From Ureibacillus sinduriensis BLB-1 = JCM 15800 (lineage in GTDB: Bacteria > Bacillota > Bacilli > Bacillales_A > Planococcaceae): a stretch of 64,000 nt of DNA. The notes beneath the pieces are model-generated. The model saw only the letters and a list, made by a program, of their open reading frames with translations, did no database searches and had not been told where the DNA came from. Below are positions 1-64,000 of this stretch, piece after piece. Location of the stretch: the NCBI RefSeq assembly GCF_000772955.1, contig NZ_JPVO01000045.1, positions 62,001 to 126,000 of the forward strand, written 5' to 3'. The first letter of the stretch is position 1; each line of letters starts with the position of its first letter. A program made the translations under genes and the position numbers.

Positions 1-1146
1 ACCGTCCCATACGCCATCAAAATTCAATGCTTGTCCAATCGGAACAATGCGGTCTAGACCCCTGGTGGATATAGAATCTACAAGTACTTGTAACGTTGAG
101 TGTTCAAATCCAAAGTATGCCAATGTTTGATCTTTATCTATAATCACCTTTGATAGATCACTTAAATGCTCAACATCATACTCGAAAAATAAGCCTCCAC
201 CACAGTGACGTTCGCGTGCTTCTATCGGTACATCCACAACATGTACTCGAGAGAAATACTTTCCGTTTTCAATGTCTCTAACATCAGTTTCTGTTGACAA
301 CCATAGACTTGTTGTATATTTCAAAACTTGTGTAGCAGCCATTAATTCATATCGTTTATTTTTGACCTTATTTTCAAATGCCGACCAGAAACGTACTTTC
401 GCCTTTTCATGTTGCTTTCCACACCAAGCAATAAGTCTTGGTGAAGAGCATGCCATTTGATCAAACCAAAAAACATCATTATAAAACTTATCAAGCAATT
501 CATTTAACTCATTTTCACCGAGGTTTAAAACAGCTTCCGCCGAAATGGCAGCTAATGAAAAGCGGTCGGGAAATGCCAGTTCATTTGCCATAGGATTTAA
601 CTGGATTTGACGAATTGTTTGAACTGTATCATTACCACCCCAGATAACACGTGTATGGCAAATTTCACTAATCATTTCACCAAACTTTTCATCATAATTA
701 TATGTACATATTATCGTCTGTTTTGCGATTTTTTCAAACTCTGGTTTTGCGAGTTCAGTTAAAATTAAATCTAATAGTACATTCGAGTGCCCTTTGCCGG
801 AAACACGGATAATGTTTCTATTCCCAGCTAGCAATGATAACATCCAAGAATATACAAAGATTGTATCTACATTAGAGGGTGCAATATGGAAAACGGTTCC
901 ACGAGGTTTTATGAATCTCTCTTTATTTTGTTCTTCCCATTTAACCTTCATTTCCTGGATATTTGCCTTTCTCAACCAGTAGCCTAACGCAACCACTTCA
1001 GGCATTTGACGCATTCTAACAAGCGTTTTTGATAATGCTTGCGTGAATAGAAGAACTTCTTTATCAAAAGGGGTAAAAGTGCTATTCATATTTATCTCTT
1101 CAATTGCCTGCTCAAAACCCATTTCGATTGGCCAGAAAAGTTTCAT
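1..1146 (-). CDS. LuxC-family acyl-CoA/acyl-protein reductase (3' end outside window)
   Basis: Reads open for 382 codons from ATG at 1146 to the window edge, so the C-terminus is missing. LuxC enzymes reduce an activated acyl group to an aldehyde with NADPH, using an acyl-cysteine intermediate. The family motif VFHIAPSNVDTIF is near residues 85-97, and the expected nucleophile is Cys233 in QMACSSPR. The tail RIVPIGQALNF near residue 366 also fits LuxC. The start has a strong ribosome site (AAGGAGGTG) and its ATGA overlaps the stop of the LuxE-like gene, which implies translational coupling. No luciferase genes (luxA, luxB) are present. With LuxE, an acyl ligase and a carrier protein alongside, I infer it makes or transfers an acyl or aldehyde group for the glycan island rather than light. 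The family assignment is firm; the substrate is unknown. Confidence 0.85.
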   Translation of the reverse strand, partial: MKLFWPIEMGFEQAIEEINMNSTFTPFDKEVLLFTQALSKTLVRMRQMPEVVALGYWLRKANIQEMKVKWEEQNKERFIKPRGTVFHIAPSNVDTIFVYSWMLSLLAGNRNIIRVSGKGHSNVLLDLILTELAKPEFEKIAKQTIICTYNYDEKFGEMISEICHTRVIWGGNDTVQTIRQIQLNPMANELAFPDRFSLAAISAEAVLNLGENELNELLDKFYNDVFWFDQMACSSPRLIAWCGKQHEKAKVRFWSAFENKVKNKRYELMAATQVLKYTTSLWLSTETDVRDIENGKYFSRVHVVDVPIEARERHCGGGLFFEYDVEHLSDLSKVIIDKDQTLAYFGFEHSTLQVLVDSISTRGLDRIVPIGQALNFDGVWDG

Positions 1147-2204
1147 GCCCTTGCACCTCCTTGAAACGTGTCACTGCATCCGCGAAGTTCCGCTTTCGGA
1201 ATACGCCCGGCAACCGTAAAGTACTTCCCTTTCCATCCACACGGGCAATCATCTTCCCCGATTATCGTTCCAAGATCTTCAGTTAGAAGTGAGTGCCCGG
1301 GATAGCTTTTCGGTAGTTCACTAAGTACCTGTATTAACCCTTGCCGCCCATGTGAAAGGGGTTCAAAAGTCAAGGTATCACGAATAATCACATCTGCAAA
1401 CTGAGGTGTATGTAGATGCCCTTTTGAACACTCGACAAAAATGGAGCCAACCTGTTCCACCATTCCATAGTAGTTATGCACTTCACGAATACCAAGTTGA
1501 TCATGGAGAAGTTGATTGAATACGGACGAATCAACAGCTTCATCCTTTAATTTTTTCCAGCCACCGCCGTGAATTAAAATACTATCTCCAAAATCAAGCT
1601 TAATTCCTTGCTTAATAGACTCTTTAAAAACGTATTGCCAAATCATAAAGGTAAATCCAAACAAAAGAATACGTTCACCTTTATACTCTTCCAAATAGGT
1701 TTTCAATCCTTCAACATCTAAACTCATATCATCATTTAGTGCGTAAAAGTGCTTGCGACCGAAATTTGAAAAACCCAAAATCCCCGCTCCCCTTGCACTA
1801 AAGGATTTTCTATCTTTCAATATCGATTTTGTATCCAAAATAATCATCGGAAGGCGTTTAGCACCTAGCAGGGGCTTCATAACCTCGACGAGTGTTCTAG
1901 TCTGGGCAATCGATGTCTCTTTATCTAAATAAATTTTTGAAACCTGTTGCCCCGTTGTACCACTTGAAGTTAAAACTTTTATGACTTCTTCTTTTGGAAC
2001 AGAGACTAAATCCAATAATTTGAATAATTGAACAGGTAAAAATGGAACTTCCTCTAAAGAATTGGCAGTGATTTGAAAGCCACCTTTTTCAATCATCGAA
2101 CGATACTCTGTACTTTGTGACACATGAAACTTGGTTAATACATTTAATTTTTCAAGCAATAAAGGAGTTTTTTCGGCTTTTGTTAAGTGATAAGGATTTG
2201 TCAT
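1143..2204 (-). CDS. LuxE-family acyl-protein synthetase
   Basis: LuxE proteins activate a fatty acid with ATP and hand the acyl group to LuxC. The adenylate-forming motif SSGTTGQQVSK lies near residue 82, and a cysteine-rich C-terminal segment (DDCPCGWKGKYF, then RGCSD) is where LuxE carries its acyl-accepting cysteine. About 353 residues is normal for the family. Two in-frame ATGs exist. I prefer the one at 2204 because AAAGGAG lies 8 bases before it, whereas it is only 2 bases before the ATG at 2210. With this start the gene overlaps the ligase stop as ATGA and likewise overlaps luxC downstream. Together the two genes form an acyl-reductase pair without luciferase. Confidence 0.82.
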   Translation of the reverse strand: MTNPYHLTKAEKTPLLLEKLNVLTKFHVSQSTEYRSMIEKGGFQITANSLEEVPFLPVQLFKLLDLVSVPKEEVIKVLTSSGTTGQQVSKIYLDKETSIAQTRTLVEVMKPLLGAKRLPMIILDTKSILKDRKSFSARGAGILGFSNFGRKHFYALNDDMSLDVEGLKTYLEEYKGERILLFGFTFMIWQYVFKESIKQGIKLDFGDSILIHGGGWKKLKDEAVDSSVFNQLLHDQLGIREVHNYYGMVEQVGSIFVECSKGHLHTPQFADVIIRDTLTFEPLSHGRQGLIQVLSELPKSYPGHSLLTEDLGTIIGEDDCPCGWKGKYFTVAGRIPKAELRGCSDTFQGGARA

Positions 2205-3550
2205 AAACATTGCTCCTTTAATGTAACGTAATCAATCTTCCCGTTAGCAAAACGCGGGATCAAATCAATAACTATAACTTTATACGCAGATTTATGCAGT
2301 TTATAGTATTGTTCGACAGAAGTCTGTACATTAGTTATATGTTGATCGTTTTCTATAGCAATCACTAATTTATCATCATTACCGGTACATGCTACAGAAG
2401 CTTGAACTTCCGACTCCAATTTTTTCTCAACCTCATCTAAATTAATCCGTAAACCAAATAATTTAATGATTCTTTTCATTCGGCCAGTAATAATAAAATA
2501 ATTATCCTGATCTATTGTTGCTGTATCACCAGTATGAAGTATTCCGTTCAATTCATCGCCTTTTTCCAAGTCCTCCAAACATCTTGCATACCCCATCATG
2601 ACGTTTGACCCCTTATAAATTAACTCACCAGTCTCGGGGTCTACAGACAACTCTCCACCAGGTATTGCGATTCCTATAGTACCAGCCTTTTCCAATACTC
2701 TATCTGATGGGATATACGATATCCGCGGGGATGCTTCCGTTTGACCATACATAACGAAAAATTTCTTATCTTGTTCTTTAGCATATTGTGCAAAAACTTT
2801 CACTAGCTTTTCGTTTAATCGACCACCAGCTTGTGTTAATGTTTTTAAATGCGGCAAATCCATTTTCAAAAAACCTAGTCGGTGCAACATTTGATAAGTA
2901 AATGGGACACCAGCCAATGAAGTTGCTTGCTGTTCCTGTACAAATTGCCAAAATGTTTTAGACATGACACTTTCTTCAGTTAAAAGGATACTAGCTTTTG
3001 CCTGCAAGTGACTATTTATAATTGAAAGACCGTATGAATAAGACATTGGTAAATTCATAATGGCTCTTTCATTTCCATCAATGTTTAAATATTCTACGAT
3101 TGCTTCAGCATTCGATTGTATATTTTCATAAGATAATCGTACAAATTTCTGGCTTCCTGTTGTTCCGGAAGTACTAAGCAATATTGCTAAATCTTTATGA
3201 ATGGCAATATTCGAAGCACTAACTCTTTCTTGAATTAAACCTTCTTGTCGATAACCATCAAATAAATCTGTTCCAATAATCCAATAAGGCTTATATTCAT
3301 TCACAATCGAGTTAAGGAGCTCTGCATTTGTATCTGCACTCATTAGCATTACCGCATGATGATTATTTAAAGCTGAAAGATAGGCACTTAACGTTTCAAT
3401 AGTATTCTTACAAAGTAATAACACTAACTTTTTATCATCATTCAAGAAATTGAATTGTAGTCCCATTTCATTTAACTCTCTATATGTATATTGTTTTCCC
3501 TCAGTAATAACTGCAGTTTTATCTGATACTGCAATATTATGAAAACTCAT
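2201..3550 (-). CDS. AMP-dependent acyl ligase (acyl-ACP ligase type)
   Basis: A 449-residue adenylate-forming enzyme of the acyl-CoA synthetase superfamily. The P-loop-like motif STSGTTGSQKFVRLS is near residue 127, the A5 motif YGQTEASPR near 269, the GDTATID and GRMKRIIKLFGLR hinge motifs near 345-370, and a C-terminal catalytic lysine in RFANGKID. It is shorter than ordinary fatty acyl-CoA synthetases and resembles stand-alone ligases that load a carrier protein. An acyl carrier protein gene lies 53 bases upstream, so loading that carrier is the obvious role. The acid it activates cannot be read from the sequence. Confidence 0.85.
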   Translation of the reverse strand: MSFHNIAVSDKTAVITEGKQYTYRELNEMGLQFNFLNDDKKLVLLLCKNTIETLSAYLSALNNHHAVMLMSADTNAELLNSIVNEYKPYWIIGTDLFDGYRQEGLIQERVSASNIAIHKDLAILLSTSGTTGSQKFVRLSYENIQSNAEAIVEYLNIDGNERAIMNLPMSYSYGLSIINSHLQAKASILLTEESVMSKTFWQFVQEQQATSLAGVPFTYQMLHRLGFLKMDLPHLKTLTQAGGRLNEKLVKVFAQYAKEQDKKFFVMYGQTEASPRISYIPSDRVLEKAGTIGIAIPGGELSVDPETGELIYKGSNVMMGYARCLEDLEKGDELNGILHTGDTATIDQDNYFIITGRMKRIIKLFGLRINLDEVEKKLESEVQASVACTGNDDKLVIAIENDQHITNVQTSVEQYYKLHKSAYKVIVIDLIPRFANGKIDYVTLKEQCL

Positions 3551-3603
3551 CTAATTACACCTCTCAATGGAAAAAGGTATGGTATAAATACCACACCCTT
3601 TCA

Positions 3604-3840
3604 TTAAAATTGAACATCATATTTTGCTAAAATTTCTTTCGCTTTAGCAAATGAACTCATCTCTAAAACATCTTCTGTATCCAACATTGTATCAAATTGA
3701 TCGTCAATCTCGGAAATCAATGCCATATGTGCGATTGAATCCCACTCAGGAATTGAATTATATGTCAAATTTTCTGTTATCTTTGCTTCTTCAATTCCTA
3801 GGCTTTCCGCAAAAATTGTACGTAATTTTTGTTCATTCAT
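3604..3840 (-). CDS. Acyl carrier protein (dedicated paralogue)
   Basis: A 78-residue acidic helical protein with the phosphopantetheine attachment motif DSIAH (Ser35). The length and charge fit the acyl carrier protein family. It sits between an acyl ligase and a GNAT acetyltransferase, inside a glycan island rather than a fatty-acid operon, so it is probably a dedicated carrier that holds the acyl group used by the LuxC/LuxE pair or by a transferase. The ribosome site is modest (GTAGGG). Confidence 0.88.
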   Translation of the reverse strand: MNEQKLRTIFAESLGIEEAKITENLTYNSIPEWDSIAHMALISEIDDQFDTMLDTEDVLEMSSFAKAKEILAKYDVQF

Positions 3841-3905
3841 AAATTATCCCTACCTAACTAGTCTGTTACTATTATTATCGGACGGAAATACAAATTATTC
3901 AATGT

Positions 3906-4445
3906 TTATAAAAGAAACTCTTCTCTATGCTTATGAAATTTCTTGCATTCATTTTCCCATGTCGAAGAGAGCAATTCAAAATATTCTACATTATAGAACT
4001 TCCCATTTTTTAAAATATGTTCTTTAAACGTTGCAGCATGTGTAAAACCATAGTGCAAATGCATTTTCATCATACCATCATTGCCTTCCATTACTTCTGC
4101 ATATAGTTTATTTAATTGAAGGTCTTTAAACACATAATTGTACAAATAGGGTTGAATACGGCCTGCAATGATAGAATAGCTCATATCCCCAATATAATAA
4201 CCAAATGTAGCTTTACGATGAAGTCGGTCAATTTGATTTAAAGAGATTAACCCAATCGATTTTCCTTTATACTGAATGATCCAATAATATTGGGTATCAT
4301 CTTTTGATATTTTCTCAAACCATTTTTTCTGACGGTCCGGATTCTTTTCGATATCTGTATACATAAATTGTGTAACATGTTCGCTGGTGCGCCATTCCAA
4401 TACTTGTTCTAAATGGGATTCATCAAGTTTTTTAAACGTAATCAT
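3906..4445 (-). CDS. GNAT N-acetyltransferase, PseH-like
   Basis: A GNAT-fold acyltransferase of about 179 residues. Its layout (EWRTSEHVTQFM near the N-terminus, GLISLNQIDRLHRKATFGYYIGD in the core, then the helix with NKLYAEVMEGN) resembles PseH, which N-acetylates the 4-amino sugar in pseudaminic acid synthesis. The start was moved to the ATG at 4445, preceded by AAGGGGG; the longer frame would begin with TTG. Because a carrier protein and an acyl ligase are adjacent, the donor could be acyl-ACP instead of acetyl-CoA. The other pseudaminic genes except a PseB homologue are absent from the window, so the sugar substrate is uncertain. Confidence 0.75.
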   Translation of the reverse strand: MITFKKLDESHLEQVLEWRTSEHVTQFMYTDIEKNPDRQKKWFEKISKDDTQYYWIIQYKGKSIGLISLNQIDRLHRKATFGYYIGDMSYSIIAGRIQPYLYNYVFKDLQLNKLYAEVMEGNDGMMKMHLHYGFTHAATFKEHILKNGKFYNVEYFELLSSTWENECKKFHKHREEFLL

Positions 4446-4480
4446 TTCCTTTTCCCCCTTCAAGTAAGAAAGGCATGGTT

Positions 4481-5227
4481 TTAGATAACCATGCCTCCAT
4501 CTACACCTATAACTTGTCCGGTAACATATGACGATAAATCGGAAGCCAAAAACAAAATTGTATTTGCTACTTCTTCTGCTTTACCAATTCGGCCCATTTT
4601 AATCTCTGATAAACGTTGAGCAAACTTTTCCTCTGAAAGCTGCTTTGTCATATCTGTTTCAATAAATCCTGGAGCAACCGCATTCACACGAATATTGTAA
4701 GGAGCCAGCTCCTTAGCAGCTGAGTACGTTGCACCAATTACTGCTGCTTTACTTGCACCATACACGGTTTGCCCAGCATTGCCTGTTCGTCCGATGATTG
4801 AACTGACATTAACTATTGAGCCGAATTTTTGCTTCATCATTAAACGGGAAGCATATTGCATATGATAAATAACTGCTTCTATGTTAATGGCTATCGTATT
4901 TGACACTTGTTTTTGATTAATCATTCCGAGCAGAGCATCATCTAATACACCAGCGTTATTTACTAGAACATCGAGGTGTCCTATGTTTTTTTTGATCCAT
5001 ACAAAAGCATTCTTAATTGAATTATTATCTGTAACATCATAAATTAAAGTATGTACATCTACATCGTAAGAAGATACCAATTCTTGCTTTACTTCATTTA
5101 ATCGTTCTTCTTCTCGTCCATTAATTATTACAGTCCACCCTTGTTTGGCCGCTTGAATAGCAGTTGCATATCCAATACCACGGGTTGCACCGGTGATAAA
5201 AATCGACTTATTACTCACTATTCTCAC
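4481..5227 (-). CDS. Short-chain dehydrogenase/reductase, FabG-like
   Basis: A classical SDR of 248 residues: cofactor motif TGATRGIG near residue 13, NNAG near residue 90, catalytic serine followed by YGASK near residue 157, and the C-terminal SYVTGQVIGVDGG typical of 3-oxoacyl-ACP reductases. Next to an acyl carrier protein and an acyl ligase it may reduce a 3-oxoacyl-ACP to a 3-hydroxyacyl form, which is inference. The GTG start at 5227 overlaps the upstream stop as GTGA. A second GTG three codons later is possible; neither has a strong ribosome site. Confidence 0.83.
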   Translation of the reverse strand: MRIVSNKSIFITGATRGIGYATAIQAAKQGWTVIINGREEERLNEVKQELVSSYDVDVHTLIYDVTDNNSIKNAFVWIKKNIGHLDVLVNNAGVLDDALLGMINQKQVSNTIAINIEAVIYHMQYASRLMMKQKFGSIVNVSSIIGRTGNAGQTVYGASKAAVIGATYSAAKELAPYNIRVNAVAPGFIETDMTKQLSEEKFAQRLSEIKMGRIGKAEEVANTILFLASDLSSYVTGQVIGVDGGMVI

Positions 5228-6099
5228 TTACTTTCATAAATTGATTCTATCGTACAGCTATATAAAGGTTCTCTGAAGGAAATGGTGTTATTGGCGAAAC
5301 TTGTATTTTTTTTAACTACATGCCAATCTCCATATGTGTAATCTAAATAGCCTTTATAATCCTTCGGTACTCTTATTTGAGTTCCTTCAAAAGGTAATTC
5401 ATCATAGCCTTCAAAAAACTTTGCTGGAGTATCATTTAACTCTTGCTTGACCATATCTTCTATTTTATACATACAATCAAAGTTTACCATAAATAACTTT
5501 CGACCATTCTCTATACAATCAATTGTTATTGATGCTGGTTTGCCATTTGAATATATTCGTAAAAATACTTGAAGATCAAATAATTTTTCGAGATTTTGAA
5601 TCGAATCCAATAGCACTTCCTGTACTTTCTGTATATCAGAACCAAAAATGGCGATATCAATGTCATCATCCCATGGAATTAGTCTACCATCTCTGGCAAT
5701 TCCTAATAATGTGCCAAAAGTATAGAAATGTGGAATTCTGTTAAGCGACTTCGATATCTCGGTGATTAACTGATTGGTCTTTTCTAGGGTTGCCGGGTTT
5801 TCAAATGGCAATTCATCAACCTTCATGGAATTTTTGGAAGCAAATTCTATTCTTTGTTCTGGGATTCCCAATTCAGCTAACTGCTTCGAAATCGAATCTA
5901 CATACATGCTGGTAACAATGATTTTGTCAAAGTTATAATTATGAATAGAATCAGGACTAATTATTTTTATATTACTCAGTAATTTTCCGTGTTTTTGTTC
6001 ATCGTTATCTATGATGGCTAAAAATTTATAATCATTTATATGGTTTTTAATAAAATTATGTCCACCTAAACTTGCTCCAAATAATAAAATATTATCCAT
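5224..6099 (-). CDS. LicD-family phosphotransferase with N-terminal Rossmann-like domain
   Basis: A two-part protein of about 291 residues. Residues 1-90 form a Rossmann-like module (ILLFGASLGG, IDNDEQKHGK). The rest is a LicD-family domain with the signature FGTLLGIARDGRLIPWDDDIDI; its acidic cluster is the metal site of these nucleotidyltransferase-fold enzymes. LicD proteins add phosphocholine or related phospho-groups to glycans. The neighbours TagD and a TagF-like transferase point to a polyol phosphate as the group handled here. The start was set at ATG 6099 because the longer frame begins with TTG. Confidence 0.78.
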   Translation of the reverse strand: MDNILLFGASLGGHNFIKNHINDYKFLAIIDNDEQKHGKLLSNIKIISPDSIHNYNFDKIIVTSMYVDSISKQLAELGIPEQRIEFASKNSMKVDELPFENPATLEKTNQLITEISKSLNRIPHFYTFGTLLGIARDGRLIPWDDDIDIAIFGSDIQKVQEVLLDSIQNLEKLFDLQVFLRIYSNGKPASITIDCIENGRKLFMVNFDCMYKIEDMVKQELNDTPAKFFEGYDELPFEGTQIRVPKDYKGYLDYTYGDWHVVKKNTSFANNTISFREPLYSCTIESIYESK

Positions 6100-6117
6100 A
6101 ATAATCAATCCCAACAA

Positions 6118-7536
6118 TTATTTAAATATAGATATAAAATCTTTTCCCTCTTGTAGACCGGATTTTGAACACAGTTCTCTAATAGCTTTTAACCCTTTGC
6201 CTGTAACTGTAATGATTATTCCTTTTTCAACAATTGGCTTTTCTATTTTATAATTCAGAAACTCCTTACCTTGTTTAAAAGTATCGGCATCCATCAATCG
6301 GTTGATTGCTATATTGTTTCCCTTCAACCATGAAACAATAATTTGACCGGATAGTCCTGCTCCCCATACACTCAAATCATTTTTATTATGATTTAAGAAA
6401 TTCTTAATAGCCTCTTCGTCAATAATATGGAACGATTCATCATTATCCCAATGTTTCTTCTCTTGACTCATTGCTAAATGAATTGCCTTTGCTGCTCTTT
6501 CATTCGCTAGGCTATCTTGATATGTGTAAAGCTCATTTAGCAATTCTAAATAAGGTATATCCATGTCAAGAGCAGTTATCAACGTAGGAAGCAATTCAGA
6601 TGGATCCTTTACATGTGGTAAAATATCTCTAATTTGAATATCAAGGCTTATATTTGTTACGTCTACATTGTTATATAACGAAATATTGGCCATTTTATCT
6701 AAGTTCACTGAACCTGTATCAAGAATATTCTCATCAATAATATCTAGTAGGACGATTGGTTTCTTAAATAACATAGCATCAAAAATAGCACCACTATAAT
6801 CACTTAATATGATATCGGCAAATTGCAAAAGATCAAATAAATTAGTAAATTCATCATATAAATAAAGAGTGTCTATATTTTTTAAAGCTTCCCATTTTTC
6901 ATTATTACCCGATAGTACATTACCATGGTGAAGTTTTACAATAACATTGAATTCTTTTGTTAACGAAACAACATTTTCTACGAAAATATCCAATGAAGAT
7001 AAATCTGCCCATGTTGGACAATAAACTAGGGTCTTGCGATCTGTTAGTTTTTCTATAGACAACTCATTGCCATTGATATCAATTACTGTTTTTAGATAAT
7101 TTCCTGTCAATCTTGGATGACCTATATCTGCAACTTCCGCAAAAGCAGTTAATCTTTTAGTAGCATATGGACCATAGCTTAAAACTAAATCAAACCCTTT
7201 ATTCCATTCTGCATAGTTCCATGAATCTTTAGCATAGCCATATAGCCCCCTGATTTTAATTAAATCCTTATCTAGCAATTGAAAACCAGGCATATAATAT
7301 GGCGCCAGTAAAGCATCAAATTCCACAGTCTTATCAAATAATTGTTCAAATCCACAGTAAGTTATATTATTTTGTTCAAATACTTCAATTAGGCGTTCTA
7401 CTCGTTCATTAATATGGTAAGGGGTATAAATAATATATTCAACTTGGTAGCCCATTTTTTCTAGTTCTTTAGCTATGCCAGAAAAATGCACATAGTGAAA
7501 TACTGTTGTACAAGTAAGCCCTATTCTTTTCTTCAT
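6118..7536 (-). CDS. CDP-glycerol glycerophosphotransferase family protein (TagB/TagF-like) with C-terminal Rossmann-like domain
   Basis: 472 residues. The central part has the conserved signatures of the family: VKLHHGN and then ILSDYSGAIFDAMLFKKP, which bind CDP-glycerol in TagF. In teichoic acid synthesis such enzymes move glycerol phosphate from CDP-glycerol to a lipid-linked acceptor. TagD, which makes CDP-glycerol, is the gene immediately upstream and overlaps by 4 bases. The last 90 residues are an extra Rossmann-like module (SVWGAGLSGQIIVSWL, LMDADTFKQGKEF) related in pattern to modules in two other proteins of this island. In this context I infer glycerol-phosphate decoration of a flagellar or surface glycan rather than wall teichoic acid. 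Confidence 0.78.
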   Translation of the reverse strand: MKKRIGLTCTTVFHYVHFSGIAKELEKMGYQVEYIIYTPYHINERVERLIEVFEQNNITYCGFEQLFDKTVEFDALLAPYYMPGFQLLDKDLIKIRGLYGYAKDSWNYAEWNKGFDLVLSYGPYATKRLTAFAEVADIGHPRLTGNYLKTVIDINGNELSIEKLTDRKTLVYCPTWADLSSLDIFVENVVSLTKEFNVIVKLHHGNVLSGNNEKWEALKNIDTLYLYDEFTNLFDLLQFADIILSDYSGAIFDAMLFKKPIVLLDIIDENILDTGSVNLDKMANISLYNNVDVTNISLDIQIRDILPHVKDPSELLPTLITALDMDIPYLELLNELYTYQDSLANERAAKAIHLAMSQEKKHWDNDESFHIIDEEAIKNFLNHNKNDLSVWGAGLSGQIIVSWLKGNNIAINRLMDADTFKQGKEFLNYKIEKPIVEKGIIITVTGKGLKAIRELCSKSGLQEGKDFISIFK

Positions 7537-7919
7537 ATCTTCAAATCATCCTTAATCATAGTTGTGGAGATATTACGTGTTCTTTCAAGATAAACAACTT
7601 CACAATACTCCTTCAAAAAATCAAAATGACCTTCCCAGTCATCGCCCATTACAAAGATATCTATTTCTTCTCTTAGGATATCAGTAATTTTTTGATCCCA
7701 AGAAGTCTCAGGGATTACTTTATCGACATACTTAATCGCTTCCAAAATATACTTTCGATGCTCGTAAGAATGGTATGATTCTTTATGCTTTAAATGATTG
7801 AATTCATCAGTTGAAAGTACCACTGTAAGATGATCCCCTAGTCCTTTGGCTCTTTCTAAGATCCTAATATGTCCCCAATGCAACAAGTCGAATGTACCAT
7901 ATGTAATAATTTTCTTCAT
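7533..7919 (-). CDS. tagD: Glycerol-3-phosphate cytidylyltransferase
   Basis: Makes CDP-glycerol from CTP and glycerol 3-phosphate. The 128-residue length matches TagD. The HxGH catalytic motif is HWGH near residue 15. The second signature, usually RTEGISTT, reads RTRNISTT, so a normally conserved glycine position is asparagine. The frame extends upstream, but the TagD N-terminus MKKIITYGTFD begins at 7919 behind AGGGTGA. It overlaps the TagF-like gene as ATGA, which supports a shared pathway. Confidence 0.9.
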   Translation of the reverse strand: MKKIITYGTFDLLHWGHIRILERAKGLGDHLTVVLSTDEFNHLKHKESYHSYEHRKYILEAIKYVDKVIPETSWDQKITDILREEIDIFVMGDDWEGHFDFLKEYCEVVYLERTRNISTTMIKDDLKI

Positions 7920-7929
7920 TTTTATCACC

Positions 7930-9807
7930 CTAGTTGCTTTTAATAATTTCAATATATTTTGAAGCACCTTTATGATTACCATTTGATTCAGTAATACACT
8001 CTTTAAAGTAATATTCTGACTCCTTTAAATTCCCTAAAAAAAACTGACTTAATCCCATATAATATAATGCAGATAAGAGATAATTTTTTTTAATTGTTAG
8101 TTCATCATTATTTTGATGATTATCTCTTGACTCATATAAATCTAAGTACTCTTTTAAATATTCTATACATCCATTAATATCTTTCAGTTCAAAGAAAGAC
8201 CTACCTGCGAAAAAAAAGTAATCCATTTTATTTATCGGAAATTTATCCTTAAAGTTCAGTATTAATTCGTATTCCTTTTTATTAAATAGAACATCTAAGA
8301 CATTAGAAAAATTATAGTGATTAAGTGTTGCTCCTCTTCTTAACAAATTAATAAATTGATTTAAGCTAATTATTCCTTGTTCTGTTGATTCAATTGTTTT
8401 GAGTTTTTGATACTCAGTATCAATTAAACTAATAATGTTGTCACTATAAACATCTTTTGTACTATTATTTTTGTATGTTCGTTGGATACTAAGAGAAGAA
8501 CTAATAATTTTTCTTAAATCATGCTTATCTTCTGCAAAAAATATATATTCATCTGGAATTCCTGAGTTTTTAATTATATTGCCTTTATAGTGAATAAAAA
8601 TAGTTGGAACTCCAAATTCATATGCTTCAAAAGCTGTTGATGAATAAGGGGTTATATTTACAAAAGTGTTACTAAAAAGTGAAAGTAAACTATTATTATT
8701 GGCTTCCTCAAAGGAAATATTATGAATGTTTGCTTCATTAACTTTTTTTATAAAGCTGTTTCTCTCTTCCTCTTCCATAATAGGATGAAATCTTATATAA
8801 AATTTATATATGTCTGCTGTTTCTTTAATAAATTCTAGAAACCAGTTAGGAATATTTCCATTCCATTCTGGAGTCGCTCTGATAGGTTGCAAAGTCACTA
8901 ATATATTTTCTTTATTATTAGTTTTGCTATTTGATAATTCGTATTCTCTATTCTTTTTATAGTTTTCTACCCAAAGATTTCCCGTCATTATAGCTTTATG
9001 TTTAACTGTCTTATTTGCCCATTGATTAATACTATTTGTAGTAAATTCATTCCATGTTAAATATATATTTGGGAAGATAGTGAATCCATTATTTCGATTC
9101 TTTAGATTCCATCCATACCATAGAGTATCTTTTAATATACCATGTTGCACCTCAATACTTGGGATGCCTACATTATGTGCAGCTAATGTTGCAGCTAAAC
9201 AAACTTTATGATAATAGATTTCAACAAATATTCTTTTGATTTTTTTTTGAACTAAAATCTTCTCAAAAACTTTTGAAAGAGCATAAATTTCTGAAGCCAA
9301 TTTATATATTTCATTCATAGATGGGAAATTAAGAATGCCTACATTCTCTTCAAAATATTCTTTTACATCTTCGTATTCCTCTAGTTGAATATAAGGTGCT
9401 AAATATAAATATTGAGCTATGTATTTTTTTTCATCTAAAAAGTATGAACTACTATTTCTAATAATCTTATCCGTTGGATATACTGAATATTGAATATTCA
9501 CATAAGATTCTTTGTTACTATTAATTAAGTTCATATATGGTCCTAATATTCGATTCTCTAAACCGTCTTCACCTTCTATAAGTCTAATTGGATCAAATAG
9601 AAAAAGATTATCATACTCATCACTATTAGAAATTAGATTGTCAATTGAGTTAAATTCTTTTGGATTGATTTTTGTGAAATTTCCCCCAACTATTTCCTTT
9701 TCTATTTGTTTACGAAATAAAGGCCATAGTTCAATACCAAAATACTTCCATTTTTTTACAACAAATAATTTTTCTATATTATTAAAAACTGATAATAGAT
9801 TATTCAT
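7930..9807 (-). CDS. Probable glycosyltransferase with TPR-like C-terminal repeats
   Basis: A 625-residue protein I cannot place in a named family with certainty. The first ~480 residues have a glycosyltransferase-B-like pattern also seen in capsule polysaccharide proteins: GIPSIEVQHGIL near residue 217 and VNITPYSSTAFEAYEFGVPTIFIHY near 385. The last ~120 residues contain TPR-like helical pairs (FFAGRSFFELKDINGCIEYL and ALYYMGLSQFFLGNLKESEY). The gene is visibly richer in A and T than its neighbours, with many AAT and AAA codons, which suggests separate acquisition. The ribosome site AAGGAGAA is good. A role in building or transferring the island's glycan is inference. Confidence 0.6.
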   Translation of the reverse strand: MNNLLSVFNNIEKLFVVKKWKYFGIELWPLFRKQIEKEIVGGNFTKINPKEFNSIDNLISNSDEYDNLFLFDPIRLIEGEDGLENRILGPYMNLINSNKESYVNIQYSVYPTDKIIRNSSSYFLDEKKYIAQYLYLAPYIQLEEYEDVKEYFEENVGILNFPSMNEIYKLASEIYALSKVFEKILVQKKIKRIFVEIYYHKVCLAATLAAHNVGIPSIEVQHGILKDTLWYGWNLKNRNNGFTIFPNIYLTWNEFTTNSINQWANKTVKHKAIMTGNLWVENYKKNREYELSNSKTNNKENILVTLQPIRATPEWNGNIPNWFLEFIKETADIYKFYIRFHPIMEEEERNSFIKKVNEANIHNISFEEANNNSLLSLFSNTFVNITPYSSTAFEAYEFGVPTIFIHYKGNIIKNSGIPDEYIFFAEDKHDLRKIISSSLSIQRTYKNNSTKDVYSDNIISLIDTEYQKLKTIESTEQGIISLNQFINLLRRGATLNHYNFSNVLDVLFNKKEYELILNFKDKFPINKMDYFFFAGRSFFELKDINGCIEYLKEYLDLYESRDNHQNNDELTIKKNYLLSALYYMGLSQFFLGNLKESEYYFKECITESNGNHKGASKYIEIIKSN

Positions 9808-9918
9808 CGGTTCTCCTTACTAACTTTTAATTAATAAATAATCTTAAAACTAATAACATCAAATCTTATTACCACTACTAAAATATGAATATTTGAAGAA
9901 CCTTAGCAAGTCTTACCT

Positions 9919-10470
9919 TTATACCAATTTTTTGATTAACTTAGCTGGCACTCCAGCAACAACAGAAAAGTCCGGAACATCCTTAGTAACAACCGCACCT
10001 GCTGCAACAACAGAATTTTTACCAACTGTCACTCCAGGCAATATAATAGCATTTGCTCCTATCCAACTTCCCTCTTTGATTTTAATTGCTTTGGGTTCTT
10101 GATGCCCTTGGTAATATATAGGTATACTAGAATCTTTAAACTCGTGATTAGAAACATATAGGTGAACTCCTGATCCTAATAAGACATTATCCTCTATAGA
10201 TATTTCTACATCGAGATTACCTATTAGTACGGAGTTAGGTCTTATTACTACATTATCCCCAATATTTATATTAGAACAACATACAATTATAGCCCCAGGT
10301 CGTATTTCGGAATTTTCCCCCAAACTTTTCAATTTTTTTTTACAATATTGATTATAAAGATTTGGTGCATAAGATAATATTTGACTATAAATTATATCTG
10401 GTCCTATACGATCAGTTGATTTAGACCAATTCCACCTTTTAATAATTTCCCTAATAAAACTGATTACCAA
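9919..10470 (-). CDS. Hexapeptide-repeat (left-handed beta-helix) O-acetyltransferase
   Basis: A 183-residue acyltransferase with hexapeptide repeats. The core ends in [20 protein letters not shown] and the family C-terminus [14 protein letters not shown] catalytic histidine is likely in YVSNHEF. These enzymes usually O-acetylate sugars with acetyl-CoA. The only start upstream of the conserved part is TTG at 10470, which overlaps the stop of the SDR gene. The 111 bases after its stop, before the TPR gene, hold nothing clear. It probably acetylates a sugar of the island. Confidence 0.78.
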
Positions 10471-11282
10471 GCACTTAGTCCTCCATCAATTAAAATATTT
10501 TGTCCTGTTACATAACTTGATGCATCAGATGCTAAGTAGATTAAAGCCCCAACCATCTCTTCAGCTTTTGCCATTCTACCCATAGGAATACGATTACCAT
10601 ATCTCTCTTTGAAAGTGGCATTTTGTCCACTTTCAACTCCACCAGGGGTAATAGTATTTACTCGAATCCCATCTTTCGCCCAATAAGTAGCTAAATATTT
10701 TGTTAGAGCTACTACTCCTCCTTTAGAAGCAGAATAAATAGCGGGTGTATTAATTTCCCTATTCAGATAATAAGAGCCTTCGTAAATACGGTTATCAGGT
10801 CCCATCACGCCATAAATGGACGCGGTTTGAATAATTGATCCGCCTTTTCCTTGTTCTTTCATAATCTTACCAACATGTTTAGCCATTAAAAACATACTAT
10901 CAAGATTTGTAGACATTATTTCTTTCCATTGTTCTAAGCTGTATTCCTCAAATGGAGCAAAAAATGCTTCTAAATCACTTGATTTTCCAGCAGCATTATT
11001 ATGTAGAATATGTAACTCATTAAAAGTACTCTTTACTTGGTCAATCATCTCTATTACGGAATGCTCAGAGGTTAAATCGCAATAAAATGCTTTACTTAGC
11101 ACTCCATATTCATTATGAATATCTAAAGCAGTTTGTCTCGCTTGATCTATATTTATATCAACAATAGCAACATTAGCACCTGCATTTGCTAGACCTTTTG
11201 CAAAGTGGCTTCCTAATATTCCTGCACCACCAGTAATTATGGCATTTTTACCAATAAGTGAGAATTTTTCAAAGTAATTCAT
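10464..11282 (-). CDS. ptmA: Short-chain dehydrogenase, PtmA-like
   Basis: A 272-residue SDR with [16 protein letters not shown] at the N-terminus, NNAAG near residue 98, YSASKGG near 180, and [13 protein letters not shown] at the end. It lies directly after the CMP-legionaminate synthetase gene and overlaps it by 4 bases. PtmA holds the same position in Campylobacter flagellin glycosylation loci, where it has been proposed to help supply glucosamine phosphate for the GDP-sugar legionaminic route. The symbol rests on family and context; the exact reaction is not settled from sequence. Confidence 0.72.
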
Positions 11283-11989
11283 CCTAGTGTACCTCTCTTC
11301 TCTGCGAGTAATTTCACAATCTCAAAATCTAACTCTGAATCAATATCTTGTGATCTTTCCTCGGGCATTTCATACAATAACGTTTTATTTGTGAAGACAC
11401 TCTCACAATTAAAAAATTCATTTCTTCTCCATGCATATATAGAGGCATTCATATCATATGTTTTTGGAGCATCTTGACGTCTTATTATGGACTTGGTTGT
11501 TAATGATTTAGACAATTCAACATAACCATTTTCAAGTTTTTCCACCATATTAAAATATGGACTTCTTCTTGCTGGAGCTGCTGTTATTATATTAGTTGCC
11601 TCATGATGCAATTCTAGTAATTCGATACAGTTCTTAATATCACTAATATCTCTTAAAGGCGATGTTGCATCCAAATCTGTGATGATGTCAAATTTCAAAC
11701 CAGATAGTTTTTCAACTTCACTTACACAATGTTGCATTACTGGTATTTTAGCAGCTGTATCCGTTGCAAGCTCATTAGGCCGCTTTATCACGTAGTCTAC
11801 TCCATAAAATTTAGCAATTTTTAAAATTTCTTCACTATCGCTACTAACAGCTATAACATCGAATAAATTGCTGTTCTTAGCTTGTATAATACTATGAGCA
11901 ATTAATGGTATACCAAGTAACTCTCGAATATTTTTATTTTTCACGCCTTTTGAACCACCACGGGCACAGATCGTACAAATTCTATTCAT
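11279..11989 (-). CDS. legF: CMP-legionaminic acid synthetase (NeuA/PtmB family)
   Basis: Activates a nonulosonic acid with CTP to give the CMP-sugar used by the transferases. The 236-residue protein begins MNRICTICARGGSKGVKNKN, containing the CTP-binding ARGGSKGVK motif of CMP-sialate synthetases, followed by LDATSPLRDI and, near the end, RSQDIDSELDF. The frame runs further upstream, but the family N-terminus starts at ATG 11989, inside the end of the previous gene. It follows the LegB-to-PtmE genes, so legionaminic acid is the likely substrate. Confidence 0.86.
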   Translation of the reverse strand: MNRICTICARGGSKGVKNKNIRELLGIPLIAHSIIQAKNSNLFDVIAVSSDSEEILKIAKFYGVDYVIKRPNELATDTAAKIPVMQHCVSEVEKLSGLKFDIITDLDATSPLRDISDIKNCIELLELHHEATNIITAAPARRSPYFNMVEKLENGYVELSKSLTTKSIIRRQDAPKTYDMNASIYAWRRNEFFNCESVFTNKTLLYEMPEERSQDIDSELDFEIVKLLAEKRGTLG

Positions 11990-12887
11990 TAGTAACCCAC
12001 TCTTTTCTCTCCGCTGATAACTCAATAGCATCAATCATTTTTACAACTTCCAATCCTTCTTCGAAAGTACAAGCTTGCCCTTCATTATTTAATATCGACT
12101 TATGTTGTTCAATATAGGTATAATTCCTATGGATCTTTGGTAATATTATTATCTCGTTATTTATTTTAATTTCATTTGCTATAAAGTCAGCTCTAATTGT
12201 TTTAGTATTTGTTTGTATTATTAAATACCTCTGAGTTATACGATCCAAATAATTCAATTCTAATGATATTGGAATATTTAACTTAGATTTAAAAATAATT
12301 TGACAATAATCCTCAGATTCTATTTTCAAGTCACTTCTCTTACCCTTTTGAGCACACAATTCTACCCAATTTCCAAATAAATATATTAAATAATCTAATT
12401 CATGACTTAAATCTCTTATTACTCCACCACCTTCACTTACACTAGCAGAGTATGACTTGGAATAATCAGTTTCAGGTCTCCAAGTAGGTAAATATTGTCC
12501 TACATAACTATTTACATTAATTACTTGTTCATCTTTTATTAAAAGTTTTAATTCCTGAATCATTGGGTGAAATCTTAGATTATATCCAACATATGTAATT
12601 ACTTTGTTATTGATTGTCTCAAAATTTGAAACCAGAGGCTTTTCAGACATAACAATACCGTTATAATTCATTTCATTCAGTTTATCTATAATATTTTTAT
12701 GTAACTTTGTTTCATTGGCAATAATAATATAATCAAACTTTTCACACGATAGAGCAATTTCTAATGATATAAAACTATTTGGTAATTTTATATGCCTAGA
12801 TACAATAAACACTTTATACCCAAGATCCTGTAACACTTCAACATGTCTTTTACCTATAGAGCCGTATCCTATTACTAATACTTTCAT
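11982..12887 (-). CDS. ptmF: Gfo/Idh/MocA-family oxidoreductase, PtmF-like
   Basis: A 301-residue NAD(P)-dependent oxidoreductase with the Rossmann motif VLVIGYGSIGKRHV at the N-terminus, the EKP motif in MSEKPL, and the EGGGVIRDLSHELDYL segment with the usual catalytic-region histidine. It lies between PtmE and the CMP-sugar synthetase, the place of PtmF in Campylobacter-type legionaminic loci, where it is thought to act with PtmA in glucosamine phosphate supply. The gene is A+T-rich. The family is clear; the specific reaction is inferred from context. Confidence 0.72.
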   Translation of the reverse strand: MKVLVIGYGSIGKRHVEVLQDLGYKVFIVSRHIKLPNSFISLEIALSCEKFDYIIIANETKLHKNIIDKLNEMNYNGIVMSEKPLVSNFETINNKVITYVGYNLRFHPMIQELKLLIKDEQVINVNSYVGQYLPTWRPETDYSKSYSASVSEGGGVIRDLSHELDYLIYLFGNWVELCAQKGKRSDLKIESEDYCQIIFKSKLNIPISLELNYLDRITQRYLIIQTNTKTIRADFIANEIKINNEIIILPKIHRNYTYIEQHKSILNNEGQACTFEEGLEVVKMIDAIELSAERKEWVTNE

Positions 12888-12889
12888 AT

Positions 12890-13936
12890 TTAATAACCTC
12901 TAAAAATATTCTCATATTCTACATCAGCCTTCTCAAAATCATCTAGCTGTCCTATATCTAACCAATATTCTCTAATAGGAAAAACTGTTGCAGTTTTCTG
13001 CTCTTTGATTAACCGTTCAAATAGGGAAGGCATATCATAAAATTCGTCTTTTGGAATACAACTTAATGTTTCTGGATCTAGAACATAGATTCCAGCATTT
13101 ACATAACTTTTATTTACAGGTTTTTCTTGAATTTCTAAAAGATCTGAACCGATTGTTTTGATAACACCATAAGGAATTTGATATTGATATTCTCTTACAC
13201 ACATAGTGCCAAAAGATTGGTGTTCTTCGTGAAATTGCATTAATTGCTCAAAGTTTACTTGAGTTAGCAAATCACCATTCATTACAAATATAGGCTTTGT
13301 GGGTTTTTCCGGAAGCAATGATAGTGCACCCGCTGTTCCCATTCTTTTGGTTTCTTCTACATATGTAATAGATACACCAAAAGCCTCCCCATTTTGGAAA
13401 TAATTCTGTATTACTTCTTTTTTATAATTGACTGAAAAGATAAAATTCGTATAACCATATTGCTTAAATCCATCAACTATTGTTTCAAGAATTGGTTTTC
13501 CACCTACTCTTAACATGGGTTTAGGAATTTGGTCTGTCAAAGGACGCAATCGAGTGCCAAGACCCCCAACCATTAATATTACTAGATTTTCTTTTTCCTC
13601 TTTATAATCTTTAAATAGTATATCTTGTAAAATAAACTGTTCGTCTACAATTGGTAATTGTTTCAGTCCTTTTTTACGCATAAAGTTATAAAAGGAATTA
13701 CATGAATGATTTAGCTTTGCAACAATTGGATTACTGTTCATAACCTCTTTAATTGCTATTTGTAGTTCTTTTCCTTTTAATAAAGCACGTCTAATATCCC
13801 CGTCAGTTACTGTACCTAATAATTTCCCAGCCTCATTTGTAACCACAGCAAATTGCAATGAAGACTTATCAATAATTTCCATCACTTCAATTAGAGTCTT
13901 ATTCGGAGGAACTACAATGCTTCTCCAAGATTTCAT
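12890..13936 (-). CDS. ptmE: Sugar-1-phosphate guanylyltransferase with CBS pair, PtmE-like
   Basis: 348 residues in two parts. An N-terminal CBS pair (residues ~1-110, with TDGDIRRALLKG) is followed by a nucleotidyltransferase with VGGLGTRLRPLTDQIPKPML near residue 122 and a C-terminal YWLDIGQLDDFEKA. PtmE of Campylobacter has this architecture and makes GDP-glucosamine from glucosamine-1-phosphate, the first committed step of GDP-linked legionaminic acid synthesis. The stop/start junction with the upstream acetyltransferase is TAATG. The presence of this gene favours legionaminic acid over sialic acid as the end product. Confidence 0.82.
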   Translation of the reverse strand: MKSWRSIVVPPNKTLIEVMEIIDKSSLQFAVVTNEAGKLLGTVTDGDIRRALLKGKELQIAIKEVMNSNPIVAKLNHSCNSFYNFMRKKGLKQLPIVDEQFILQDILFKDYKEEKENLVILMVGGLGTRLRPLTDQIPKPMLRVGGKPILETIVDGFKQYGYTNFIFSVNYKKEVIQNYFQNGEAFGVSITYVEETKRMGTAGALSLLPEKPTKPIFVMNGDLLTQVNFEQLMQFHEEHQSFGTMCVREYQYQIPYGVIKTIGSDLLEIQEKPVNKSYVNAGIYVLDPETLSCIPKDEFYDMPSLFERLIKEQKTATVFPIREYWLDIGQLDDFEKADVEYENIFRGY

Positions 13937-14565
13937 TATTTCACTTCCTTTGCAGGTACACCGTAAGCCTTTTGATAGTCATTTAAACTTCCTAGTACAA
14001 CTGATCCCGCTCCAACTAAACAATAATCACCAATTTTAATCCCTTGTATGACAGTAGTTCCGGTACCAATATGTGAACCCTTACCAACATAAACACTTCC
14101 TGATAACATACATCCTGGAGCAATATGAACATGTTCACATATATAACAATCATGATCTACTAGTGCACTAGTATTAACAATCGTGTTGTCAGCAATGGAG
14201 ACATTACTCTGTAGGACAGTGCCCGCCATAATTTGAACACCCTCTCCTAGTTTTACAGACGGTGCAATTATAGTAGAAGGATGTACAACATTCGTAAATT
14301 TATATCCCTTGTTTTTAAAGAACGAAAAAATATTTGCCCGAATGTTACTAACATTAACAGTCCCTATCCCTAAAACTAGTTCAGTACTATTTGGTTCGAA
14401 ATTTAATATACACTGATCTAAACCTAAATACTTCAGTCCAAATTGATTTTCTTCTTCACTAAGAGCTGTAAATCCTAAAATCTCACGATTAGTTGCAATT
14501 AATATTTCTGTTAAAACAGAGGCATGTCCACCATTGCCAATTATTATTACTGGATTATTCGTCAA
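13936..14565 (-). CDS. NeuD/PglD-type sugar acetyltransferase (LegH candidate)
   Basis: A 209-residue protein with an N-terminal Rossmann-like sugar-binding part (PVIIIGNGGHASVLTEIL) and a left-handed beta-helix (VGKGSHIGTGTTVIQGIKIG) ending in the family tail AYGVPAKEVK. NeuD/PglD enzymes acetylate the 4-amino group of UDP- or GDP-linked bacillosamine-type sugars. LegH performs this step in the legionaminic pathway between LegC and LegG. The start overlaps LegI by 11 bases. Assignment to LegH is by position and pathway need. Confidence 0.8.
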   Translation of the reverse strand: MTNNPVIIIGNGGHASVLTEILIATNREILGFTALSEEENQFGLKYLGLDQCILNFEPNSTELVLGIGTVNVSNIRANIFSFFKNKGYKFTNVVHPSTIIAPSVKLGEGVQIMAGTVLQSNVSIADNTIVNTSALVDHDCYICEHVHIAPGCMLSGSVYVGKGSHIGTGTTVIQGIKIGDYCLVGAGSVVLGSLNDYQKAYGVPAKEVK

Positions 14566-15625
14566 TCAAATCATCCTCTGCATAATTCTTTTCTGCTTTT
14601 TTGCCAAGATATGTCCAATAATTCTCTGGTGAAATACCACTTCCCGGACGTTTAATTGTTAGATTAGCAGTTGTAAATTCATCTCCTTTTTTTATAACCA
14701 TTCCAGCCACTAAACTTTTTCTTGCTGGAATACGGTTTTGAATTTCAACATTTGTAGGTTTCTTAATGCCCGTACCCAAAGAAATTTCTACTTGACGAAT
14801 CTGCTGAACCATCCCCTTTAGTTCAATGGGGTCAAGGGAAGCAATATGATCTGGACCTTCTAACGACTTATCTAAAGTAAAGTGCTTTTCAATTAATACA
14901 GCTCCAAGTGCAACAGCTGCTGTCGGAACTGAGATACCTTGAGAATGATCAGACAATCCAACGTTCAAGCAAAATTCTTCTTTCAATTGTTGTATTACAT
15001 TTAGATTTACCGATTCATATGGTGCTGGATATTCCGTTGTACAGTGAAGAATTGTTACATATTTTTGTAATAAATTTTTGGCCTTTTTTGTATGATAAAA
15101 AGAATTTACATCTTCAATAGTTATGTCAACATTTTCTGCTAATCCATACGCTATAAATGAGAGCGCTTTATGAATTTCTTCAATTGTTGCCATTCCTGTA
15201 GAAAGAATAATATGTTTTTTCTTTTTCGCAATATAATAAATAAATGGTGCATTTGTTAATTCACCTGAAGAAATTTTTACTCTATCCATTTGTAATGTAT
15301 CAAGTAAAAAATCGACACTTACATAATCAAAAGGTGTCGATAAGAATTCTATTTTTTGTTCTTCACAATATTTTTTTATTTCAACGAACTCTTCAAAAGA
15401 TAATTCTAGATTTTTCAGCATTTCATATTGAGTAGTAACTTTTCCTAAGTTATCAACCTGATATGCCGCTTGAATCGCCGATTTAGTTACCAAATTTTCA
15501 GCTTTAAATGTTTGAAATTTTATTGCATCCGCTCCTGCATTTTTTGCTACTAATACAAGTTCTTTAGCCATTTCAAGTGATCCGTTATGATTCACACCTG
15601 CTTCTGCAATTATATATGAACTCAT
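14555..15625 (-). CDS. legI: N,N'-diacetyllegionaminic acid synthase (NeuB family)
   Basis: Condenses a 6-deoxy-diacetamido hexose with phosphoenolpyruvate to form the nine-carbon acid. The 356-residue protein has the NeuB barrel signatures EAGVNHNGSLEMAKELV, DAIKFQTFKAE, KISSGEL and LSDHSQGI, and a C-terminal SAF domain (ARKSLVAGMVIKKGDEF). It overlaps LegG by 4 bases. NeuB homologues act on several related sugars. The neighbouring LegB, LegC and LegG make legionaminic acid the best reading. Confidence 0.88.
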   Translation of the reverse strand: MSSYIIAEAGVNHNGSLEMAKELVLVAKNAGADAIKFQTFKAENLVTKSAIQAAYQVDNLGKVTTQYEMLKNLELSFEEFVEIKKYCEEQKIEFLSTPFDYVSVDFLLDTLQMDRVKISSGELTNAPFIYYIAKKKKHIILSTGMATIEEIHKALSFIAYGLAENVDITIEDVNSFYHTKKAKNLLQKYVTILHCTTEYPAPYESVNLNVIQQLKEEFCLNVGLSDHSQGISVPTAAVALGAVLIEKHFTLDKSLEGPDHIASLDPIELKGMVQQIRQVEISLGTGIKKPTNVEIQNRIPARKSLVAGMVIKKGDEFTTANLTIKRPGSGISPENYWTYLGKKAEKNYAEDDLIDE

Positions 15626-16746
15626 AAATCATAAAACCTCTTTTCTACTTTATAGCTAGTGATATTCTTCAAAATTTCTATTATTTTATTTGAAGTATTT
15701 CCATCACCAAAAATTCGATTGAATTCACCCTTGTAATTTATAGCATTAAGAATCGCTTCAGAAATTTTATTTTCTTCAATATCAACATCTAAAACACAAC
15801 TTGGTCTTTCTCTACCTGCTTGACGGTATCCGATGTTAACAGATGGCGTTTTTAAGTATGGCACTTCAATCAAAGCACTTGATGAATTTCCAACTACTGC
15901 TTTAGCATATTTGACAGCACTTAAATAGCGAACTTGTCCTAAAGAATTAAAAAGATAAGCATTATCATTTTGATCAACATATTTCTGTATTAGTTCATTT
16001 ATATAGCGGCCACCATTATCAGCATTTGCTTTAGTAAAAACTAAATTATAATCGGTATATTTTCTTAGTGCATTTAAAACCTCATTAACACGTGTAGTTT
16101 TACTATTTGTTTCAGGATGATATGTGATTAAAAGCAATTGATACTTAGGATTTAAGCCAAGTTGTTTATATAATTCAGTTTGATTTAATAATGGTATTTT
16201 CAAAGTATTTTCAATACCAATGGCTCCTACATTCCAAACTCTATTTGGGTCTTCACCCATTTGTATAACACGTTTTTTATGTGTTTCAGTACTAGTAAAA
16301 TGCCATGTCGCCATTTTAGTTATAGCGTGTCTAATAGAATCATCATATGCACCATACGTATTCTCTCCGCCATGAATATGAGCAATTGGAATCTGCATAA
16401 TAAGGGCAACTTGAGCAACTGCTAACATTTCAAAACGGTCTCCCAATATTATGATTAAATCTGGCTGTAATCGATTTAACACTTCAGTAAACCCAATTGT
16501 TGTCATTCCCATTGATTTAGTAACACCACTTGTAGTATCTGATGAAAGTAAGGATTCTACTTTATCGTTTATTACGAAACCATCTTCTTCAATTTTTAAA
16601 TATGTAGACCCAAACTCTGGAGCAAGGTGCGTACCTGTAACAATGATTTGTAATTCAAAGTCAGCTTCAACATTTATTTTTTTCATTAAAGGATTAAGCA
16701 ATCCATATTCAGCTCTTGTAGCTGTTACTACACATATTTTTCTCAT
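15622..16746 (-). CDS. legG: Hydrolysing sugar-nucleotide 2-epimerase (NeuC/LegG family)
   Basis: Removes the nucleotide and inverts C2 to give the manno-configured sugar used by LegI. The 374-residue protein has the UDP-GlcNAc-2-epimerase fold signatures VTATRAEYGLL, VTGTHLAPEFG, LGDRFEMLA, HIHGGE and, in the C-terminal half, VGNSSSALIEVP and RQAGRERP. It starts with an ATG that follows LegC in a TAATG junction. The cluster as a whole supports LegG rather than the sialic acid enzyme NeuC. Confidence 0.87.
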   Translation of the reverse strand: MRKICVVTATRAEYGLLNPLMKKINVEADFELQIIVTGTHLAPEFGSTYLKIEEDGFVINDKVESLLSSDTTSGVTKSMGMTTIGFTEVLNRLQPDLIIILGDRFEMLAVAQVALIMQIPIAHIHGGENTYGAYDDSIRHAITKMATWHFTSTETHKKRVIQMGEDPNRVWNVGAIGIENTLKIPLLNQTELYKQLGLNPKYQLLLITYHPETNSKTTRVNEVLNALRKYTDYNLVFTKANADNGGRYINELIQKYVDQNDNAYLFNSLGQVRYLSAVKYAKAVVGNSSSALIEVPYLKTPSVNIGYRQAGRERPSCVLDVDIEENKISEAILNAINYKGEFNRIFGDGNTSNKIIEILKNITSYKVEKRFYDL

Positions 16747-17900
16747 TATTTCACCTCAACAGGTGTACTTGGTATGTTAATAATTCTCATATTTAAACTT
16801 TCTGTTATTATCAATTCCATTCTTGGACATTCTTTATACATCTCTAACATATGCATTGGTTTCCATATTGGGCGACTAATTATTCCGTTATGGTTAAGAA
16901 ATGTAAGTATTTCATCTCGATTTAACGCTTCGTCCAAGACTAAAGTTTGTAACCAATAATTACTTTTACTATTACTAGGTTCAGTAAACAGCCGTACATT
17001 ACTTAAATTATTTACTAAATTAGTATAAACATTAGTAAGTTGTCGTTTTTGATAAATAAAATTACTCATTTTATCTAACTGTGCACAACCTAAAGCCGCA
17101 TTTATATTTGGCATTCTATAGTTATATCCTATTTCATCATGTATATATTCCCATTTATGTGGTACCTTAGAAGTAGTTGTTAGATGCTTTGCATAACTTG
17201 CCAACTCTAAATCATTAGTTAAAATTGCACCACCACCACCAGTTGTTACAATTTTATTTCCATTAAAGCTTATAGCGCTAACCTTCCCGTAACTGCCTGT
17301 ATGTTTCCCCTTATAATAACTACCTAAAGATTCAGCTGCATCTTCTACGAGTGTTAAATTAAACTTTTCACATATCCTCATAATCTCTTCCAACTCACAT
17401 GGATGACCGAATGTATGCATTGGGAGAATTGCTTTAATTCTTCGATTTGTTTCTTTATTAAAAATCTCCCCATTACGAAATTCAGTAATAGCTTCTAAAT
17501 AATTTTCAAGTCGTAGTGGATCAATCCCTAAAGTTTCTTCATTTACATCAATAAAATGAGGGACTGCGTTTAGATAGCTAACTGCGTTAGCTGTTGCAAT
17601 AAAAGTTAGTGATGGCATTAATACCTCATCGTTAGCTTCAACCCCTACTATCTTTAATGCAATATGTAAAGCTGCGGTTCCATTTACAACTGCGATAGCA
17701 TAATTGACTCCAACAAACTTGGCTAAGCTTTCTTCAAACTGTGTAACATAACTACCTACAGATGAAACCCAGCCAGTTTTAATACAATCCGTAACGTATT
17801 CAATTTCTTTTTCATTAAAAGTTGGTTCATGTAGAGGGACTACTTCTTTCCCATAAAGTGACTTAATTCTGTCTTTGAATTCTATCCATTCTTTATTCAT
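16746..17900 (-). CDS. legC: LegC-family PLP-dependent aminotransferase
   Basis: Adds the 4-amino group to the 4-keto sugar made by LegB, using pyridoxal phosphate and probably glutamate. The 384-residue protein is a DegT/DnrJ/EryC1/StrS-fold aminotransferase: VVNGTAALHIALK, the aspartate pair in LVEDAAES, and the PLP lysine in SFNGNKIVTTGGGG. The N-terminal VPLHEPTFNEKEIEYV is typical of the LegC group. It overlaps LegB by 4 bases. Confidence 0.88.
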   Translation of the reverse strand: MNKEWIEFKDRIKSLYGKEVVPLHEPTFNEKEIEYVTDCIKTGWVSSVGSYVTQFEESLAKFVGVNYAIAVVNGTAALHIALKIVGVEANDEVLMPSLTFIATANAVSYLNAVPHFIDVNEETLGIDPLRLENYLEAITEFRNGEIFNKETNRRIKAILPMHTFGHPCELEEIMRICEKFNLTLVEDAAESLGSYYKGKHTGSYGKVSAISFNGNKIVTTGGGGAILTNDLELASYAKHLTTTSKVPHKWEYIHDEIGYNYRMPNINAALGCAQLDKMSNFIYQKRQLTNVYTNLVNNLSNVRLFTEPSNSKSNYWLQTLVLDEALNRDEILTFLNHNGIISRPIWKPMHMLEMYKECPRMELIITESLNMRIINIPSTPVEVK

Positions 17901-18898
17901 ATATTATATACATCTGCCTTGTATTGTGATAAATTATTTGGGTTAGTAAACCACTCGATTGTTTCCTTAAGACCCTTGCGGAAACCTTCTTTACCACCGT
18001 ACTGTGGACACCAACCTAACAAATCTTTTGCCTTTTTATTCTCTGCCCACAGACGCTCAACTTCGCTCTTTTTTGGTCGTAATCGTTGTTCATCAGTCAC
18101 AATCTGAAGTTTAACCCCCATTATATCTGCAATCATTTCTGCTGTTTCACCAATAGACACTTCATAATTTGAGCCAATATTAATCACTTCGCCTATTGAT
18201 TTTTCTGACTCCATTACTGATATAAAGCCATTTACAGTATCTTTTATAAAATTAAAATCTCTTGTTGGACTTATAGCTCCGAGCTTAATAGATTGATTAC
18301 CACTAGCAAGTTGACTAATTATCGTTGGTATAACTGCACGTGCTGATTGTCGAGGACCGTATGTATTAAATGGTCGTATGACAGAAACAGGTGTTGCAAA
18401 TGAACGATGGAAAGAAAGCGCCATTTGATCAGCTGCAATTTTTGATGCAGAATACGGTGATTGTCCCTGTAATGGGTGATTTTCATCTATCGGTACATAT
18501 AAAGCTGTCCCGTAAACTTCGCTAGTGGAAGTATGTACTACTTTCTCTACTTCTAGTTCATTTGCAGCTTGTACTATGTTTAGTGTTCCATTTATATTAG
18601 TATCTACATAAGTAGCTGGAGAGTGATAAGAATAGGGAATAGCAATTAAGGAAGCTAAATGTAGTACATGCGTACATCCTTTCATCGCTTTCTTTACACC
18701 ATAAGGGTCACGAATATCGCCTGAAAAGATCTCTAACGATGACTTAATTTCTTTGTCAGAATGGTCAAGCCAACCGTATGAATTAAACGAATTATAATAA
18801 ACAAAAGCCCGAACATCATATCCTTGTCTTACAAGTTCTTCTGTTAAATGGGAGCCAATGAAACCATCTGCCCCAGTTATTAATATTTTTTTACTCAA
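17897..18898 (-). CDS. legB: LegB-type NAD-dependent sugar-nucleotide 4,6-dehydratase
   Basis: An extended SDR of 333 residues that converts the NDP-N-acetyl-hexosamine to the 4-keto-6-deoxy sugar. Visible motifs are [23 protein letters not shown], the catalytic-type YSASK, and [19 protein letters not shown], the last characteristic of LegB. Start choice: no ATG is available. TTG at 18898 sits 5 bases after GAGGTGG and overlaps the previous stop (TTGAGTAA), so I prefer it to the TTG at 18922, which has no ribosome site. Confidence 0.86.
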
Positions 18899-19811
18899 AT
18901 TTTCCACCTCGATAACTGTCAAAAAACTTCTTAGGGTCCCCCAATAAATCTAATCTTTCTTTAATAGTTTCATTATCCCAATCCCACCATTTAACTTTCA
19001 ATAAGATTTCTATTTCTTCATCCCTAAATCTTTTTCTTAAAGGTCTCGCAGGAACCCCGACAACTACAGTGTATGGGGCAACATTTTTAGTAACAATAGC
19101 TCCAGCACCAATCACTGCTCCATCCCCAATCTTTACATTGGGAAGAATAACAGCATTTGCTCCTATCCACACATCATTTCCAATTATTACTGAACCATTA
19201 TTCTCGGATGGTGTTTCCATCAACCGATTATTAGAAATTCCTGATATATTTTCGACACCAACCATGTCGTTGGTAGCCATATAGAGAATTGGATGAGTTG
19301 TTATTAGATCTAAAGGATGATTTCCGTCTCCAATTCTTGCCGAACCATTAATAGAACAAAAAGAACCTATTGATTTCAAAACATTACTTCTATGACAATG
19401 TGATTCATACCCATACGTAAATTTTCCGATTTCTTTACCATTAACGATACTTTTTTTTGTATAGTCTCTTACTGGTTCATTAAATTTCAAAGTATCAATA
19501 AAATCTACATTCGGTTTATATCCCATAAGTTGTAACTGTACAGAAATTTCATCATAAGAATCACTCGCTACCAAGATAAAAGGCTTGACTTGGCAATCAT
19601 CTAAATAGGTAGGTTTATAAACCGGCAACTTATAGAAGGTATCCTTTTTGGGATAATTATCAAGGAAACAAATTACTTTGTGAAAAAAGTTCCCTAAAAT
19701 ATTGACCGTTCTATGTGCTCCATTTCCAGTGCCAAATACAATAAACTGTCTATCGATATTTTCTTCTATATAATTGTATATTTTCTCTATTAACCGGTTG
19801 CTATTTTTCAT
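18891..19811 (-). CDS. Hexapeptide-repeat acetyltransferase with N-terminal Rossmann-like domain
   Basis: About 306 residues. The first ~110 form a Rossmann-like module ([31 protein letters not shown]). The second half is a xenobiotic/Vat-type left-handed beta-helix acetyltransferase: [46 protein letters not shown], then the end helix with VKWWDWDNE. It probably acetylates a sugar hydroxyl or amine in the island. ATG at 19811 was chosen because GGAG lies 6 bases before it; the ATG at 19823 overlaps that ribosome site. Confidence 0.76.
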
Positions 19812-19840
19812 TTTTTTCTCCATTGTAGATAAGTTAAAAA

Positions 19841-20806
<966 letters not shown>

Positions 20807-20838
20807 TCAAAGTATCTCCAATCTATTTCATTACCATT

Positions 20839-20869
20839 ATTATATCTAATTTATATGTTTATTATCGGC
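20839..20869 (-). promoter_or_regulatory. Candidate promoter elements before pseB
   Basis: On the minus strand GCCGATAA (20869-20862) resembles a sigma-D -10 element, and TATAAT (20844-20839) is a perfect sigma-A -10. Neither has a convincing -35 (no TAAA 14-15 bases before the first, no TTGACA-like box 17 bases before the second). A promoter is expected here because a terminator lies just upstream. Confidence 0.35.
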
Positions 20870-20891
20870 ACGTTTCGACAAAAATAAATAA

Positions 20892-20913
20892 AAACCTATG
20901 CAATCATAGGCTT
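20892..20913 (-). terminator. Rho-independent terminator of the maf operon
   Basis: Nine-pair stem AAGCCTATG/CATAGGTTT with loop ATTG, read on the minus strand, directly after the stop of the second maf gene and followed by a T-rich run. It separates maf transcription from pseB. Confidence 0.75.
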
Positions 20914-22089
20914 TTATTTAGATAATAATTTATGGAATTGTTGTTCATTTATGTATGGAGTTCTGTTTATTTTTGCTCCATATAACGCGGTATTGTAAAC
21001 TTTCATTTTCGTTTGTTCCATTCTCTGATTAAACCATCTTAGGTAAGTCATTAAATTTGTTGATGACTTGACAGGAATCTTGCTATTGGAGATTACTGTT
21101 TTGTAGTTGTCCTTTGATTTAATGGTTCTACCAGAAGTGGATTGTTGGGCATGTGTAGCATTATCCTTGAAGGCTAGATCTTGACCAAACAATATTAGAT
21201 TTTCATAGCCCAAATATTCTATCAAGCTGAATGCAATTGTGGCTACAGATCCACCTGTTTCAAGATGCGGGAAGTTTATATTGTCCGCAAAAGTTTCTGC
21301 TTCTTTATAACCTTTTTGAAATAGTATATGTCGCTTCCCCTTATGAAGAGTGACTGTATCATGATTGGCCGTACTTAAATAGAATAATGTTCCATTATAA
21401 TCCACATTTTCTAATTGCCTTTTTATATTGTGCTTCGGATCTGATATGATTACAGCATACGGATTTATATTGTGTTCAAGTACCATCTTCAATGCCGACC
21501 CAACTACAAAAATATCTATATCTTCTCTTGCCTCTTTTATCAAATGGATTGTCTCATTAAGAGAAGGACCAGAAGATACTAAGAATGCTGTTTTGTTAGG
21601 AGATTTTGGATAAGGATTAGAATCTCCTAATTTCACATTTTCCAATAAATTATATTCCATCATTTCTTTTGATCTTTTATAGGAAACTTGATTGATTTTT
21701 ATATCCTCTAAAAATGGGTATAGTGGATTCTCTTCCCCAATTGCCTTGATCCAAACATTAGGTATCATTACTTGTGTATTTTCACTAAAATTAACATCTT
21801 CCAAACTGGATACAATTCTGACTTTGTCATAATTACAGTGCATAAACTGTTTTTCAATTTCTTCAAAATAATAGACATATATATCTTTACCGTGTGCCAA
21901 GTCTACTAATTTCTCGAGGTGATATCCTAAACCAAGTCCAATTAAAAGATAGTTTTCCGCACTGGAATCTATTTCACTTTCAATCCATCTCCAGGCTTCC
22001 TCTCTAGGTCGATACTTGCTATATATTGATATCCCATTTAAGGTTAAGGACTTTTCTCCATTGCGAGCCGTTACAATTTCCCAATTCAC
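20914..22089 (-). CDS. Maf-type flagellin glycosyltransferase (short form)
   Basis: A 391-residue motility-associated-factor protein (6-hydroxymethylpterin diphosphokinase MptE-like fold, DUF115). Family signatures are LIGLGLGYHLEKL, LVSSGPSLNETIHLI, SDPKHNI, ETGGSVATIAFSLIEYLG and LFGQDLAFKDNATHA. Maf proteins transfer pseudaminic or legionaminic acid from the CMP-sugar to serine or threonine of flagellin in the cytoplasm. It lacks the long C-terminal extension of the other copy. The GTG start overlaps the upstream stop by one base (TAGTG), and the ribosome site is weak. Confidence 0.85.
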   Translation of the reverse strand: MNWEIVTARNGEKSLTLNGISIYSKYRPREEAWRWIESEIDSSAENYLLIGLGLGYHLEKLVDLAHGKDIYVYYFEEIEKQFMHCNYDKVRIVSSLEDVNFSENTQVMIPNVWIKAIGEENPLYPFLEDIKINQVSYKRSKEMMEYNLLENVKLGDSNPYPKSPNKTAFLVSSGPSLNETIHLIKEAREDIDIFVVGSALKMVLEHNINPYAVIISDPKHNIKRQLENVDYNGTLFYLSTANHDTVTLHKGKRHILFQKGYKEAETFADNINFPHLETGGSVATIAFSLIEYLGYENLILFGQDLAFKDNATHAQQSTSGRTIKSKDNYKTVISNSKIPVKSSTNLMTYLRWFNQRMEQTKMKVYNTALYGAKINRTPYINEQQFHKLLSK

Positions 22090-22436
22090 TAATTTTCAAT
22101 ACCTTCTACTTTGGTTACTTGCTCAAAAAAAGGAGCAATTTCATATTCAAACATATCTGCCACAATCACATAGTCCATTACTTCCAGTCCATTATTGATT
22201 TCTTGTAAAAATTCATTGATTGCTTGGACTTCTAAAATTACATTTACATTATTTTCATTTAGCAATTCACTTGCATGAATAAGCCATCCCATACCTTCAG
22301 AAAACTGAAGAATCATCCTCATTGACTCATCAATCTCATCTTTTCGTAGGTGCTCTGCAATTTGTAAGCATCCTGGAGAAATTTTCTCAATATAATTATT
22401 GTAACTTTCGATTACTTCCATTATAGTGTTGTTCAT
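22089..22436 (-). CDS. Small helical protein of unknown function between two maf genes
   Basis: 115 residues, acidic and mostly helical by appearance, with no signal peptide, membrane segment, cysteine pair or recognised motif. It overlaps the long maf gene by 4 bases at its start and the short one by 1 base at its stop, so it is translated within the same unit. A role as a partner or regulator of flagellin glycosylation or export is possible but unproven. Confidence 0.75.
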   Translation of the reverse strand: MNNTIMEVIESYNNYIEKISPGCLQIAEHLRKDEIDESMRMILQFSEGMGWLIHASELLNENNVNVILEVQAINEFLQEINNGLEVMDYVIVADMFEYEIAPFFEQVTKVEGIEN

Positions 22437-24130
22437 AATTGCTCCTCACTTTGTTTATGGTTTAATAAAATCTCTTCTGTACAGTTTTTAGTAAATTGAA
22501 CTGCTTCCATAAGTTTTTTATATAATGTTTTCGTTTGTTCTTTTACACGTTGATAGGATTCTTCCGGTGTTTCATTTACTTTCGGAAGAAACTCATTCAT
22601 GACCTTAAGTGTAACTGGAGCAGTAACTGATTCAATTGGCAAGATTTTAAATAGATCATTTGTTTTCTGATCAACTAATTCGAGTTTTTTTAGGACATTT
22701 TGTTCAAAATTACTATTCGAACGATTTTTCAGTAAAATACTTAGGCCATTCGTTAAATTATAAATCAGCTTATTATACAAATCGATATCCCGTTTTAAAA
22801 GTTTATCGACATCAAATTGCAATGTACAGTTATCATTGTGATTTATAATCGTAACTTTCTCTCCTTTTACATACTTGTCACAAAAGTCAACAAATGCTAA
22901 ATCCTCAAACCCCTCTAATTTAATTCCACCTTCCGTGCAATTATAAAATGGTGTTTTTGGCGGTTTCATCTTTATCAATTGTTCGAAATCTAATTTCATT
23001 GAATAGAAAGGAGGACTTGTATATACTAAGTTGTTATTGTAGCCCTCAGTTTGGAAAGCCTCATGTTTCTTTATAAATTCTTCATCAATTTGTCGGGCAT
23101 TTTTATTATTTGCGGCATGTGTTAAATTATCTGTATAAGCTAAATCTTGCCCAATCATTGCAATTGGGCCGGATGAGATATACTGCGCGATTGAAAATGA
23201 AATATGCGCTACGGTTCCTCCCCCCTCTAATAGGGGAAGTTCTACTTTCACTTGTTCTTTAAGATATCTAGAAAAACTAAATAATCCGTTTATATCTACA
23301 CAGTACCCTTTTTGTAAAAATGCTTCTCTCACACCTGGGTGATTTTGCATTGTGTAAATGATTTTCGAGTTTTCTAATTTTAGATCTTTGAAATGTTTAT
23401 AGTTTGGTTCCCCACCATCGATTGAAACAACATAATCAGGTTCAATGCCAAAGGCTAATAAAGAGTTGACCGTCGATCCGGCAGCGATTAATAAGATATT
23501 GTCCCGTATTTTTTTTAATTGCGGCAGTTGTTTACTTAAAGATGGCCCGCCAGAAGCAATTACTACAGGGCAACTATAGGCATTTTCTAATTCCCCTAAG
23601 CTAAAGTCCTTAGATAAATGATACAAATTTTCCACAAAGTTCACTTGCCATTTATTTGCATAACGCAATAATGTATAGTCATTCGTTCGATTTTGGTATT
23701 GTATGCCTTTTATTTTCAATAATAATTCCCTATACATTTCAGGGAATAACTTATCATAATTGGACGAACAAATAATATTAAAAGTAGTTCTAGTATCGGC
23801 AGCTAAATGCCTAACGATAAACTCCAAATTTTCAATTACATTTTCATTAAAAATATTGAGTTGTTTATGTTCTTCTCTAATAGTTAATTCAGACAATGGA
23901 TCAATGATAAGTAGTACTTCATTGAAATGCATTTGATCTTTCAATGCATCTATTAAATATCCATAGCCATAACCGAAAACAATATGGGTATGATGAGGAA
24001 TATACTGCTTTTCTGCAATTTGTTTTGCCTCACGTCTTGGATCATACTTACTATGTACAAAATAATTATTAATTTTTAATGTTAAATCTCCGCTTTTTGC
24101 TTCTAGATATTGAATATCAAAATTATTCAT
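22433..24130 (-). CDS. Maf-type flagellin glycosyltransferase (long form)
   Basis: A 565-residue Maf protein. It has HIVFGYGYGYLIDAL in the N-terminal domain, VIASGGPSLSKQLPQLKKI at the start of the DUF115 core, SIDGGEPNYKHF, EGGGTVAHISFSIAQYI and IGQDLAYTDNLTHAANN, then a C-terminal helical region of about 170 residues. It transfers nonulosonic acid to flagellin. It is the first gene after the hag terminator and is preceded by a sigma-D-like promoter, so it should be made together with flagellin. Two Maf copies may serve different acceptors (Hag and the protease-flagellin) or different donor sugars; this is inference. Confidence 0.88.
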   Translation of the reverse strand: MNNFDIQYLEAKSGDLTLKINNYFVHSKYDPRREAKQIAEKQYIPHHTHIVFGYGYGYLIDALKDQMHFNEVLLIIDPLSELTIREEHKQLNIFNENVIENLEFIVRHLAADTRTTFNIICSSNYDKLFPEMYRELLLKIKGIQYQNRTNDYTLLRYANKWQVNFVENLYHLSKDFSLGELENAYSCPVVIASGGPSLSKQLPQLKKIRDNILLIAAGSTVNSLLAFGIEPDYVVSIDGGEPNYKHFKDLKLENSKIIYTMQNHPGVREAFLQKGYCVDINGLFSFSRYLKEQVKVELPLLEGGGTVAHISFSIAQYISSGPIAMIGQDLAYTDNLTHAANNKNARQIDEEFIKKHEAFQTEGYNNNLVYTSPPFYSMKLDFEQLIKMKPPKTPFYNCTEGGIKLEGFEDLAFVDFCDKYVKGEKVTIINHNDNCTLQFDVDKLLKRDIDLYNKLIYNLTNGLSILLKNRSNSNFEQNVLKKLELVDQKTNDLFKILPIESVTAPVTLKVMNEFLPKVNETPEESYQRVKEQTKTLYKKLMEAVQFTKNCTEEILLNHKQSEEQL

Positions 24131-24149
24131 AACTACACCTCTATAATAT

Positions 24150-24175
24150 ATATCGGTGTTATCAAGAAAATTTCA
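24150..24175 (-). promoter_or_regulatory. Sigma-D-like promoter of the maf genes
   Basis: On the minus strand TGAA (24175-24172), 14 bases, then ACCGATAT (24157-24150). This is 3 of 4 and 7 of 8 matches to the Bacillus sigma-D consensus TAAA and GCCGATAT, at the same spacing as the hag promoter. It lies about 20 bases before the start of the long maf gene. Confidence 0.65.
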
Positions 24176-24192
24176 ATCGATAAACAAAAAGA

Positions 24193-24219
24193 AACTCTAG
24201 CCAAATGTTGGCTAGAGTT
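24193..24219 (-). terminator. Rho-independent terminator of hag
   Basis: A perfect 12-pair stem (AACTCTAGCCAA with its complement) with a 3-base loop, 17 bases after the hag stop and followed on the minus strand by TCTTTTTGTTT. Confidence 0.9.
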
Positions 24220-24235
24220 AAAGGTTATTTACGAA

Positions 24236-25156
24236 TTATCCTAGTAATTGTAGTACACCTTGTGGTTGTTGGTTAGCTTGAGCTAACATAGATTGAGCAG
24301 CTTGCATTAAGATGTTGTTCTTAGTGAAGCCCATCATCTCTTTCGCCATATCTGTATCGCGGATACGAGATTCAGCAGCTGTTAAGTTCTCAGAAGTTGT
24401 ACCTAAGTTATTGATAGTGTGCTCTAAACGGTTTTGCATAGCACCAAGTGATGCACGAGTTTCAGATACACGGTTGATTGCAGCATCAATAACTTTGATT
24501 GCATTGTTAGCACCAGATTGAGTGCTGATGTTGATTCCTGTTGTACCGATTTCAGATCCATCTGCTAATGCTGCAGTTGCACCAGTACTTACACTTACAC
24601 CAAGAGCTGAAGCACCCATATTACCGATACTTAAGTTAATTGATTGTGAAGAGTTTGCACCGATGTGGAATACTTTACCACCTTTAGCAGTAGCATCTGC
24701 AATATCAAAGGCTGAACCTTGTTGAACTTTACCACCAAATGAACCATTTAGTAATTTTTGAGTGTTGAACTCAGTGTCAGTAGAAATACGAGTGATTTCA
24801 TCTGATAAAGATTTGATTTCTAATTGTAAAGCATCACGGTCAGCTGATACGTTTGTATCGTTTGAAGATTGTACCGCTAATTCACGCATACGTTGTAGGA
24901 TAGCGTGAGTTTCGTTAAGTGCACCTTCAGCTGTTTGGATTAAAGAAATTGAATCTTGAGCATTTTTTGTAGCCATGTCAAGACCACGGATTTGTCCGCG
25001 CATTTTTTCAGAGATTGCTAAACCAGCAGCGTCATCTCCAGCACGGTTGATTTTGTAACCTGAAGATAATTTCTCAAGGTTTTTAGAAGCTTGAGCGTTG
25101 TTAGCTGCTAAGTTACGGTGAGTGTTTAAAGCAGCAATATTGTGTTGAATTCTCAT
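24236..25156 (-). CDS. hag: Flagellin
   Basis: A 306-residue filament protein. The N-terminal D0/D1 region [20 protein letters not shown] and the C-terminal [19 protein letters not shown] are the conserved flagellin ends. The middle (about residues 140-220) is short and rich in alanine, glycine, serine and threonine and should form the exposed part that Maf proteins glycosylate. The ribosome site AAGGAGG is optimal. Upstream are a sigma-D-like promoter and a CsrA-type hairpin. Downstream are a strong terminator and the maf genes, in place of the flaG-fliD-fliS-fliT genes that follow hag in B. subtilis. Confidence 0.97.
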
Positions 25157-25189
25157 TTGGAATTCCTCCTTGAATTTTTGTTTTTATGA

Positions 25190-25205
25190 CCCACATCCTT
25201 GTGGG
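25190..25205 (-). promoter_or_regulatory. CsrA-type hairpin in the hag leader
   Basis: In the transcript the stem CCCACA/TGTGGG presents the loop AGGA, about 20 bases before the ribosome site AAGGAGG, which also contains GGA. In B. subtilis CsrA represses hag translation through one site in an upstream hairpin and a second at the ribosome site. The same arrangement is visible here. Confidence 0.75.
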
Positions 25206-25246
25206 AAAGCTCGGCTTAGGATGATTTCCTCTGCCTTACACTAATA

Positions 25247-25272
25247 ATATCGACTCTATCAAAATTAGTTTA
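25247..25272 (-). promoter_or_regulatory. Sigma-D promoter of hag
   Basis: On the minus strand TAAA (25272-25269), 14 bases, then GTCGATAT (25254-25247), 7 of 8 to the GCCGATAT consensus. It gives a leader of roughly 85 bases before hag. Confidence 0.85.
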
Positions 25273-25306
25273 ATAGCTTTTTTAAAAAAAATAAAAAATT
25301 TCTTAA

Positions 25307-26884
25307 TTAACCTAATAACTGCACAACACCTTGTGGCTGTTGGTTTGCTTGCGCCAACATGGACTGTGCCGCTTGCATGAGGATGTTTTGTTTTGTGAAA
25401 TTCATCATCTCGGATGCCATATCTGTATCACGGATACGAGATTCCGAGGCTTTCAAATTTTCGGATGTCGCACCAAGGCTATTAATAGTATGTTCCAAAC
25501 GGTTTTGATAAGCACCTAGATTTGCGCGTTGTTTAGAGACCGTATCTATCGCTCGATCGTAGGTACTAATATTTCCACTTCCGCCTTCAGAGACATTTAC
25601 CGAACCTACTCCTAAAGCTCCTGAAGAGATATAGGGCAAATCTATCTCCATATTTTGTTCTTCATTCGCTCCAATATGGATTTTCAAGGAACCTGCGCTG
25701 CTTTGGTCAAATTTGTAATCGAACTTTAAATTTGTAGAAGTACTGATCTCTTCACTGCCAGGGAAATAACTCTCAAAGTCATTCAATAAACTAGTTGTAA
25801 CACCTGATAAGTTTGATAAAAAGTTGGCACCATTCGTTTTGAAATCTGTTTCAAAAGCTGTTCGATTTATTCCAAGATTATCTGTGAGTGCTTGGTCAAA
25901 TGAATTCGTTTCTAAATCATCGAGAAAGGCTTGCATTGTACTACCGTTATCTTCCAATTTACTATTTAGATACATTGTCGCTGCATAACTTGAAGCATAG
26001 TAAGCTTGAGAAAGGTCATTACCACCTGCCATACTCGCATTGACAACATTATTCACACCAAATTGAGCAATACTCGAATTAAGTCGGTCCATTGAACCTG
26101 GTACAAATTCCGCTATCCCTTCTGCAAACCAGCCTGGAGATTTTATTACAGTACCGTTGTTAAACATGGCAGCATGGACCATTTCATGAACCATTGTTTG
26201 TTTTTGGTAGGATTCGGAAGATGTCGCGAAATCATTATCATCGATCGTCAATGTCAACGGGCTGGATGTATCGGATGTACCACTCACTTTTGCCATATAG
26301 CCTACACCTTGTCCATCGCTCATGAAAACAACCTTTACTTCTTGAACCCCACTAGAGTCAAATACAGATGGAAGTCCATCCATTACTGCCTTCTCTGCTG
26401 CTTCCAGCCAGCCGGTCTTCAACTTTTCAAGAAACTCGTCGCGATCAAAACCTTCAGCTACAACTCCGACACCTTGCAATATTTTTCTCGTATTAAATTC
26501 AGTATCTGAACCGATCCGATCTATTTCTGCATTGATTGCCTCTATTTCTAGTTGAATCGCGTTGCGTTCTTCCTCAACATTCGTATCATTTGCAGCTTGT
26601 ACCGCTAATTCCCGACCTCGCTGCAGAAGTGAATGCACCTCATTCATGGCGCCTTCAGCTGTTTGAATAAGTGAAATCCCATCTTGAGCATTTTTGCTTG
26701 CCATGTCCAGACCTCGAATTTGCCCCCGCATCTTTTCGGAAATCGCTAAGCCCGCTGCATCATCTCCAGCACGATTAATTTTATAACCGGATGATAATTT
26801 CTCGAGCGCTTTCGATGCCTTTGAATTGTTGGAGGATAAATTCCGGTGTGTATTTAAGGCGGAAATATTATGTTAAATTCTCAT
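25307..26884 (-). pseudogene. Flagellinolysin (flagellin with inserted zinc-metalloprotease domain), stop codon at codon 4
   Basis: The reading frame from ATG 26884 to 25307 encodes 525 residues, but codon 4 is TAA (26875-26873). The sequence reads [19 protein letters not shown] where Hag has [16 protein letters not shown], a single CAA-to-TAA change. Beyond it the frame is intact to the C-terminal QPQGVVQLLG. The flagellin middle is replaced by a ~250-residue domain with the gluzincin motif HEMVH (codons 233-237) and the downstream acidic segment WFAEGIAEF, the pattern of flagellinolysins, which form proteolytic filaments. Promoter, GGAGA ribosome site and CsrA-like hairpin are all preserved. 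The next ATG (26731) has no ribosome site and would lack the N-terminal helix. It may be a recent pseudogene, a sequencing error, or rely on readthrough; an ATT at codon 7 is a remote start option. Confidence 0.85.
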
Positions 26885-26917
26885 AGTAAGTCTCCTTCCG
26901 TGGGATTGATTTTGCTG

Positions 26918-26933
26918 ATTACATCCATGTAAT
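26918..26933 (-). promoter_or_regulatory. CsrA-type hairpin in the flagellinolysin leader
   Basis: Stem ATTACA/TGTAAT with loop TGGA on the minus strand, about 35 bases before the start codon. Geometry matches the hag leader hairpin (six pairs, four-base loop ending GGA), although the stem sequence differs, so the structure has been kept. Confidence 0.6.
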
Positions 26934-26963
26934 TTAATGAGGAAACTCTATTCCTCTAAAATA

Positions 26964-26990
26964 GTATCGTATTTTTCCATTATTTTTTTA
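26964..26990 (-). promoter_or_regulatory. Possible sigma-D promoter of flagellinolysin
   Basis: On the minus strand TAAA (26990-26987), 15 bases, then TACGATAC (26971-26964), 5 of 8 to GCCGATAT. Weaker than the hag promoter. Confidence 0.45.
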
Positions 26991-27036
26991 GGTCTGATTT
27001 CCTGGTATCCTAAATATCTTGCTATAAAACTAGAAA

Positions 27037-27063
27037 ATCCACTCAGCCTAAAGCCAAGCGGAT
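27037..27063 (-). terminator. Terminator after csrA
   Basis: An 11-pair stem with three wobble pairs (ATCCGCTTGGC with GCTGAGTGGAT) and a TTTAG loop, followed by TTTTC, 4 bases after the csrA stop on the minus strand. Confidence 0.7.
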
Positions 27064-27067
27064 GATT

Positions 27068-27286
27068 TTATTTCTTTTTCAACTGATTTAACAAATTGGT
27101 ATTCATGTTTAACGCTTCTTTGTTTTGCTCTTGAATTGCTTCAAAAACTTCCGAACGGTGTACTTTTACAGTTTTCGGGGCGACAATCCCTAATTTTACT
27201 TGATCGCCCTCGACTGATAAGATTTTCACTTCGATATGATCGCCAATCATGATGGATTCGTTCTTTTTTCTTGAAAGGACAAGCAT
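27068..27286 (-). CDS. csrA: Carbon storage/translation regulator CsrA
   Basis: A 72-residue RNA-binding dimer that blocks translation of flagellin mRNA at GGA motifs. It starts [16 protein letters not shown] and has the family core [21 protein letters not shown] and [10 protein letters not shown]. It overlaps fliW by one base (TAATG). FliW antagonises CsrA and is in turn bound by flagellin, so the three adjacent genes form the known Hag-FliW-CsrA feedback loop. The targets are visible as hairpins in both flagellin leaders. Confidence 0.96.
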
Positions 27287-27729
27287 TATTTCGCACTTCC
27301 TTCCAAGGAGCCGATTGGAAATCTGAGCGGGTAGGCAGCGTTATCTTGGAGAACAACCTGTTTTCCTAGTTTTTTGTTTTTATTAATTAGGACAGGTGCC
27401 AGCAAGTTTAACGTTGACTCAGGGAAAGTTTCTTTCAAAGTCACGATTGAGTACGCGATAACATCTTCTTCACTCTCTATTTTCAAATCTTCTTTGTCTT
27501 CATCACTAATATCGAAAACATAATCCTTTTTAAATAGAAATGGGTAAGCTACGACAAAACCGACTTGTGCTTCGTCGATTGATTGGAGGACCGCTAGTGG
27601 AAGATCCGCATCCAACGAAAGCAAGACAAACTTTTTTAATTCCGGAAACCCTGGAAGTCCATATTCAAAGGTAAGCATTTCATCTTCTTTTATCTCGACT
27701 TGTCCTAAAAATTTCGTTTCAATATTCAT
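27286..27729 (-). CDS. fliW: Flagellar assembly factor FliW
   Basis: 147 residues, matching Fli[19 protein letters not shown] near the N-terminus and the C-terminal [12 protein letters not shown]. It binds CsrA and relieves repression of hag until flagellin accumulates and titrates FliW away. It lies in the order yviE-fliW-csrA-hag as in B. subtilis. Confidence 0.95.
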
Positions 27730-27742
27730 CTATAGAACTCCT

Positions 27743-28306
27743 TTATTCAATAAAATCAATCTCGATGGAAGGGCGCTGCACAACTTCATGTGTAACTTTT
27801 CCTTGTTGGTAATCATGAATTGGACGGTTTACTTGCACATCTATTTCAGGCTTTCTTGGTGTATAGTTTACGTCCACTTTGGCAGGCGTATAATCAATTT
27901 TGACTGAGCCTACTGAAGGGATGAACTTAATGTTCATCGGTACCCGGTGCGGACCATGGTTTTGTTTTGCCATACTTGCAACAATCGAGCCGCGCTGCCC
28001 ATTGCCGCTATTCAACATCAATTGCCGACCCTCTTGTACGGTTTTTGATATTCCTTTTAAAACCGCCTGACGTCCATCAGCAACATATTTTTGAACGGAC
28101 TCTTTCGGTGTTAATAAACCTAAATCCCGCCATGCTTGGGATTGATCAATCGAAAGCTTGCCTTCAGCCACATTAATATCCAGCTTTCCTGCTGGTTGCT
28201 CGATAGTTTGTTTTGCTTTTGGCTGACTTATTTTTTGAATTGGGTCATGAATCTGCATATTCAGTTGAGTATCTGTTTTTGTGATTTGGAGCTTTGGGAA
28301 GTTCAT
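27743..28306 (-). CDS. yviE: YviE-like protein of the flagellar operon (DUF6470 type)
   Basis: A 187-residue protein of unknown function, always near flgL and fliW in Bacillales. The N-terminus NFPKLQITKTDTQLNMQI and the central DLGLLTPKESVQKYVADGRQ are recognisable. The C-terminal half has repeating beta-type segments (VKIDYTPAKVDVNYTPRKP). ATG at 28306 has GAAGG 8 bases before it; the in-frame GTG at 28315 is too close to that site. Confidence 0.8.
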   Translation of the reverse strand: MNFPKLQITKTDTQLNMQIHDPIQKISQPKAKQTIEQPAGKLDINVAEGKLSIDQSQAWRDLGLLTPKESVQKYVADGRQAVLKGISKTVQEGRQLMLNSGNGQRGSIVASMAKQNHGPHRVPMNIKFIPSVGSVKIDYTPAKVDVNYTPRKPEIDVQVNRPIHDYQQGKVTHEVVQRPSIEIDFIE

Positions 28307-28330
28307 ATTTTTCACCTTCTTTTAATAAAA

Positions 28331-28356
28331 GCGTTTGAACAAGTATGTCCAAACGC
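28331..28356 (-). terminator. Weak hairpin between flgL and yviE
   Basis: Seven-pair stem GCGTTTG/CAAACGC with a 12-base loop, followed by TTTTATT on the minus strand. It could terminate partially or protect the mRNA within the operon. Confidence 0.4.
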
Positions 28357-28367
28357 CATGTTAAAAA

Positions 28368-29288
28368 TTATAAGAAATCCACTAAAGTTCTTTGGATGAT
28401 TTTCGCACCAACCGATAGCGAAGCTTGATGGATGGATTCGTGTGTAACCATTTCCGTAATCGCTTCAGCATAATCGACATCTTCATTTTCCGACATTTGC
28501 TTCGTTACGTTGATTTCTTGCGAAGAAAGTCGATTGGACATCATTTCCACACGGTTTTGACGAGCCCCGACATCCGCCCGGGCTTCCAGCACTGTATTTT
28601 GAATTTCTGATAGAGTATCATTTGTCCCATCAGCAAGTCCACCCAGCAGATTCCCAATTTCTTCTCCATTGGAATTATCCAATGCATCCGAAATATTACC
28701 CATTAGTTCATCCACACTTTTAAAAATATTGGCAGCATCAGAAGTATTCACCTGTAGTTGAATACCATCGAACACTTCCATTTTCACTTCCCCTGATGTT
28801 GCTGGAATGAAGGTAGGTGGAGTATATAAATTATTATTTAATTCGCCATCCACGAATAACGGTGATTGTGTTTTAGTTCCACTAAATATAAACTTATCGG
28901 CTATTTTTGTATTGGCTACATCTTGAATCTGACCTCGTATTTGTTCGATTTCCAGCTTGATCTTCTGGCGATCGTCCGCAGTATTCGTGTCACTTGCAGC
29001 TTGAACAACTAGTTCCTTCACTCGTGTCAAGGCATCTCCAACTTGGCCAAGTGCGTCATCGGAAGAATCTAGCCAAGAATTGACTTGGTTCATATTCCGC
29101 TCATATTGTTCCACTTTATTCAGATCAGTTCGATAACTCATCCCCTTAATCGCCGTAACAGGGTCATCCGAGGGACGGTTAACTTTTTTGCCTGTATTGA
29201 TTTGATTTTGTAAGTCCGCCATTTTGGAATAGCTGGAGCTTAAGTTTCGCAGCATGTTATTCGATAACATGGATTGTGTTACGCGCAT
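28368..29288 (-). CDS. flgL: Flagellar hook-filament junction protein FlgL
   Basis: A 306-residue flagellin-like protein starting MRVTQSMLSNNMLRNLSSSY, with NRPSDDPVTAIKGMSYR near residue 37 and a C-terminal helix ending in GAKIIQRTLVDFL. It forms the second junction ring between hook and filament. It follows flgK by 51 bases. Confidence 0.95.
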   Translation of the reverse strand: MRVTQSMLSNNMLRNLSSSYSKMADLQNQINTGKKVNRPSDDPVTAIKGMSYRTDLNKVEQYERNMNQVNSWLDSSDDALGQVGDALTRVKELVVQAASDTNTADDRQKIKLEIEQIRGQIQDVANTKIADKFIFSGTKTQSPLFVDGELNNNLYTPPTFIPATSGEVKMEVFDGIQLQVNTSDAANIFKSVDELMGNISDALDNSNGEEIGNLLGGLADGTNDTLSEIQNTVLEARADVGARQNRVEMMSNRLSSQEINVTKQMSENEDVDYAEAITEMVTHESIHQASLSVGAKIIQRTLVDFL

Positions 29289-29339
29289 ATACTTACTACC
29301 TCCTCATGGATTGGATTGTTTCTAACGGAGAAATCAATC

Positions 29340-30965
29340 CTATAATCCTACACGGCCGAGGCCATTGATAATTTTATCCAATGTTTCATCTATTACCGTA
29401 ATCATACGTGCATTCGCATTGTATGCTTGTTGGAAAGTGATCATATTGGTCATTTCTTCATCCAGAGATACCGAGCTAATGGATGCTTTATTGTTTTGGA
29501 CAGTTAAACGGATTGTTTCGGCATTGTACTGCAAACGCTTCGCCTCTTGTCCGTCTACTCCCAGCTTTCCGACCAGTCCTTCATAAAATGATTGATATGT
29601 TGCCCCGTCCAAAGATGGAGCACCTGGGAAGGCAATTGTATTTCCGTCAATTTTTATATTAAAGCCACCGTTTGATAGAGCAACTGATTGTAATTTGGCA
29701 AGTTCTGCCGCCCATTTACCGTTACCTTCTTCATCTTCCTTGCTTGATGCTGCAATTAGTGACGAATTATTTTTGATAGCATCAGTTACTTTAATATTTG
29801 CAGCAGTGATTGGAGTACCGCCATCAAAGAAAGTCACGCCGGTTTTGGTTGTTTGATCAATGGTATATCCGGCTTCATGCACTTGATTGAAAACAGTAGC
29901 AAACACATTTGCTAAATGATCAAGATTAGCCAACATATCTGGATAATAGCCTTCAACAGATCCCCCTGTATTTTGATATCCGTAAGAATTGATCAATGAC
30001 AACAGTTTACCTTTTGATACTTCGAAGTCTTTTTGTTCAAAGGAGCCTTGTTCTGTTCCACTGACTGGCGGATTGCCTAGAATAGAAACAGAAATCTTTG
30101 ATAATGAATTGAAAGCGCCAGTAGTAGGATCATCAACATTTCCATCCACTTTTTTGCTCGGTGTTCCTGTATCAAGTGCCGTGATTTCGGCATACTCATT
30201 TCCTTTTACCAATTCCACACCATTAAAAGTAATCGTATAGCTGCCCTCTGCAATTTCTAATGCGTTACCTCCCGATTTAACACTAGTTACTGAGACGGGT
30301 ATGTATTGATTTAACTGATCTACTAAGTTATCACGTGCATCATATAAATCATTTGGCATATAGCCATTTGGCTCTACCGATTGAACTTGTTTGTTGATTT
30401 CCGCAATTTGTTTCAAGATGGAATTGATTTGGGTAGTTGACACATCGATTTCGTTTCCGAGATTGCCTTGAATTTGCTTCAATTGTGTATCAAGGTAGTT
30501 GAATGTATCTGCTAAATGCTCCGCACGTTGAACGGCAACCTTGCGCGAAGCTGCGTCTTCCGGGTTTGTACTCACATCTTGCAATGAGCTCCAGAATTGA
30601 TTGAATGCTTCGTTCAGCCCATATTCAGATGGCTCCGACATAACATCTTCCATTTGCGAAATCGCACTTGAACGAGATTCATAATAGCCTAATTTATTTG
30701 TTTCTTGTCTATACTGACGATCGATAAATTGGTCGCGGATACGTTGTACAGATTCGGCTTCTACACCCGTACCGATGAACCCTGCCGTCATTGGGGCATT
30801 TAAGCCAATGCCAGGGTAGCCCAGGGTTGGCGTCATATTCACACGTTGGCGCGAGTAGCCTACCGTGTTGGCATTTGAAATATTATGACCTGTTGTGTAT
30901 AGAGCGCTTTGTTGTGTATATAGACCGCGCTTGCTTGTTTCAAGTCCCATAAATGTGGAGCGCAT
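29340..30965 (-). CDS. flgK: Flagellar hook-associated protein FlgK
   Basis: 541 residues. The N-terminus MRSTFMGLETSKRGLYTQQS with HNISNANTVGYSRQRV and the C-terminal MTNMITFQQAYNANARMITV are the conserved D0 regions of FlgK. The middle is the variable surface region. It forms the first hook-filament junction ring and caps hook growth. Confidence 0.96.
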   Translation of the reverse strand: MRSTFMGLETSKRGLYTQQSALYTTGHNISNANTVGYSRQRVNMTPTLGYPGIGLNAPMTAGFIGTGVEAESVQRIRDQFIDRQYRQETNKLGYYESRSSAISQMEDVMSEPSEYGLNEAFNQFWSSLQDVSTNPEDAASRKVAVQRAEHLADTFNYLDTQLKQIQGNLGNEIDVSTTQINSILKQIAEINKQVQSVEPNGYMPNDLYDARDNLVDQLNQYIPVSVTSVKSGGNALEIAEGSYTITFNGVELVKGNEYAEITALDTGTPSKKVDGNVDDPTTGAFNSLSKISVSILGNPPVSGTEQGSFEQKDFEVSKGKLLSLINSYGYQNTGGSVEGYYPDMLANLDHLANVFATVFNQVHEAGYTIDQTTKTGVTFFDGGTPITAANIKVTDAIKNNSSLIAASSKEDEEGNGKWAAELAKLQSVALSNGGFNIKIDGNTIAFPGAPSLDGATYQSFYEGLVGKLGVDGQEAKRLQYNAETIRLTVQNNKASISSVSLDEEMTNMITFQQAYNANARMITVIDETLDKIINGLGRVGL

Positions 30966-31012
30966 AGAGTCTCCTCCTTCAGTGATATAATGAAATATTA
31001 CATTTCGTTTGA

Positions 31013-31513
31013 TTAAGCTTGCGAATCGAACATTGATTTTTTTGGAGCTGCCGTTTCGCCACGGGTTGATTTGCCCGAATAATTGATTTCTTCCGGACGA
31101 GGGCGCAGCATATCCAGCGACATATTGACAAATTGCAATGATTGAAATACAAGCTTTTGGTTCAAATCATTCTGTTTCCGTAAATCGTCGATTACAGTCG
31201 ATAGCTGATTTCTAATATCCTCTAATTGATTGCGTTCTTCTTCTGTTTCAGCTGCTTCGATTACTTGAGCTACAGTTGGTGTGCCAGAAAGAGCAATTCC
31301 TTTTGCTCGAAGGTAATCCGTTACCATTTGCTGACGCTGTTTCTCAAGTACTTCGATTGCTGCTACATGAGATTGCTCGTTTTTAATGATGGAGTCGAGC
31401 CCATCCATGTCGCCCTTTTTGACAAGCTCGGTTTTTTCATTCGCAAGTTGAAGCAGACTACTATGCATTTTTTCAAGCTTCCCCAAAATGGTGATGATTG
31501 GTTGGACAGACAT
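31013..31513 (-). CDS. flgN: Flagellar export chaperone FlgN
   Basis: 166 residues, mainly long helices (LGKLEKMHSSLLQLANEKTELVKKG), in the position of FlgN between flgM and flgK. FlgN is the cytoplasmic chaperone for FlgK and FlgL. The low sequence conservation of the family means the call rests on length, helical pattern and gene order. Confidence 0.85.
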   Translation of the reverse strand: MSVQPIITILGKLEKMHSSLLQLANEKTELVKKGDMDGLDSIIKNEQSHVAAIEVLEKQRQQMVTDYLRAKGIALSGTPTVAQVIEAAETEEERNQLEDIRNQLSTVIDDLRKQNDLNQKLVFQSLQFVNMSLDMLRPRPEEINYSGKSTRGETAAPKKSMFDSQA

Positions 31514-31550
31514 TGTTTTGAGCTCCTTTTAAAAAGTTCTTTTATTAGCG

Positions 31551-31814
31551 TTACTTACGATAGTAATTCAGCATATCCTCGGCCACTTTTTTAGCATCTA
31601 CTTGGTAAGTGCCTGATTGAATTTCTTCTTTGAGCTTCTGGATTTTTTGTGCGCGTTCGGCATTGTATGTTGATGAAGCCGACATTTCCTTTGCAGCAGA
31701 TGAAATTTCGATTTTATCGGCTGTAACGGCACTTTTGCTTTCAGTTGCTTTTTGTGCTTTTTGTTGCTTATTGTATGGGTTAACCGAATTCACACCAAAA
31801 GATGTAATTTTCAT
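31551..31814 (-). CDS. flgM: Anti-sigma-D factor FlgM
   Basis: 87 residues with the FlgM C-terminal region DKIEISSAAKEM, ERAQKIQKLKEEIQSGTYQV and VAEDMLNYYRK, which binds and inactivates sigma-D until export through the finished hook. It has its own sigma-D-like promoter and a CCTCC-complementary ribosome site (AAGGAGGG). Confidence 0.93.
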   Translation of the reverse strand: MKITSFGVNSVNPYNKQQKAQKATESKSAVTADKIEISSAAKEMSASSTYNAERAQKIQKLKEEIQSGTYQVDAKKVAEDMLNYYRK

Positions 31815-31849
31815 CGTAATCCCTCCTTGCAGTGTTGTGTATATTGTTA

Positions 31850-31875
31850 ATTTCGGTTAAATGTTTATATTTTTA
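31850..31875 (-). promoter_or_regulatory. Sigma-D promoter of flgM
   Basis: On the minus strand TAAA (31875-31872), 14 bases, then ACCGAAAT (31857-31850), 6 of 8 to GCCGATAT, 35 bases before flgM. Confidence 0.65.
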
Positions 31876-31891
31876 ACCTTTTAAATGAAAA

Positions 31892-31972
31892 AACTCACAT
31901 TTAATGCTTTCATACTATGAATTGTTTTTAATATCATAACAATTTTATAGTATGAAAGCACCTAAGTGAGTT
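31892..31972 (-). terminator. Long two-tier terminator after yvyF
   Basis: Outer stem AACTCAC/GTGAGTT (31892-31898 with 31966-31972) encloses a perfect 13-pair stem (31906-31918 with 31947-31959) and a further AATTGTT/AACAATT pairing. On the minus strand the structure ends in a T run. It ends the comFA-comFC-yvyF transcript ahead of the flgM promoter. Confidence 0.8.
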
Positions 31973-31983
31973 CTAAGCTAGTT

Positions 31984-32394
31984 CTATTTCTTTTCAGATA
32001 AATAAGTTCCTCTTTCACTGTTGGCAACCGTTTCCCTGAATTCTTTTGCTGCTTCAAATGTACGCAGCTCAGATTTAAGTTCATCCTGGCACGATTCACA
32101 AATCTTCCCTTTGTTTGTAATCCGGCCACAATTATCGCAAGGATACCCTAAATTCGGGAACATTGCCGGGTGCAAGCGGTTTTTGCGAACCCATTTATAA
32201 AGCAGCTCTTGCTCCACACCAGTCGCTTCAACAATTCGTTCTACTGTAGCGGCACGGTTTTCTCGCTTTCTTAAAAAGCTATACACAATTTGGTACTTCT
32301 CATCTTCTTTTTGTACACATTTATGGCAAACATCTCTAACTCCGGTAAAGTTAAAAAATTCCCCACAGCTTGGACAATTTCGTAATTCTGCCAT
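31984..32394 (-). CDS. yvyF: YvyF flagellar operon protein (zinc-ribbon type)
   Basis: 136 residues with four CxxC pairs: CPSC and CHKC near the N-terminus, CDNC and CESC near residue 90. Between them is a helix-turn-helix-like segment (ERIVEATGVEQELLYKWVRKNRL). This is the layout of the flagellar operon protein family next to flgM in Bacillales, suspected to regulate transcription. Confidence 0.85.
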   Translation of the reverse strand: MAELRNCPSCGEFFNFTGVRDVCHKCVQKEDEKYQIVYSFLRKRENRAATVERIVEATGVEQELLYKWVRKNRLHPAMFPNLGYPCDNCGRITNKGKICESCQDELKSELRTFEAAKEFRETVANSERGTYLSEKK

Positions 32395-32495
32395 GCTGAT
32401 TCCCTCCGTTTATTATTCACTTTATCAATTTATTCTTTACTATTGGAATCATCGGCTGATTTTACAATTTCTTAAGTATTCGAAAAAAGTAATAT

Positions 32496-33107
32496 TTACC
32501 TTCTGATCAATGTAAAAGCGGTAACCGATTTCGCTTTCGCATCCAACAGGATTTTCTTTGCTTGATTGATTGTTGTACCCGTTGTGTAGATATCATCCAC
32601 CAAAATAAATTCCTTACCTGCCGGGTTTTGGTTTTCTTTTAGCGCAAATATTTGCCGGGCGTTTATTCTTTGTTCCCGTGTTTTCCCACCTTGAGTTTCG
32701 GTCGTAATTTTTATGAGGTAGTGTTCGTAAATGATGTTCGCTTGCTTTAATAATTCATCAACGTGGGCAAAGGTACGCTCTTTCAGTTTTTCGGGGTGCA
32801 TTGGAATCGGGACGATGGTCGCCTCCTTCTTTGCTAGGTGTTGGTGTATCTGATGTCGGAAAACTTTTGCCAAAAGGACATCATGCATGAATTTGTAGCG
32901 GTGTAAGTAGTCTTTCATTTGCTCATTATATTTGTAGAGTGAGATGACGGTTTTATCGATGGGTTCTGCAGGATAAGGCTCAAACTTGTCTTCACAATGC
33001 GAGCAAATCGTTCGGGGAAATTGATTGGATAATAGTGTTATCCAAGTCACCGATTCATCGATTGGATTATTGCACAATAGACATTTTGATACTTCATGGC
33101 GTTTCAT
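32496..33107 (-). CDS. comFC: Competence protein ComFC (phosphoribosyltransferase fold)
   Basis: 203 residues. An N-terminal zinc ribbon (CLLC near residue 8, CSHC near 37) is followed by a PRTase domain with ILVDDIYTTGTTINQAKKIL. ComFC is needed for uptake of transforming DNA, probably at the single-strand stage with ComFA. The frame extends upstream into comFA, but the family N-terminus begins at ATG 33107, overlapping comFA by 14 bases. There is no comFB gene between comFA and comFC. Confidence 0.9.
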   Translation of the reverse strand: MKRHEVSKCLLCNNPIDESVTWITLLSNQFPRTICSHCEDKFEPYPAEPIDKTVISLYKYNEQMKDYLHRYKFMHDVLLAKVFRHQIHQHLAKKEATIVPIPMHPEKLKERTFAHVDELLKQANIIYEHYLIKITTETQGGKTREQRINARQIFALKENQNPAGKEFILVDDIYTTGTTINQAKKILLDAKAKSVTAFTLIRR

Positions 33108-34542
33108 TTTTTCCAAACCCTTCTTTATTGAGCCGGAATATTTCATTGCGTGCTTCATCCATTTCAGCCGTGATGCCATGATGGAAAAATACAATGTCCC
33201 CTTTCGGGAATGCTGCATTTCTTCCAACCCGCCCACTGATTTGGATCAGGGCACTGGATGTAAAGATTTTGGATTCCGCCCCGACTACCGCCACCTGGAC
33301 GTTTTTGATGGTGATGCCTCTTTCCAGAATCGTCGTTGTGAGGAGACCTAGTATTTGTTCATTGCGAAGTTTCATGACCTTCTCTTTCCGGTCTGTATCT
33401 TCAGCGTGAACACTAAGGATTCTTTCGTCCAGTTGTTGAAAGAGCGGAATGGCTTGCTCCATTAACTGGATGGTTGGGAAGAAAATGAGGAAAGGTTCTT
33501 GATTTGAAAGTTTTTCATTGGTCCATTCTCGCAATTTCCTTGGGATTCTCCCCTTTTGAATCGCTTTATCATACGACCATAAGGACTCATACCGAGGAAT
33601 TGGCAATGGATGCCCATGATACCTTTTGGGAATGAAAGAATAGCCCCATTTTTCTTTTTTCTGTTTGGCTAGAATTTGTGGCGAAGGTGTAGCGGTAACC
33701 AAAGCGACGGGGGCATCTTGCTTTTTCACTTTGTGCACCGCTTTTTGCAATGCCTGGTCGTAGGTGTACGGAAACGCATCGGCCTCATCGACAATGATGA
33801 CATCGAAGGCATTTTCGAACCGAAAAAGTTGGTGGGTTGTGGAAATGACTAGTTGCGCAAAGCCGGTTTGTTTAGGGGCTTTGCCGTATAAGGCGTGGAT
33901 ATTGGTTTTCGGAAATACTTTTTGAAAACGTGGAAATAGCTCGAGAACGACATCCGTCCTTGGGGTGGCGATACAAACCCGCAACCCCCTGTTTAATGCA
34001 TAGTGAACGGCCGGAAATAAAATCTCGGTCTTCCCTGCCCCGCACACTGCATGATTAAGATGGTTACGCTTCTGTTTTATACTACTTACAAGCTGGGTGG
34101 CTGCCTCTTTTTGAGCTTCCGTAAATGTCCCGTTCCAATCTAGCAGGTGTTTTTTGTGCGTCAGCGGCTTCGCTCCAATCCAACTAATCAAATCGGTGCA
34201 GCTCGTCACCCTCCCCATGTTGAGGCAATGTCTGCAGTAGACACACTCTTTTTCGCATTTCGCGCATGTGTATTGGACGAATTCTTGTTGGATTTTATTT
34301 TGGCATCGATTGCAAGTGAAATGCGTGCGTTGGAAGATGAGGACCTTCGTTCTGATGGTGATACCTTTTTTTGTCGTAAAGTAGTTTCGGAGAATATAAG
34401 TATCAACCTTAGATTGGGGAAAAGGTGTATTATAACGCGTCCAAATTCGGCCGGCAAAAAAATCACGGATTTGTGGCTCGATGATGATACCTTTATAAGA
34501 TAGTTTGTGAGGTTTTCTTGTTTTTGACAGCTTGAAATTCAT
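33094..34542 (-). CDS. comFA: Competence helicase ComFA
   Basis: A 482-residue DEAD-box type ATPase that drives single-stranded DNA import during transformation. An N-terminal four-cysteine zinc region (CNRC, CAKC, CRHC, then a further Cys) precedes the Walker A motif in CGAGKTEI, the Walker B VDEADAF, SATPS-like VTATPSP and motif VI ISGRVGRN. The layout matches ComFA. It starts the comF-yvyF unit. Confidence 0.95.
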   Translation of the reverse strand: MNFKLSKTRKPHKLSYKGIIIEPQIRDFFAGRIWTRYNTPFPQSKVDTYILRNYFTTKKGITIRTKVLIFQRTHFTCNRCQNKIQQEFVQYTCAKCEKECVYCRHCLNMGRVTSCTDLISWIGAKPLTHKKHLLDWNGTFTEAQKEAATQLVSSIKQKRNHLNHAVCGAGKTEILFPAVHYALNRGLRVCIATPRTDVVLELFPRFQKVFPKTNIHALYGKAPKQTGFAQLVISTTHQLFRFENAFDVIIVDEADAFPYTYDQALQKAVHKVKKQDAPVALVTATPSPQILAKQKKEKWGYSFIPKRYHGHPLPIPRYESLWSYDKAIQKGRIPRKLREWTNEKLSNQEPFLIFFPTIQLMEQAIPLFQQLDERILSVHAEDTDRKEKVMKLRNEQILGLLTTTILERGITIKNVQVAVVGAESKIFTSSALIQISGRVGRNAAFPKGDIVFFHHGITAEMDEARNEIFRLNKEGFGKNETP

Positions 34543-34719
34543 TTTTTCGCTCCTTTACTGATGGATGTTATATACCTTTCCTCTAATTAAACATTGAATC
34601 CTAAGAATAAAGTCTTTTATCACTAATGAATTTTCCTTATTTTACCTAATAACTCTTTATTTGTAACATCATTTATGTTAACTTTTATATTAAAATACGT
34701 TAACAAAGGGGTGTTTGTT

Positions 34720-34926
34720 ATGTTTAAATCAATAAAGAGTAGATTTATTCTTTCATGCGTAACTTCATTGCTTTTTATTAGTTTAATTTTTATTCTCTTT
34801 AATTCGCCAGTACAAATAAGTAATACACAGGTGAATATTTATATTTTCGTGACATTGGCATCGGTATTCAACACTGGTATACAAGCACAGAAATATCTCC
34901 AGTCCAAAGGGATCACCATAAAATAA
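34720..34926 (+). CDS. Small membrane protein of unknown function
   Basis: 68 residues with one clear membrane segment near the N-terminus (ILSCVTSLLFISLIFILF) and a second moderately hydrophobic stretch (NIYIFVTLASVF), ending in a charged tail. AAAGGGG lies 8 bases before ATG 34720, and a terminator follows, so it is probably a real single-gene unit on the opposite strand from its neighbours. I recognise no family. Confidence 0.6.
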   Translation: MFKSIKSRFILSCVTSLLFISLIFILFNSPVQISNTQVNIYIFVTLASVFNTGIQAQKYLQSKGITIK

Positions 34927-34934
34927 ACGTGAAG

Positions 34935-34969
34935 AATCCGGTTTGTATTTAATTATAAACTGGATTTTT
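34935..34969 (+). terminator. Terminator of the small membrane-protein gene
   Basis: Ten-pair stem AATCCGGTTT/AAACTGGATT (one wobble) with a 12-base loop, followed by TTT, 9 bases after the stop. Confidence 0.7.
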
Positions 34970-35039
34970 CATGTTAAAATCTCCAACTATAATTTCCATT
35001 CAATCAACACCCCCTAAATGGTACTTTCCACTAACAAAA

Positions 35040-35070
35040 AACAGCCCCCACGATTTCCGTAGAGACTGTT
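35040..35070 (-). terminator. Terminator of the degV-family gene
   Basis: A 13-pair stem with three wobble pairs (AACAGTCTCTACG with CGTGGGGGCTGTT) and a 5-base loop, followed by TTTTTTG on the minus strand. Confidence 0.85.
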
Positions 35071-35095
35071 CACTGCTGCTCGATTCATGAGCAAG

Positions 35096-35941
35096 TTAAA
35101 TTTTCTTCACCCAACCAAGACCTAATGAGCCTTCGCCAAGATGCGTTCCGATGACCGGACCGAAGTAGCTTAGGTTAAATTCCACATTTGGATAAGTTTC
35201 AGCCAGTTGGTTCATCCATTCTCGGCCCTCTTCTTCGCAGTTGGCATGGATGACTGTGGCGATGAACTTGTCACCTTTCATGGCATCCTCGGCCAATAAA
35301 TCTTCGACGCGGCGCAATGCTTTCTTCTTCGTACGAATTTTTTCGAATGGCACGATTACTTTTTCATCAAAGCAAAGGATCGGCTTTACTTGCAACAATC
35401 CGCCTACAAGGGCAGCCGCTGCTGAAAGTCGTCCTCCGCGTTGCAAGTGTGCCAAATCATCGACAACGAAATAAGCGTGCATTAACCGTTTCATTTCTTC
35501 TAAAGTAGCAAGGATTTGATCGCTCGTTGCACCTTGCTCGGCCATTTCCCCGGCCTTCAAGGCAAAGTAGCCTTGAGGGGCACAAGAAATTTCGCTATCA
35601 AACGTATATACTTTGATGCCATCCACCATTTGACCGGCTTGGGCTGCACCTTGATATGTACCGCTGATGCCGCTCGATAGATGGATGGAAATGACTTCAT
35701 CATACTCATTTGAAAGTTCTTCGAATAACTCAACAAATTTCCCAACGGCTGGTTGTGTTGTTTTAGGGAATGACTTCGACGTGCGCACTTTATCATAAAA
35801 CTCGGAGGACGTGATTTCTACTTCCTCCTCGTAGCTTCCATCTTCCAAATTCACACTAAGGGGAATCATCCGAATGTTGTAGCGTTCTCTTTCCTCTTCG
35901 CTTAAATATGCTGTACTGTCTGTAACGACTGCAATACCCAT
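35096..35941 (-). CDS. DegV-family fatty-acid-binding protein
   Basis: A 281-residue DegV/FakB-type protein. It has the N-terminal VTDSTAYL, the SIHLSSGISGTYQ loop that contacts the carboxylate of the bound fatty acid, and HLQRGGRLSAAAAL. FakB proteins present fatty acids to the kinase FakA for incorporation into phospholipid. It sits between comFA and degU as in other Bacillales; the historical name degV comes from this position, not from a role in DegSU signalling. Confidence 0.88.
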   Translation of the reverse strand: MGIAVVTDSTAYLSEEERERYNIRMIPLSVNLEDGSYEEEVEITSSEFYDKVRTSKSFPKTTQPAVGKFVELFEELSNEYDEVISIHLSSGISGTYQGAAQAGQMVDGIKVYTFDSEISCAPQGYFALKAGEMAEQGATSDQILATLEEMKRLMHAYFVVDDLAHLQRGGRLSAAAALVGGLLQVKPILCFDEKVIVPFEKIRTKKKALRRVEDLLAEDAMKGDKFIATVIHANCEEEGREWMNQLAETYPNVEFNLSYFGPVIGTHLGEGSLGLGWVKKI

Positions 35942-36059
35942 GAATACTCCACTCTCCTATTGTCCATATTTTACCGTATTTCATGCTGCTTTGTGAATCA
36001 CCTATCAATCAAAAGCCCGAAATTAACTATTTCAACACTTTCATAAACTAAAAATAAAA

Positions 36060-36102
36060 AAGTGCTTCGTATACGTTAAACACAATTGTACACGAAACAC
36101 TT
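36060..36102 (-). terminator. Terminator of the lipoprotein gene
   Basis: A 15-position imperfect stem (AAGTG, TTCGT and TAC blocks paired, two mismatches) with a 13-base loop, followed on the minus strand by TTTTTATTTTT. Confidence 0.75.
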
Positions 36103-36168
36103 CATCTTTTTGGAAACTTTCGTAAGACAAAATCCTACATTTCCACATTTCTATTTTACAAGAATCAC

Positions 36169-36732
36169 TTATTGACCTGAATTATTGCCAATATAGTAAA
36201 CGCTCGTTACTTTCCACGCCTCGTCCTCTTTGACAAAGACGGTGACTTGTCGCCCACTGCTTGCCAACTCCGCGTTTGTTTCGATTTCGGTCATTTGGAT
36301 ATCCAGATTCGCAAAGACCTGCGCTTCTTCTTCACTATATTTTACAATCGTTGTATCTTTTGCTGTTCTCTCGATATTATATTGTGCAAACGCTTGTTTT
36401 GCAGCATTAACATCCTCTTCATATTCAAAGCCCTTAGGATTGTTTGAAAGGGTTTGCGTATAGCGATCGATGTCTTTTGCATTAAACGCTGCAATATATT
36501 CATCAAAGGCTGCCAATATCGCTGCTTGTTCCTCTTCCGGAACATTGATAGCTTGTTCAATTTCATCGCCTAATACTTCAAAACCAATTTCATTTTCTGT
36601 TTCTTCCGTACTTGCTGCAAGGTCTTCAGTGTTATTAACTTCTGTGTTACTTTCTTCATTTTTACTATCTTCTGTATTGTTACAAGCAGTCAGCACAAAG
36701 AGAGCCAACGCCAGCATTAACCATTTTTTCAT
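36169..36732 (-). CDS. Lipoprotein with NTF2-like domain, function unknown
   Basis: 187 residues. A lipoprotein signal peptide ends in the lipobox LTAC (Cys17), followed by a long acidic serine/asparagine/glutamate linker of about 40 residues and then a C-terminal domain of ~110 residues (FDEYIAAFNAKDIDRYTQTL at its start, VKEDEAWKVTSVYYI at its end) that resembles NTF2/SnoaL-fold domains. It should be anchored to the outer face of the membrane. The function is unknown. Confidence 0.7.
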   Translation of the reverse strand: MKKWLMLALALFVLTACNNTEDSKNEESNTEVNNTEDLAASTEETENEIGFEVLGDEIEQAINVPEEEQAAILAAFDEYIAAFNAKDIDRYTQTLSNNPKGFEYEEDVNAAKQAFAQYNIERTAKDTTIVKYSEEEAQVFANLDIQMTEIETNAELASSGRQVTVFVKEDEAWKVTSVYYIGNNSGQ

Positions 36733-36949
36733 AAACTTAATACCTCCTGCGTAACTATTGTAGCATGATTGTCAAACTGTGGCTATTTTAGTAATATCCT
36801 CTCGAAAAAGTAATAAAAATTTATCATTTGTCATGTTACTTTGTGTTACCGATTGTTTTGACGTTTTCGGGACTCAATTTGTTTCCAAAATTCTATTTGG
36901 AAATTATTTCATCCTCGACAGTCATTACAACCATTGGCAAAATAAAAAA

Positions 36950-36982
36950 ATTCCAATCAACGAAAGATTCGTCAATTGGAAT
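36950..36982 (-). terminator. Terminator of degS-degU
   Basis: Stem of 8 plus 5 pairs separated by a two-base internal loop (ATTCCAAT and ACGAA arms) with a 3-base loop, followed by TTTTTTTATTTT on the minus strand. Confidence 0.85.
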
Positions 36983-37021
36983 GGGAGACTGTCGACAAGC
37001 GGACAGTCAAAGTACTATTTA

Positions 37022-37696
37022 TTATCGAACTTCGACCCAGCCATTTTTAATGGCAGTGACTACCGCTTGCGTACGGTCATTTACGTTCATTTTTTGCAAA
37101 ATGCTTGAAACATGGTTTTTCACGGTTTTTTCAGAGATGAATAAAGTTTCACCGATTGTACGGTTCGATTGTCCATCTGTTAATAATTGAAGAACTTCGC
37201 ACTCACGTTTAGTTAGTAAGTGGAATGGACGGCGAATTTCCGTTTGGTGGAAGTTTCCTTTGTTTTCATGCTCGCTTAAACGACGGAATTCCGCCACCAA
37301 GTTTTTAGTTACTTTAGGATGTAAATAAGAGCCACCGTTTGCAACGACCTTAATTGCTTCCACGATTTCATCGGCATCCATTTCCTTAAGCATGTAACCG
37401 AGAGCACCAGATCGCAGCGCATGAGTAACGTAAGATTCGTCATCATGAATCGAAAGCATAATCACTTTTGCATCCGGAAATTCCGCCACCAGCTCGGAAG
37501 TTGCTTCCACACCATTTTTTCCTGGCATATTGATATCCATCAGTACAACATCCGGCATGTTGTTTTGGTATAAGTTAACTACATCAGCACCATCATCGCC
37601 TTCAGCAACTACTTCAAATGTATCTTCAAAATCTAGAATTCGTTTTACTCCTTCGCGGAATAATTGGTGGTCATCAATAATAATAATTTTCGTCAT
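37022..37696 (-). CDS. degU: Response regulator DegU
   Basis: 224 residues: a receiver domain ([17 protein letters not shown], phosphorylated Asp54 in [26 protein letters not shown]) and a C-terminal LuxR-type helix-turn-helix ([23 protein letters not shown]). With DegS it controls secreted enzymes, competence, motility and multicellular behaviour in B. subtilis. It follows degS by 30 bases. Confidence 0.96.
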
Positions 37697-37726
37697 AAAA
37701 CTTTTTCCCCCTACAGTGGCATCTAT

Positions 37727-38893
37727 TTAAATTTCGATTTTTAGTATATTTTCAGGCATGGGAATCTTAAATAAAATACTTGTCCCATTCCCTGGACTAC
37801 TTTGAATTTCCATTGTTCCTTTTAGCAAATCGATCCTTTCCTTCATACCGATAATGCCGAAGGATTGATCTCTTGCAGCTTTTTTATCGAAGCCAGTTCC
37901 GTTGTCCTTGACCAGAATGCTGACTTGCTCGCTAAGCCATTCTATCTTAACCCATATATCTGGAGATTTGCCATGCTTGATGGCATTATTGACACTTTCC
38001 TGGACTAAACGGAAAATCGACACCTCGTAATCGGAAGGAAGTCTCTTTTCATCGCTATATGTTTGGAAGTGAATGTGGACACCTGGGTTATATTCCATTA
38101 TTGTAGACAAATATTTTTTCAGCGTCGGAACGATTCCTAGGTCATCCAGTGCCATCGGACGCAGATCGTAAATAATACGGCGAACTTCCGATAGGGCATT
38201 TCGAACTGTCTTTTTCAACTCCGCAATCTCTTTAATGGCAGGTTCCATCCCTTTTTCTCTGTACGTTCTTTCAATCAAGTCCGAGCGCATGAGGACATTG
38301 GCCATCATTTGGGCAGGACCATCGTGAATTTCACGGGATAGACGTTTTCTTTCTTTTTCCTGTGCCGCAATAATTTTAATTCCAAAGTCTTGTTTAATTT
38401 TAGCATTTTCCAATGCGAGGCTGACATTTTTTAAATCGGTCGTTAAATAATTCAAGACAACATTTACTTGATCGACAATGTGTTCTGCGCGTTCAATTGT
38501 ATCGTATAATGTCTTTAACCGACGTTCTAGATCATCCCGCTTTTCACGCAATCGTTTTTCTTCAGAACGTGTAAGAGATAGGCGAATTTGAAGATCATTT
38601 GCATTTTCGTAAGCTTCACGCACTTGTTCCTCAGTGTATTGGTTGAAATACTTACTCACTTCTACTAGACGTAATTTAGCGAGTTTAGTTCGTTGCTCTA
38701 AATCATCACTTTCATCTATGATCAGTTTGATTTTCTGCTTAATGAATTCCAATTCTTCTTTTAACTCTTCAAAGCTGTTTCGGCTTTGCTCACTAATTAT
38801 GAATATATCATTTTTTGAGCTTGTTATGGTCTCAATCATCCGATTAAAGATCACATCAAGCGAGCCAATATCAACTTTCTCGTTTGAAAACAT
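37727..38893 (-). CDS. degS: Sensor histidine kinase DegS
   Basis: A 388-residue cytoplasmic kinase without membrane segments. A long N-terminal coiled coil (residues ~40-180) is followed by the HisKA_3 motif RLSREIHDGPAQ with phospho-acceptor His190 and a C-terminal ATPase (VQESVNNAIKHG, VKDNGTGFDKK). The length and layout match DegS, the partner of DegU encoded just after it. Confidence 0.95.
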   Translation of the reverse strand: MFSNEKVDIGSLDVIFNRMIETITSSKNDIFIISEQSRNSFEELKEELEFIKQKIKLIIDESDDLEQRTKLAKLRLVEVSKYFNQYTEEQVREAYENANDLQIRLSLTRSEEKRLREKRDDLERRLKTLYDTIERAEHIVDQVNVVLNYLTTDLKNVSLALENAKIKQDFGIKIIAAQEKERKRLSREIHDGPAQMMANVLMRSDLIERTYREKGMEPAIKEIAELKKTVRNALSEVRRIIYDLRPMALDDLGIVPTLKKYLSTIMEYNPGVHIHFQTYSDEKRLPSDYEVSIFRLVQESVNNAIKHGKSPDIWVKIEWLSEQVSILVKDNGTGFDKKAARDQSFGIIGMKERIDLLKGTMEIQSSPGNGTSILFKIPMPENILKIEI

Positions 38894-39070
38894 ACCTTTA
38901 CCCCAATCTAATTGGTGTTAATATATAGTATAACAATAATAAATAGGTCTTGAAATGAAAAACCAGTAACTGTAATTGTTATTTAATATTATAACATTTT
39001 AGTTATAAAATTTAAGTAAATATCTTACTATAGAATCTTTCATTTTTTGTAACAAAAAGGAGATAACATA

Positions 39071-39703
39071 ATGCGAAATGACTATAAAACAGTAAAAGGC
39101 TTTGGGGAGAGAGAAATAGTGCTGTCAAAATCTCGTTTCATTGCTTATGTAAATCGGGCCGAAACGGAAGAAGAAGCAATCGAATTTATCGAAAGCATAA
39201 AAAAGAAGCATTCCAGTGCAACCCACAATTGTTCTTGCTACATGGTCGGCGAGCACGACCAGATCCAAAAAGCCAACGACGATGGGGAACCTAGCGGAAC
39301 AGCCGGCGTCCCTATGCTAGAGGTGTTAAAAAAACAAGGGCTAAAAGACACGGTGGTTGTTGTGACTCGATATTTCGGAGGCATCAAGCTGGGCGGCGGC
39401 GGTTTGATCCGTGCATATGGAAAAGCCACAACGGAAGGAATCGATGCAGCACAAGTAGTAGAGCGAAAGTTGCATCACGTCATGAAGGTCTCCATTGATT
39501 ATACTTGGCTGGGTAAAGTTGAAAATGAGGTTCGCAACTCAAGCTACACTTTGAATGAGATTCAATATGCGGAAAATGTGGAAGTGCTCGTCGATGTGGC
39601 AAAAGATGATGTGGAAAAGTTTACAGACTGGATGACCGAGCTTACTAACGGCCAGTCCGTCATCACATGTGTCGATAAAAAGTTTGTAGAATTTGTGATC
39701 TAG
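39071..39703 (+). CDS. yvyE: YigZ/IMPACT-family protein YvyE
   Basis: 210 residues. The N-terminal UPF0029/IMPACT domain has THNCSCYMVGEH, NDDGEPSGTAGVPML and VTRYFGGIKLGGGGLIRAYG; a C-terminal ferredoxin-like domain follows. The biochemical role is not established. Divergent from degS across 177 bases, as in B. subtilis. The ribosome site AAAAAGGAG is strong. Confidence 0.9.
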   Translation: MRNDYKTVKGFGEREIVLSKSRFIAYVNRAETEEEAIEFIESIKKKHSSATHNCSCYMVGEHDQIQKANDDGEPSGTAGVPMLEVLKKQGLKDTVVVVTRYFGGIKLGGGGLIRAYGKATTEGIDAAQVVERKLHHVMKVSIDYTWLGKVENEVRNSSYTLNEIQYAENVEVLVDVAKDDVEKFTDWMTELTNGQSVITCVDKKFVEFVI

Positions 39704-39763
39704 ATAAAAATTTAATGGTTAGTTTGCGCATTAAAATTCTGTTGAAATCTTATAATTTTGTAA

Positions 39764-39787
39764 CCACCGAAACGCATGATTCGGTGG
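39764..39787 (+). terminator. Terminator after yvyE
   Basis: Perfect 8-pair stem CCACCGAA/TTCGGTGG with an 8-base loop, followed by ATTTC. The T tract is short, so termination may be partial. Confidence 0.6.
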
Positions 39788-39858
39788 ATTTCATACATAT
39801 TTTATACTACTAATCTCATAATCTGCTTAAATTTTACTATTTAAAAACGAAAATCTAT

Positions 39859-39887
39859 TTTACTGTAATTCGACATCATAGTATAAT
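39859..39887 (+). promoter_or_regulatory. Sigma-A promoter of tagU
   Basis: TTTACT (39859-39864), 17 bases, then perfect TATAAT (39882-39887). It leaves a leader of about 145 bases before the ATG at 40039, in which I see no clear riboswitch fold. With the yvyE terminator this explains most of the 335-base gap. Confidence 0.7.
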
Positions 39888-40038
39888 AAGTCGTATTGGT
39901 TTAGTTGTCGACACCTTTCTGCTTACGCAAGTTTTACCACAGATAATCAGAACGTTCTTCGACATACTAAAAAGAAAAGAAAAAACAACTTGTTACTACT
40001 ATAAATGAATGCAATTCCTACATTAGAGGAGAGTTTAG

Positions 40039-41097
40039 ATGAAACGATCAGATTTGAAAATGAAAGAGAAAAAGCCGAAAAAGAAATTTTCGATTGTGTT
40101 GAAAGTACTATTATTATTAGCGGCTTCTTTATTATTATGTGTCACGACATATGGTGTGTACATAACGAAAAAAGCCGAAAAGGCAGTAGATAATTCCTAC
40201 GAAGAAGTCGATCGCGACATATCGGATAAGCGAGAAGCAAAGGTTGAGCCGGTACAAGATAATGTTTCCATCCTTTTCATCGGTGTCGATGATAGTGAAG
40301 AAAGAGGTCAAGGTGCAGATCATTCTCGTTCCGACGCTTTAGTGCTTGCAACATTGAACAATAAAGCAAAAACGGTTAAGCTCGTAAGTATTCCGCGTGA
40401 TTCTTACGTATATATTCCTTATATCGACAATGAAGACAAAATTACGCATGCCCATGCATTTGGTGGAACACTTGCCTCCATTGAAACAGTAGAGGAATTA
40501 TTTGATATCCCTGTAGATTATTATGTGCGGATGAACTTCAATGCATTCATCGATGTTGTCGATGCACTTGGTGGAATTGAAGTCGATGTCAATATTCCAT
40601 ATGCATTCTATGAAATGGATGAACATGATAATAAATCCATCTATTTAGAGCCTGGCTTACAAGAACTAAACGGCAGTGAAGCACTTTCTTTAGCGAGAAC
40701 GCGTAAACACGATAGCGACATAATGCGTGGCCAGCGCCAGCAAGACATCATTAAAGCAATCGCCCAAAAAGCATCTTCGGTTACATCGATCTCAAAATAT
40801 GATGATATCCTTGAAGCCATTGGGGACAACATGAAAACCGATATGACATTCGATGAAATGAAATCCTTCTTTAGTTACTTTACGCAAGGAATTCCTCAAA
40901 TCGATGCATTAACTTTGAATGGATATGATGACACATCGACTGGTACATATTATTACCAATTGGATGAAGAATCACTCGAAGAGACACAACACATCCTACA
41001 AAGTCACCTAGAACTAATCCCGGATTCATCAAGCATCTCCGGAGCCAGTACAACAGAAAACGCATCCGACTCAATCGAAGATGACACATCGAGATAA
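40039..41097 (+). CDS. tagU: LytR-CpsA-Psr family wall-polymer ligase (TagU-like)
   Basis: 352 residues. A basic cytoplasmic N-terminus and one membrane segment (VLKVLLLLAASLLLCVTTYGV) precede the extracellular LCP domain with FIGVDDSEERG, SDALVLATL, SIPRDSYVYIP and LARTRKHDSDIMRGQRQQ. The conserved arginines bind the polyprenyl pyrophosphate. These enzymes attach teichoic acid or other polymers to peptidoglycan. The serine-rich C-terminus is variable. The ribosome site AGAGGAGAG supports ATG 40039. tagO lies next door in convergent orientation. Confidence 0.9.
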   Translation: MKRSDLKMKEKKPKKKFSIVLKVLLLLAASLLLCVTTYGVYITKKAEKAVDNSYEEVDRDISDKREAKVEPVQDNVSILFIGVDDSEERGQGADHSRSDALVLATLNNKAKTVKLVSIPRDSYVYIPYIDNEDKITHAHAFGGTLASIETVEELFDIPVDYYVRMNFNAFIDVVDALGGIEVDVNIPYAFYEMDEHDNKSIYLEPGLQELNGSEALSLARTRKHDSDIMRGQRQQDIIKAIAQKASSVTSISKYDDILEAIGDNMKTDMTFDEMKSFFSYFTQGIPQIDALTLNGYDDTSTGTYYYQLDEESLEETQHILQSHLELIPDSSSISGASTTENASDSIEDDTSR

Positions 41098-41108
41098 TTA
41101 AAGTACAA

Positions 41109-41141
41109 ACCCGTGAAGAAAAAATCTCTTCACGGGTTTTT
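41109..41141 (+). terminator. Terminator of tagU
   Basis: Perfect 11-pair stem ACCCGTGAAGA with its complement and a 7-base loop, followed by TTTT. Confidence 0.9.
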
Positions 41142-41166
41142 ATATGTGAACTTTTGTTCGTGAATT

Positions 41167-41283
41167 GAATTGTGTGTGTGCCTGGCACCCGCACTTTTCT
41201 GAATTGTATCGGAATTGTGTAAGTGCCTGGCACCCGTACTTTTCTGAATTGTATCGGAATTGTGTGTGTGCCAGGCACTCACA
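41167..41283. repeat. Tandem 45-base repeat with GTGCCTGGCAC palindromic core (2.6 units)
   Basis: Units begin with GAATTG at 41167, 41212 and 41257, a period of exactly 45. Each carries GTGCCTGGCAC or its complement (41178-41188, 41223-41233, 41268-41278) and TCTGAATTGTATCG near the end. The array lies between the tagU and tagO terminators. A related array is at 60536-60640. It does not encode a protein; the frame through it is only the repeat read as codons. Confidence 0.9.
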
Positions 41284-41306
41284 CAGCAGCACCTACACAA
41301 TAAAAA

Positions 41307-41352
41307 AAGCCACTCGCTCAGATCGTTTTGTAACGGTTTGAGCGAGTGACTT
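41307..41352 (-). terminator. Terminator of tagO
   Basis: Stem of 14 positions (AAGTCACTCGCTCA with TGAGCGAGTGGCTT, one wobble) with an 18-base loop, followed by TTTTTTT on the minus strand. Confidence 0.88.
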
Positions 41353-41368
41353 CTGTTTTAATTTATTT

Positions 41369-42439
41369 TTATTTATTGAATATCCTCACCAGGTTGATGA
41401 GTGGGCGATAGTTTTTGCCGGCTAGTCCGATGACTTCGACGAATAGTTCGATCGCAACTAAAAGGACGGTTACCAACAAAATTGCTCCCCAGATTTTAGC
41501 CATCGAGAAGATAATTGCGGCAATGCCGAACAATGCGGCAATCCCATAAATAATTAATACCGTATTTCGATGGGAGAAGCCCATATCAATTAAACGGTGA
41601 TGCAAGTGTGATTTATCTGGATCCGACCATTTTTGCCCATTGCGCAATCGGCGGACAATCGCAAAGAATGTATCCGAAATCGGCACTCCCAGCATAATGA
41701 CAGGGATAATGAATGAAACGATTGTGAATCCTTTAAATCCAAGCAGTGACAGCACTGCAATCATAAACCCTAAAAATAAAGCCCCGGTGTCACCCATAAA
41801 AATTTTCGCCGGGTGGAAGTTATAGAATAAAAATCCTAATGTACTGCAAGCTAAAATAGCAGCTGTTGCCAAGACAAAGACATTACCCATGATTAAAGCC
41901 ATGCAAGCCAACGTAATCAGAGCGATTGTTGAAACACCTGCTGCAAGACCATCTAAACCATCAATTAAATTAATGGCATTCGTGATTCCAACAATCCACA
42001 AGATTGTGAACGGAATACTCAAGAACCCGAAATCCAATGAACCACCGAATGGCAGGTTAATCTCCTCGATTTGAATACCGCCAACAAAAACAATAATACA
42101 TCCAGCAACTAACTGGCCAAGCATTTTAGCCTTAGCCGAAATTTCACGCATGTCATCTATAATACCAGTAATGACAATTACTGTAGCTCCCAACACAATC
42201 GCCAGTGGTATCATGAATGGATTTTCTCCTGTTGGAACAACCGGAACCGGTCTTAGTATAGCTAGTCCAATGATAAATGCGATAAATATTGCTAAACCAC
42301 CAAGACGAGGCATAATCCGCGAATGTACTTTTCGATAATTTGGCGCATCCACTGCACCAATACGGAATGCTAATCGTTTTACTAATGGAGTAATTAAAAT
42401 GGCTGCAATCAGAGCCACGATTAAAGACACATAAAGCAT
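41369..42439 (-). CDS. tagO: Undecaprenyl-phosphate GlcNAc-1-phosphate transferase
   Basis: A 356-residue polytopic membrane enzyme of the MraY/WecA family that starts teichoic acid and secondary wall polymer synthesis by putting GlcNAc-1-phosphate on undecaprenyl phosphate. It has PRLGGLAIFIAF, NAINLIDGLDGLAAGVS (catalytic aspartates), FMGDTGALFLGF and the cytoplasmic KSHLHHRL histidine motif. ATG 42439 has GAGGAGG 6 bases before it; the longer frame starts at TTG inside the ribosome site. In S-layer bacteria the polymer made from this step also anchors SLH domains. Confidence 0.93.
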   Translation of the reverse strand: MLYVSLIVALIAAILITPLVKRLAFRIGAVDAPNYRKVHSRIMPRLGGLAIFIAFIIGLAILRPVPVVPTGENPFMIPLAIVLGATVIVITGIIDDMREISAKAKMLGQLVAGCIIVFVGGIQIEEINLPFGGSLDFGFLSIPFTILWIVGITNAINLIDGLDGLAAGVSTIALITLACMALIMGNVFVLATAAILACSTLGFLFYNFHPAKIFMGDTGALFLGFMIAVLSLLGFKGFTIVSFIIPVIMLGVPISDTFFAIVRRLRNGQKWSDPDKSHLHHRLIDMGFSHRNTVLIIYGIAALFGIAAIIFSMAKIWGAILLVTVLLVAIELFVEVIGLAGKNYRPLINLVRIFNK

Positions 42440-42733
42440 GTCTCTCCTCCTCAAAAATAATATATAGGTACCATAAATCTAAATCATTATAGCATGTTGT
42501 TTTACGAAAATATACCTTTTCTCGTTTACAAAAAAGGAACAATTGAGACAAAATTATTAACGCTCAGTAACATTCCATCCTTTAAGGAAATACTTATTGA
42601 ACCAAACTTTATCCCGTTATTCTGATTTCGTTCAGTTTTCCCTCCCCCTGAAGTAGTCATACATCCTAAAATTTGATAGAATAACTAAGTGTCTAGATGT
42701 ATAACTGGACGATTCTTAAAGGAGCGTAAAATA

Positions 42734-45094
42734 ATGTTCTCAATTTTTAATCGAAACAAAGAAAAAACGAGTTCTCGAGAATTAAAAAGATACTATAAAA
42801 TTGTAGATCAAATTAATCAACTTGAAACAACATACTCTCAGATGACAGATGATGAGTTAAAAAACATGACGTTTTCATTTAAAGAAAGGTTACACAATGG
42901 CGAAGAAATCAACAAGATTGTTCCAGATGCGTTTGCGGTGGTCCGTGAAGCAGCAAAACGTGTCCTCAATATGCGCCATTTTGATGTGCAGTTAATAGGT
43001 GGACTTGTTCTGACTGAAGGGAATATTTCCGAAATGCCTACAGGTGAAGGGAAAACTTTGGTTGCTTCCCTGCCTTCTTATGTACGTGCATTGGAAGGAA
43101 AAGGCGTCCATGTCATCACGGTCAACGACTATTTGGCAAAACGCGATTTTGAGTTGATTGGACAAATTCATCGATTCCTTGGTTTAACGGTCGGTTTAAA
43201 CATCCCGATGATGGAACCGCAGCAAAAAAAGGACGCGTACAATGCAGACATTACTTATGGTGTCGGCACCGAGTTCGGGTTTGATTACTTGCGTGACAAT
43301 ATGGCGCATACAATTGCCGATAAAGTGCAGCGTCCATATCACTTTGCCATCATCGACGAAGTTGACTCCGTGTTGATTGACGAAGCGAAAACGCCGCTCA
43401 TCATTGCCGGGAAAATGTCTTCCAATGAAGAGTTGCACCACATCGCAGCAAGATTGGCGAAACGCTTCAAAAAAGATGAAGATTATGATTTTGACGATGA
43501 AACAAAAGCCACTTCCCTCACGGACAAGGGGATTGAAAAAGTTGAAGCTGCTTTTGGAGTAGAGAATTTATACGATTTGGAGCACCAAACACTCTACCAC
43601 TATGTCATTCAAGCAGTTCGCGCTCACGTTATGTTTGAACGTGATGTAGATTACATAGTTAAAGACGACAAGATTGAATTGGTCGATATGTTTACTGGGC
43701 GTATTTTGGAGGGCCGTTCACTGTCAGATGGCCTGCACCAAGCAATAGAAGCCAAAGAAGGCGTATCCATCACGGAAGAAAATAAAGCACAAGCACAAAT
43801 TACCATTCAAAACTACTTCCGTATGTATCCAAAATTAGCTGGTATGACGGGTACCGGTAAAACACAGGAACAAGAATTCAGGGAAGTTTATGGGATGAGC
43901 GTTATTCAAATTCCAACAAACCGTCCCCGAATCCGTTTGGACCAGCCGGATATCGTTTACGAACTATCCGAACAAAAGTATGAACGTGTCGCACAAGAAG
44001 CGATTTCAAGACACGAAAAAGGACAACCCATCCTGATTGGGACAACTTCGATTCTTCAATCGGAAAAGGTTGCAAGCTATCTGGATAAAATGGGCTTATC
44101 CTACCAGTTATTGAATGCGAAAACGGTGGAACAAGAAGTAGAGCTGATTTCCCAAGCCGGTCAAAAAGGCCGCATTACAGTTGCAACAAATATGGCTGGT
44201 CGGGGTACCGATATCGTCCTGGGTGAAGGAGTTCCGGAACTAGGCGGACTCTATGTAATCGGGACGGAAAAACATGAAAGCCGTCGTGTCGACAACCAAT
44301 TGCGCGGACGCTCCGGGCGTCAAGGTGATCCAGGGGAAAGCCAATTCATCATCTCCTTGGAGGATGATATGTTCCGCCGCTATGCAAAAGAAGAAATTGA
44401 AAAGTTCCAGAAAAAACTCGTGGCTGATGGTACTGGCCGCGTGACAAACAAAGAAGTTTTGGAGTTGGTTGATCGTACTCAGCGTATCGTTGAAGGTTCG
44501 CACTTCTCCATGCGTGAATATAACTTGAAGTTGGATGATGTCATTAATGACCAACGTCGGGTAGTTTATAACCTGCGCGACAATGTGTTAAAACAAGAGG
44601 ATTTAATTGGCCAGTTAAAAACAATGCTGGATGAAACGATAGATTTTGCAGTTCGTGATAACGCACCGGAAGAACTGGATCCAATCGAATGGGATTTCGA
44701 TAAAATGGAAGAGACTGTGAACTCCCTATTCTTAACCCCTGTTTCCATCAACCGTGAAGAAACAAAAGTAAAACGGATACTGCAATCGATTCAACCGTCA
44801 GTGGATGAGCTACAGCAAACAATCGAAAGCTTTGAGGAAAATGAAGCGGTGATGCAAATCGTCCCTCGTGTGATGCTTGGTTTTATCGACTCAATGTGGG
44901 TTCGCCACTTGGAGCAAATGACGCATCTTAAAGAAGGAATCGGGCTTCGTCGCTACCAACAAGAAGACCCAATGCGTATTTACCAAAATGAAGGACTGGA
45001 ACTATTCGGTAAAAACTACCAAGAGCTCCGCCGTTCGATCGTAGTAGAATTAGTTACATTTATGAAGAAGTTTAGCGATTCAGAGGAGGAATAA
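42734..45094 (+). CDS. secA2: Accessory preprotein translocase ATPase SecA2
   Basis: 786 residues, a complete SecA motor: Walker A MPTGEGKT at 101-108, VITVNDYLAKRD, YGVGTEFGFDYLRDNM, IIDEVDSVLIDEA, and NMAGRGTDIVLGEGV followed by ESRRVDNQLRGRSGRQGDPG. It ends in VTFMKKFSDSEEE without the C-terminal zinc-binding tail of housekeeping SecA, and a SlaP-like gene follows 2 bases later. Both points identify the accessory SecA2, which in B. anthracis exports S-layer proteins. The N-terminus MFSIFNRNKEK starts at ATG 42734 behind AAAGGAG. Confidence 0.92.
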   Translation: MFSIFNRNKEKTSSRELKRYYKIVDQINQLETTYSQMTDDELKNMTFSFKERLHNGEEINKIVPDAFAVVREAAKRVLNMRHFDVQLIGGLVLTEGNISEMPTGEGKTLVASLPSYVRALEGKGVHVITVNDYLAKRDFELIGQIHRFLGLTVGLNIPMMEPQQKKDAYNADITYGVGTEFGFDYLRDNMAHTIADKVQRPYHFAIIDEVDSVLIDEAKTPLIIAGKMSSNEELHHIAARLAKRFKKDEDYDFDDETKATSLTDKGIEKVEAAFGVENLYDLEHQTLYHYVIQAVRAHVMFERDVDYIVKDDKIELVDMFTGRILEGRSLSDGLHQAIEAKEGVSITEENKAQAQITIQNYFRMYPKLAGMTGTGKTQEQEFREVYGMSVIQIPTNRPRIRLDQPDIVYELSEQKYERVAQEAISRHEKGQPILIGTTSILQSEKVASYLDKMGLSYQLLNAKTVEQEVELISQAGQKGRITVATNMAGRGTDIVLGEGVPELGGLYVIGTEKHESRRVDNQLRGRSGRQGDPGESQFIISLEDDMFRRYAKEEIEKFQKKLVADGTGRVTNKEVLELVDRTQRIVEGSHFSMREYNLKLDDVINDQRRVVYNLRDNVLKQEDLIGQLKTMLDETIDFAVRDNAPEELDPIEWDFDKMEETVNSLFLTPVSINREETKVKRILQSIQPSVDELQQTIESFEENEAVMQIVPRVMLGFIDSMWVRHLEQMTHLKEGIGLRRYQQEDPMRIYQNEGLELFGKNYQELRRSIVVELVTFMKKFSDSEEE

Positions 45095-45096
45095 CA

Positions 45097-45999
45097 GTGG
45101 GTTTATTTTCATTTTTCAAAAAGACGGACAAAGTCGGGACAGATAGTGCGATCGATTCGAAGGAATTAGGGCAATCCGCAGACCAAGCCGGAAACTCAAA
45201 TAGTGTGGAAACAAAACTTTCGTTCCACCCGGATTGGCATGTTCCGCAAGAGCAAAAGTATATTTTTAATTTCTTGGCAAATGAATTGCAGCCATTAAAA
45301 ATCAATCAATTATCACTAGCAGCAATCAATATTGAAGTCGATCCGAAAACAAATGCCTGGAACGTCAAGGCTTTTGTACGTTCTTCATTAAACCAGGCGA
45401 TTCAACTGGGGGAAATCGAACTGCTCCTTCTTGATAAAGAGGATCAACAAATCGCTTCCAAAAGTTTCAACTTTGCCGAACTAGGGCAAATCCCTGCCAG
45501 AAGTGCGAGACCATGGGTGTTTACTTTTGAGAAAAGTACGTTGGCAACAGAGGAAGTTCCCGAAGAAGGATGGAAAATCGCCTTCAACCTTATTTCGTTG
45601 AGAGGCCACCAACTGGACCTGGACGAAACATGGAAAAAGCAGCTTCCGGAAGACCAACAAGAAGCGTTGAAAAATATTGTGAAAGATTTACCGAAGTTGG
45701 GCAAGAACGAAGTGAACTTTACTGGCTTACAAGCAAAAGTTCATGACGATAAAAGTCTTGTGACTTCCATCTTTATTCGTAACGGCAACAATAAAGCCAT
45801 CAACATCGAACAGCTTCCATTGGAAATCGTGGATGCGAATGGCCTGTTAGTGGCAAAAGGTTCATTCAAATTAGATCCGGTTCTTAGCGTTCAACCGAAT
45901 TCGACTAAACCTTGGACATTCATCTTCCCAGAAGAGCTTGTGACAGAAGAAGAATTCGATTTATCCCGCTGGAGTGCTAGAGTCACGCAACAGGCCTAA
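45097..45999 (+). CDS. slaP: Accessory Sec system S-layer assembly protein (SlaP-like)
   Basis: 300 residues, cytoplasmic, with two related beta-rich repeats: about residues 40-150 (KLSFHPDWHVPQEQKYIFNF, then SARPWVFTF) and 180-295 (KLGKNEVNFTGLQAKV, then NSTKPWTFIFP). This duplicated layout is that of the S-layer assembly protein encoded with SecA2 in Bacillus. It is thought to help SecA2 deliver S-layer proteins. The GTG start has AGAGGAGG before it and follows secA2 by 2 bases, so the two are co-translated. Confidence 0.88.
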   Translation: MGLFSFFKKTDKVGTDSAIDSKELGQSADQAGNSNSVETKLSFHPDWHVPQEQKYIFNFLANELQPLKINQLSLAAINIEVDPKTNAWNVKAFVRSSLNQAIQLGEIELLLLDKEDQQIASKSFNFAELGQIPARSARPWVFTFEKSTLATEEVPEEGWKIAFNLISLRGHQLDLDETWKKQLPEDQQEALKNIVKDLPKLGKNEVNFTGLQAKVHDDKSLVTSIFIRNGNNKAINIEQLPLEIVDANGLLVAKGSFKLDPVLSVQPNSTKPWTFIFPEELVTEEEFDLSRWSARVTQQA

Positions 46000-46007
46000 G
46001 AACATAA

Positions 46008-46042
46008 AGACCCAAAAGGTATCACAACTTTTGGGTCTCTTT
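46008..46042 (+). terminator. Terminator of secA2-slaP
   Basis: Perfect 11-pair stem AGACCCAAAAG with its complement and a 9-base loop, followed by CTTTCTGTTTT. Confidence 0.82.
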
Positions 46043-46194
46043 CTGTTTTATGCTGGAAGAAACGTTATCCACGAAATTTATTCACCCTTCCCCGAATCAT
46101 AGCGTAGCCGTAACCGCTCCATCCCCAACAAAAAAAACGCAGTAATGCTTAAACCACATTCTCGCGTTCATTTTAATAAACTACATACACACCA

Positions 46195-47382
46195 TTACTT
46201 CACCTGATTAAATCGCTTGAAGGCTACGAATTTCGATGCCCAGTAGTCAAAGGAGAGTTTGGAAACTTGGACTCCGTTGCTGCCGGCATGAATAAATTGA
46301 TCATCTCCTATGTAAATGCCCATATGTGAAATGCCCTCAATATATGTATTTTTGAAGAACACGATGTCACCAGGTATCGGGTTTTCGACAATCGTTGTAT
46401 CAATCATAAAGTAGTCGTTGCTGCTTTTTCTAACCAAATTTATCCCTGCATTTGAATAGACATATTGCACAAAACCACTGCAATCAAAACCAGCCGGGCT
46501 GTTTCCGGCAAATAGATAAGGCGTTCCCGTCAAGGAATTGGCAAGTTCCATCACCTTTGAATATACTGCTTGTCCAGCTGCTGACACATTATTTTTAACA
46601 GCCGTTTCCTGGGACAATTTCCCGTCAATTTTTTGGTCGGTTGCCACGATTTCCTTTGGATTGAATACCGCTTCAGGGTCACCTGGGCTTGTGGTACTGT
46701 TTATTTTCAGTACTTGTCCGACATATATTAAATCTGTGTTCAATTGATTCCAGTTTTTGATATCTGTCACACCTACATTGAACTTCGCGGCGATTTTCGA
46801 TAGAGAATCCCCCTTCATCACCTGATATGTCTGCATGTTTGTTGCCGATACATCTTTGCTAGTATTGGCTTGGACGCTTGGCTTCGTTGATACTTGCGGA
46901 GTTGAAGCAATCTTCTTGCCTTCCCCTATTTTAAGCTTCTGTCCTACAAAAATTGCATCACTGCTCAACCCATTCCATTTTTTGATATCGGCGACGGTCG
47001 TGTTTACAGCTTTGGCAATTTTCGATAAGTTATCCCCTTTCACCACTGTATATGTAGAGGTTGCATTCGTCGCTGCGGTTGTTTTGGATGTGCTTTGCGT
47101 TTTCGCGTTCACGGGTTGCTTGCCCGTTGCACCGGCTTTATTTGAATCAATTGATTGTTTTCCTGCATTGACAGTCAAGATTTGTCCAACATAAAGGAAA
47201 TCATTTTTCAAATTGTTCCATTGCTTCAGCTGGCCTACTGTCGTCTTATTGGCGTTGGCAATTTTCGATAATGTATCACCTTTACCGACAGTGTAGCTTG
47301 AAGCTTCTGCAACCGGCGCCACCATGGCAGCTGTCGCAATCGCAGCGCTGCTGATCAAGAGCAATCTATTTTTTTGGATCAT
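46195..47382 (-). CDS. Cell-wall hydrolase with three LysM domains and NlpC/P60 domain
   Basis: 395 residues with a signal peptide ending near AEASS. Three LysM domains ([40 protein letters not shown] and [20 protein letters not shown] starts) bind peptidoglycan and are joined by linkers rich in threonine, serine and lysine. The C-terminal NlpC/P60 domain has catalytic Cys in [11 protein letters not shown] and His in [12 protein letters not shown], so it should be a DL-endopeptidase cutting the stem peptide. ATG 47382 has AAAGGGTGG 7 bases before it; the ATG at 47388 is too close. Confidence 0.9.
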
Positions 47383-47705
47383 TCCCATTCCACCCTTTCT
47401 AGAAAACTATCTCTCTACTACCATGATAACTAGTTTAATGACAATTTTCTATTAGGTTTTACAAAAAGTTCTATTATTCTTTCATAGCTATAGCAATCAA
47501 ATCGGCGAAATGTGCTGGAGTTTCCGACTACTTCCATTTCCTCCAAGCTAGCTATAATGAACAAACATGAACAATTTTTCATTTAATCATTCATGCCTCT
47601 TTAGTTCTATCTTTTTCCTATTTGATCATTTTTTAGAAAACAATTAATATTTCAATAAATTATATTGAAAATATAAAAAATGCTATTTTAATCGCAAGTT
47701 GGATA

Positions 47706-47714
47706 TGCTATAAT
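47706..47714 (+). promoter_or_regulatory. Extended -10 promoter of brnQ
   Basis: TGCTATAAT, an extended -10 element (TG, one base, TATAAT at 47709-47714). The -35 region 17 bases upstream (TTTTAA) is poor, as is usual for extended -10 promoters. Confidence 0.6.
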
Positions 47715-47743
47715 ACGTTCTTGTGATGTCGAATCACGCGATA

Positions 47744-47758
47744 AATTTTTTGAAAGTT
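47744..47758 (+). promoter_or_regulatory. CodY-like operator in brnQ leader
   Basis: AATTTTTTGAAAGTT matches the CodY consensus AATTTTCWGAAAATT at 13 of 15 positions. It lies 30 bases after the -10 element, where bound CodY would block transcription when branched-chain amino acids and GTP are plentiful. brnQ genes are known CodY targets. Confidence 0.65.
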
Positions 47759-47788
47759 TTTGCTTTTCAAACAGAAAGGGAATGTTTT

Positions 47789-49090
47789 ATGAAGTTCATG
47801 AAAGAAAATCTTGCAGTCGGATTTATGTTATTTGCGTTATTTCTGGGTGCAGGCAATATTATTTTCCCACCGGAATTGGGACAAAATGCCGGAACAGCCT
47901 TTATTCCATCGATTATTGGCTTCCTTATTACGGGGGTGGGTTTACCGTTAATAGGGATTATTGCTGTAGCGAAAAATGGTGGTGATTTGCAAGTTGTAGC
48001 GAATCGCATTCATCCTGTATTCAGTATTATTTTTACAGCTGTCGTTTATTTATCTATCGGACCACTATTTGCGATTCCTCGTACTGGTGCCGTGACATAT
48101 GAAATCGGGATTGCTCCTTTCTTGTCGGAGTCAGCAAAATCCAGCGGTTTACTCATAACGTCTTTAATTTTCTTTGCGATCGTTCTCTACTTATCATTGA
48201 ATCCAACAAAATTAGTGGACCGAATCGGCAAGGTTTTAACACCTGCTCTATTGATTGTCATCGCCCTGCTTGCCATTAAAGCTTTTGTTACTCCTATGGG
48301 GGAATTTGGCGAGCCGCATGGTGTATACACAACAAATGCATTCTCTGAGAGCTTTATCCAAGGTTATTTAACAATGGATGTACTTGCTTCTCTAGTGTTT
48401 GGGATTGTCATTGTCCAATCACTGCAAGCAAAAGGCATCAAAGACCGTGCGAAACAAGTAAAAACAACCATCTTTGCTGGGATAATCGCTGCATTGGGAT
48501 TGGCTTTTGTTTATATTTCACTTGAATATATCGGGGCAACAAGTATTGACGCTATTGGCTATATCGGGGATGGCGGCACGATTATCGCCCAATCTGCCAA
48601 AGTACTGTATGGAAGTTTCGGGAATATCATTTTATCTACCGTAATCATTCTTGCTTGCATCACAACGGCGGTTGGTTTGGTATCGGCAAATGCCACTTTC
48701 TTCAATAAATTGTTCCCAAAGCTTTCCTATAAAGCGTTAGCGATTATCTTTACGTTATTTAGTTTCTTCATTTCAAACTTCGGGTTATCAAAACTGCTTT
48801 CCATTACGTTGCCAGTATTGATGTTCATCTACCCGATTGCGATTGTTTTAATGTTCTTAGTATTATTCGATCAACTTTTCAATCGTGCACCAATCGTGTA
48901 CAGCCTGGCTTTAATCGCCACTGCGCTTGTTAGTGTGTACGATGGCATCAAAACAGCAGGCTTCAGTATTGACTGGTATGAAAAAATATTAAATCTATTG
49001 CCACTTTACGATCAAAGCATCGGTTGGCTTGTACCAGCGATCGTCGGTTTGGTGATTGGTTGGATAATCCACTTACTGACAAAAAAATAA
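47789..49090 (+). CDS. brnQ: Branched-chain amino acid cation symporter BrnQ
   Basis: A 433-residue integral membrane protein with about 12 hydrophobic segments. The N-terminal signature LFLGAGNIIFPPELGQNAG and GPLFAIPRTGAVTYEIG are characteristic of BrnQ (LIVCS family), which imports leucine, isoleucine and valine with sodium or protons. ATG 47789 starts the family N-terminus MKFMKENLAVGF, behind GAAAGGGA; the open frame extends 22 codons further upstream. Confidence 0.93.
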   Translation: MKFMKENLAVGFMLFALFLGAGNIIFPPELGQNAGTAFIPSIIGFLITGVGLPLIGIIAVAKNGGDLQVVANRIHPVFSIIFTAVVYLSIGPLFAIPRTGAVTYEIGIAPFLSESAKSSGLLITSLIFFAIVLYLSLNPTKLVDRIGKVLTPALLIVIALLAIKAFVTPMGEFGEPHGVYTTNAFSESFIQGYLTMDVLASLVFGIVIVQSLQAKGIKDRAKQVKTTIFAGIIAALGLAFVYISLEYIGATSIDAIGYIGDGGTIIAQSAKVLYGSFGNIILSTVIILACITTAVGLVSANATFFNKLFPKLSYKALAIIFTLFSFFISNFGLSKLLSITLPVLMFIYPIAIVLMFLVLFDQLFNRAPIVYSLALIATALVSVYDGIKTAGFSIDWYEKILNLLPLYDQSIGWLVPAIVGLVIGWIIHLLTKK

Positions 49091-49096
49091 ATTCGA

Positions 49097-49137
49097 AAGT
49101 CCTAGAAGCTACTTTTTGCTACTTCTAGGACTTTTTT
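49097..49137 (+). terminator. Terminator of brnQ
   Basis: Perfect 12-pair stem AAGTCCTAGAAG with its complement and a 13-base loop, followed by TTTTATT. Confidence 0.88.
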
Positions 49138-49230
49138 ATTACTATTATTCTATCTTTTTTAAAAGGTTCCTCTATTCTGTTAATTAATGTGTATAATGAT
49201 AGTATTCTTATGATATGAGGAGTTTTGTTC

Positions 49231-50595
49231 ATGAAACGATATGCACCTATGCTATTAGCAATACTATTAACTGTGGCACTGCCTTTTCATGCATCTGCAG
49301 CTACTCTGGATGATGTAAAAGAAATTGTCAAAAGTGAATATGTCGGGGAAATTAATGGAGATTTAAATAGTGCCACTTCAATTGATGAGGTCATAGACAT
49401 GCTCGATCCTTACTCGGACTATTTTTCCAAAGAAGAATACGAAGCCTTTACGAATTCAATTGAAATGGAAACGGTTGGAATAGGTATTGTCATTGAAAAA
49501 CATGAGAAAGGCATCTTGATTGTGGATGTTATTGAAAATGGTAGTGCCTATTCTTCAGGTTTCGAAGCAGGGGATATCATTACAAAAATAAATGGTCAAT
49601 CAACCTTCGATATGAGTGTTGAGCAGGCCCAGTCCCTCATAGTGGGCGAGGAAAATTCAATCGTCGACATTGAAATATTGAAGACAAATGGAAAGACTGT
49701 CAAGGAAATCATTAAGCGTCGTCCTTTCTCCCTGCCTAATGTAAATGCGGAACTCCTTTACGGAAATGTGGGGTATATCTCGATCAATTCGTTTTCTGAA
49801 AACGCGGCAGAAGAAGTCGCCAAAGTGTATTCGAATCTCCTGAAACAAGGAGCAAGTTCCTTCATTGTCGACTTGCAAAACAATGGTGGGGGCTATGTGG
49901 TCACTGCCGAAAAGTTAATCGGCATGTTCCCCGGTGCAACCTATGCCTATAAAATCAAGCTCGCAACAGAGTCCGGACTGGTCCGTGCCAGCCAGCAGGG
50001 AGTCGAGTTCCCTACGAAAACCCGTCTATTAGTCAATCGATATAGTGCCAGCGCTTCGGAAATGACCGCCGCTGCATTGCTTGACCAACATTCTGCCATT
50101 CTTTATGGAGAATCGACTTACGGAAAAGGAACGATGCAGACATTTTATGAGCTAGCTGATGAAAGCATCTTGAAGCTAACTGTCGGTGAATTTTTCGGGC
50201 CGAGTGGAACGGTCGTTAAAAATGTCGGCGTTTCACCGAATATTGCCACAACAAGCAATCCGTTATACCAGGCACATTTTGATAGTATTGTTGAAAATCT
50301 AAAAAACTACAAAGAAATTAAAAGTTTGTTGAATGTGCCAACAACCAAAACATTTCATGTCAATTTCAATAAAGAAATCAGTGAATCATTCGATTCTTCC
50401 TCCATCAAATTAGTTGAGTTGGGCGGTTCGGAATTGGACGTTTCCTTGCAGGTTTCCGGAAAGCAAATCTTGGTCACGCCAACATCCCCTCTTTTAAAAG
50501 GAAAAGAGTACATTCTAATAGTTGAACCATCCATAAAGGATCTCAACGGAAGACTGATGAACAACGGCTCTTATTTGAAAGTCACTGTGCAATAA
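49231..50595 (+). CDS. S41-family (CtpA-like) serine protease with PDZ and C-terminal Ig-like domain
   Basis: 454 residues with a signal peptide ending near HASAA. A PDZ domain (residues ~75-155: GIGIVIEKHEKGILIVDV, AGDIITKING) is followed by the S41 protease domain with SASASEMTAAALL (catalytic serine near 274-276) and Lys299 in YGKGTMQ. Unusually, the last ~90 residues (TFHVNFNKEISESFDSSSI to KDLNGR) look like an SbsA/Big_5-type Ig-like domain found in S-layer proteins. ATG 49231 has GAGGAG before it. It may process exported or surface proteins; the substrate is unknown. Confidence 0.85.
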   Translation: MKRYAPMLLAILLTVALPFHASAATLDDVKEIVKSEYVGEINGDLNSATSIDEVIDMLDPYSDYFSKEEYEAFTNSIEMETVGIGIVIEKHEKGILIVDVIENGSAYSSGFEAGDIITKINGQSTFDMSVEQAQSLIVGEENSIVDIEILKTNGKTVKEIIKRRPFSLPNVNAELLYGNVGYISINSFSENAAEEVAKVYSNLLKQGASSFIVDLQNNGGGYVVTAEKLIGMFPGATYAYKIKLATESGLVRASQQGVEFPTKTRLLVNRYSASASEMTAAALLDQHSAILYGESTYGKGTMQTFYELADESILKLTVGEFFGPSGTVVKNVGVSPNIATTSNPLYQAHFDSIVENLKNYKEIKSLLNVPTTKTFHVNFNKEISESFDSSSIKLVELGGSELDVSLQVSGKQILVTPTSPLLKGKEYILIVEPSIKDLNGRLMNNGSYLKVTVQ

Positions 50596-50605
50596 CACGA
50601 AAAAG

Positions 50606-50640
50606 ACACAACTCCATTCCGAATATGGGGTTGTGTTTTT
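50606..50640 (+). terminator. Terminator of the S41 protease gene
   Basis: Ten-pair stem ACACAACTCC/GGGGTTGTGT (one wobble) with an 11-base loop, followed by TTTT. Confidence 0.82.
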
Positions 50641-50670
50641 CTATGTATCTTCTATATGAAAGCGCTTAAA

Positions 50671-50707
50671 AACCCCCCACCAAAGAGAGCTTCTCTTTAG
50701 TGGGGAT
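50671..50707 (-). terminator. Terminator of the TetR-family gene
   Basis: Long stem (CCCCACTAAAGAGA with CTCTTTGGTGGGG, one wobble) with a short AGCT-type loop, followed by TTTTT on the minus strand. Confidence 0.8.
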
Positions 50708-50721
50708 TTTTATATGATCAT

Positions 50722-51303
50722 TTAGCTGACTACTAGTGAATTCTCTTCGTTAACAAAGTAGATGGAGAATAGGTCTTCCGCAATTTCCTTTGCTGATTTA
50801 CTATTCGTCAGCAAGAAAATTTTCGTTAAGCGCTCTATAGAGCCCATTAAACTTTGGGAAACAATATGTATATCATTTCGTTGCAAGTTATGATGATTGT
50901 CGGCTTGACCCTCTAAAATGTGTTCAAACTTCTCTACCAGCTTTTCTTTCACGATATGTGAATTATCGGATTGATATAACCCGATTTTTGTAAGCAACGG
51001 ATTTGAAGCAAAATACTGCAGCAACTGTTCGATTACTATTTGAAACTGGACATTCTGTTGTTGAAGTTGTTCTTCCAGTATATGAAAAAGATCTTGTTGG
51101 AATTGTTGGTTTAAATCAAGGAACAATGAATCTTTACTTTCAAAATATAAGTAAAATGTAGGCTGAGTCACCTTTGCCGCTTTTACAATATCACTGATTT
51201 TAGTCTGATAGTAGCCGTTAGTCGAGAATAATTCGATTGCTTTTTCACGTAGTAATTGTTTGCTTTTTTCACCGTTTGAGTTAACTTTCCTTCCACGTGC
51301 CAT
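50722..51303 (-). CDS. TetR/AcrR-family transcriptional regulator
   Basis: 193 residues. The N-terminal helix-turn-helix is typical (LREKAIELFSTNGYYQTKISDIVKAAKVTQPTFYLYFESKDSL); the C-terminal ligand domain is glutamine-rich and not assignable. The target is unknown. Its own promoter region carries a direct repeat TTATTACTA (51327-51335 and 51343-51351) that could be a binding site, though TetR operators are usually palindromic. Confidence 0.88.
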   Translation of the reverse strand: MARGRKVNSNGEKSKQLLREKAIELFSTNGYYQTKISDIVKAAKVTQPTFYLYFESKDSLFLDLNQQFQQDLFHILEEQLQQQNVQFQIVIEQLLQYFASNPLLTKIGLYQSDNSHIVKEKLVEKFEHILEGQADNHHNLQRNDIHIVSQSLMGSIERLTKIFLLTNSKSAKEIAEDLFSIYFVNEENSLVVS

Positions 51304-51492
51304 AATACTTTTCCACCTTATCCTTGTTATTACTAACTTAACTTATTACTACTCCTATATTATAAATATTATAATATACTTTAGCTATATAATAAAGACT
51401 TTAGTCTCACGAAAATTGACCCTAAATATTGCGGCAGTAACTCCATGAAACATATATACAGCATCAAGAATAGGTCTTTTTACCCTCAATAT

Positions 51493-51518
51493 AAAAAGCA
51501 TCTTTATCGATGCTTTTT
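51493..51518 (-). terminator. Terminator of the SLH-CAP gene
   Basis: Perfect 10-pair stem AAAAAGCATC/GATGCTTTTT with a 6-base loop, T-rich on both sides, 39 bases after the stop. Confidence 0.85.
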
Positions 51519-51556
51519 TATTCTTTATTGCAGGATATTTTTATGAAATAATCATC

Positions 51557-52627
51557 TTATTTTTTCGAGAAAAGTTGCACCCAGTAGATATCCCCATCTT
51601 TACTCTTCACACAGGCAACACCGGTATTGGTATAATTTTTATTCATCATATTGTTTTTATGAGAGGTGGACTTCAGCCACGCCTGCACTACGGCTTCCGG
51701 CGAAGTCGAATTTCTTGCCAAATTTTCCCCGATGATTGTAAACGAATAATCGAAAATACCGGCCATATCCCAAGCGTATCCGTAAAATGGTGAGTAATGC
51801 TCGAAATATTTCCGTTTCAGCATATCATTCCCTTTAACAACTGCAAGCTGAGCCAGCTTACTATCATACTGCAATTTGGATAAGCCTTGTTTTTCACGTT
51901 CTTCATTTACTAGCTGGACCACTTTGGCTGACCATTTTGGATGATGATCGATTGTATGGATGTATTCCTTTTGCAAAAAATCGTAAATCACCTCATTCGA
52001 CGCAAGTTCATTTTGGAATGTCATCAATCGATCCAAAAATATTGCGATTTGCGCCCGCGTCACTTTTTCGTTTGGCGAAAAAGTGGTTTTAGTAGTTCCT
52101 TTTATGATTCCGATATCCGCCAATGAGCCTATATAGTTTTTTGCCCAATGTGATGAAGGAACATCCCTGAAATTTGTATGATTTTTTTGATCTATTACGA
52201 TGTCAAATGCAAGACTGAGTATCTTGCAAAGTTGCGCACGAGTCAAAAAATCGTTTGGATGAAACTTACTCGTATTCTCTATTACCCCTAAATTCGTTAA
52301 AGTAAACAAAGCATGTTTATAGGTTGCATTTTGGGGTACATCTTTAAATAGAAAGCCGGTTTCAGTTGTCGGTTCCAACTTCAGCGCATTGAAAATGAAC
52401 TGTACGGCATCGGCCCTTGTTACGAATCCATTAGGAAGGAACTTTCCTTCGTTGGATTCAGTCATTATATTCAAATCCTTCATTGCGGAAATCGATTCAT
52501 AAGCCCAATGGTTGGAAGATACATCGCTGTAAAGGTTTTCGGTAGATGCACGTACTTCTGTGGAATGGACAATTATAAAGGTAAAAAGAAAAGTTATTAT
52601 GGCCATTTTTAATCGTTGATGTTTCAT
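51557..52627 (-). CDS. S-layer-anchored CAP/SCP-domain protein (three SLH domains)
   Basis: 356 residues with a signal peptide (to about ...VRAST). Three SLH domains follow (YSDVSSNHWAYESISAMKDL, FKDVPQNATYKHALFTL and FRDVPSSHWAKNYIGSLADI), which bind the pyruvylated secondary wall polymer. Residues ~225-356 form a CAP (SCP/PR-1, YkwD-like) domain: VVQLVNEEREKQGLSKLQYD, FEHYSPFYGYAWDM, IGENLARNSTSPEAVVQAWL and SHKNNMMNKNYTNTGV. The enzymatic role of bacterial CAP domains is not established. Confidence 0.9.
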   Translation of the reverse strand: MKHQRLKMAIITFLFTFIIVHSTEVRASTENLYSDVSSNHWAYESISAMKDLNIMTESNEGKFLPNGFVTRADAVQFIFNALKLEPTTETGFLFKDVPQNATYKHALFTLTNLGVIENTSKFHPNDFLTRAQLCKILSLAFDIVIDQKNHTNFRDVPSSHWAKNYIGSLADIGIIKGTTKTTFSPNEKVTRAQIAIFLDRLMTFQNELASNEVIYDFLQKEYIHTIDHHPKWSAKVVQLVNEEREKQGLSKLQYDSKLAQLAVVKGNDMLKRKYFEHYSPFYGYAWDMAGIFDYSFTIIGENLARNSTSPEAVVQAWLKSTSHKNNMMNKNYTNTGVACVKSKDGDIYWVQLFSKK

Positions 52628-52821
52628 ATATCTAAACTCCTCACTGATTTAAAGATGATGGATAAACTAATAATTAATTACACTTTGATTTATCGTAATT
52701 TAGCATGATAGCTACTTTATACTAAATTATATACAAATTTAGAAAATATTACTATCAATCTCTACAATTATTCTATTTCTCAATGGTATATCCAGCAAGA
52801 AGAGCTCATAACATAAAAAAA

Positions 52822-52843
52822 GAGAGGCTAAAATCAGCCTCTC
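52822..52843 (-). terminator. Terminator of the NlpC/P60-SLH gene
   Basis: Perfect 8-pair stem GAGAGGCT/AGCCTCTC with a 6-base loop, followed on the minus strand by TTTTTTTAT. Confidence 0.88.
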
Positions 52844-52882
52844 CGGAAGTTACCTACTTTATTAAACTATCGACTTCGTCAT

Positions 52883-53803
52883 TTAGTTCATTGCACGTTC
52901 AATGAATAGACCCAATTGAGTCAAAGTTACGTTATCTTTTGCACCAAATGCTCCGTTGCCTAAACCAATCGTTACTTTGTTTGATGCCAAGTTATTAACA
53001 TATTCATATGCCCAATTATCTTTTTTCACATCAGTAAATTGAAGTGTGTTGTCTTGCAATTGTAAATCGAAAGCTAGTACTAAAACTTTTGACATTTCAG
53101 CGCGCGTAATTGGTGAATTTGGGTTGAATTTCTTGTTTTCATCACCTTGGAAAATGCCTTCGTTCTGAAGCGAAGTGATTGCACCAGCATATTTATCCGA
53201 TGATTTCACATCCGAAAATGTCGAAGTTGTATTGGAAGTGTCCAAGTTTAATGCTTTTGCAAGTTGGTTAGCTACTTCCGCACGAGAAGCATAGACCGAA
53301 AAGTCGATCGCTACCGATTTAACTTCTTCCACTTTCTTTGTCACTTCTTCGGCTGGGAAGTTGGCAATTTGTTTTGCACCAAGATAGCGATTTGCCCAGT
53401 AAGATTCGCTTAGTTTTGAAACCGTAACGCCCTTACTAGTTGAAGAGTGTACGAATTCACCGTTGCCTACAAAAATACCAACGTGAGATACACCTCTTCC
53501 AGAAGTATTAAAGAACACTAAGTCCCCTACTTCCAGATTGCTTTTAGATACAGCCGTACCTGTTGAATACTGTGCTGATGTTGTGCGGCCTATGCTAATT
53601 CCCAAGTCAGAAAATACTCGTTGAGTGAATCCGGAACAGTCAAACCCGTTAGTAGATGTTCCTCCGTATGTATAAGGTACTCCAATATATTTATATGCTG
53701 TATTAGTTAATTCTTTATGTGTAGCTGCTTCTGCATCATTTGTAAAAGGGCTTGCCAATAACATTAATGATGCGAATACAGGTAATAACCATCTCTTTTT
53801 CAT
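52883..53803 (-). CDS. NlpC/P60 cell-wall peptidase with SLH domains
   Basis: 306 residues. The signal peptide begins MKKRWLLPVFASLMLLA, so I set the start at 53803 (AAGGGAG 11 bases upstream) rather than at the longer frame. An NlpC/P60 domain (residues ~25-145) has Cys in FDCSGFTQRVF, His in GVSHVGIFVGN and EFVHSS. The C-terminal half holds two full SLH domains (FSDVKSSDKYAGAI and FTDVKKDNWAYEYV starts) and the tail half of a third (YASRAEVANQLAKAL). It should be a wall-anchored DL-endopeptidase. Confidence 0.88.
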   Translation of the reverse strand: MKKRWLLPVFASLMLLASPFTNDAEAATHKELTNTAYKYIGVPYTYGGTSTNGFDCSGFTQRVFSDLGISIGRTTSAQYSTGTAVSKSNLEVGDLVFFNTSGRGVSHVGIFVGNGEFVHSSTSKGVTVSKLSESYWANRYLGAKQIANFPAEEVTKKVEEVKSVAIDFSVYASRAEVANQLAKALNLDTSNTTSTFSDVKSSDKYAGAITSLQNEGIFQGDENKKFNPNSPITRAEMSKVLVLAFDLQLQDNTLQFTDVKKDNWAYEYVNNLASNKVTIGLGNGAFGAKDNVTLTQLGLFIERAMN

Positions 53804-53991
53804 GCAGTTAAATACTCCCTTCAAAATAACCATGATCGGCTTATTTCTCTAGTAAAAGAGTAACATAAAAAATAGAATAGTAATTTTTCATTTGTGTAAC
53901 GTTTTATTGCAAAAAACGTCGAACAACATTTCAACATAAACCAGCTAAAACCTTCATTTAACAAGCAATCTAGCTAGCACTGGCACCCTTT

Positions 53992-54008
53992 TGTAACATT
54001 CCTGTAAT
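53992..54008 (+). promoter_or_regulatory. WalR-type box
   Basis: TGTAAC, 5 bases, TGTAAT: a full match to the WalR (YycF) pattern TGTWAH-N5-TGTWAH. It lies between an NlpC/P60 hydrolase and an LTA-synthase-family gene, and WalR controls both kinds of gene in Bacillus. It is 189 bases from the hydrolase start and about 300 from the other, so its target is uncertain. Confidence 0.5.
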
Positions 54009-54119
54009 ATGATTGTCTCATTTCGGCGGTTTGTAACTTAGAATTTTCTATATATTTTATTTATTATTTCAAATTTCCCCATACAAAATGTCAAAATATT
54101 GCTCGTTGTACATAATAAT

Positions 54120-54161
54120 AATCCTTCGTAAGGAAAACAGTTCCCTTACAAAGGATTTTTT
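54120..54161 (+). terminator. Orphan rho-independent terminator
   Basis: Stem AATCCTT-GTAAGG with CCTTAC-AAGGATT (13 pairs, one mismatch) and a 10-base loop, followed by TTTTTTG on the plus strand. No plus-strand gene ends here. It could end a small RNA from the preceding 250 bases or act as an attenuator in the leader of the gene at 54310. Confidence 0.65.
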
Positions 54162-54309
54162 GAATTTATTGAAAGAATTGAGCAAAATTCGCTAATGAGA
54201 TTGACCATTTTAGCTCAAAATAAATGTATTGTACTCCCTAATGAGTTTCAAAATACTGGAATAATGCACTACCATTTTGACAAATCAAATTAAGGTGTGA
54301 AAGATCGTC

Positions 54310-56184
54310 ATGAAAAACCTAATTTTGAGGAGACATCCTCTTTTTTTTATCTTCACCGCAATTTTAATTGGCAAGTTTATTTTTACAAGAAGCCTCTTAT
54401 TTGAAGGATTTGATTTCTTTCAGACACTTTTCGTGGAGCTTTGCTATTTATTCATCCTCTTTGGATTGGTTGAACTTATTCCATCACACAAAGTAAAGAA
54501 AATGGTTTATCTTTTTTTGGATTTTGTCCTAACTTTACTTTTAACAGTCATTCTCGTTTACCATAATTACTTTGGCTATATTGTGACGATTCATGCATTT
54601 TCGCTATTGAATCAAGTTGGCACGATCCGCGATAGTGTTTACCAACTGTTCCATCCAATTTACGGCGTTTTATATATTGACTTCATCATCATTCTTCTAT
54701 TGGGCCTATTCAACCGAAAAAGGGCACGGGAGCATGCTTCCAAGCATAATGTCCGATTTGCGTTGAGTGTTTTGCTCCTTGGTTTAGTGGTGTCTGCTGT
54801 GCTTGTTTACAGCCAGAAAAATGTTGAAATCGCCAACTCTGTAACATCCGCCAAAAAACAAGGAATCATTACGTATGAAATCTTTGGTGTAAAAAATTAT
54901 TTAACAAACGCAACTAATCAATTTACCGCCGAAGAATTGAAACAACTTCCTACTATAATAGAAGAAGTCAAGGAAACACCGCCTATAACTGAAGGTGAGC
55001 GGCAATACTTTGGTGTAGCTGGAGGGAAAAATATCATCGCCATTCAAATGGAAGCTTTTCAAGATTTCACATTAAATTTACAAGTCAATGGACAGCCGGT
55101 GACCCCTTTCTTAAATAGCTTGATAAAGGAAAGTGTTTATTTTCCCAATGTCTATCAACAAATTGGACCCGGCAATACTTCCGATGCGGAATTTATTTTC
55201 AATACTTCACTGTACCCCGCTGGCATGGAAGCAACCAGCGAAACCTATGGGGATCGAATAATTCCTAGCTTCCCTAAACTGTTGAAGAATAAAGGGTACA
55301 AATCGCTTACCTTCCATGCAAATGACGTAACCTTTTGGAATCGCGACAATCTTTATCCTGCCCTCGGATTCGATCAATATTTTGATATTGAATTTTTCGG
55401 ACAGAAAGATGTCATCGGAATTGGTCCGTCGGATGAAGTGCTCTATACAAAAGCGGTTTCCGAACTACAAAAACTGCATGATGGCCAGCAGAAGTTTTTT
55501 GCCCATTTCATCACACTTTCGAGCCATCATCCATTCCAGATCCCGGCAGATAAAAACACTTTGGTGCTTCCGCAACAATTTGACGGCAATATTGTCGGCG
55601 ATTATTTAAAGGCAATCCATTATACCGACCAGATGTTGGGGAAATTTGTTGCTCAATTGAAGGAAGCAGGCATGTGGGATGATACAATGCTCGTTTTATA
55701 TGGCGACCACTTCGGCTTGCAAAAAAGCTCCCTGAAAGAACCGGAGCTTGCTTTACTGGAGAATTTGCTGGGACATGACTACCATCTGCTCGATCAGTTG
55801 AATGTTCCTCTAATGGTCACATTAGGTGGTGACGAACAGGTAAGCGAAATGAATGAAACCATTGGAGGCCAGGTGGATATATTGCCTACTCTTTCAAACT
55901 TGCTTGGTTTGTCGTTGGATAACTTTGTTCATTTTGGCCAGGACTTGCTCAATTACCCGGACAATCTTTTTGGGATGCGCTACTACATGCCTTCCGGATC
56001 ATTCTTTAACAATGAAATTGCCTATAAGCCTGATGAAGGGTTTGAAGATGGTGAAGCCTATGATACCGGCACCCTACAACCAGTACCGAATTATTCGGAC
56101 TATGAAGAGGATTATGAGCGGATAAAGGAGATTCTTCAGTTATCGGATCGGTATTTGAACAGTTTGCCAAAGAAGGAATCGTAA
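54310..56184 (+). CDS. LTA-synthase-family sulfatase-fold membrane protein
   Basis: 624 residues. About five membrane segments lie in the first 170 residues, followed by an extracellular sulfatase-fold domain. Catalytic-site signatures are AIQMEAFQDF (metal-binding Glu), PGNTSDAEF with the nucleophile Thr290, SSHHPFQIP, and YGDHFG. LtaS polymerises glycerol phosphate from phosphatidylglycerol into lipoteichoic acid; homologues act as primases or phosphoglycerol transferases, so the exact role is open. The ribosome site AAGGTG is 12 bases from the ATG. Confidence 0.87.
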   Translation: MKNLILRRHPLFFIFTAILIGKFIFTRSLLFEGFDFFQTLFVELCYLFILFGLVELIPSHKVKKMVYLFLDFVLTLLLTVILVYHNYFGYIVTIHAFSLLNQVGTIRDSVYQLFHPIYGVLYIDFIIILLLGLFNRKRAREHASKHNVRFALSVLLLGLVVSAVLVYSQKNVEIANSVTSAKKQGIITYEIFGVKNYLTNATNQFTAEELKQLPTIIEEVKETPPITEGERQYFGVAGGKNIIAIQMEAFQDFTLNLQVNGQPVTPFLNSLIKESVYFPNVYQQIGPGNTSDAEFIFNTSLYPAGMEATSETYGDRIIPSFPKLLKNKGYKSLTFHANDVTFWNRDNLYPALGFDQYFDIEFFGQKDVIGIGPSDEVLYTKAVSELQKLHDGQQKFFAHFITLSSHHPFQIPADKNTLVLPQQFDGNIVGDYLKAIHYTDQMLGKFVAQLKEAGMWDDTMLVLYGDHFGLQKSSLKEPELALLENLLGHDYHLLDQLNVPLMVTLGGDEQVSEMNETIGGQVDILPTLSNLLGLSLDNFVHFGQDLLNYPDNLFGMRYYMPSGSFFNNEIAYKPDEGFEDGEAYDTGTLQPVPNYSDYEEDYERIKEILQLSDRYLNSLPKKES

Positions 56185-56225
56185 AAAAGAGGATGTCCCC
56201 CTTTCGGTTCGGGATATCCTCTTTT
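56185..56225. terminator. Shared bidirectional terminator
   Basis: 15-pair stem (AAAAGAGGATGTCCC arm, one wobble) with an 11-base loop, flanked by A and T runs so that it can end both the LTA-synthase-family gene (plus) and the FAD oxidoreductase gene (minus). Confidence 0.88.
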
Positions 56226-56231
56226 CACGTA

Positions 56232-58112
56232 TTATTTTTTTAAAAAGACAATCATATCAGCACAAATCGCATATAGTTCTTTAAACTTCAAATGATGGTT
56301 TTCGTTTTCGCCCGGAATATTGGCTGCAACTTCTTTTCCGATTATCCCTTTATCAATCAATCCCTGCCAGCTCGCAGTCTGTGCATTGCCATTTACTAAT
56401 GCCGATAGGACGATGCTCACATCGGATAATTGCAGCAGCCTATTTTCCTTTGCCATTTCGTTTTGATAAATGGTCGCCATTTTTTTGCGCAGCTCGGCAT
56501 TTTCTTTTGGGGCAGTTCGTTCAATCGTCTCTTTCAGGAGTTTCACGAAGTTATGGGTTGTTGCTTCGTGTTCAACTTTTAAATCATTGGAATAGCCGGC
56601 TGATACAAGGCCATAATTCAGCAGTTGTTGTATCGATCCATCAAACCATTCCCCCATATGAGGATAGTCCGATTTGAAATGGTCTACAAAAGCCTCTTGT
56701 TCATCCAATTTTGTACGGAGTGTCTCAATCATTTTTGTATCTTTGCTCATGTCTCTAAAAGTTATATTTTGTTGCACAGCCAACGCCGCTGCCGCACCCG
56801 CTGCTTGTCCAGTGACCATGCCTGTCGGGACAATTCGGGCACTGCCTGCTGCAAGTGAGGAGAAGCCGGCAGCACGCCCGACAACCAGGATGCCATCAAT
56901 CTCTTTTGGGACCAAGGATCGGAACGGAATTGCATATTGTTTTGGATCTGCCAGAACGAACCCATAATCTTGCGGCGTTTGTGCCTGTACGTCCACCGGA
57001 TAGGCGCCGTATCCAATATTGTCCCAATGATCGCGATTCGTCCAAACATCCGACATCGGCAATTGATACTCGGCCCATATATGCCTCGTTTCCCGTACAT
57101 ATAATTCCGGCGGGAAACTTGCAACCTCGGCATTCTCAAAACCCGGGAATTCCTTTTGTAAAAATTGAAGGATATGCATCGTTTCTTTTTTTCCTTTTTC
57201 GATGGCTGCTTGCTTTGAGTTCTCGTCCAAACCATCGATCCCGAAAATTTGCAGTGCATTGATGTAGTACTCATCCCCAACCTTTGCCAAGTTGAGCCCT
57301 CTCAGCCTTGTATTTTGTTCGACCGGCTTATAATCATAATGAAGATTGGAGAACCCCCAAGCCGCATGGTCGGTCACTTCGGCTTTTCCAAATTTTTCAA
57401 CCAAGGCGGTTTCTTTTACTTTATCCCAGTTGACATTTTTCAAATGAAGCATCAATGTTACCGCCATTTTTTTATCTTCAACACCGACATCTTTTCCTCC
57501 TATAAAATAGGGAACCTTGGACATGACGGCAAAATCCGCATCTTGCGTAGCATCGATAAAGCTTTTTCCCCGCACCTCAAAATTGCCGTTCTCATTTTGC
57601 AGCTTCACTCCAACAATTTGATTTCCATTCATGATGGAGCCTGTGACAGTGGTATCTGTCGTTAAAGAAAGCAGCTGCTCGTCGTTCACCAACTTCTGAA
57701 AAGCGGCTTTTGCTGTTTCAATATGAAAGGTGCTCCCCTTACCGACTAAATGATGCCATTCCTCGAATATGCCGTGACTGACTGATTGGCCGTTGGCACC
57801 CTGAGGTATATCCAGGAAGTTCATCATACCGAAAGTAAATAAACCACCCAATTCACTTCGGCGTTCTATCAATAATGTTCTGGCACCATTCCTAGCGGCA
57901 GAAACAGCTGCAGCAACTCCCTCCGGTTCCCCACCAACAACGATCACATCATATTCTTCATCAAATTGTTTCATGGCAGTCGGTTTTTCATAGGGAATTG
58001 ATTGTGGCCCAGTCGTCGCACTTGTTCTAATATGGTCAAAATGATTGCCAAAGAGTGACGCAATGAGTAATAAACAAAGTATGCCCGTTATTAGTATGTT
58101 TCGCCTCGTCAT
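56232..58112 (-). CDS. Exported FAD-dependent oxidoreductase
   Basis: 626 residues. The N-terminus MTRRNILITGILCLLLIASL is a signal anchor, so the enzyme should lie outside the membrane. An FAD-binding Rossmann domain follows (VIVVGGEPEGVAAAVSAARNG, LLIERRSELGGLFTFG), with FIDATQDADFAV and, near residue 420, a second FAD-contact region LVVGRAAGFSSLAAGSARIVPTG. It matches the FAD_oxidored group of dehydrogenase-like flavoproteins. The substrate is unknown. The C-terminal ~150 residues are helical and not recognised. Confidence 0.82.
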   Translation of the reverse strand: MTRRNILITGILCLLLIASLFGNHFDHIRTSATTGPQSIPYEKPTAMKQFDEEYDVIVVGGEPEGVAAAVSAARNGARTLLIERRSELGGLFTFGMMNFLDIPQGANGQSVSHGIFEEWHHLVGKGSTFHIETAKAAFQKLVNDEQLLSLTTDTTVTGSIMNGNQIVGVKLQNENGNFEVRGKSFIDATQDADFAVMSKVPYFIGGKDVGVEDKKMAVTLMLHLKNVNWDKVKETALVEKFGKAEVTDHAAWGFSNLHYDYKPVEQNTRLRGLNLAKVGDEYYINALQIFGIDGLDENSKQAAIEKGKKETMHILQFLQKEFPGFENAEVASFPPELYVRETRHIWAEYQLPMSDVWTNRDHWDNIGYGAYPVDVQAQTPQDYGFVLADPKQYAIPFRSLVPKEIDGILVVGRAAGFSSLAAGSARIVPTGMVTGQAAGAAAALAVQQNITFRDMSKDTKMIETLRTKLDEQEAFVDHFKSDYPHMGEWFDGSIQQLLNYGLVSAGYSNDLKVEHEATTHNFVKLLKETIERTAPKENAELRKKMATIYQNEMAKENRLLQLSDVSIVLSALVNGNAQTASWQGLIDKGIIGKEVAANIPGENENHHLKFKELYAICADMIVFLKK

Positions 58113-58532
58113 GATGTCCTCCCAATAAATGAACTAGTTAACGGTATAAAAAAATATCCCTGATTGATATAAACAGAGATATAACATTTAAACTGTATTA
58201 TTGCCCATTTCCCATCAAACAGAACATTCCATTATAAGAGGTATTAAACAATCATTAGGGCTTTTGGAAAACATTTCTGAGCATGAAACTTTTATTTGGA
58301 GTTCTTATCTTCATAGATTCGACACTTGATATCACCATATAGGTTTAGGTATTATTTGAAGTGGTATAGAATTACAGCTCTACCATGTTCTTCTTCTGCC
58401 ATATCGACTTTTTTATGTCGAAAATAGTAGGTATTTCATCCTTTTTTACAAGAATTTTGCAGAAATTTCGATATAGCGGGATAGGAACTATGTTATGATG
58501 AAACATATATTTGAAGTCAGGAGAATAGTAAA
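58113..58532. other. 420-base intergenic region between divergent genes
   Basis: Holds the hairpin at 58154-58182 and the start regions of two divergent genes. I see no coding frame, tRNA or known riboswitch. The plus-strand gene has AGGAG 9 bases before its ATG, but its promoter boxes are unclear. Confidence 0.4.
58154..58182 (-). terminator. Terminator-like hairpin in the FAD oxidoreductase leader
   Basis: Nine-pair stem ATATCTCTG/CAGGGATAT (one wobble) with an 11-base loop, followed by six T on the minus strand, about 40 bases before the gene start. No minus-strand gene ends here, so it may be an attenuator. Confidence 0.5.
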
Positions 58533-60449
58533 ATGTTTAGAATTTTGTTTGTATCTCTAATTGGTTTAATCGCATTTTTTTCTACCTCGGGCATGGAAAC
58601 ATCCGCTGCATCCGGGGCAAACGCTTCACCTGTCATGAAAGGGATTACAATTGAGTTGAACGGTGAAACGATCATATTTAACGACCCGGTGCTGAACAAG
58701 TCCGGTTATGTACTTTTACCAATGCGGGACTTCTATGAAGCCATTGGTGCAACAGTCAGCTGGAACAAAGAAACATTAACAGCAAGCAGCACTAAAAATG
58801 GACACACTGTTGATCTTACGATTAATTCAAAGAACGCAACAGTAGATGGCGCGCCCGTTTCCGTTCCGGTTGCTCCAATGATGTATAAAGACAGAACCTA
58901 CGTACCACTACGTTTTGTCAGTGAAAATTTGGCCGGTTCCGTAACATGGGAGCAGAGCCAACGTAAGGTGACAATTGAGTTAAATGATTCAGGGGATGCA
59001 CCGGACGTACCGGGTACACCCGTTGAAAAACCGCCAGTACAGCATATAATACATATGAATGATTCAAAGATTTTAATGGAGGAACCCATCATTACAAGAG
59101 GTGGCAGAACTTATATTCCAGCGAAATACTTTGAATATTATCTTGAAAATGGATATGGCGCTTGGCTTTCAAAAACCGAATACGAATTACTCGTAGCGGA
59201 TACACTTTATACCTTTACGGTTGGCAGTAAGACCGTATATCTGGATGGACAATCGATGCAAATGGACGAATCTCCTTTTGTTGAATACGGGGAAATATAC
59301 GTCCCGGTTCATTTCGTTGTCAATAACTTAACAAATAGTGGAAGAATACAATACGACCGCAATAAACAAGAGCTTTACATTTCGATTAATGATTATATTT
59401 TTTCAGGTCAAAAGCTTGATCTTTCTTACGGTGTCCTAAGCGTTCCACAGCCAGTACCGAACGCTGCTTTAGAGGGAAAAAGAGAATTGATTGTGAGCGA
59501 CAATCCTGAGTATTTGAGTCCTTCTCACATTACAGATGACATTGCGACTCTGGCTGAATATAAAATAGATGCCACAACTGCTGCGAAAGAATACAGCATT
59601 TTTGGTTGGCATTTAAATCATCTAGGTAAAAAGGCAAATATCGGCATTACGATCGAGAATATCTCAGATGCAAACACACTTGAGATCACAAATGCACAAG
59701 GCGTCTCCAAAGTCGGCTCCGATAGTTCCATTAAGTACGACATCGGCTTACCGTTGGCGGATACATTCTTAAGTGGAAACTTAAAGAATGCGCAAGGAAA
59801 TGGCGTGAAGATTGCCCCTGGTGAAACGAAATTAATTCAATCGTATATGCTGGATGAAGAAAAAGCGTTAGGATTCTTGAATAATATTGATGTCCGTTCA
59901 TTAAACGGAGCAAACAGCAAATATATCATCCGCGTTGTCTTAAGCAAGGATGAAGCTCAGGACTTAACACAAATTCATTCAGATGTGATTTCTCTTTATG
60001 ACCAACATCCAAGAGGTGTATGGCCAAGCTCGACGATTACGGCAACCCTTCCAACCTATACAGTTGGTACGGCACAAACGGGCTACAATATCTCCAATGG
60101 GAAAACCGACAATCTTTTGACTACCGAAAATTCATTAACAAAAATGAACGGTATCATTGGAAACCCTGGTCATTTCGGGATGAGCTACAAAGTAAAAGTG
60201 CCAGTAAGCAATCCAAACCCGGAAGAACACACGATCAAAATCAGCCTTGCGGGTAGAGGTGGATCATACAGCGGAGCGGTGAAATATAAAGACAATGTTT
60301 ACTTGATCCCGACAATTACCCCAGGCGTGAGCTACGTTCAACTGCCTGAACATGTAATTGGCGCAGGTAAACAAGAAACACTTGAACTTGAAATCATGCA
60401 CGCAGGTGGAGGCAACCTCCCAGTAGCTGTCTACGTCGAAACAAAATAA
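58533..60449 (+). CDS. Secreted protein with copper-amine-oxidase N-terminal-type domains
   Basis: 638 residues with a signal peptide (to about ETSAAS). Two stalk domains of the Cu_amine_oxidN1 type are visible: residues ~37-150 (PMRDFYEAIGATVSWNKET, TYVPLRFVSENLAGSVTW) and ~170-290 (TYIPAKYFEYYL, EIYVPVHFVVNNLTNSG). The remaining ~340 residues are beta-rich and not recognised. No amine oxidase catalytic domain is present. In Bacillales these domains occur in wall-associated proteins. Function unknown. Confidence 0.8.
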   Translation: MFRILFVSLIGLIAFFSTSGMETSAASGANASPVMKGITIELNGETIIFNDPVLNKSGYVLLPMRDFYEAIGATVSWNKETLTASSTKNGHTVDLTINSKNATVDGAPVSVPVAPMMYKDRTYVPLRFVSENLAGSVTWEQSQRKVTIELNDSGDAPDVPGTPVEKPPVQHIIHMNDSKILMEEPIITRGGRTYIPAKYFEYYLENGYGAWLSKTEYELLVADTLYTFTVGSKTVYLDGQSMQMDESPFVEYGEIYVPVHFVVNNLTNSGRIQYDRNKQELYISINDYIFSGQKLDLSYGVLSVPQPVPNAALEGKRELIVSDNPEYLSPSHITDDIATLAEYKIDATTAAKEYSIFGWHLNHLGKKANIGITIENISDANTLEITNAQGVSKVGSDSSIKYDIGLPLADTFLSGNLKNAQGNGVKIAPGETKLIQSYMLDEEKALGFLNNIDVRSLNGANSKYIIRVVLSKDEAQDLTQIHSDVISLYDQHPRGVWPSSTITATLPTYTVGTAQTGYNISNGKTDNLLTTENSLTKMNGIIGNPGHFGMSYKVKVPVSNPNPEEHTIKISLAGRGGSYSGAVKYKDNVYLIPTITPGVSYVQLPEHVIGAGKQETLELEIMHAGGGNLPVAVYVETK

Positions 60450-60463
60450 ACCAAAATTTAAAC

Positions 60464-60519
60464 GAAACACCTTTCGCTGGATGTGCCTTGTGCCGCCCAT
60501 TGCGAAAGGTGTTTCTTTT
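60464..60519 (+). terminator. Terminator of the copper-amine-oxidase-N-domain gene
   Basis: Perfect 14-pair stem GAAACACCTTTCGC with its complement and a 24-base loop, followed by TTTT. Confidence 0.85.
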
Positions 60520-60535
60520 CACCCAAATTGCGCGA

Positions 60536-60640
60536 GAATTGTGTGTGTGCCTGGCACTCGTACTATTCTGAATTGTTCTTGATTTGTGTGTGTGCCTGGC
60601 ACCCGTTTAATTCTGAATTGTTTGGGTGCCTGGCACTCAA
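60536..60640. repeat. Second array of the GTGCCTGGCAC repeat (about 2.3 units)
   Basis: Units start at 60536 and 60581 (period 45) with a shortened third from 60615. Palindromic cores are at 60547-60557, 60592-60602 and 60626-60636. GAATTG, the TG run and TCTGAATTG are shared with the array at 41167. It lies between two converging terminators. Confidence 0.88.
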
Positions 60641-60673
60641 ACAATCCACTTAATCAAAGCACTTCAATAAAAA

Positions 60674-60708
60674 AAGAACCCGATTCGCTTGTTGCGATTC
60701 GGGTTCTT
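60674..60708. terminator. Terminator of the SLH phosphodiester glycosidase gene
   Basis: Stem of 10 plus 4 pairs with one mismatch (AAGAACCCGA and TCGC blocks) and a 5-base loop, with A and T runs on the two sides, so it can work in both directions. Confidence 0.88.
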
Positions 60709-60720
60709 TTTTATGGTTTA

Positions 60721-63213
60721 TTAATTTACTCGGTCAAGGAATGTGGCGAACTCTGCTCTTGAGATGCTTGAGTCCGGTCTAAAGGTATTATCTTCAAACC
60801 CTTTTGCCAAATCATTTGCTACGAGCGTTTGGATGCTCCCATAAGCCCAATGGGATGATTTTAAATCGCGATAAGCTACAGAGGTTGTTCCTTTTAATTG
60901 GTATGCTCTCTTGATTAGAGTAGCCACTTCTGCCCTTGTTAATTTACCATCCGGGCTGAACTTCCCTGCTTCACGTCCTGTCATGATCCCTTTTTCTGCA
61001 ATGGCACTGATTGCCTGTGCCGCATAATGGGAAGCGCGAACATCTTCAAAACTAATCGACTTTGTAGACTTCAAATTCAGAGCTCTTACAATAATTGTTG
61101 CTGCTTCAGCACGTGTAATTGAATTCGAAGGTCTAAAAGTACCATCTAAGTAGCCTTTGATCAATTCGTCTTCATATAAATTCTCAATGGAAGTTACCGC
61201 CCAATGATTTTTATTTACGTCTGTATAGGCCTGTTCTTTATTAGTTTGATTGTAAACTGCTTGCAATTGATCAAAATAAATCTTGCCTTTATTTTGCAGT
61301 GACCCAGTTGGTTCTGCGATATATAGACGTTCAAATTTGAATGGTGAGCTAGCATTCGAAGGCATCGATGCCGTAACGTACTTCCAGCCAGTCCAATTTA
61401 ATTCGCCCTGCTGTGTGAAGTCGATTGTATGTTTTGCACCTGCTCCATCAACGACTACTCCCCGCAACCAGTGTTTTCCACCATCCCCATAAACCCAAAC
61501 GCCCAAATGATCCGGCTGTCCAGTTATTGAAATTGGCGATTTCGCCACTGCATAGGCAGCTTTCGTCCCTGTTTGGGATGAAGAGAAATCATAGGAAAGC
61601 TTTAAACTCGCTGATCCTTGTCTAAATGGTTCAGACTTCGTACTATTGGCCACCGAAGCTGTAGCTTTTGCTGCCGAGGATGACCATTTGGAAGCACTAT
61701 CAAAGCTGTCCAGCAAAATCTTGCCTTCTATCTCAGTCACTTTTACAGTTCGTTCAACTCTTATTCCATCATATTGTGCAATAATTTTTCCTTGCCCTTT
61801 TCCAGTGGCAGTGAATGTTGTCCCGTTAATCGTGCCGATATTGCCTTCAACAGACCACTTCACTTGGGATGCATCCACTTCAATTGGATTCAAGTACTGA
61901 TCATAGGCACTAGCCACTTTTAAATTAATTGATGCATCTTTTGTAACTTCACTTGGTATACTACCTAAAGTCATAGATTTTAATGTTCCTTGTGGCGCTG
62001 TATTAACAACCTGCAGAATTGCCGAAACGCGTCTTTCACTTCCGTCTGAAGGTCTGTTGATTAGTGTTGGAGAATATCCACCAGGATTTCGTACAACCAT
62101 CGTTGTAGAACCGCCACCATCTAAGTTGATTGCCGCACTGGCTCCTTGTGAAATGAGATAGGATGCCAAATCTGATAAACTTGTCCCATTACTGTAACCA
62201 CTCTGTCTGCCATCCACTGTCACCAGAAATACTTTTGTGCCCGTGGAATCGATTGCTACGGCCGTACGAGGAGCACGGCTCGCTGCAAATGATGAAGATG
62301 TCGACATTGAAATGTTCACCTTACTATCTTTAACAAGTAAAGGCCCTGCTGCAAGTATGTACTGCGCATCCATCCATTTTGAATCGATTGCCAATCCTAC
62401 TTCAACCGTTGCCCCTGAGGAAACAGAAGCCGCAAGTTCAGCTGCAAGTTCTTTATTTTGAACAGAAATGACAAAACCATCATTTGGAATTACAGAGTTA
62501 CCTGAGGTATTATAACCTGTCACATTGGAGACAACACCAGAGAATCGATCACCAAAATGCAATGTACTAGTATCCTGAGATGCAGAGTTTGCAATGATTT
62601 CTATTCCCCATTGATTTGTTCCAGTACTTTTTTTCCCCGGCGTATATAAAACAGTTTTGTTCTCCGTTCTTTCGCTATTGATTAGATCAATCGGGTACGT
62701 TTTTCCATTCACAGTAAAACTTAAGTCCGTTTTGTAATAATCAATAATGGCTTTGCCGGATTTTGAAATTCCAAAAGCGATCGGATATTGAGTCGGGCTT
62801 TCTTTTCCATCACCTAAAATTCCATAATTCATAATCTCGTTATTTTGCGCTAATAGATTTGCAGGCACACCATTTCCCATGAAATAAGAGGCATTGACTG
62901 CACCTACCACACGATGTCCTAAAGAGCTGTATTCCTTTGCCAAACTAGATGTGGTTTTTAACGAATTTATAGGATTCGGTAATCCGAGTTCTAATTTAGT
63001 ATATGTATTTGTTAGATTGACATCCAGCATATTAACGACTTGCTTTGTTGAGCTAGATTGATATGTTCGCTGTATGTGTGTAACTTGAGGAGACACTTCC
63101 GTCTTCTTTTCAGAGACTTTGTTGTCAAAAACTGAGGCTGAGGCGACTGAAAGATTAATAGAAAACTGCACGAGAATGAATGCGATCACAATCATTCCTA
63201 GTTTTTTTGCCAA
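60721..63213 (-). CDS. S-layer-anchored phosphodiester glycosidase-family protein
   Basis: 830 residues with a signal peptide (to about VASASV). Residues ~60-400 are a phosphodiester glycosidase (NAGPA-like) domain: HRVVGAVNASYF, the PRTAVAIDSTGTKVFLVTVDG segment and AAINLDGGGSTTMVVRNPGG. An Ig-like domain (~405-495), a carbohydrate-binding-like beta domain (~500-650) and three C-terminal SLH domains (YTDVNKNHWAVTSIENL, FEDVRASHYAAQAI, YRDLKSSHWAYGSIQTL) follow. It may trim N-acetylglucosamine phosphodiester links in a wall polymer. Start is TTG 63213, 8 bases after GGAGTG. Confidence 0.88.
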   Translation of the reverse strand: MAKKLGMIVIAFILVQFSINLSVASASVFDNKVSEKKTEVSPQVTHIQRTYQSSSTKQVVNMLDVNLTNTYTKLELGLPNPINSLKTTSSLAKEYSSLGHRVVGAVNASYFMGNGVPANLLAQNNEIMNYGILGDGKESPTQYPIAFGISKSGKAIIDYYKTDLSFTVNGKTYPIDLINSERTENKTVLYTPGKKSTGTNQWGIEIIANSASQDTSTLHFGDRFSGVVSNVTGYNTSGNSVIPNDGFVISVQNKELAAELAASVSSGATVEVGLAIDSKWMDAQYILAAGPLLVKDSKVNISMSTSSSFAASRAPRTAVAIDSTGTKVFLVTVDGRQSGYSNGTSLSDLASYLISQGASAAINLDGGGSTTMVVRNPGGYSPTLINRPSDGSERRVSAILQVVNTAPQGTLKSMTLGSIPSEVTKDASINLKVASAYDQYLNPIEVDASQVKWSVEGNIGTINGTTFTATGKGQGKIIAQYDGIRVERTVKVTEIEGKILLDSFDSASKWSSSAAKATASVANSTKSEPFRQGSASLKLSYDFSSSQTGTKAAYAVAKSPISITGQPDHLGVWVYGDGGKHWLRGVVVDGAGAKHTIDFTQQGELNWTGWKYVTASMPSNASSPFKFERLYIAEPTGSLQNKGKIYFDQLQAVYNQTNKEQAYTDVNKNHWAVTSIENLYEDELIKGYLDGTFRPSNSITRAEAATIIVRALNLKSTKSISFEDVRASHYAAQAISAIAEKGIMTGREAGKFSPDGKLTRAEVATLIKRAYQLKGTTSVAYRDLKSSHWAYGSIQTLVANDLAKGFEDNTFRPDSSISRAEFATFLDRVN

Positions 63214-63586
63214 TTTAATTCACTCCAATATGTAGAAAAATGTTATGATAACTAGAATATAACATACTTTTATACTAAATTGGCAGATTACTAGAAAGAT
63301 AGGAGAGTTTTCCTAAGCAGGCTGTGATGCTGTTTTTATTATTTGACGATTGTGAATAAAATAAAATATATAAGTGTGCTTCAATATGGGATAGAATAAG
63401 GAAACTGGAATTTGATGAAGATTTAACTTGTGACAAATAGCTTAGTAGAATATGCCATTTGACCAAGTACTGAGGCATGACAAAAGTAGGTTTCTAATAA
63501 ATGTAAAAAAATATACTGACATATTTTGGGTTAAATGATATTTTAATTACATATAGTGTAAAGTATTTTTATTAAAGGAGAGGTTG
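63214..63586. other. 373-base intergenic region
   Basis: Separates two divergent genes. Apart from the candidate plus-strand promoter listed next I see nothing clear. A 67-codon minus-strand frame (63275-63478) lacks a ribosome site and coding character. Confidence 0.4.
63516..63544 (+). promoter_or_regulatory. Candidate sigma-A promoter of the terminal membrane-protein gene
   Basis: CTGACA (63516-63521), 17 bases, then TATTTT (63539-63544). Confidence 0.5.
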
Positions 63587-64000
63587 TTGGTTTTGACTTA
63601 CAGTACGTATTCAAGTGATTATGATGCTTTTTATGGAGGTTTATTTTTCGTTTTTTTAATCATTACTCTAGCTTTGGTTGTATTGGGGTATGTTGTTAAC
63701 GCACTCATCTACTATTATACAGCGAAAACAAACGGATTAGGGGAAGTTTCTTTTTGGGCATGGATTCCACTGGTGAATGTTTATTTGTTATTTGCTTTTG
63801 GTTCAAGCAAGACGACAATGCAAGAGATTAAAAAAGAATCCTTAATGTTTTTGTTAATTTATATCGGACTCGCAATTGTGTCGATTATACCTTTGATTGG
63901 AATTTTAGCTTCCATTGCCATGATTGTCCTTGGCCTATATTATATGTATCGACTATTCTATCGCTGGACGGGTGAAACTGGCATGTCGATTCTGTTTATT
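63587..64000 (+). CDS. Integral membrane protein, function unknown (3' end outside window)
   Basis: Open frame of 138 codons to the window edge. Three hydrophobic segments: GLFFVFLIITLALVVLGYVV, FWAWIPLVNVYLLFAF, and a longer one spanning FLLIYIGLAIVSIIPLIGIL and the residues after it. No ATG exists at the start. TTG codons at 63584, 63587 and 63593 are all in frame after AAAGGAGAGG, and spacing favours 63587. The layout is common in small Bacillales membrane proteins with a conserved SFWAWIPLVN-type segment, but I cannot name a function. Confidence 0.7.
   Translation, partial: MVLTYSTYSSDYDAFYGGLFFVFLIITLALVVLGYVVNALIYYYTAKTNGLGEVSFWAWIPLVNVYLLFAFGSSKTTMQEIKKESLMFLLIYIGLAIVSIIPLIGILASIAMIVLGLYYMYRLFYRWTGETGMSILFI

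Follow-up and report, generated by a model that had tools for sequence, protein, structure and literature searches.

The 64,000-nucleotide stretch of Ureibacillus sinduriensis BLB-1 DNA analyzed here (the window) carries, within a pseudaminic acid (Pse) operon, a cassette encoding LuxC- and LuxE-type enzymes, an AMP-dependent acyl ligase and an acyl carrier protein (ACP), accompanied by a FabG-like SDR and a PseH-type GNAT. We consider it fairly probable that this cassette synthesizes a short hydroxyacyl group for transfer to an amino group of Pse, and that Maf-like proteins then attach Pse to flagellin; dihydroxybutanoyl (deoxytetronyl, C4H6O3) is the likeliest candidate. This proposal draws on observed gene content, active-site residues and synteny, on a loop absent from the PseH-type GNAT, and on a mass match in other bacteria.

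The initial annotation had placed LuxC, LuxE, an AMP-dependent ligase and a carrier protein in tight array at positions 1–3840, with an SDR and a GNAT close by, and profile matches showed that all four array genes are real and that the GNAT and SDR genes lie directly upstream. All features with coordinates given here are on the reverse strand. The LuxC-type acyl-protein reductase (1..1146; PF05893, 81.8 bits over profile positions 75–238) comprises 396 aa in full, its gene extending 45 bases past the left end of the window (position 1). It overlaps by 4 bases with the gene of the LuxE-type acyl-protein synthetase (1143..2210; PF04443, 184.5 bits, cut-off 24.9), which in turn overlaps by 10 bases with that of the AMP-dependent acyl ligase (2201..3550; PF00501, 130.5 bits). 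The ACP gene (3604..3840; PF00550, 23.9 bits, cut-off 20.8) is separated by 53 bases from the ligase gene and by 65 from that of the PseH-type GNAT (3906..4463, likely ATG start at 4445); a further 35 bases on lies the FabG-like SDR (4481..5227; PF13561, 221.8 bits; TIGR01830, 260 bits, below its cut-off of 297.75), proposed to be the aldehyde (or ketone) reductase of the cassette. No Rfam match was found within positions 1–30000 of the window.

The flagellar glycan setting suggested previously was likewise confirmed. Past position 1, LuxC is followed by a cytidylyltransferase (PF02348) at the place of PseF, by PseG, PseI, a DUF4910 protein, a formyltransferase and PseC, and then by FlaG and FliD, with PseC (507.2 bits), PseG (270.9 bits) and PseI (489 bits) each scoring above its cut-off. 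On the other side, a LicD-domain protein (5224..6117; PF04991, 50.1 bits), whose gene overlaps that of the SDR by 4 bases, adjoins a CDP-glycerol glycerophosphotransferase-like protein (6118..7536; PF04464, 38.8 bits) and the glycerol-3-phosphate cytidylyltransferase TagD (7533..7982; TIGR01518, 193.2 bits, cut-off 165.4). The ORF lists then show a gene set at 10464..18922 that is putatively of the legionaminic acid type, and a PF02719 protein (19841..20806; 358.4 bits), presumably the PseB-type 4,6-dehydratase by its place. They are followed by a Maf-like protein, the proposed flagellin glycosyltransferase (20914..22089; PF01973, 113.3 bits; Maf N-terminal model PF20157, 22.0 bits, below its cut-off of 23.5), a second Maf-like protein (22433..24130; PF01973, 129.3 bits) and the flagellin Hag (24236..25156; NF009446, 394.4 bits, cut-off 352).

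With regard to the catalytic residues, a phmmer search of the PDB with LuxC alone found nothing, and a profile search led to Photobacterium phosphoreum LuxC (7xc6_A), to whose DQQAC motif Cys233 (codon at 448–450, checked) is aligned. Similarly, LuxE aligned to the LuxE of the same structure (7xc6_E) with the GCS motif preserved. Among the rows passing the length and score filter, four of them repeat strains, Cys233 was present in 90/90 cassette LuxC rows and the LuxE acyl-transfer residue Cys345 (codon at 1176–1178) in 92/92, so that both enzymes, judged by their alignments, have the acyl-transfer Cys required for acyl reduction chemistry. Column counts also showed the catalytic Lys438 of the ligase (codon at 2237–2239) in 92 of 93 rows, and W33, D34, S35, H38 and M39 of the ACP, where Ser35 (codon at 3736–3738) is the phosphopantetheine site, as invariant in 91/91 rows.

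The array occurs in the pse operons of 17 of 261 genomes of the order, and also in glycan loci of many phyla. Strong LuxE matches (E ≤ 1e-50) were found in 17 of the 261 genomes, all of them among the 54 with PseI above cut-off, an association that exceeds chance (Fisher p 2e-13, kinship ignored). ACP, SDR, ligase, LuxE, LuxC, PseH, PseF-like, PseG and PseI genes stand together in all 17 strong LuxE loci, counting as gene-bearing one locus with the ligase split over two ORFs (L050) and one with an insertion between ACP and ligase (L055). At locus L041, no PseC was found within the stretch examined. In two further loci (L293, L294), ligase and LuxE are fused (PF00501 plus PF04443).

The GNAT, a PseH-type transferase that probably catalyzes the last step, scores above the PseH equivalog cut-off (TIGR03585, 118.9 versus 93.1 bits) and shares fold and family model with the PseH acetyltransferases 4ri1 and 4xpk, but differs from them in lacking the coenzyme-A diphosphate loop, G-x-G/A, by which acetyl-CoA is bound (region 4173–4196). 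This loop was present in 22/22 conventional Bacillales PseH-type GNATs and in none of the 56 cassette-linked ones (0/19 in Bacillales, 0/21 in other proteobacterial loci, 0/16 in Aeromonas), nor in any of four from a second module consisting of ACP, ligase and SDR without LuxC/LuxE. These counts leave aside four repeat strains (L086, L100, L109, L115), one distant GNAT (L047) and loci whose PseH-labelled ORF was absent or scored ≤25 bits, i.e., 12/37 non-cassette Bacillales loci, 2/34 Pse loci among the 80 cross-phylum loci and 3/15 non-cassette Aeromonas loci. The VIA-align list contained no GNAT known to use acyl-ACP, which was not counted as evidence against such a donor.

LuxC and LuxE constitute the aldehyde-making part of bacterial luminescence, and the cassette enzymes are homologous to this fatty-acid reductase, with both catalytic Cys present. 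The earlier observation that luxA and luxB are missing held true, since neither was present among the ORFs of window positions 1–40000 or of the flank beyond position 1, where their presence would have spoken against the initial annotation. The genome itself has six PF00296 matches, all on other contigs, and none of the five named proteins among the six is LuxA or LuxB. No luciferase-like gene was detected by phmmer in 97 cassette loci (four of them repeats) with five queries that did match 3/3 lux operons recognized by gene order, albeit weakly (18–37 bits). The luminescence equivalog scores fell far under their cut-offs (LuxC, 28.8 versus 750, for the partial gene; LuxE, 90.2 versus 550). 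In a tree computed without five rows longer than 470 aa, cassette LuxE formed its own clade, grouping with the RfbKLMN-like fusion type (SH-aLRT 93) and apart from three luminous LuxE. A luminescence system was therefore rejected, given the lack of luxAB and the separate position of LuxE.

Based on these features, the pathway might proceed as follows. LuxE would activate a small dicarboxylic acid of malate or succinate size at one carboxyl and retain it as a thioester on Cys345; the acyl group would then move to Cys233 of LuxC and be reduced to a semialdehyde, which the FabG-like SDR would turn into an alcohol. The AMP-dependent ligase would activate the remaining carboxyl and load the hydroxy-acid on the ACP, from which, instead of from coenzyme A, the PseH-type GNAT would acylate the 4-amino sugar nucleotide destined to become Pse. 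Two carboxyls to be activated on one molecule would explain the two adenylating enzymes in the set. The substrate, the order of steps, the product and the ACP as donor are what we infer here; the earlier idea of an acid that is held on a carrier, reduced and transferred appears right and is retained. A mass match from another bacterial group bears on the product: PMC7874193 describes for Aeromonas AH-3 (group II) a 376.14 Da Pse derivative as the linking sugar, plus an unknown moiety of 102 Da. Pse with one acetyl replaced by C4H6O3 equals that sugar, with a computed mass of 376.148 Da, and C4H6O3 itself computes to 102.032.

Several other readings were weighed against this one. A fatty acyl or lipid-derived group, as published for Aeromonas and Enterobacteriaceae (a liposugar, inferred from gene names in PMC7874193 and PMC4875605) and also envisaged by the initial annotation, would suit the long-chain acids used by LuxC/LuxE of luminous bacteria. 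We nevertheless hold it to be highly improbable, as related cassettes have hardly any condensing-enzyme genes next to them (FabF-like in 0 and FabH-like in 4 of the 97 loci, by phmmer with one and two queries, respectively, the latter from L151 and L153) and the AH-3 linking-sugar mass leaves no room for an acyl group of C8 or more (400.22 Da is computed for Pse bearing acetyl and octanoyl); the equivalog scores given above also argue against it. The aldehyde itself, whose formation we accept from that annotation, is more plausibly an intermediate than the final group, since a reductase belongs to the set (SDR here, an iron-containing alcohol dehydrogenase in the RfbKLMN-like layout). That the aldehyde is the end product, or is coupled to a second unit, e.g., by transketolase, to yield a longer polyhydroxylated group, seems unlikely, and the window cassette has no transketolase. 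Split transketolase genes do occur in 3/17 Bacillales loci (L040, L043, L044), and 13 of 80 cross-phylum loci, including one repeat of L043, have transketolase matches above 100 bits. Furthermore, subtraction from Table 4 of PMC3765264 gives a nitrogen-free C9H16O7 unit beside mono-acetyl Pse on Shewanella oneidensis flagellin, whose sfm genes include a TPP enzyme and a FabG-like reductase.

A reading in which the SDR converts an acetoacetyl-type ACP into 3-hydroxybutyryl-ACP for use by PseH, with LuxC/LuxE performing a separate step, appears quite unlikely. Hydroxybutanoyl amides are described on flagellin and other glycans (PMC3958885; 5ktc), and four loci (L205, L208, L209, L213; ACP directly seen at L205 and L209) have PseH, ligase and SDR without LuxC/LuxE in the same slot. 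However, of 66 long cross-phylum loci with LuxE, 62 also have LuxC, ligase and ACP, which argues that LuxC/LuxE are no optional extra, and hydroxybutyryl plus acetyl computes to 360.15 rather than 376.14 Da. Action on another part of the glycan, such as legionaminic acid or a glycerol-phosphate side chain, is very unlikely: although legionaminic-type, LicD, glycerophosphotransferase and TagD genes adjoin the cassette, and the RfbKLMN-like set of L287 and L288 lies in a legionaminic-type cluster, the cassette abuts pse genes and the PseH-type GNAT in 17/17 Bacillales loci while the remaining neighbors vary.

The hydroxyacyl pathway on Pse would also allow a wider, tentative reading, which we find possible without favoring it: LuxC/LuxE would not have evolved for light alone but would be central to a reductive hydroxyacyl pathway that is widespread and supplies ACP-dependent acyltransferases acting on amino sugars of the bacterial surface. 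In it, PseH would have exchanged coenzyme A for a dedicated ACP, and a branch with transketolase would lengthen the aldehyde to polyhydroxyacyl chains. If so, the position preceding pseF would serve as an exchangeable N-acyl module setting flagellin surface chemistry, in the forms CoA-PseH, ACP-ligase-SDR-PseH, ACP-ligase-LuxEC-SDR-PseH and ATP-grasp-HAD. An ACP as PseH acyl donor would mean that pseudaminic acid synthesis has a switched form of its acetyl-CoA step, and a role would be suggested for many LuxC/LuxE homologues outside luminous bacteria. Two published gene surveys report these genes from flagellar islands and suppose a lipid; the pathway proposed here is a concrete and testable non-lipid one that explains the published masses of 376 and 102 Da.

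As to known systems, the earlier description of the set as uncharacterized holds only in part, its genes having been published for Aeromonas and Enterobacteriaceae and a tetronate pathway having been proposed for Vibrio cholerae O1 in 1995 (cited in PMC12208996). The Aeromonas parallel was already drawn in the initial annotation. The Aeromonas loci examined carry homologues of the window set, and the group II flagellar island, as described in PMC7874193, combines the five gene types also found here (ACP, FabG-like SDR, AMP synthetase, luxE, luxC) with pseBC and pseFGHI. There, the glycosyltransferase gene fgi-1 lies downstream of luxC, whereas the window has the PseF-like cytidylyltransferase at that place and additionally contains legionaminic and glycerol-phosphate genes; the mechanism we propose is also lipid-free. 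The Enterobacteriaceae flagellin islands described in PMC4875605 (Acp, LuxE, LuxC, CaiC, FabG), whose authors infer a liposugar, have the same gene set by gene content. Compared through published gene descriptions (PMC9201469, PMC12208996, PMC3441752), the V. cholerae O1 tetronate genes VC0248-0252 (rfb/wbe KLMNO) likewise provide a carrier protein, ligase, alcohol dehydrogenase, acyl protein synthase/acyl-CoA reductase and acetyltransferase for an amino sugar, in that case perosamine of LPS. Their published layout is matched by the gene order of L287/L288, namely ACP, a 473-aa ligase, an iron-containing alcohol dehydrogenase and a LuxE-LuxC fusion. Read from these loci, the tetronate system differs in its fused LuxE-LuxC and in having that dehydrogenase at the position held by the SDR in the window cassette. 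The window set, which shares ACP, AMP ligase, LuxE and LuxC with RfbKLMNO and has a FabG-like SDR in place of the iron-containing enzyme, may thus work like the tetronate pathway, although we do not file it as a member.

The cassette lies on the minus strand and comprises a FabG-like SDR (4481-5227, from the window ORF and profile searches), a PseH-type GNAT (3906-4463, likely start 4445), an ACP (3604-3840), an AMP ligase (2201-3550), LuxE (1143-2210) and LuxC (1-1146, plus 45 bases outside the window). Because neighbouring genes overlap by 4 and 10 bases or are separated by short gaps of 35 to 65 bases, their arrangement suggests a single predicted transcription unit. In the flank beyond position 1 on the same contig (L003), LuxC is followed by a cytidylyltransferase, PseG, PseI, a DUF4910/DUF2172 protein, a formyltransferase, PseC, FlaG and FliD; the cytidylyltransferase (PF02348) occupies the PseF position, and the profile search gave no match for it with the PseF model. 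On the opposite side there are LicD, glycerophosphotransferase and TagD genes, beyond which stands a putative legionaminic-type set. Further along the window come the genes for a PseB-type protein, a pair of Maf-like proteins, flagellin and flagellinolysin. With pse genes and FlaG/FliD on one side and PseB-type, Maf-like and flagellin genes on the other, the cassette therefore sits within a pseudaminic-acid operon of the flagellar region, and these neighbours bear out the initial annotation, which had placed a LuxC-LuxE-ligase-ACP array inside a flagellar glycan island. The flagellinolysin, a flagellin with a zinc-protease insert (HExxH) at 25307-26731 on the minus strand, adjoins an ordinary flagellin gene and scored 211.6 bits with NF033876 against a cut-off of 205. 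The formyltransferase and DUF4910/DUF2172 genes are adjacent in the pse operon (L003 7044-9208, minus strand), and the pair was found again in several Bacillales loci, with and without the cassette.

Luminescence was rejected as a reading of these genes. All six PF00296 matches in the genome are on other contigs, and the five named belong to other families (an alkanesulfonate monooxygenase, an NtaA/DmoA-like protein and three MsnO8-family proteins). Moreover, when 108 LuxE sequences were placed in a quick tree, for which the tool flagged long branches, the 94 cassette LuxE formed one clade (SH-aLRT 99) that grouped with the RfbN-type LuxE-LuxC fusion (SH-aLRT 93), and three luminous LuxE, identified by gene order, fell outside this grouping. 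LuxC and LuxE retain the Cys aligned to those of the Photobacterium enzymes that we take to be the acyl-transfer residues; it was invariant in 90/90 LuxC and 92/92 LuxE rows from cassette loci, four rows of each being repeat strains.

With regard to distribution, PF04443 matched 49 of the 261 genomes of the order sample at E <= 0.001 and 17 at E <= 1e-50. ACP, SDR, ligase, LuxE, LuxC, PseH, PseF-like, PseG and PseI genes were present in all 17 strong loci (our own and L040-L055), and PseC was seen in 16 of these stretches; eight of the weaker matches were fetched (L056-L063), and these stood in other gene settings. PseI exceeded the cut-off in 54 of the 261 genomes; 37 of these therefore carry pse genes but lack the cassette, and all 37 loci were fetched. 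Within Aeromonas, PseI was above cut-off in 31 of 37 genomes, with the cassette in 16 of these loci and absent from 15; the earlier remark that lux-like genes occur in some Aeromonas flagellar islands thus held, the set being that described in PMC7874193. In the order sample around Aeromonas, PF04443 matched 50 of 394 genomes at E <= 1e-10, luminous LuxE among them. A species-genome scan, from which the best 80 of at least 568 relatives were kept, extended the range to alpha-, beta- and gamma-proteobacteria, Bacillota, Bacteroidota, Synergistaceae, Treponema and others. LuxC, ligase and ACP accompanied LuxE in 62 of the 66 loci of at least 15 kb among these 80, an SDR or transketolase pair was found in 59 of the 66, and PseI in 34 of the 80. 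Further relatives occur in plasmid records of Ponticoccus, Deinococcus and Rhizobium. The genome search also gave two LuxE-like matches in a different gene setting (L030, L033), each with one in-frame TGA.

The modules upstream of PseF differ between Bacillales loci: a PseH-type GNAT on its own; PseH, ACP, ligase and SDR (L205, L208, L209, L213; ACP directly observed in L205 and L209); the LuxEC cassette; or an ATP-grasp gene with a HAD gene and no labelled PseH (L206, L207, L216, L217, L219; the Pfam run covered L206), a pair that perhaps supplies an amino-acid-type acyl group. Five non-cassette pse loci (L189, L193, L200, L203, L220) showed a weak formyltransferase-like match of 31-43 bits at the PseH position. 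Three cassette loci (L040, L043, L044) carry an additional SDR and a split transketolase, whose N and C halves lie with the SDR in or beside the LuxEC cassette (L040 12620-15192); it exceeded 100 bits in 13 of the 80 cross-phylum loci kept and may lengthen the LuxC aldehyde. The outer 236 Da unit of Shewanella oneidensis flagellin is C9H16O7 by subtraction of the formulas printed in PMC3765264 (Table 4), which also matches a hexahydroxynonanoyl amide.

The gene set has already been published in flagellar islands, where it was interpreted as producing a liposugar (PMC7874193, PMC4875605). The polar glycan of Aeromonas AH-3, a group II strain whose gene content we took from PMC7874193, is linked via a 376.14 Da pseudaminic acid derivative and also bears a 102 Da moiety of unassigned identity (PMC7874193, PMC4284686). 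Computed masses were 400.22 for Pse(Ac, octanoyl), 376.1482 for Pse(Ac, C4H6O3), a formula also given by other acyl pairs, and 102.0317 for C4H6O3. The cassette is a real, conserved and coherent acyl-group gene set, and on balance it probably places a small hydroxyacyl on pseudaminic acid via its dedicated ACP, with deoxytetronyl as our favoured candidate for the group. No proposal of hydroxyacyl transfer from ACP by PseH was found in the available text of the open-licence literature searched.

A parallel is tetronate synthesis in Vibrio cholerae, to which VC0248-0252 are attributed (PMC3441752), VC0249 being RfbL (WbeL, 471 aa; PMC3441752), VC0250 an iron alcohol dehydrogenase, VC0251 an 'acyl protein synthase/acyl-CoA reductase RfbN' and VC0252 an acetyltransferase (PMC9201469). 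Two comparison loci, L287 and L288, encode an ACP, a 473-aa ligase, a 374-aa Fe-ADH and an 825-aa LuxE-LuxC fusion (domains from a Pfam run on L287), the same layout as that printed for the V. cholerae genes. In L287 and L288, proteins of ~330-355 aa that gave no Pfam match are encoded after the fusion or close to it; they are candidates for the set's acyltransferase. Since the set holds two carboxylate-activating enzymes, we infer a dicarboxylic acid as substrate. Whereas the window cassette has an SDR, the V. cholerae tetronate set and L287/L288 have an Fe-ADH; the reductase of the set may thus be either, which supports reduction to an alcohol.
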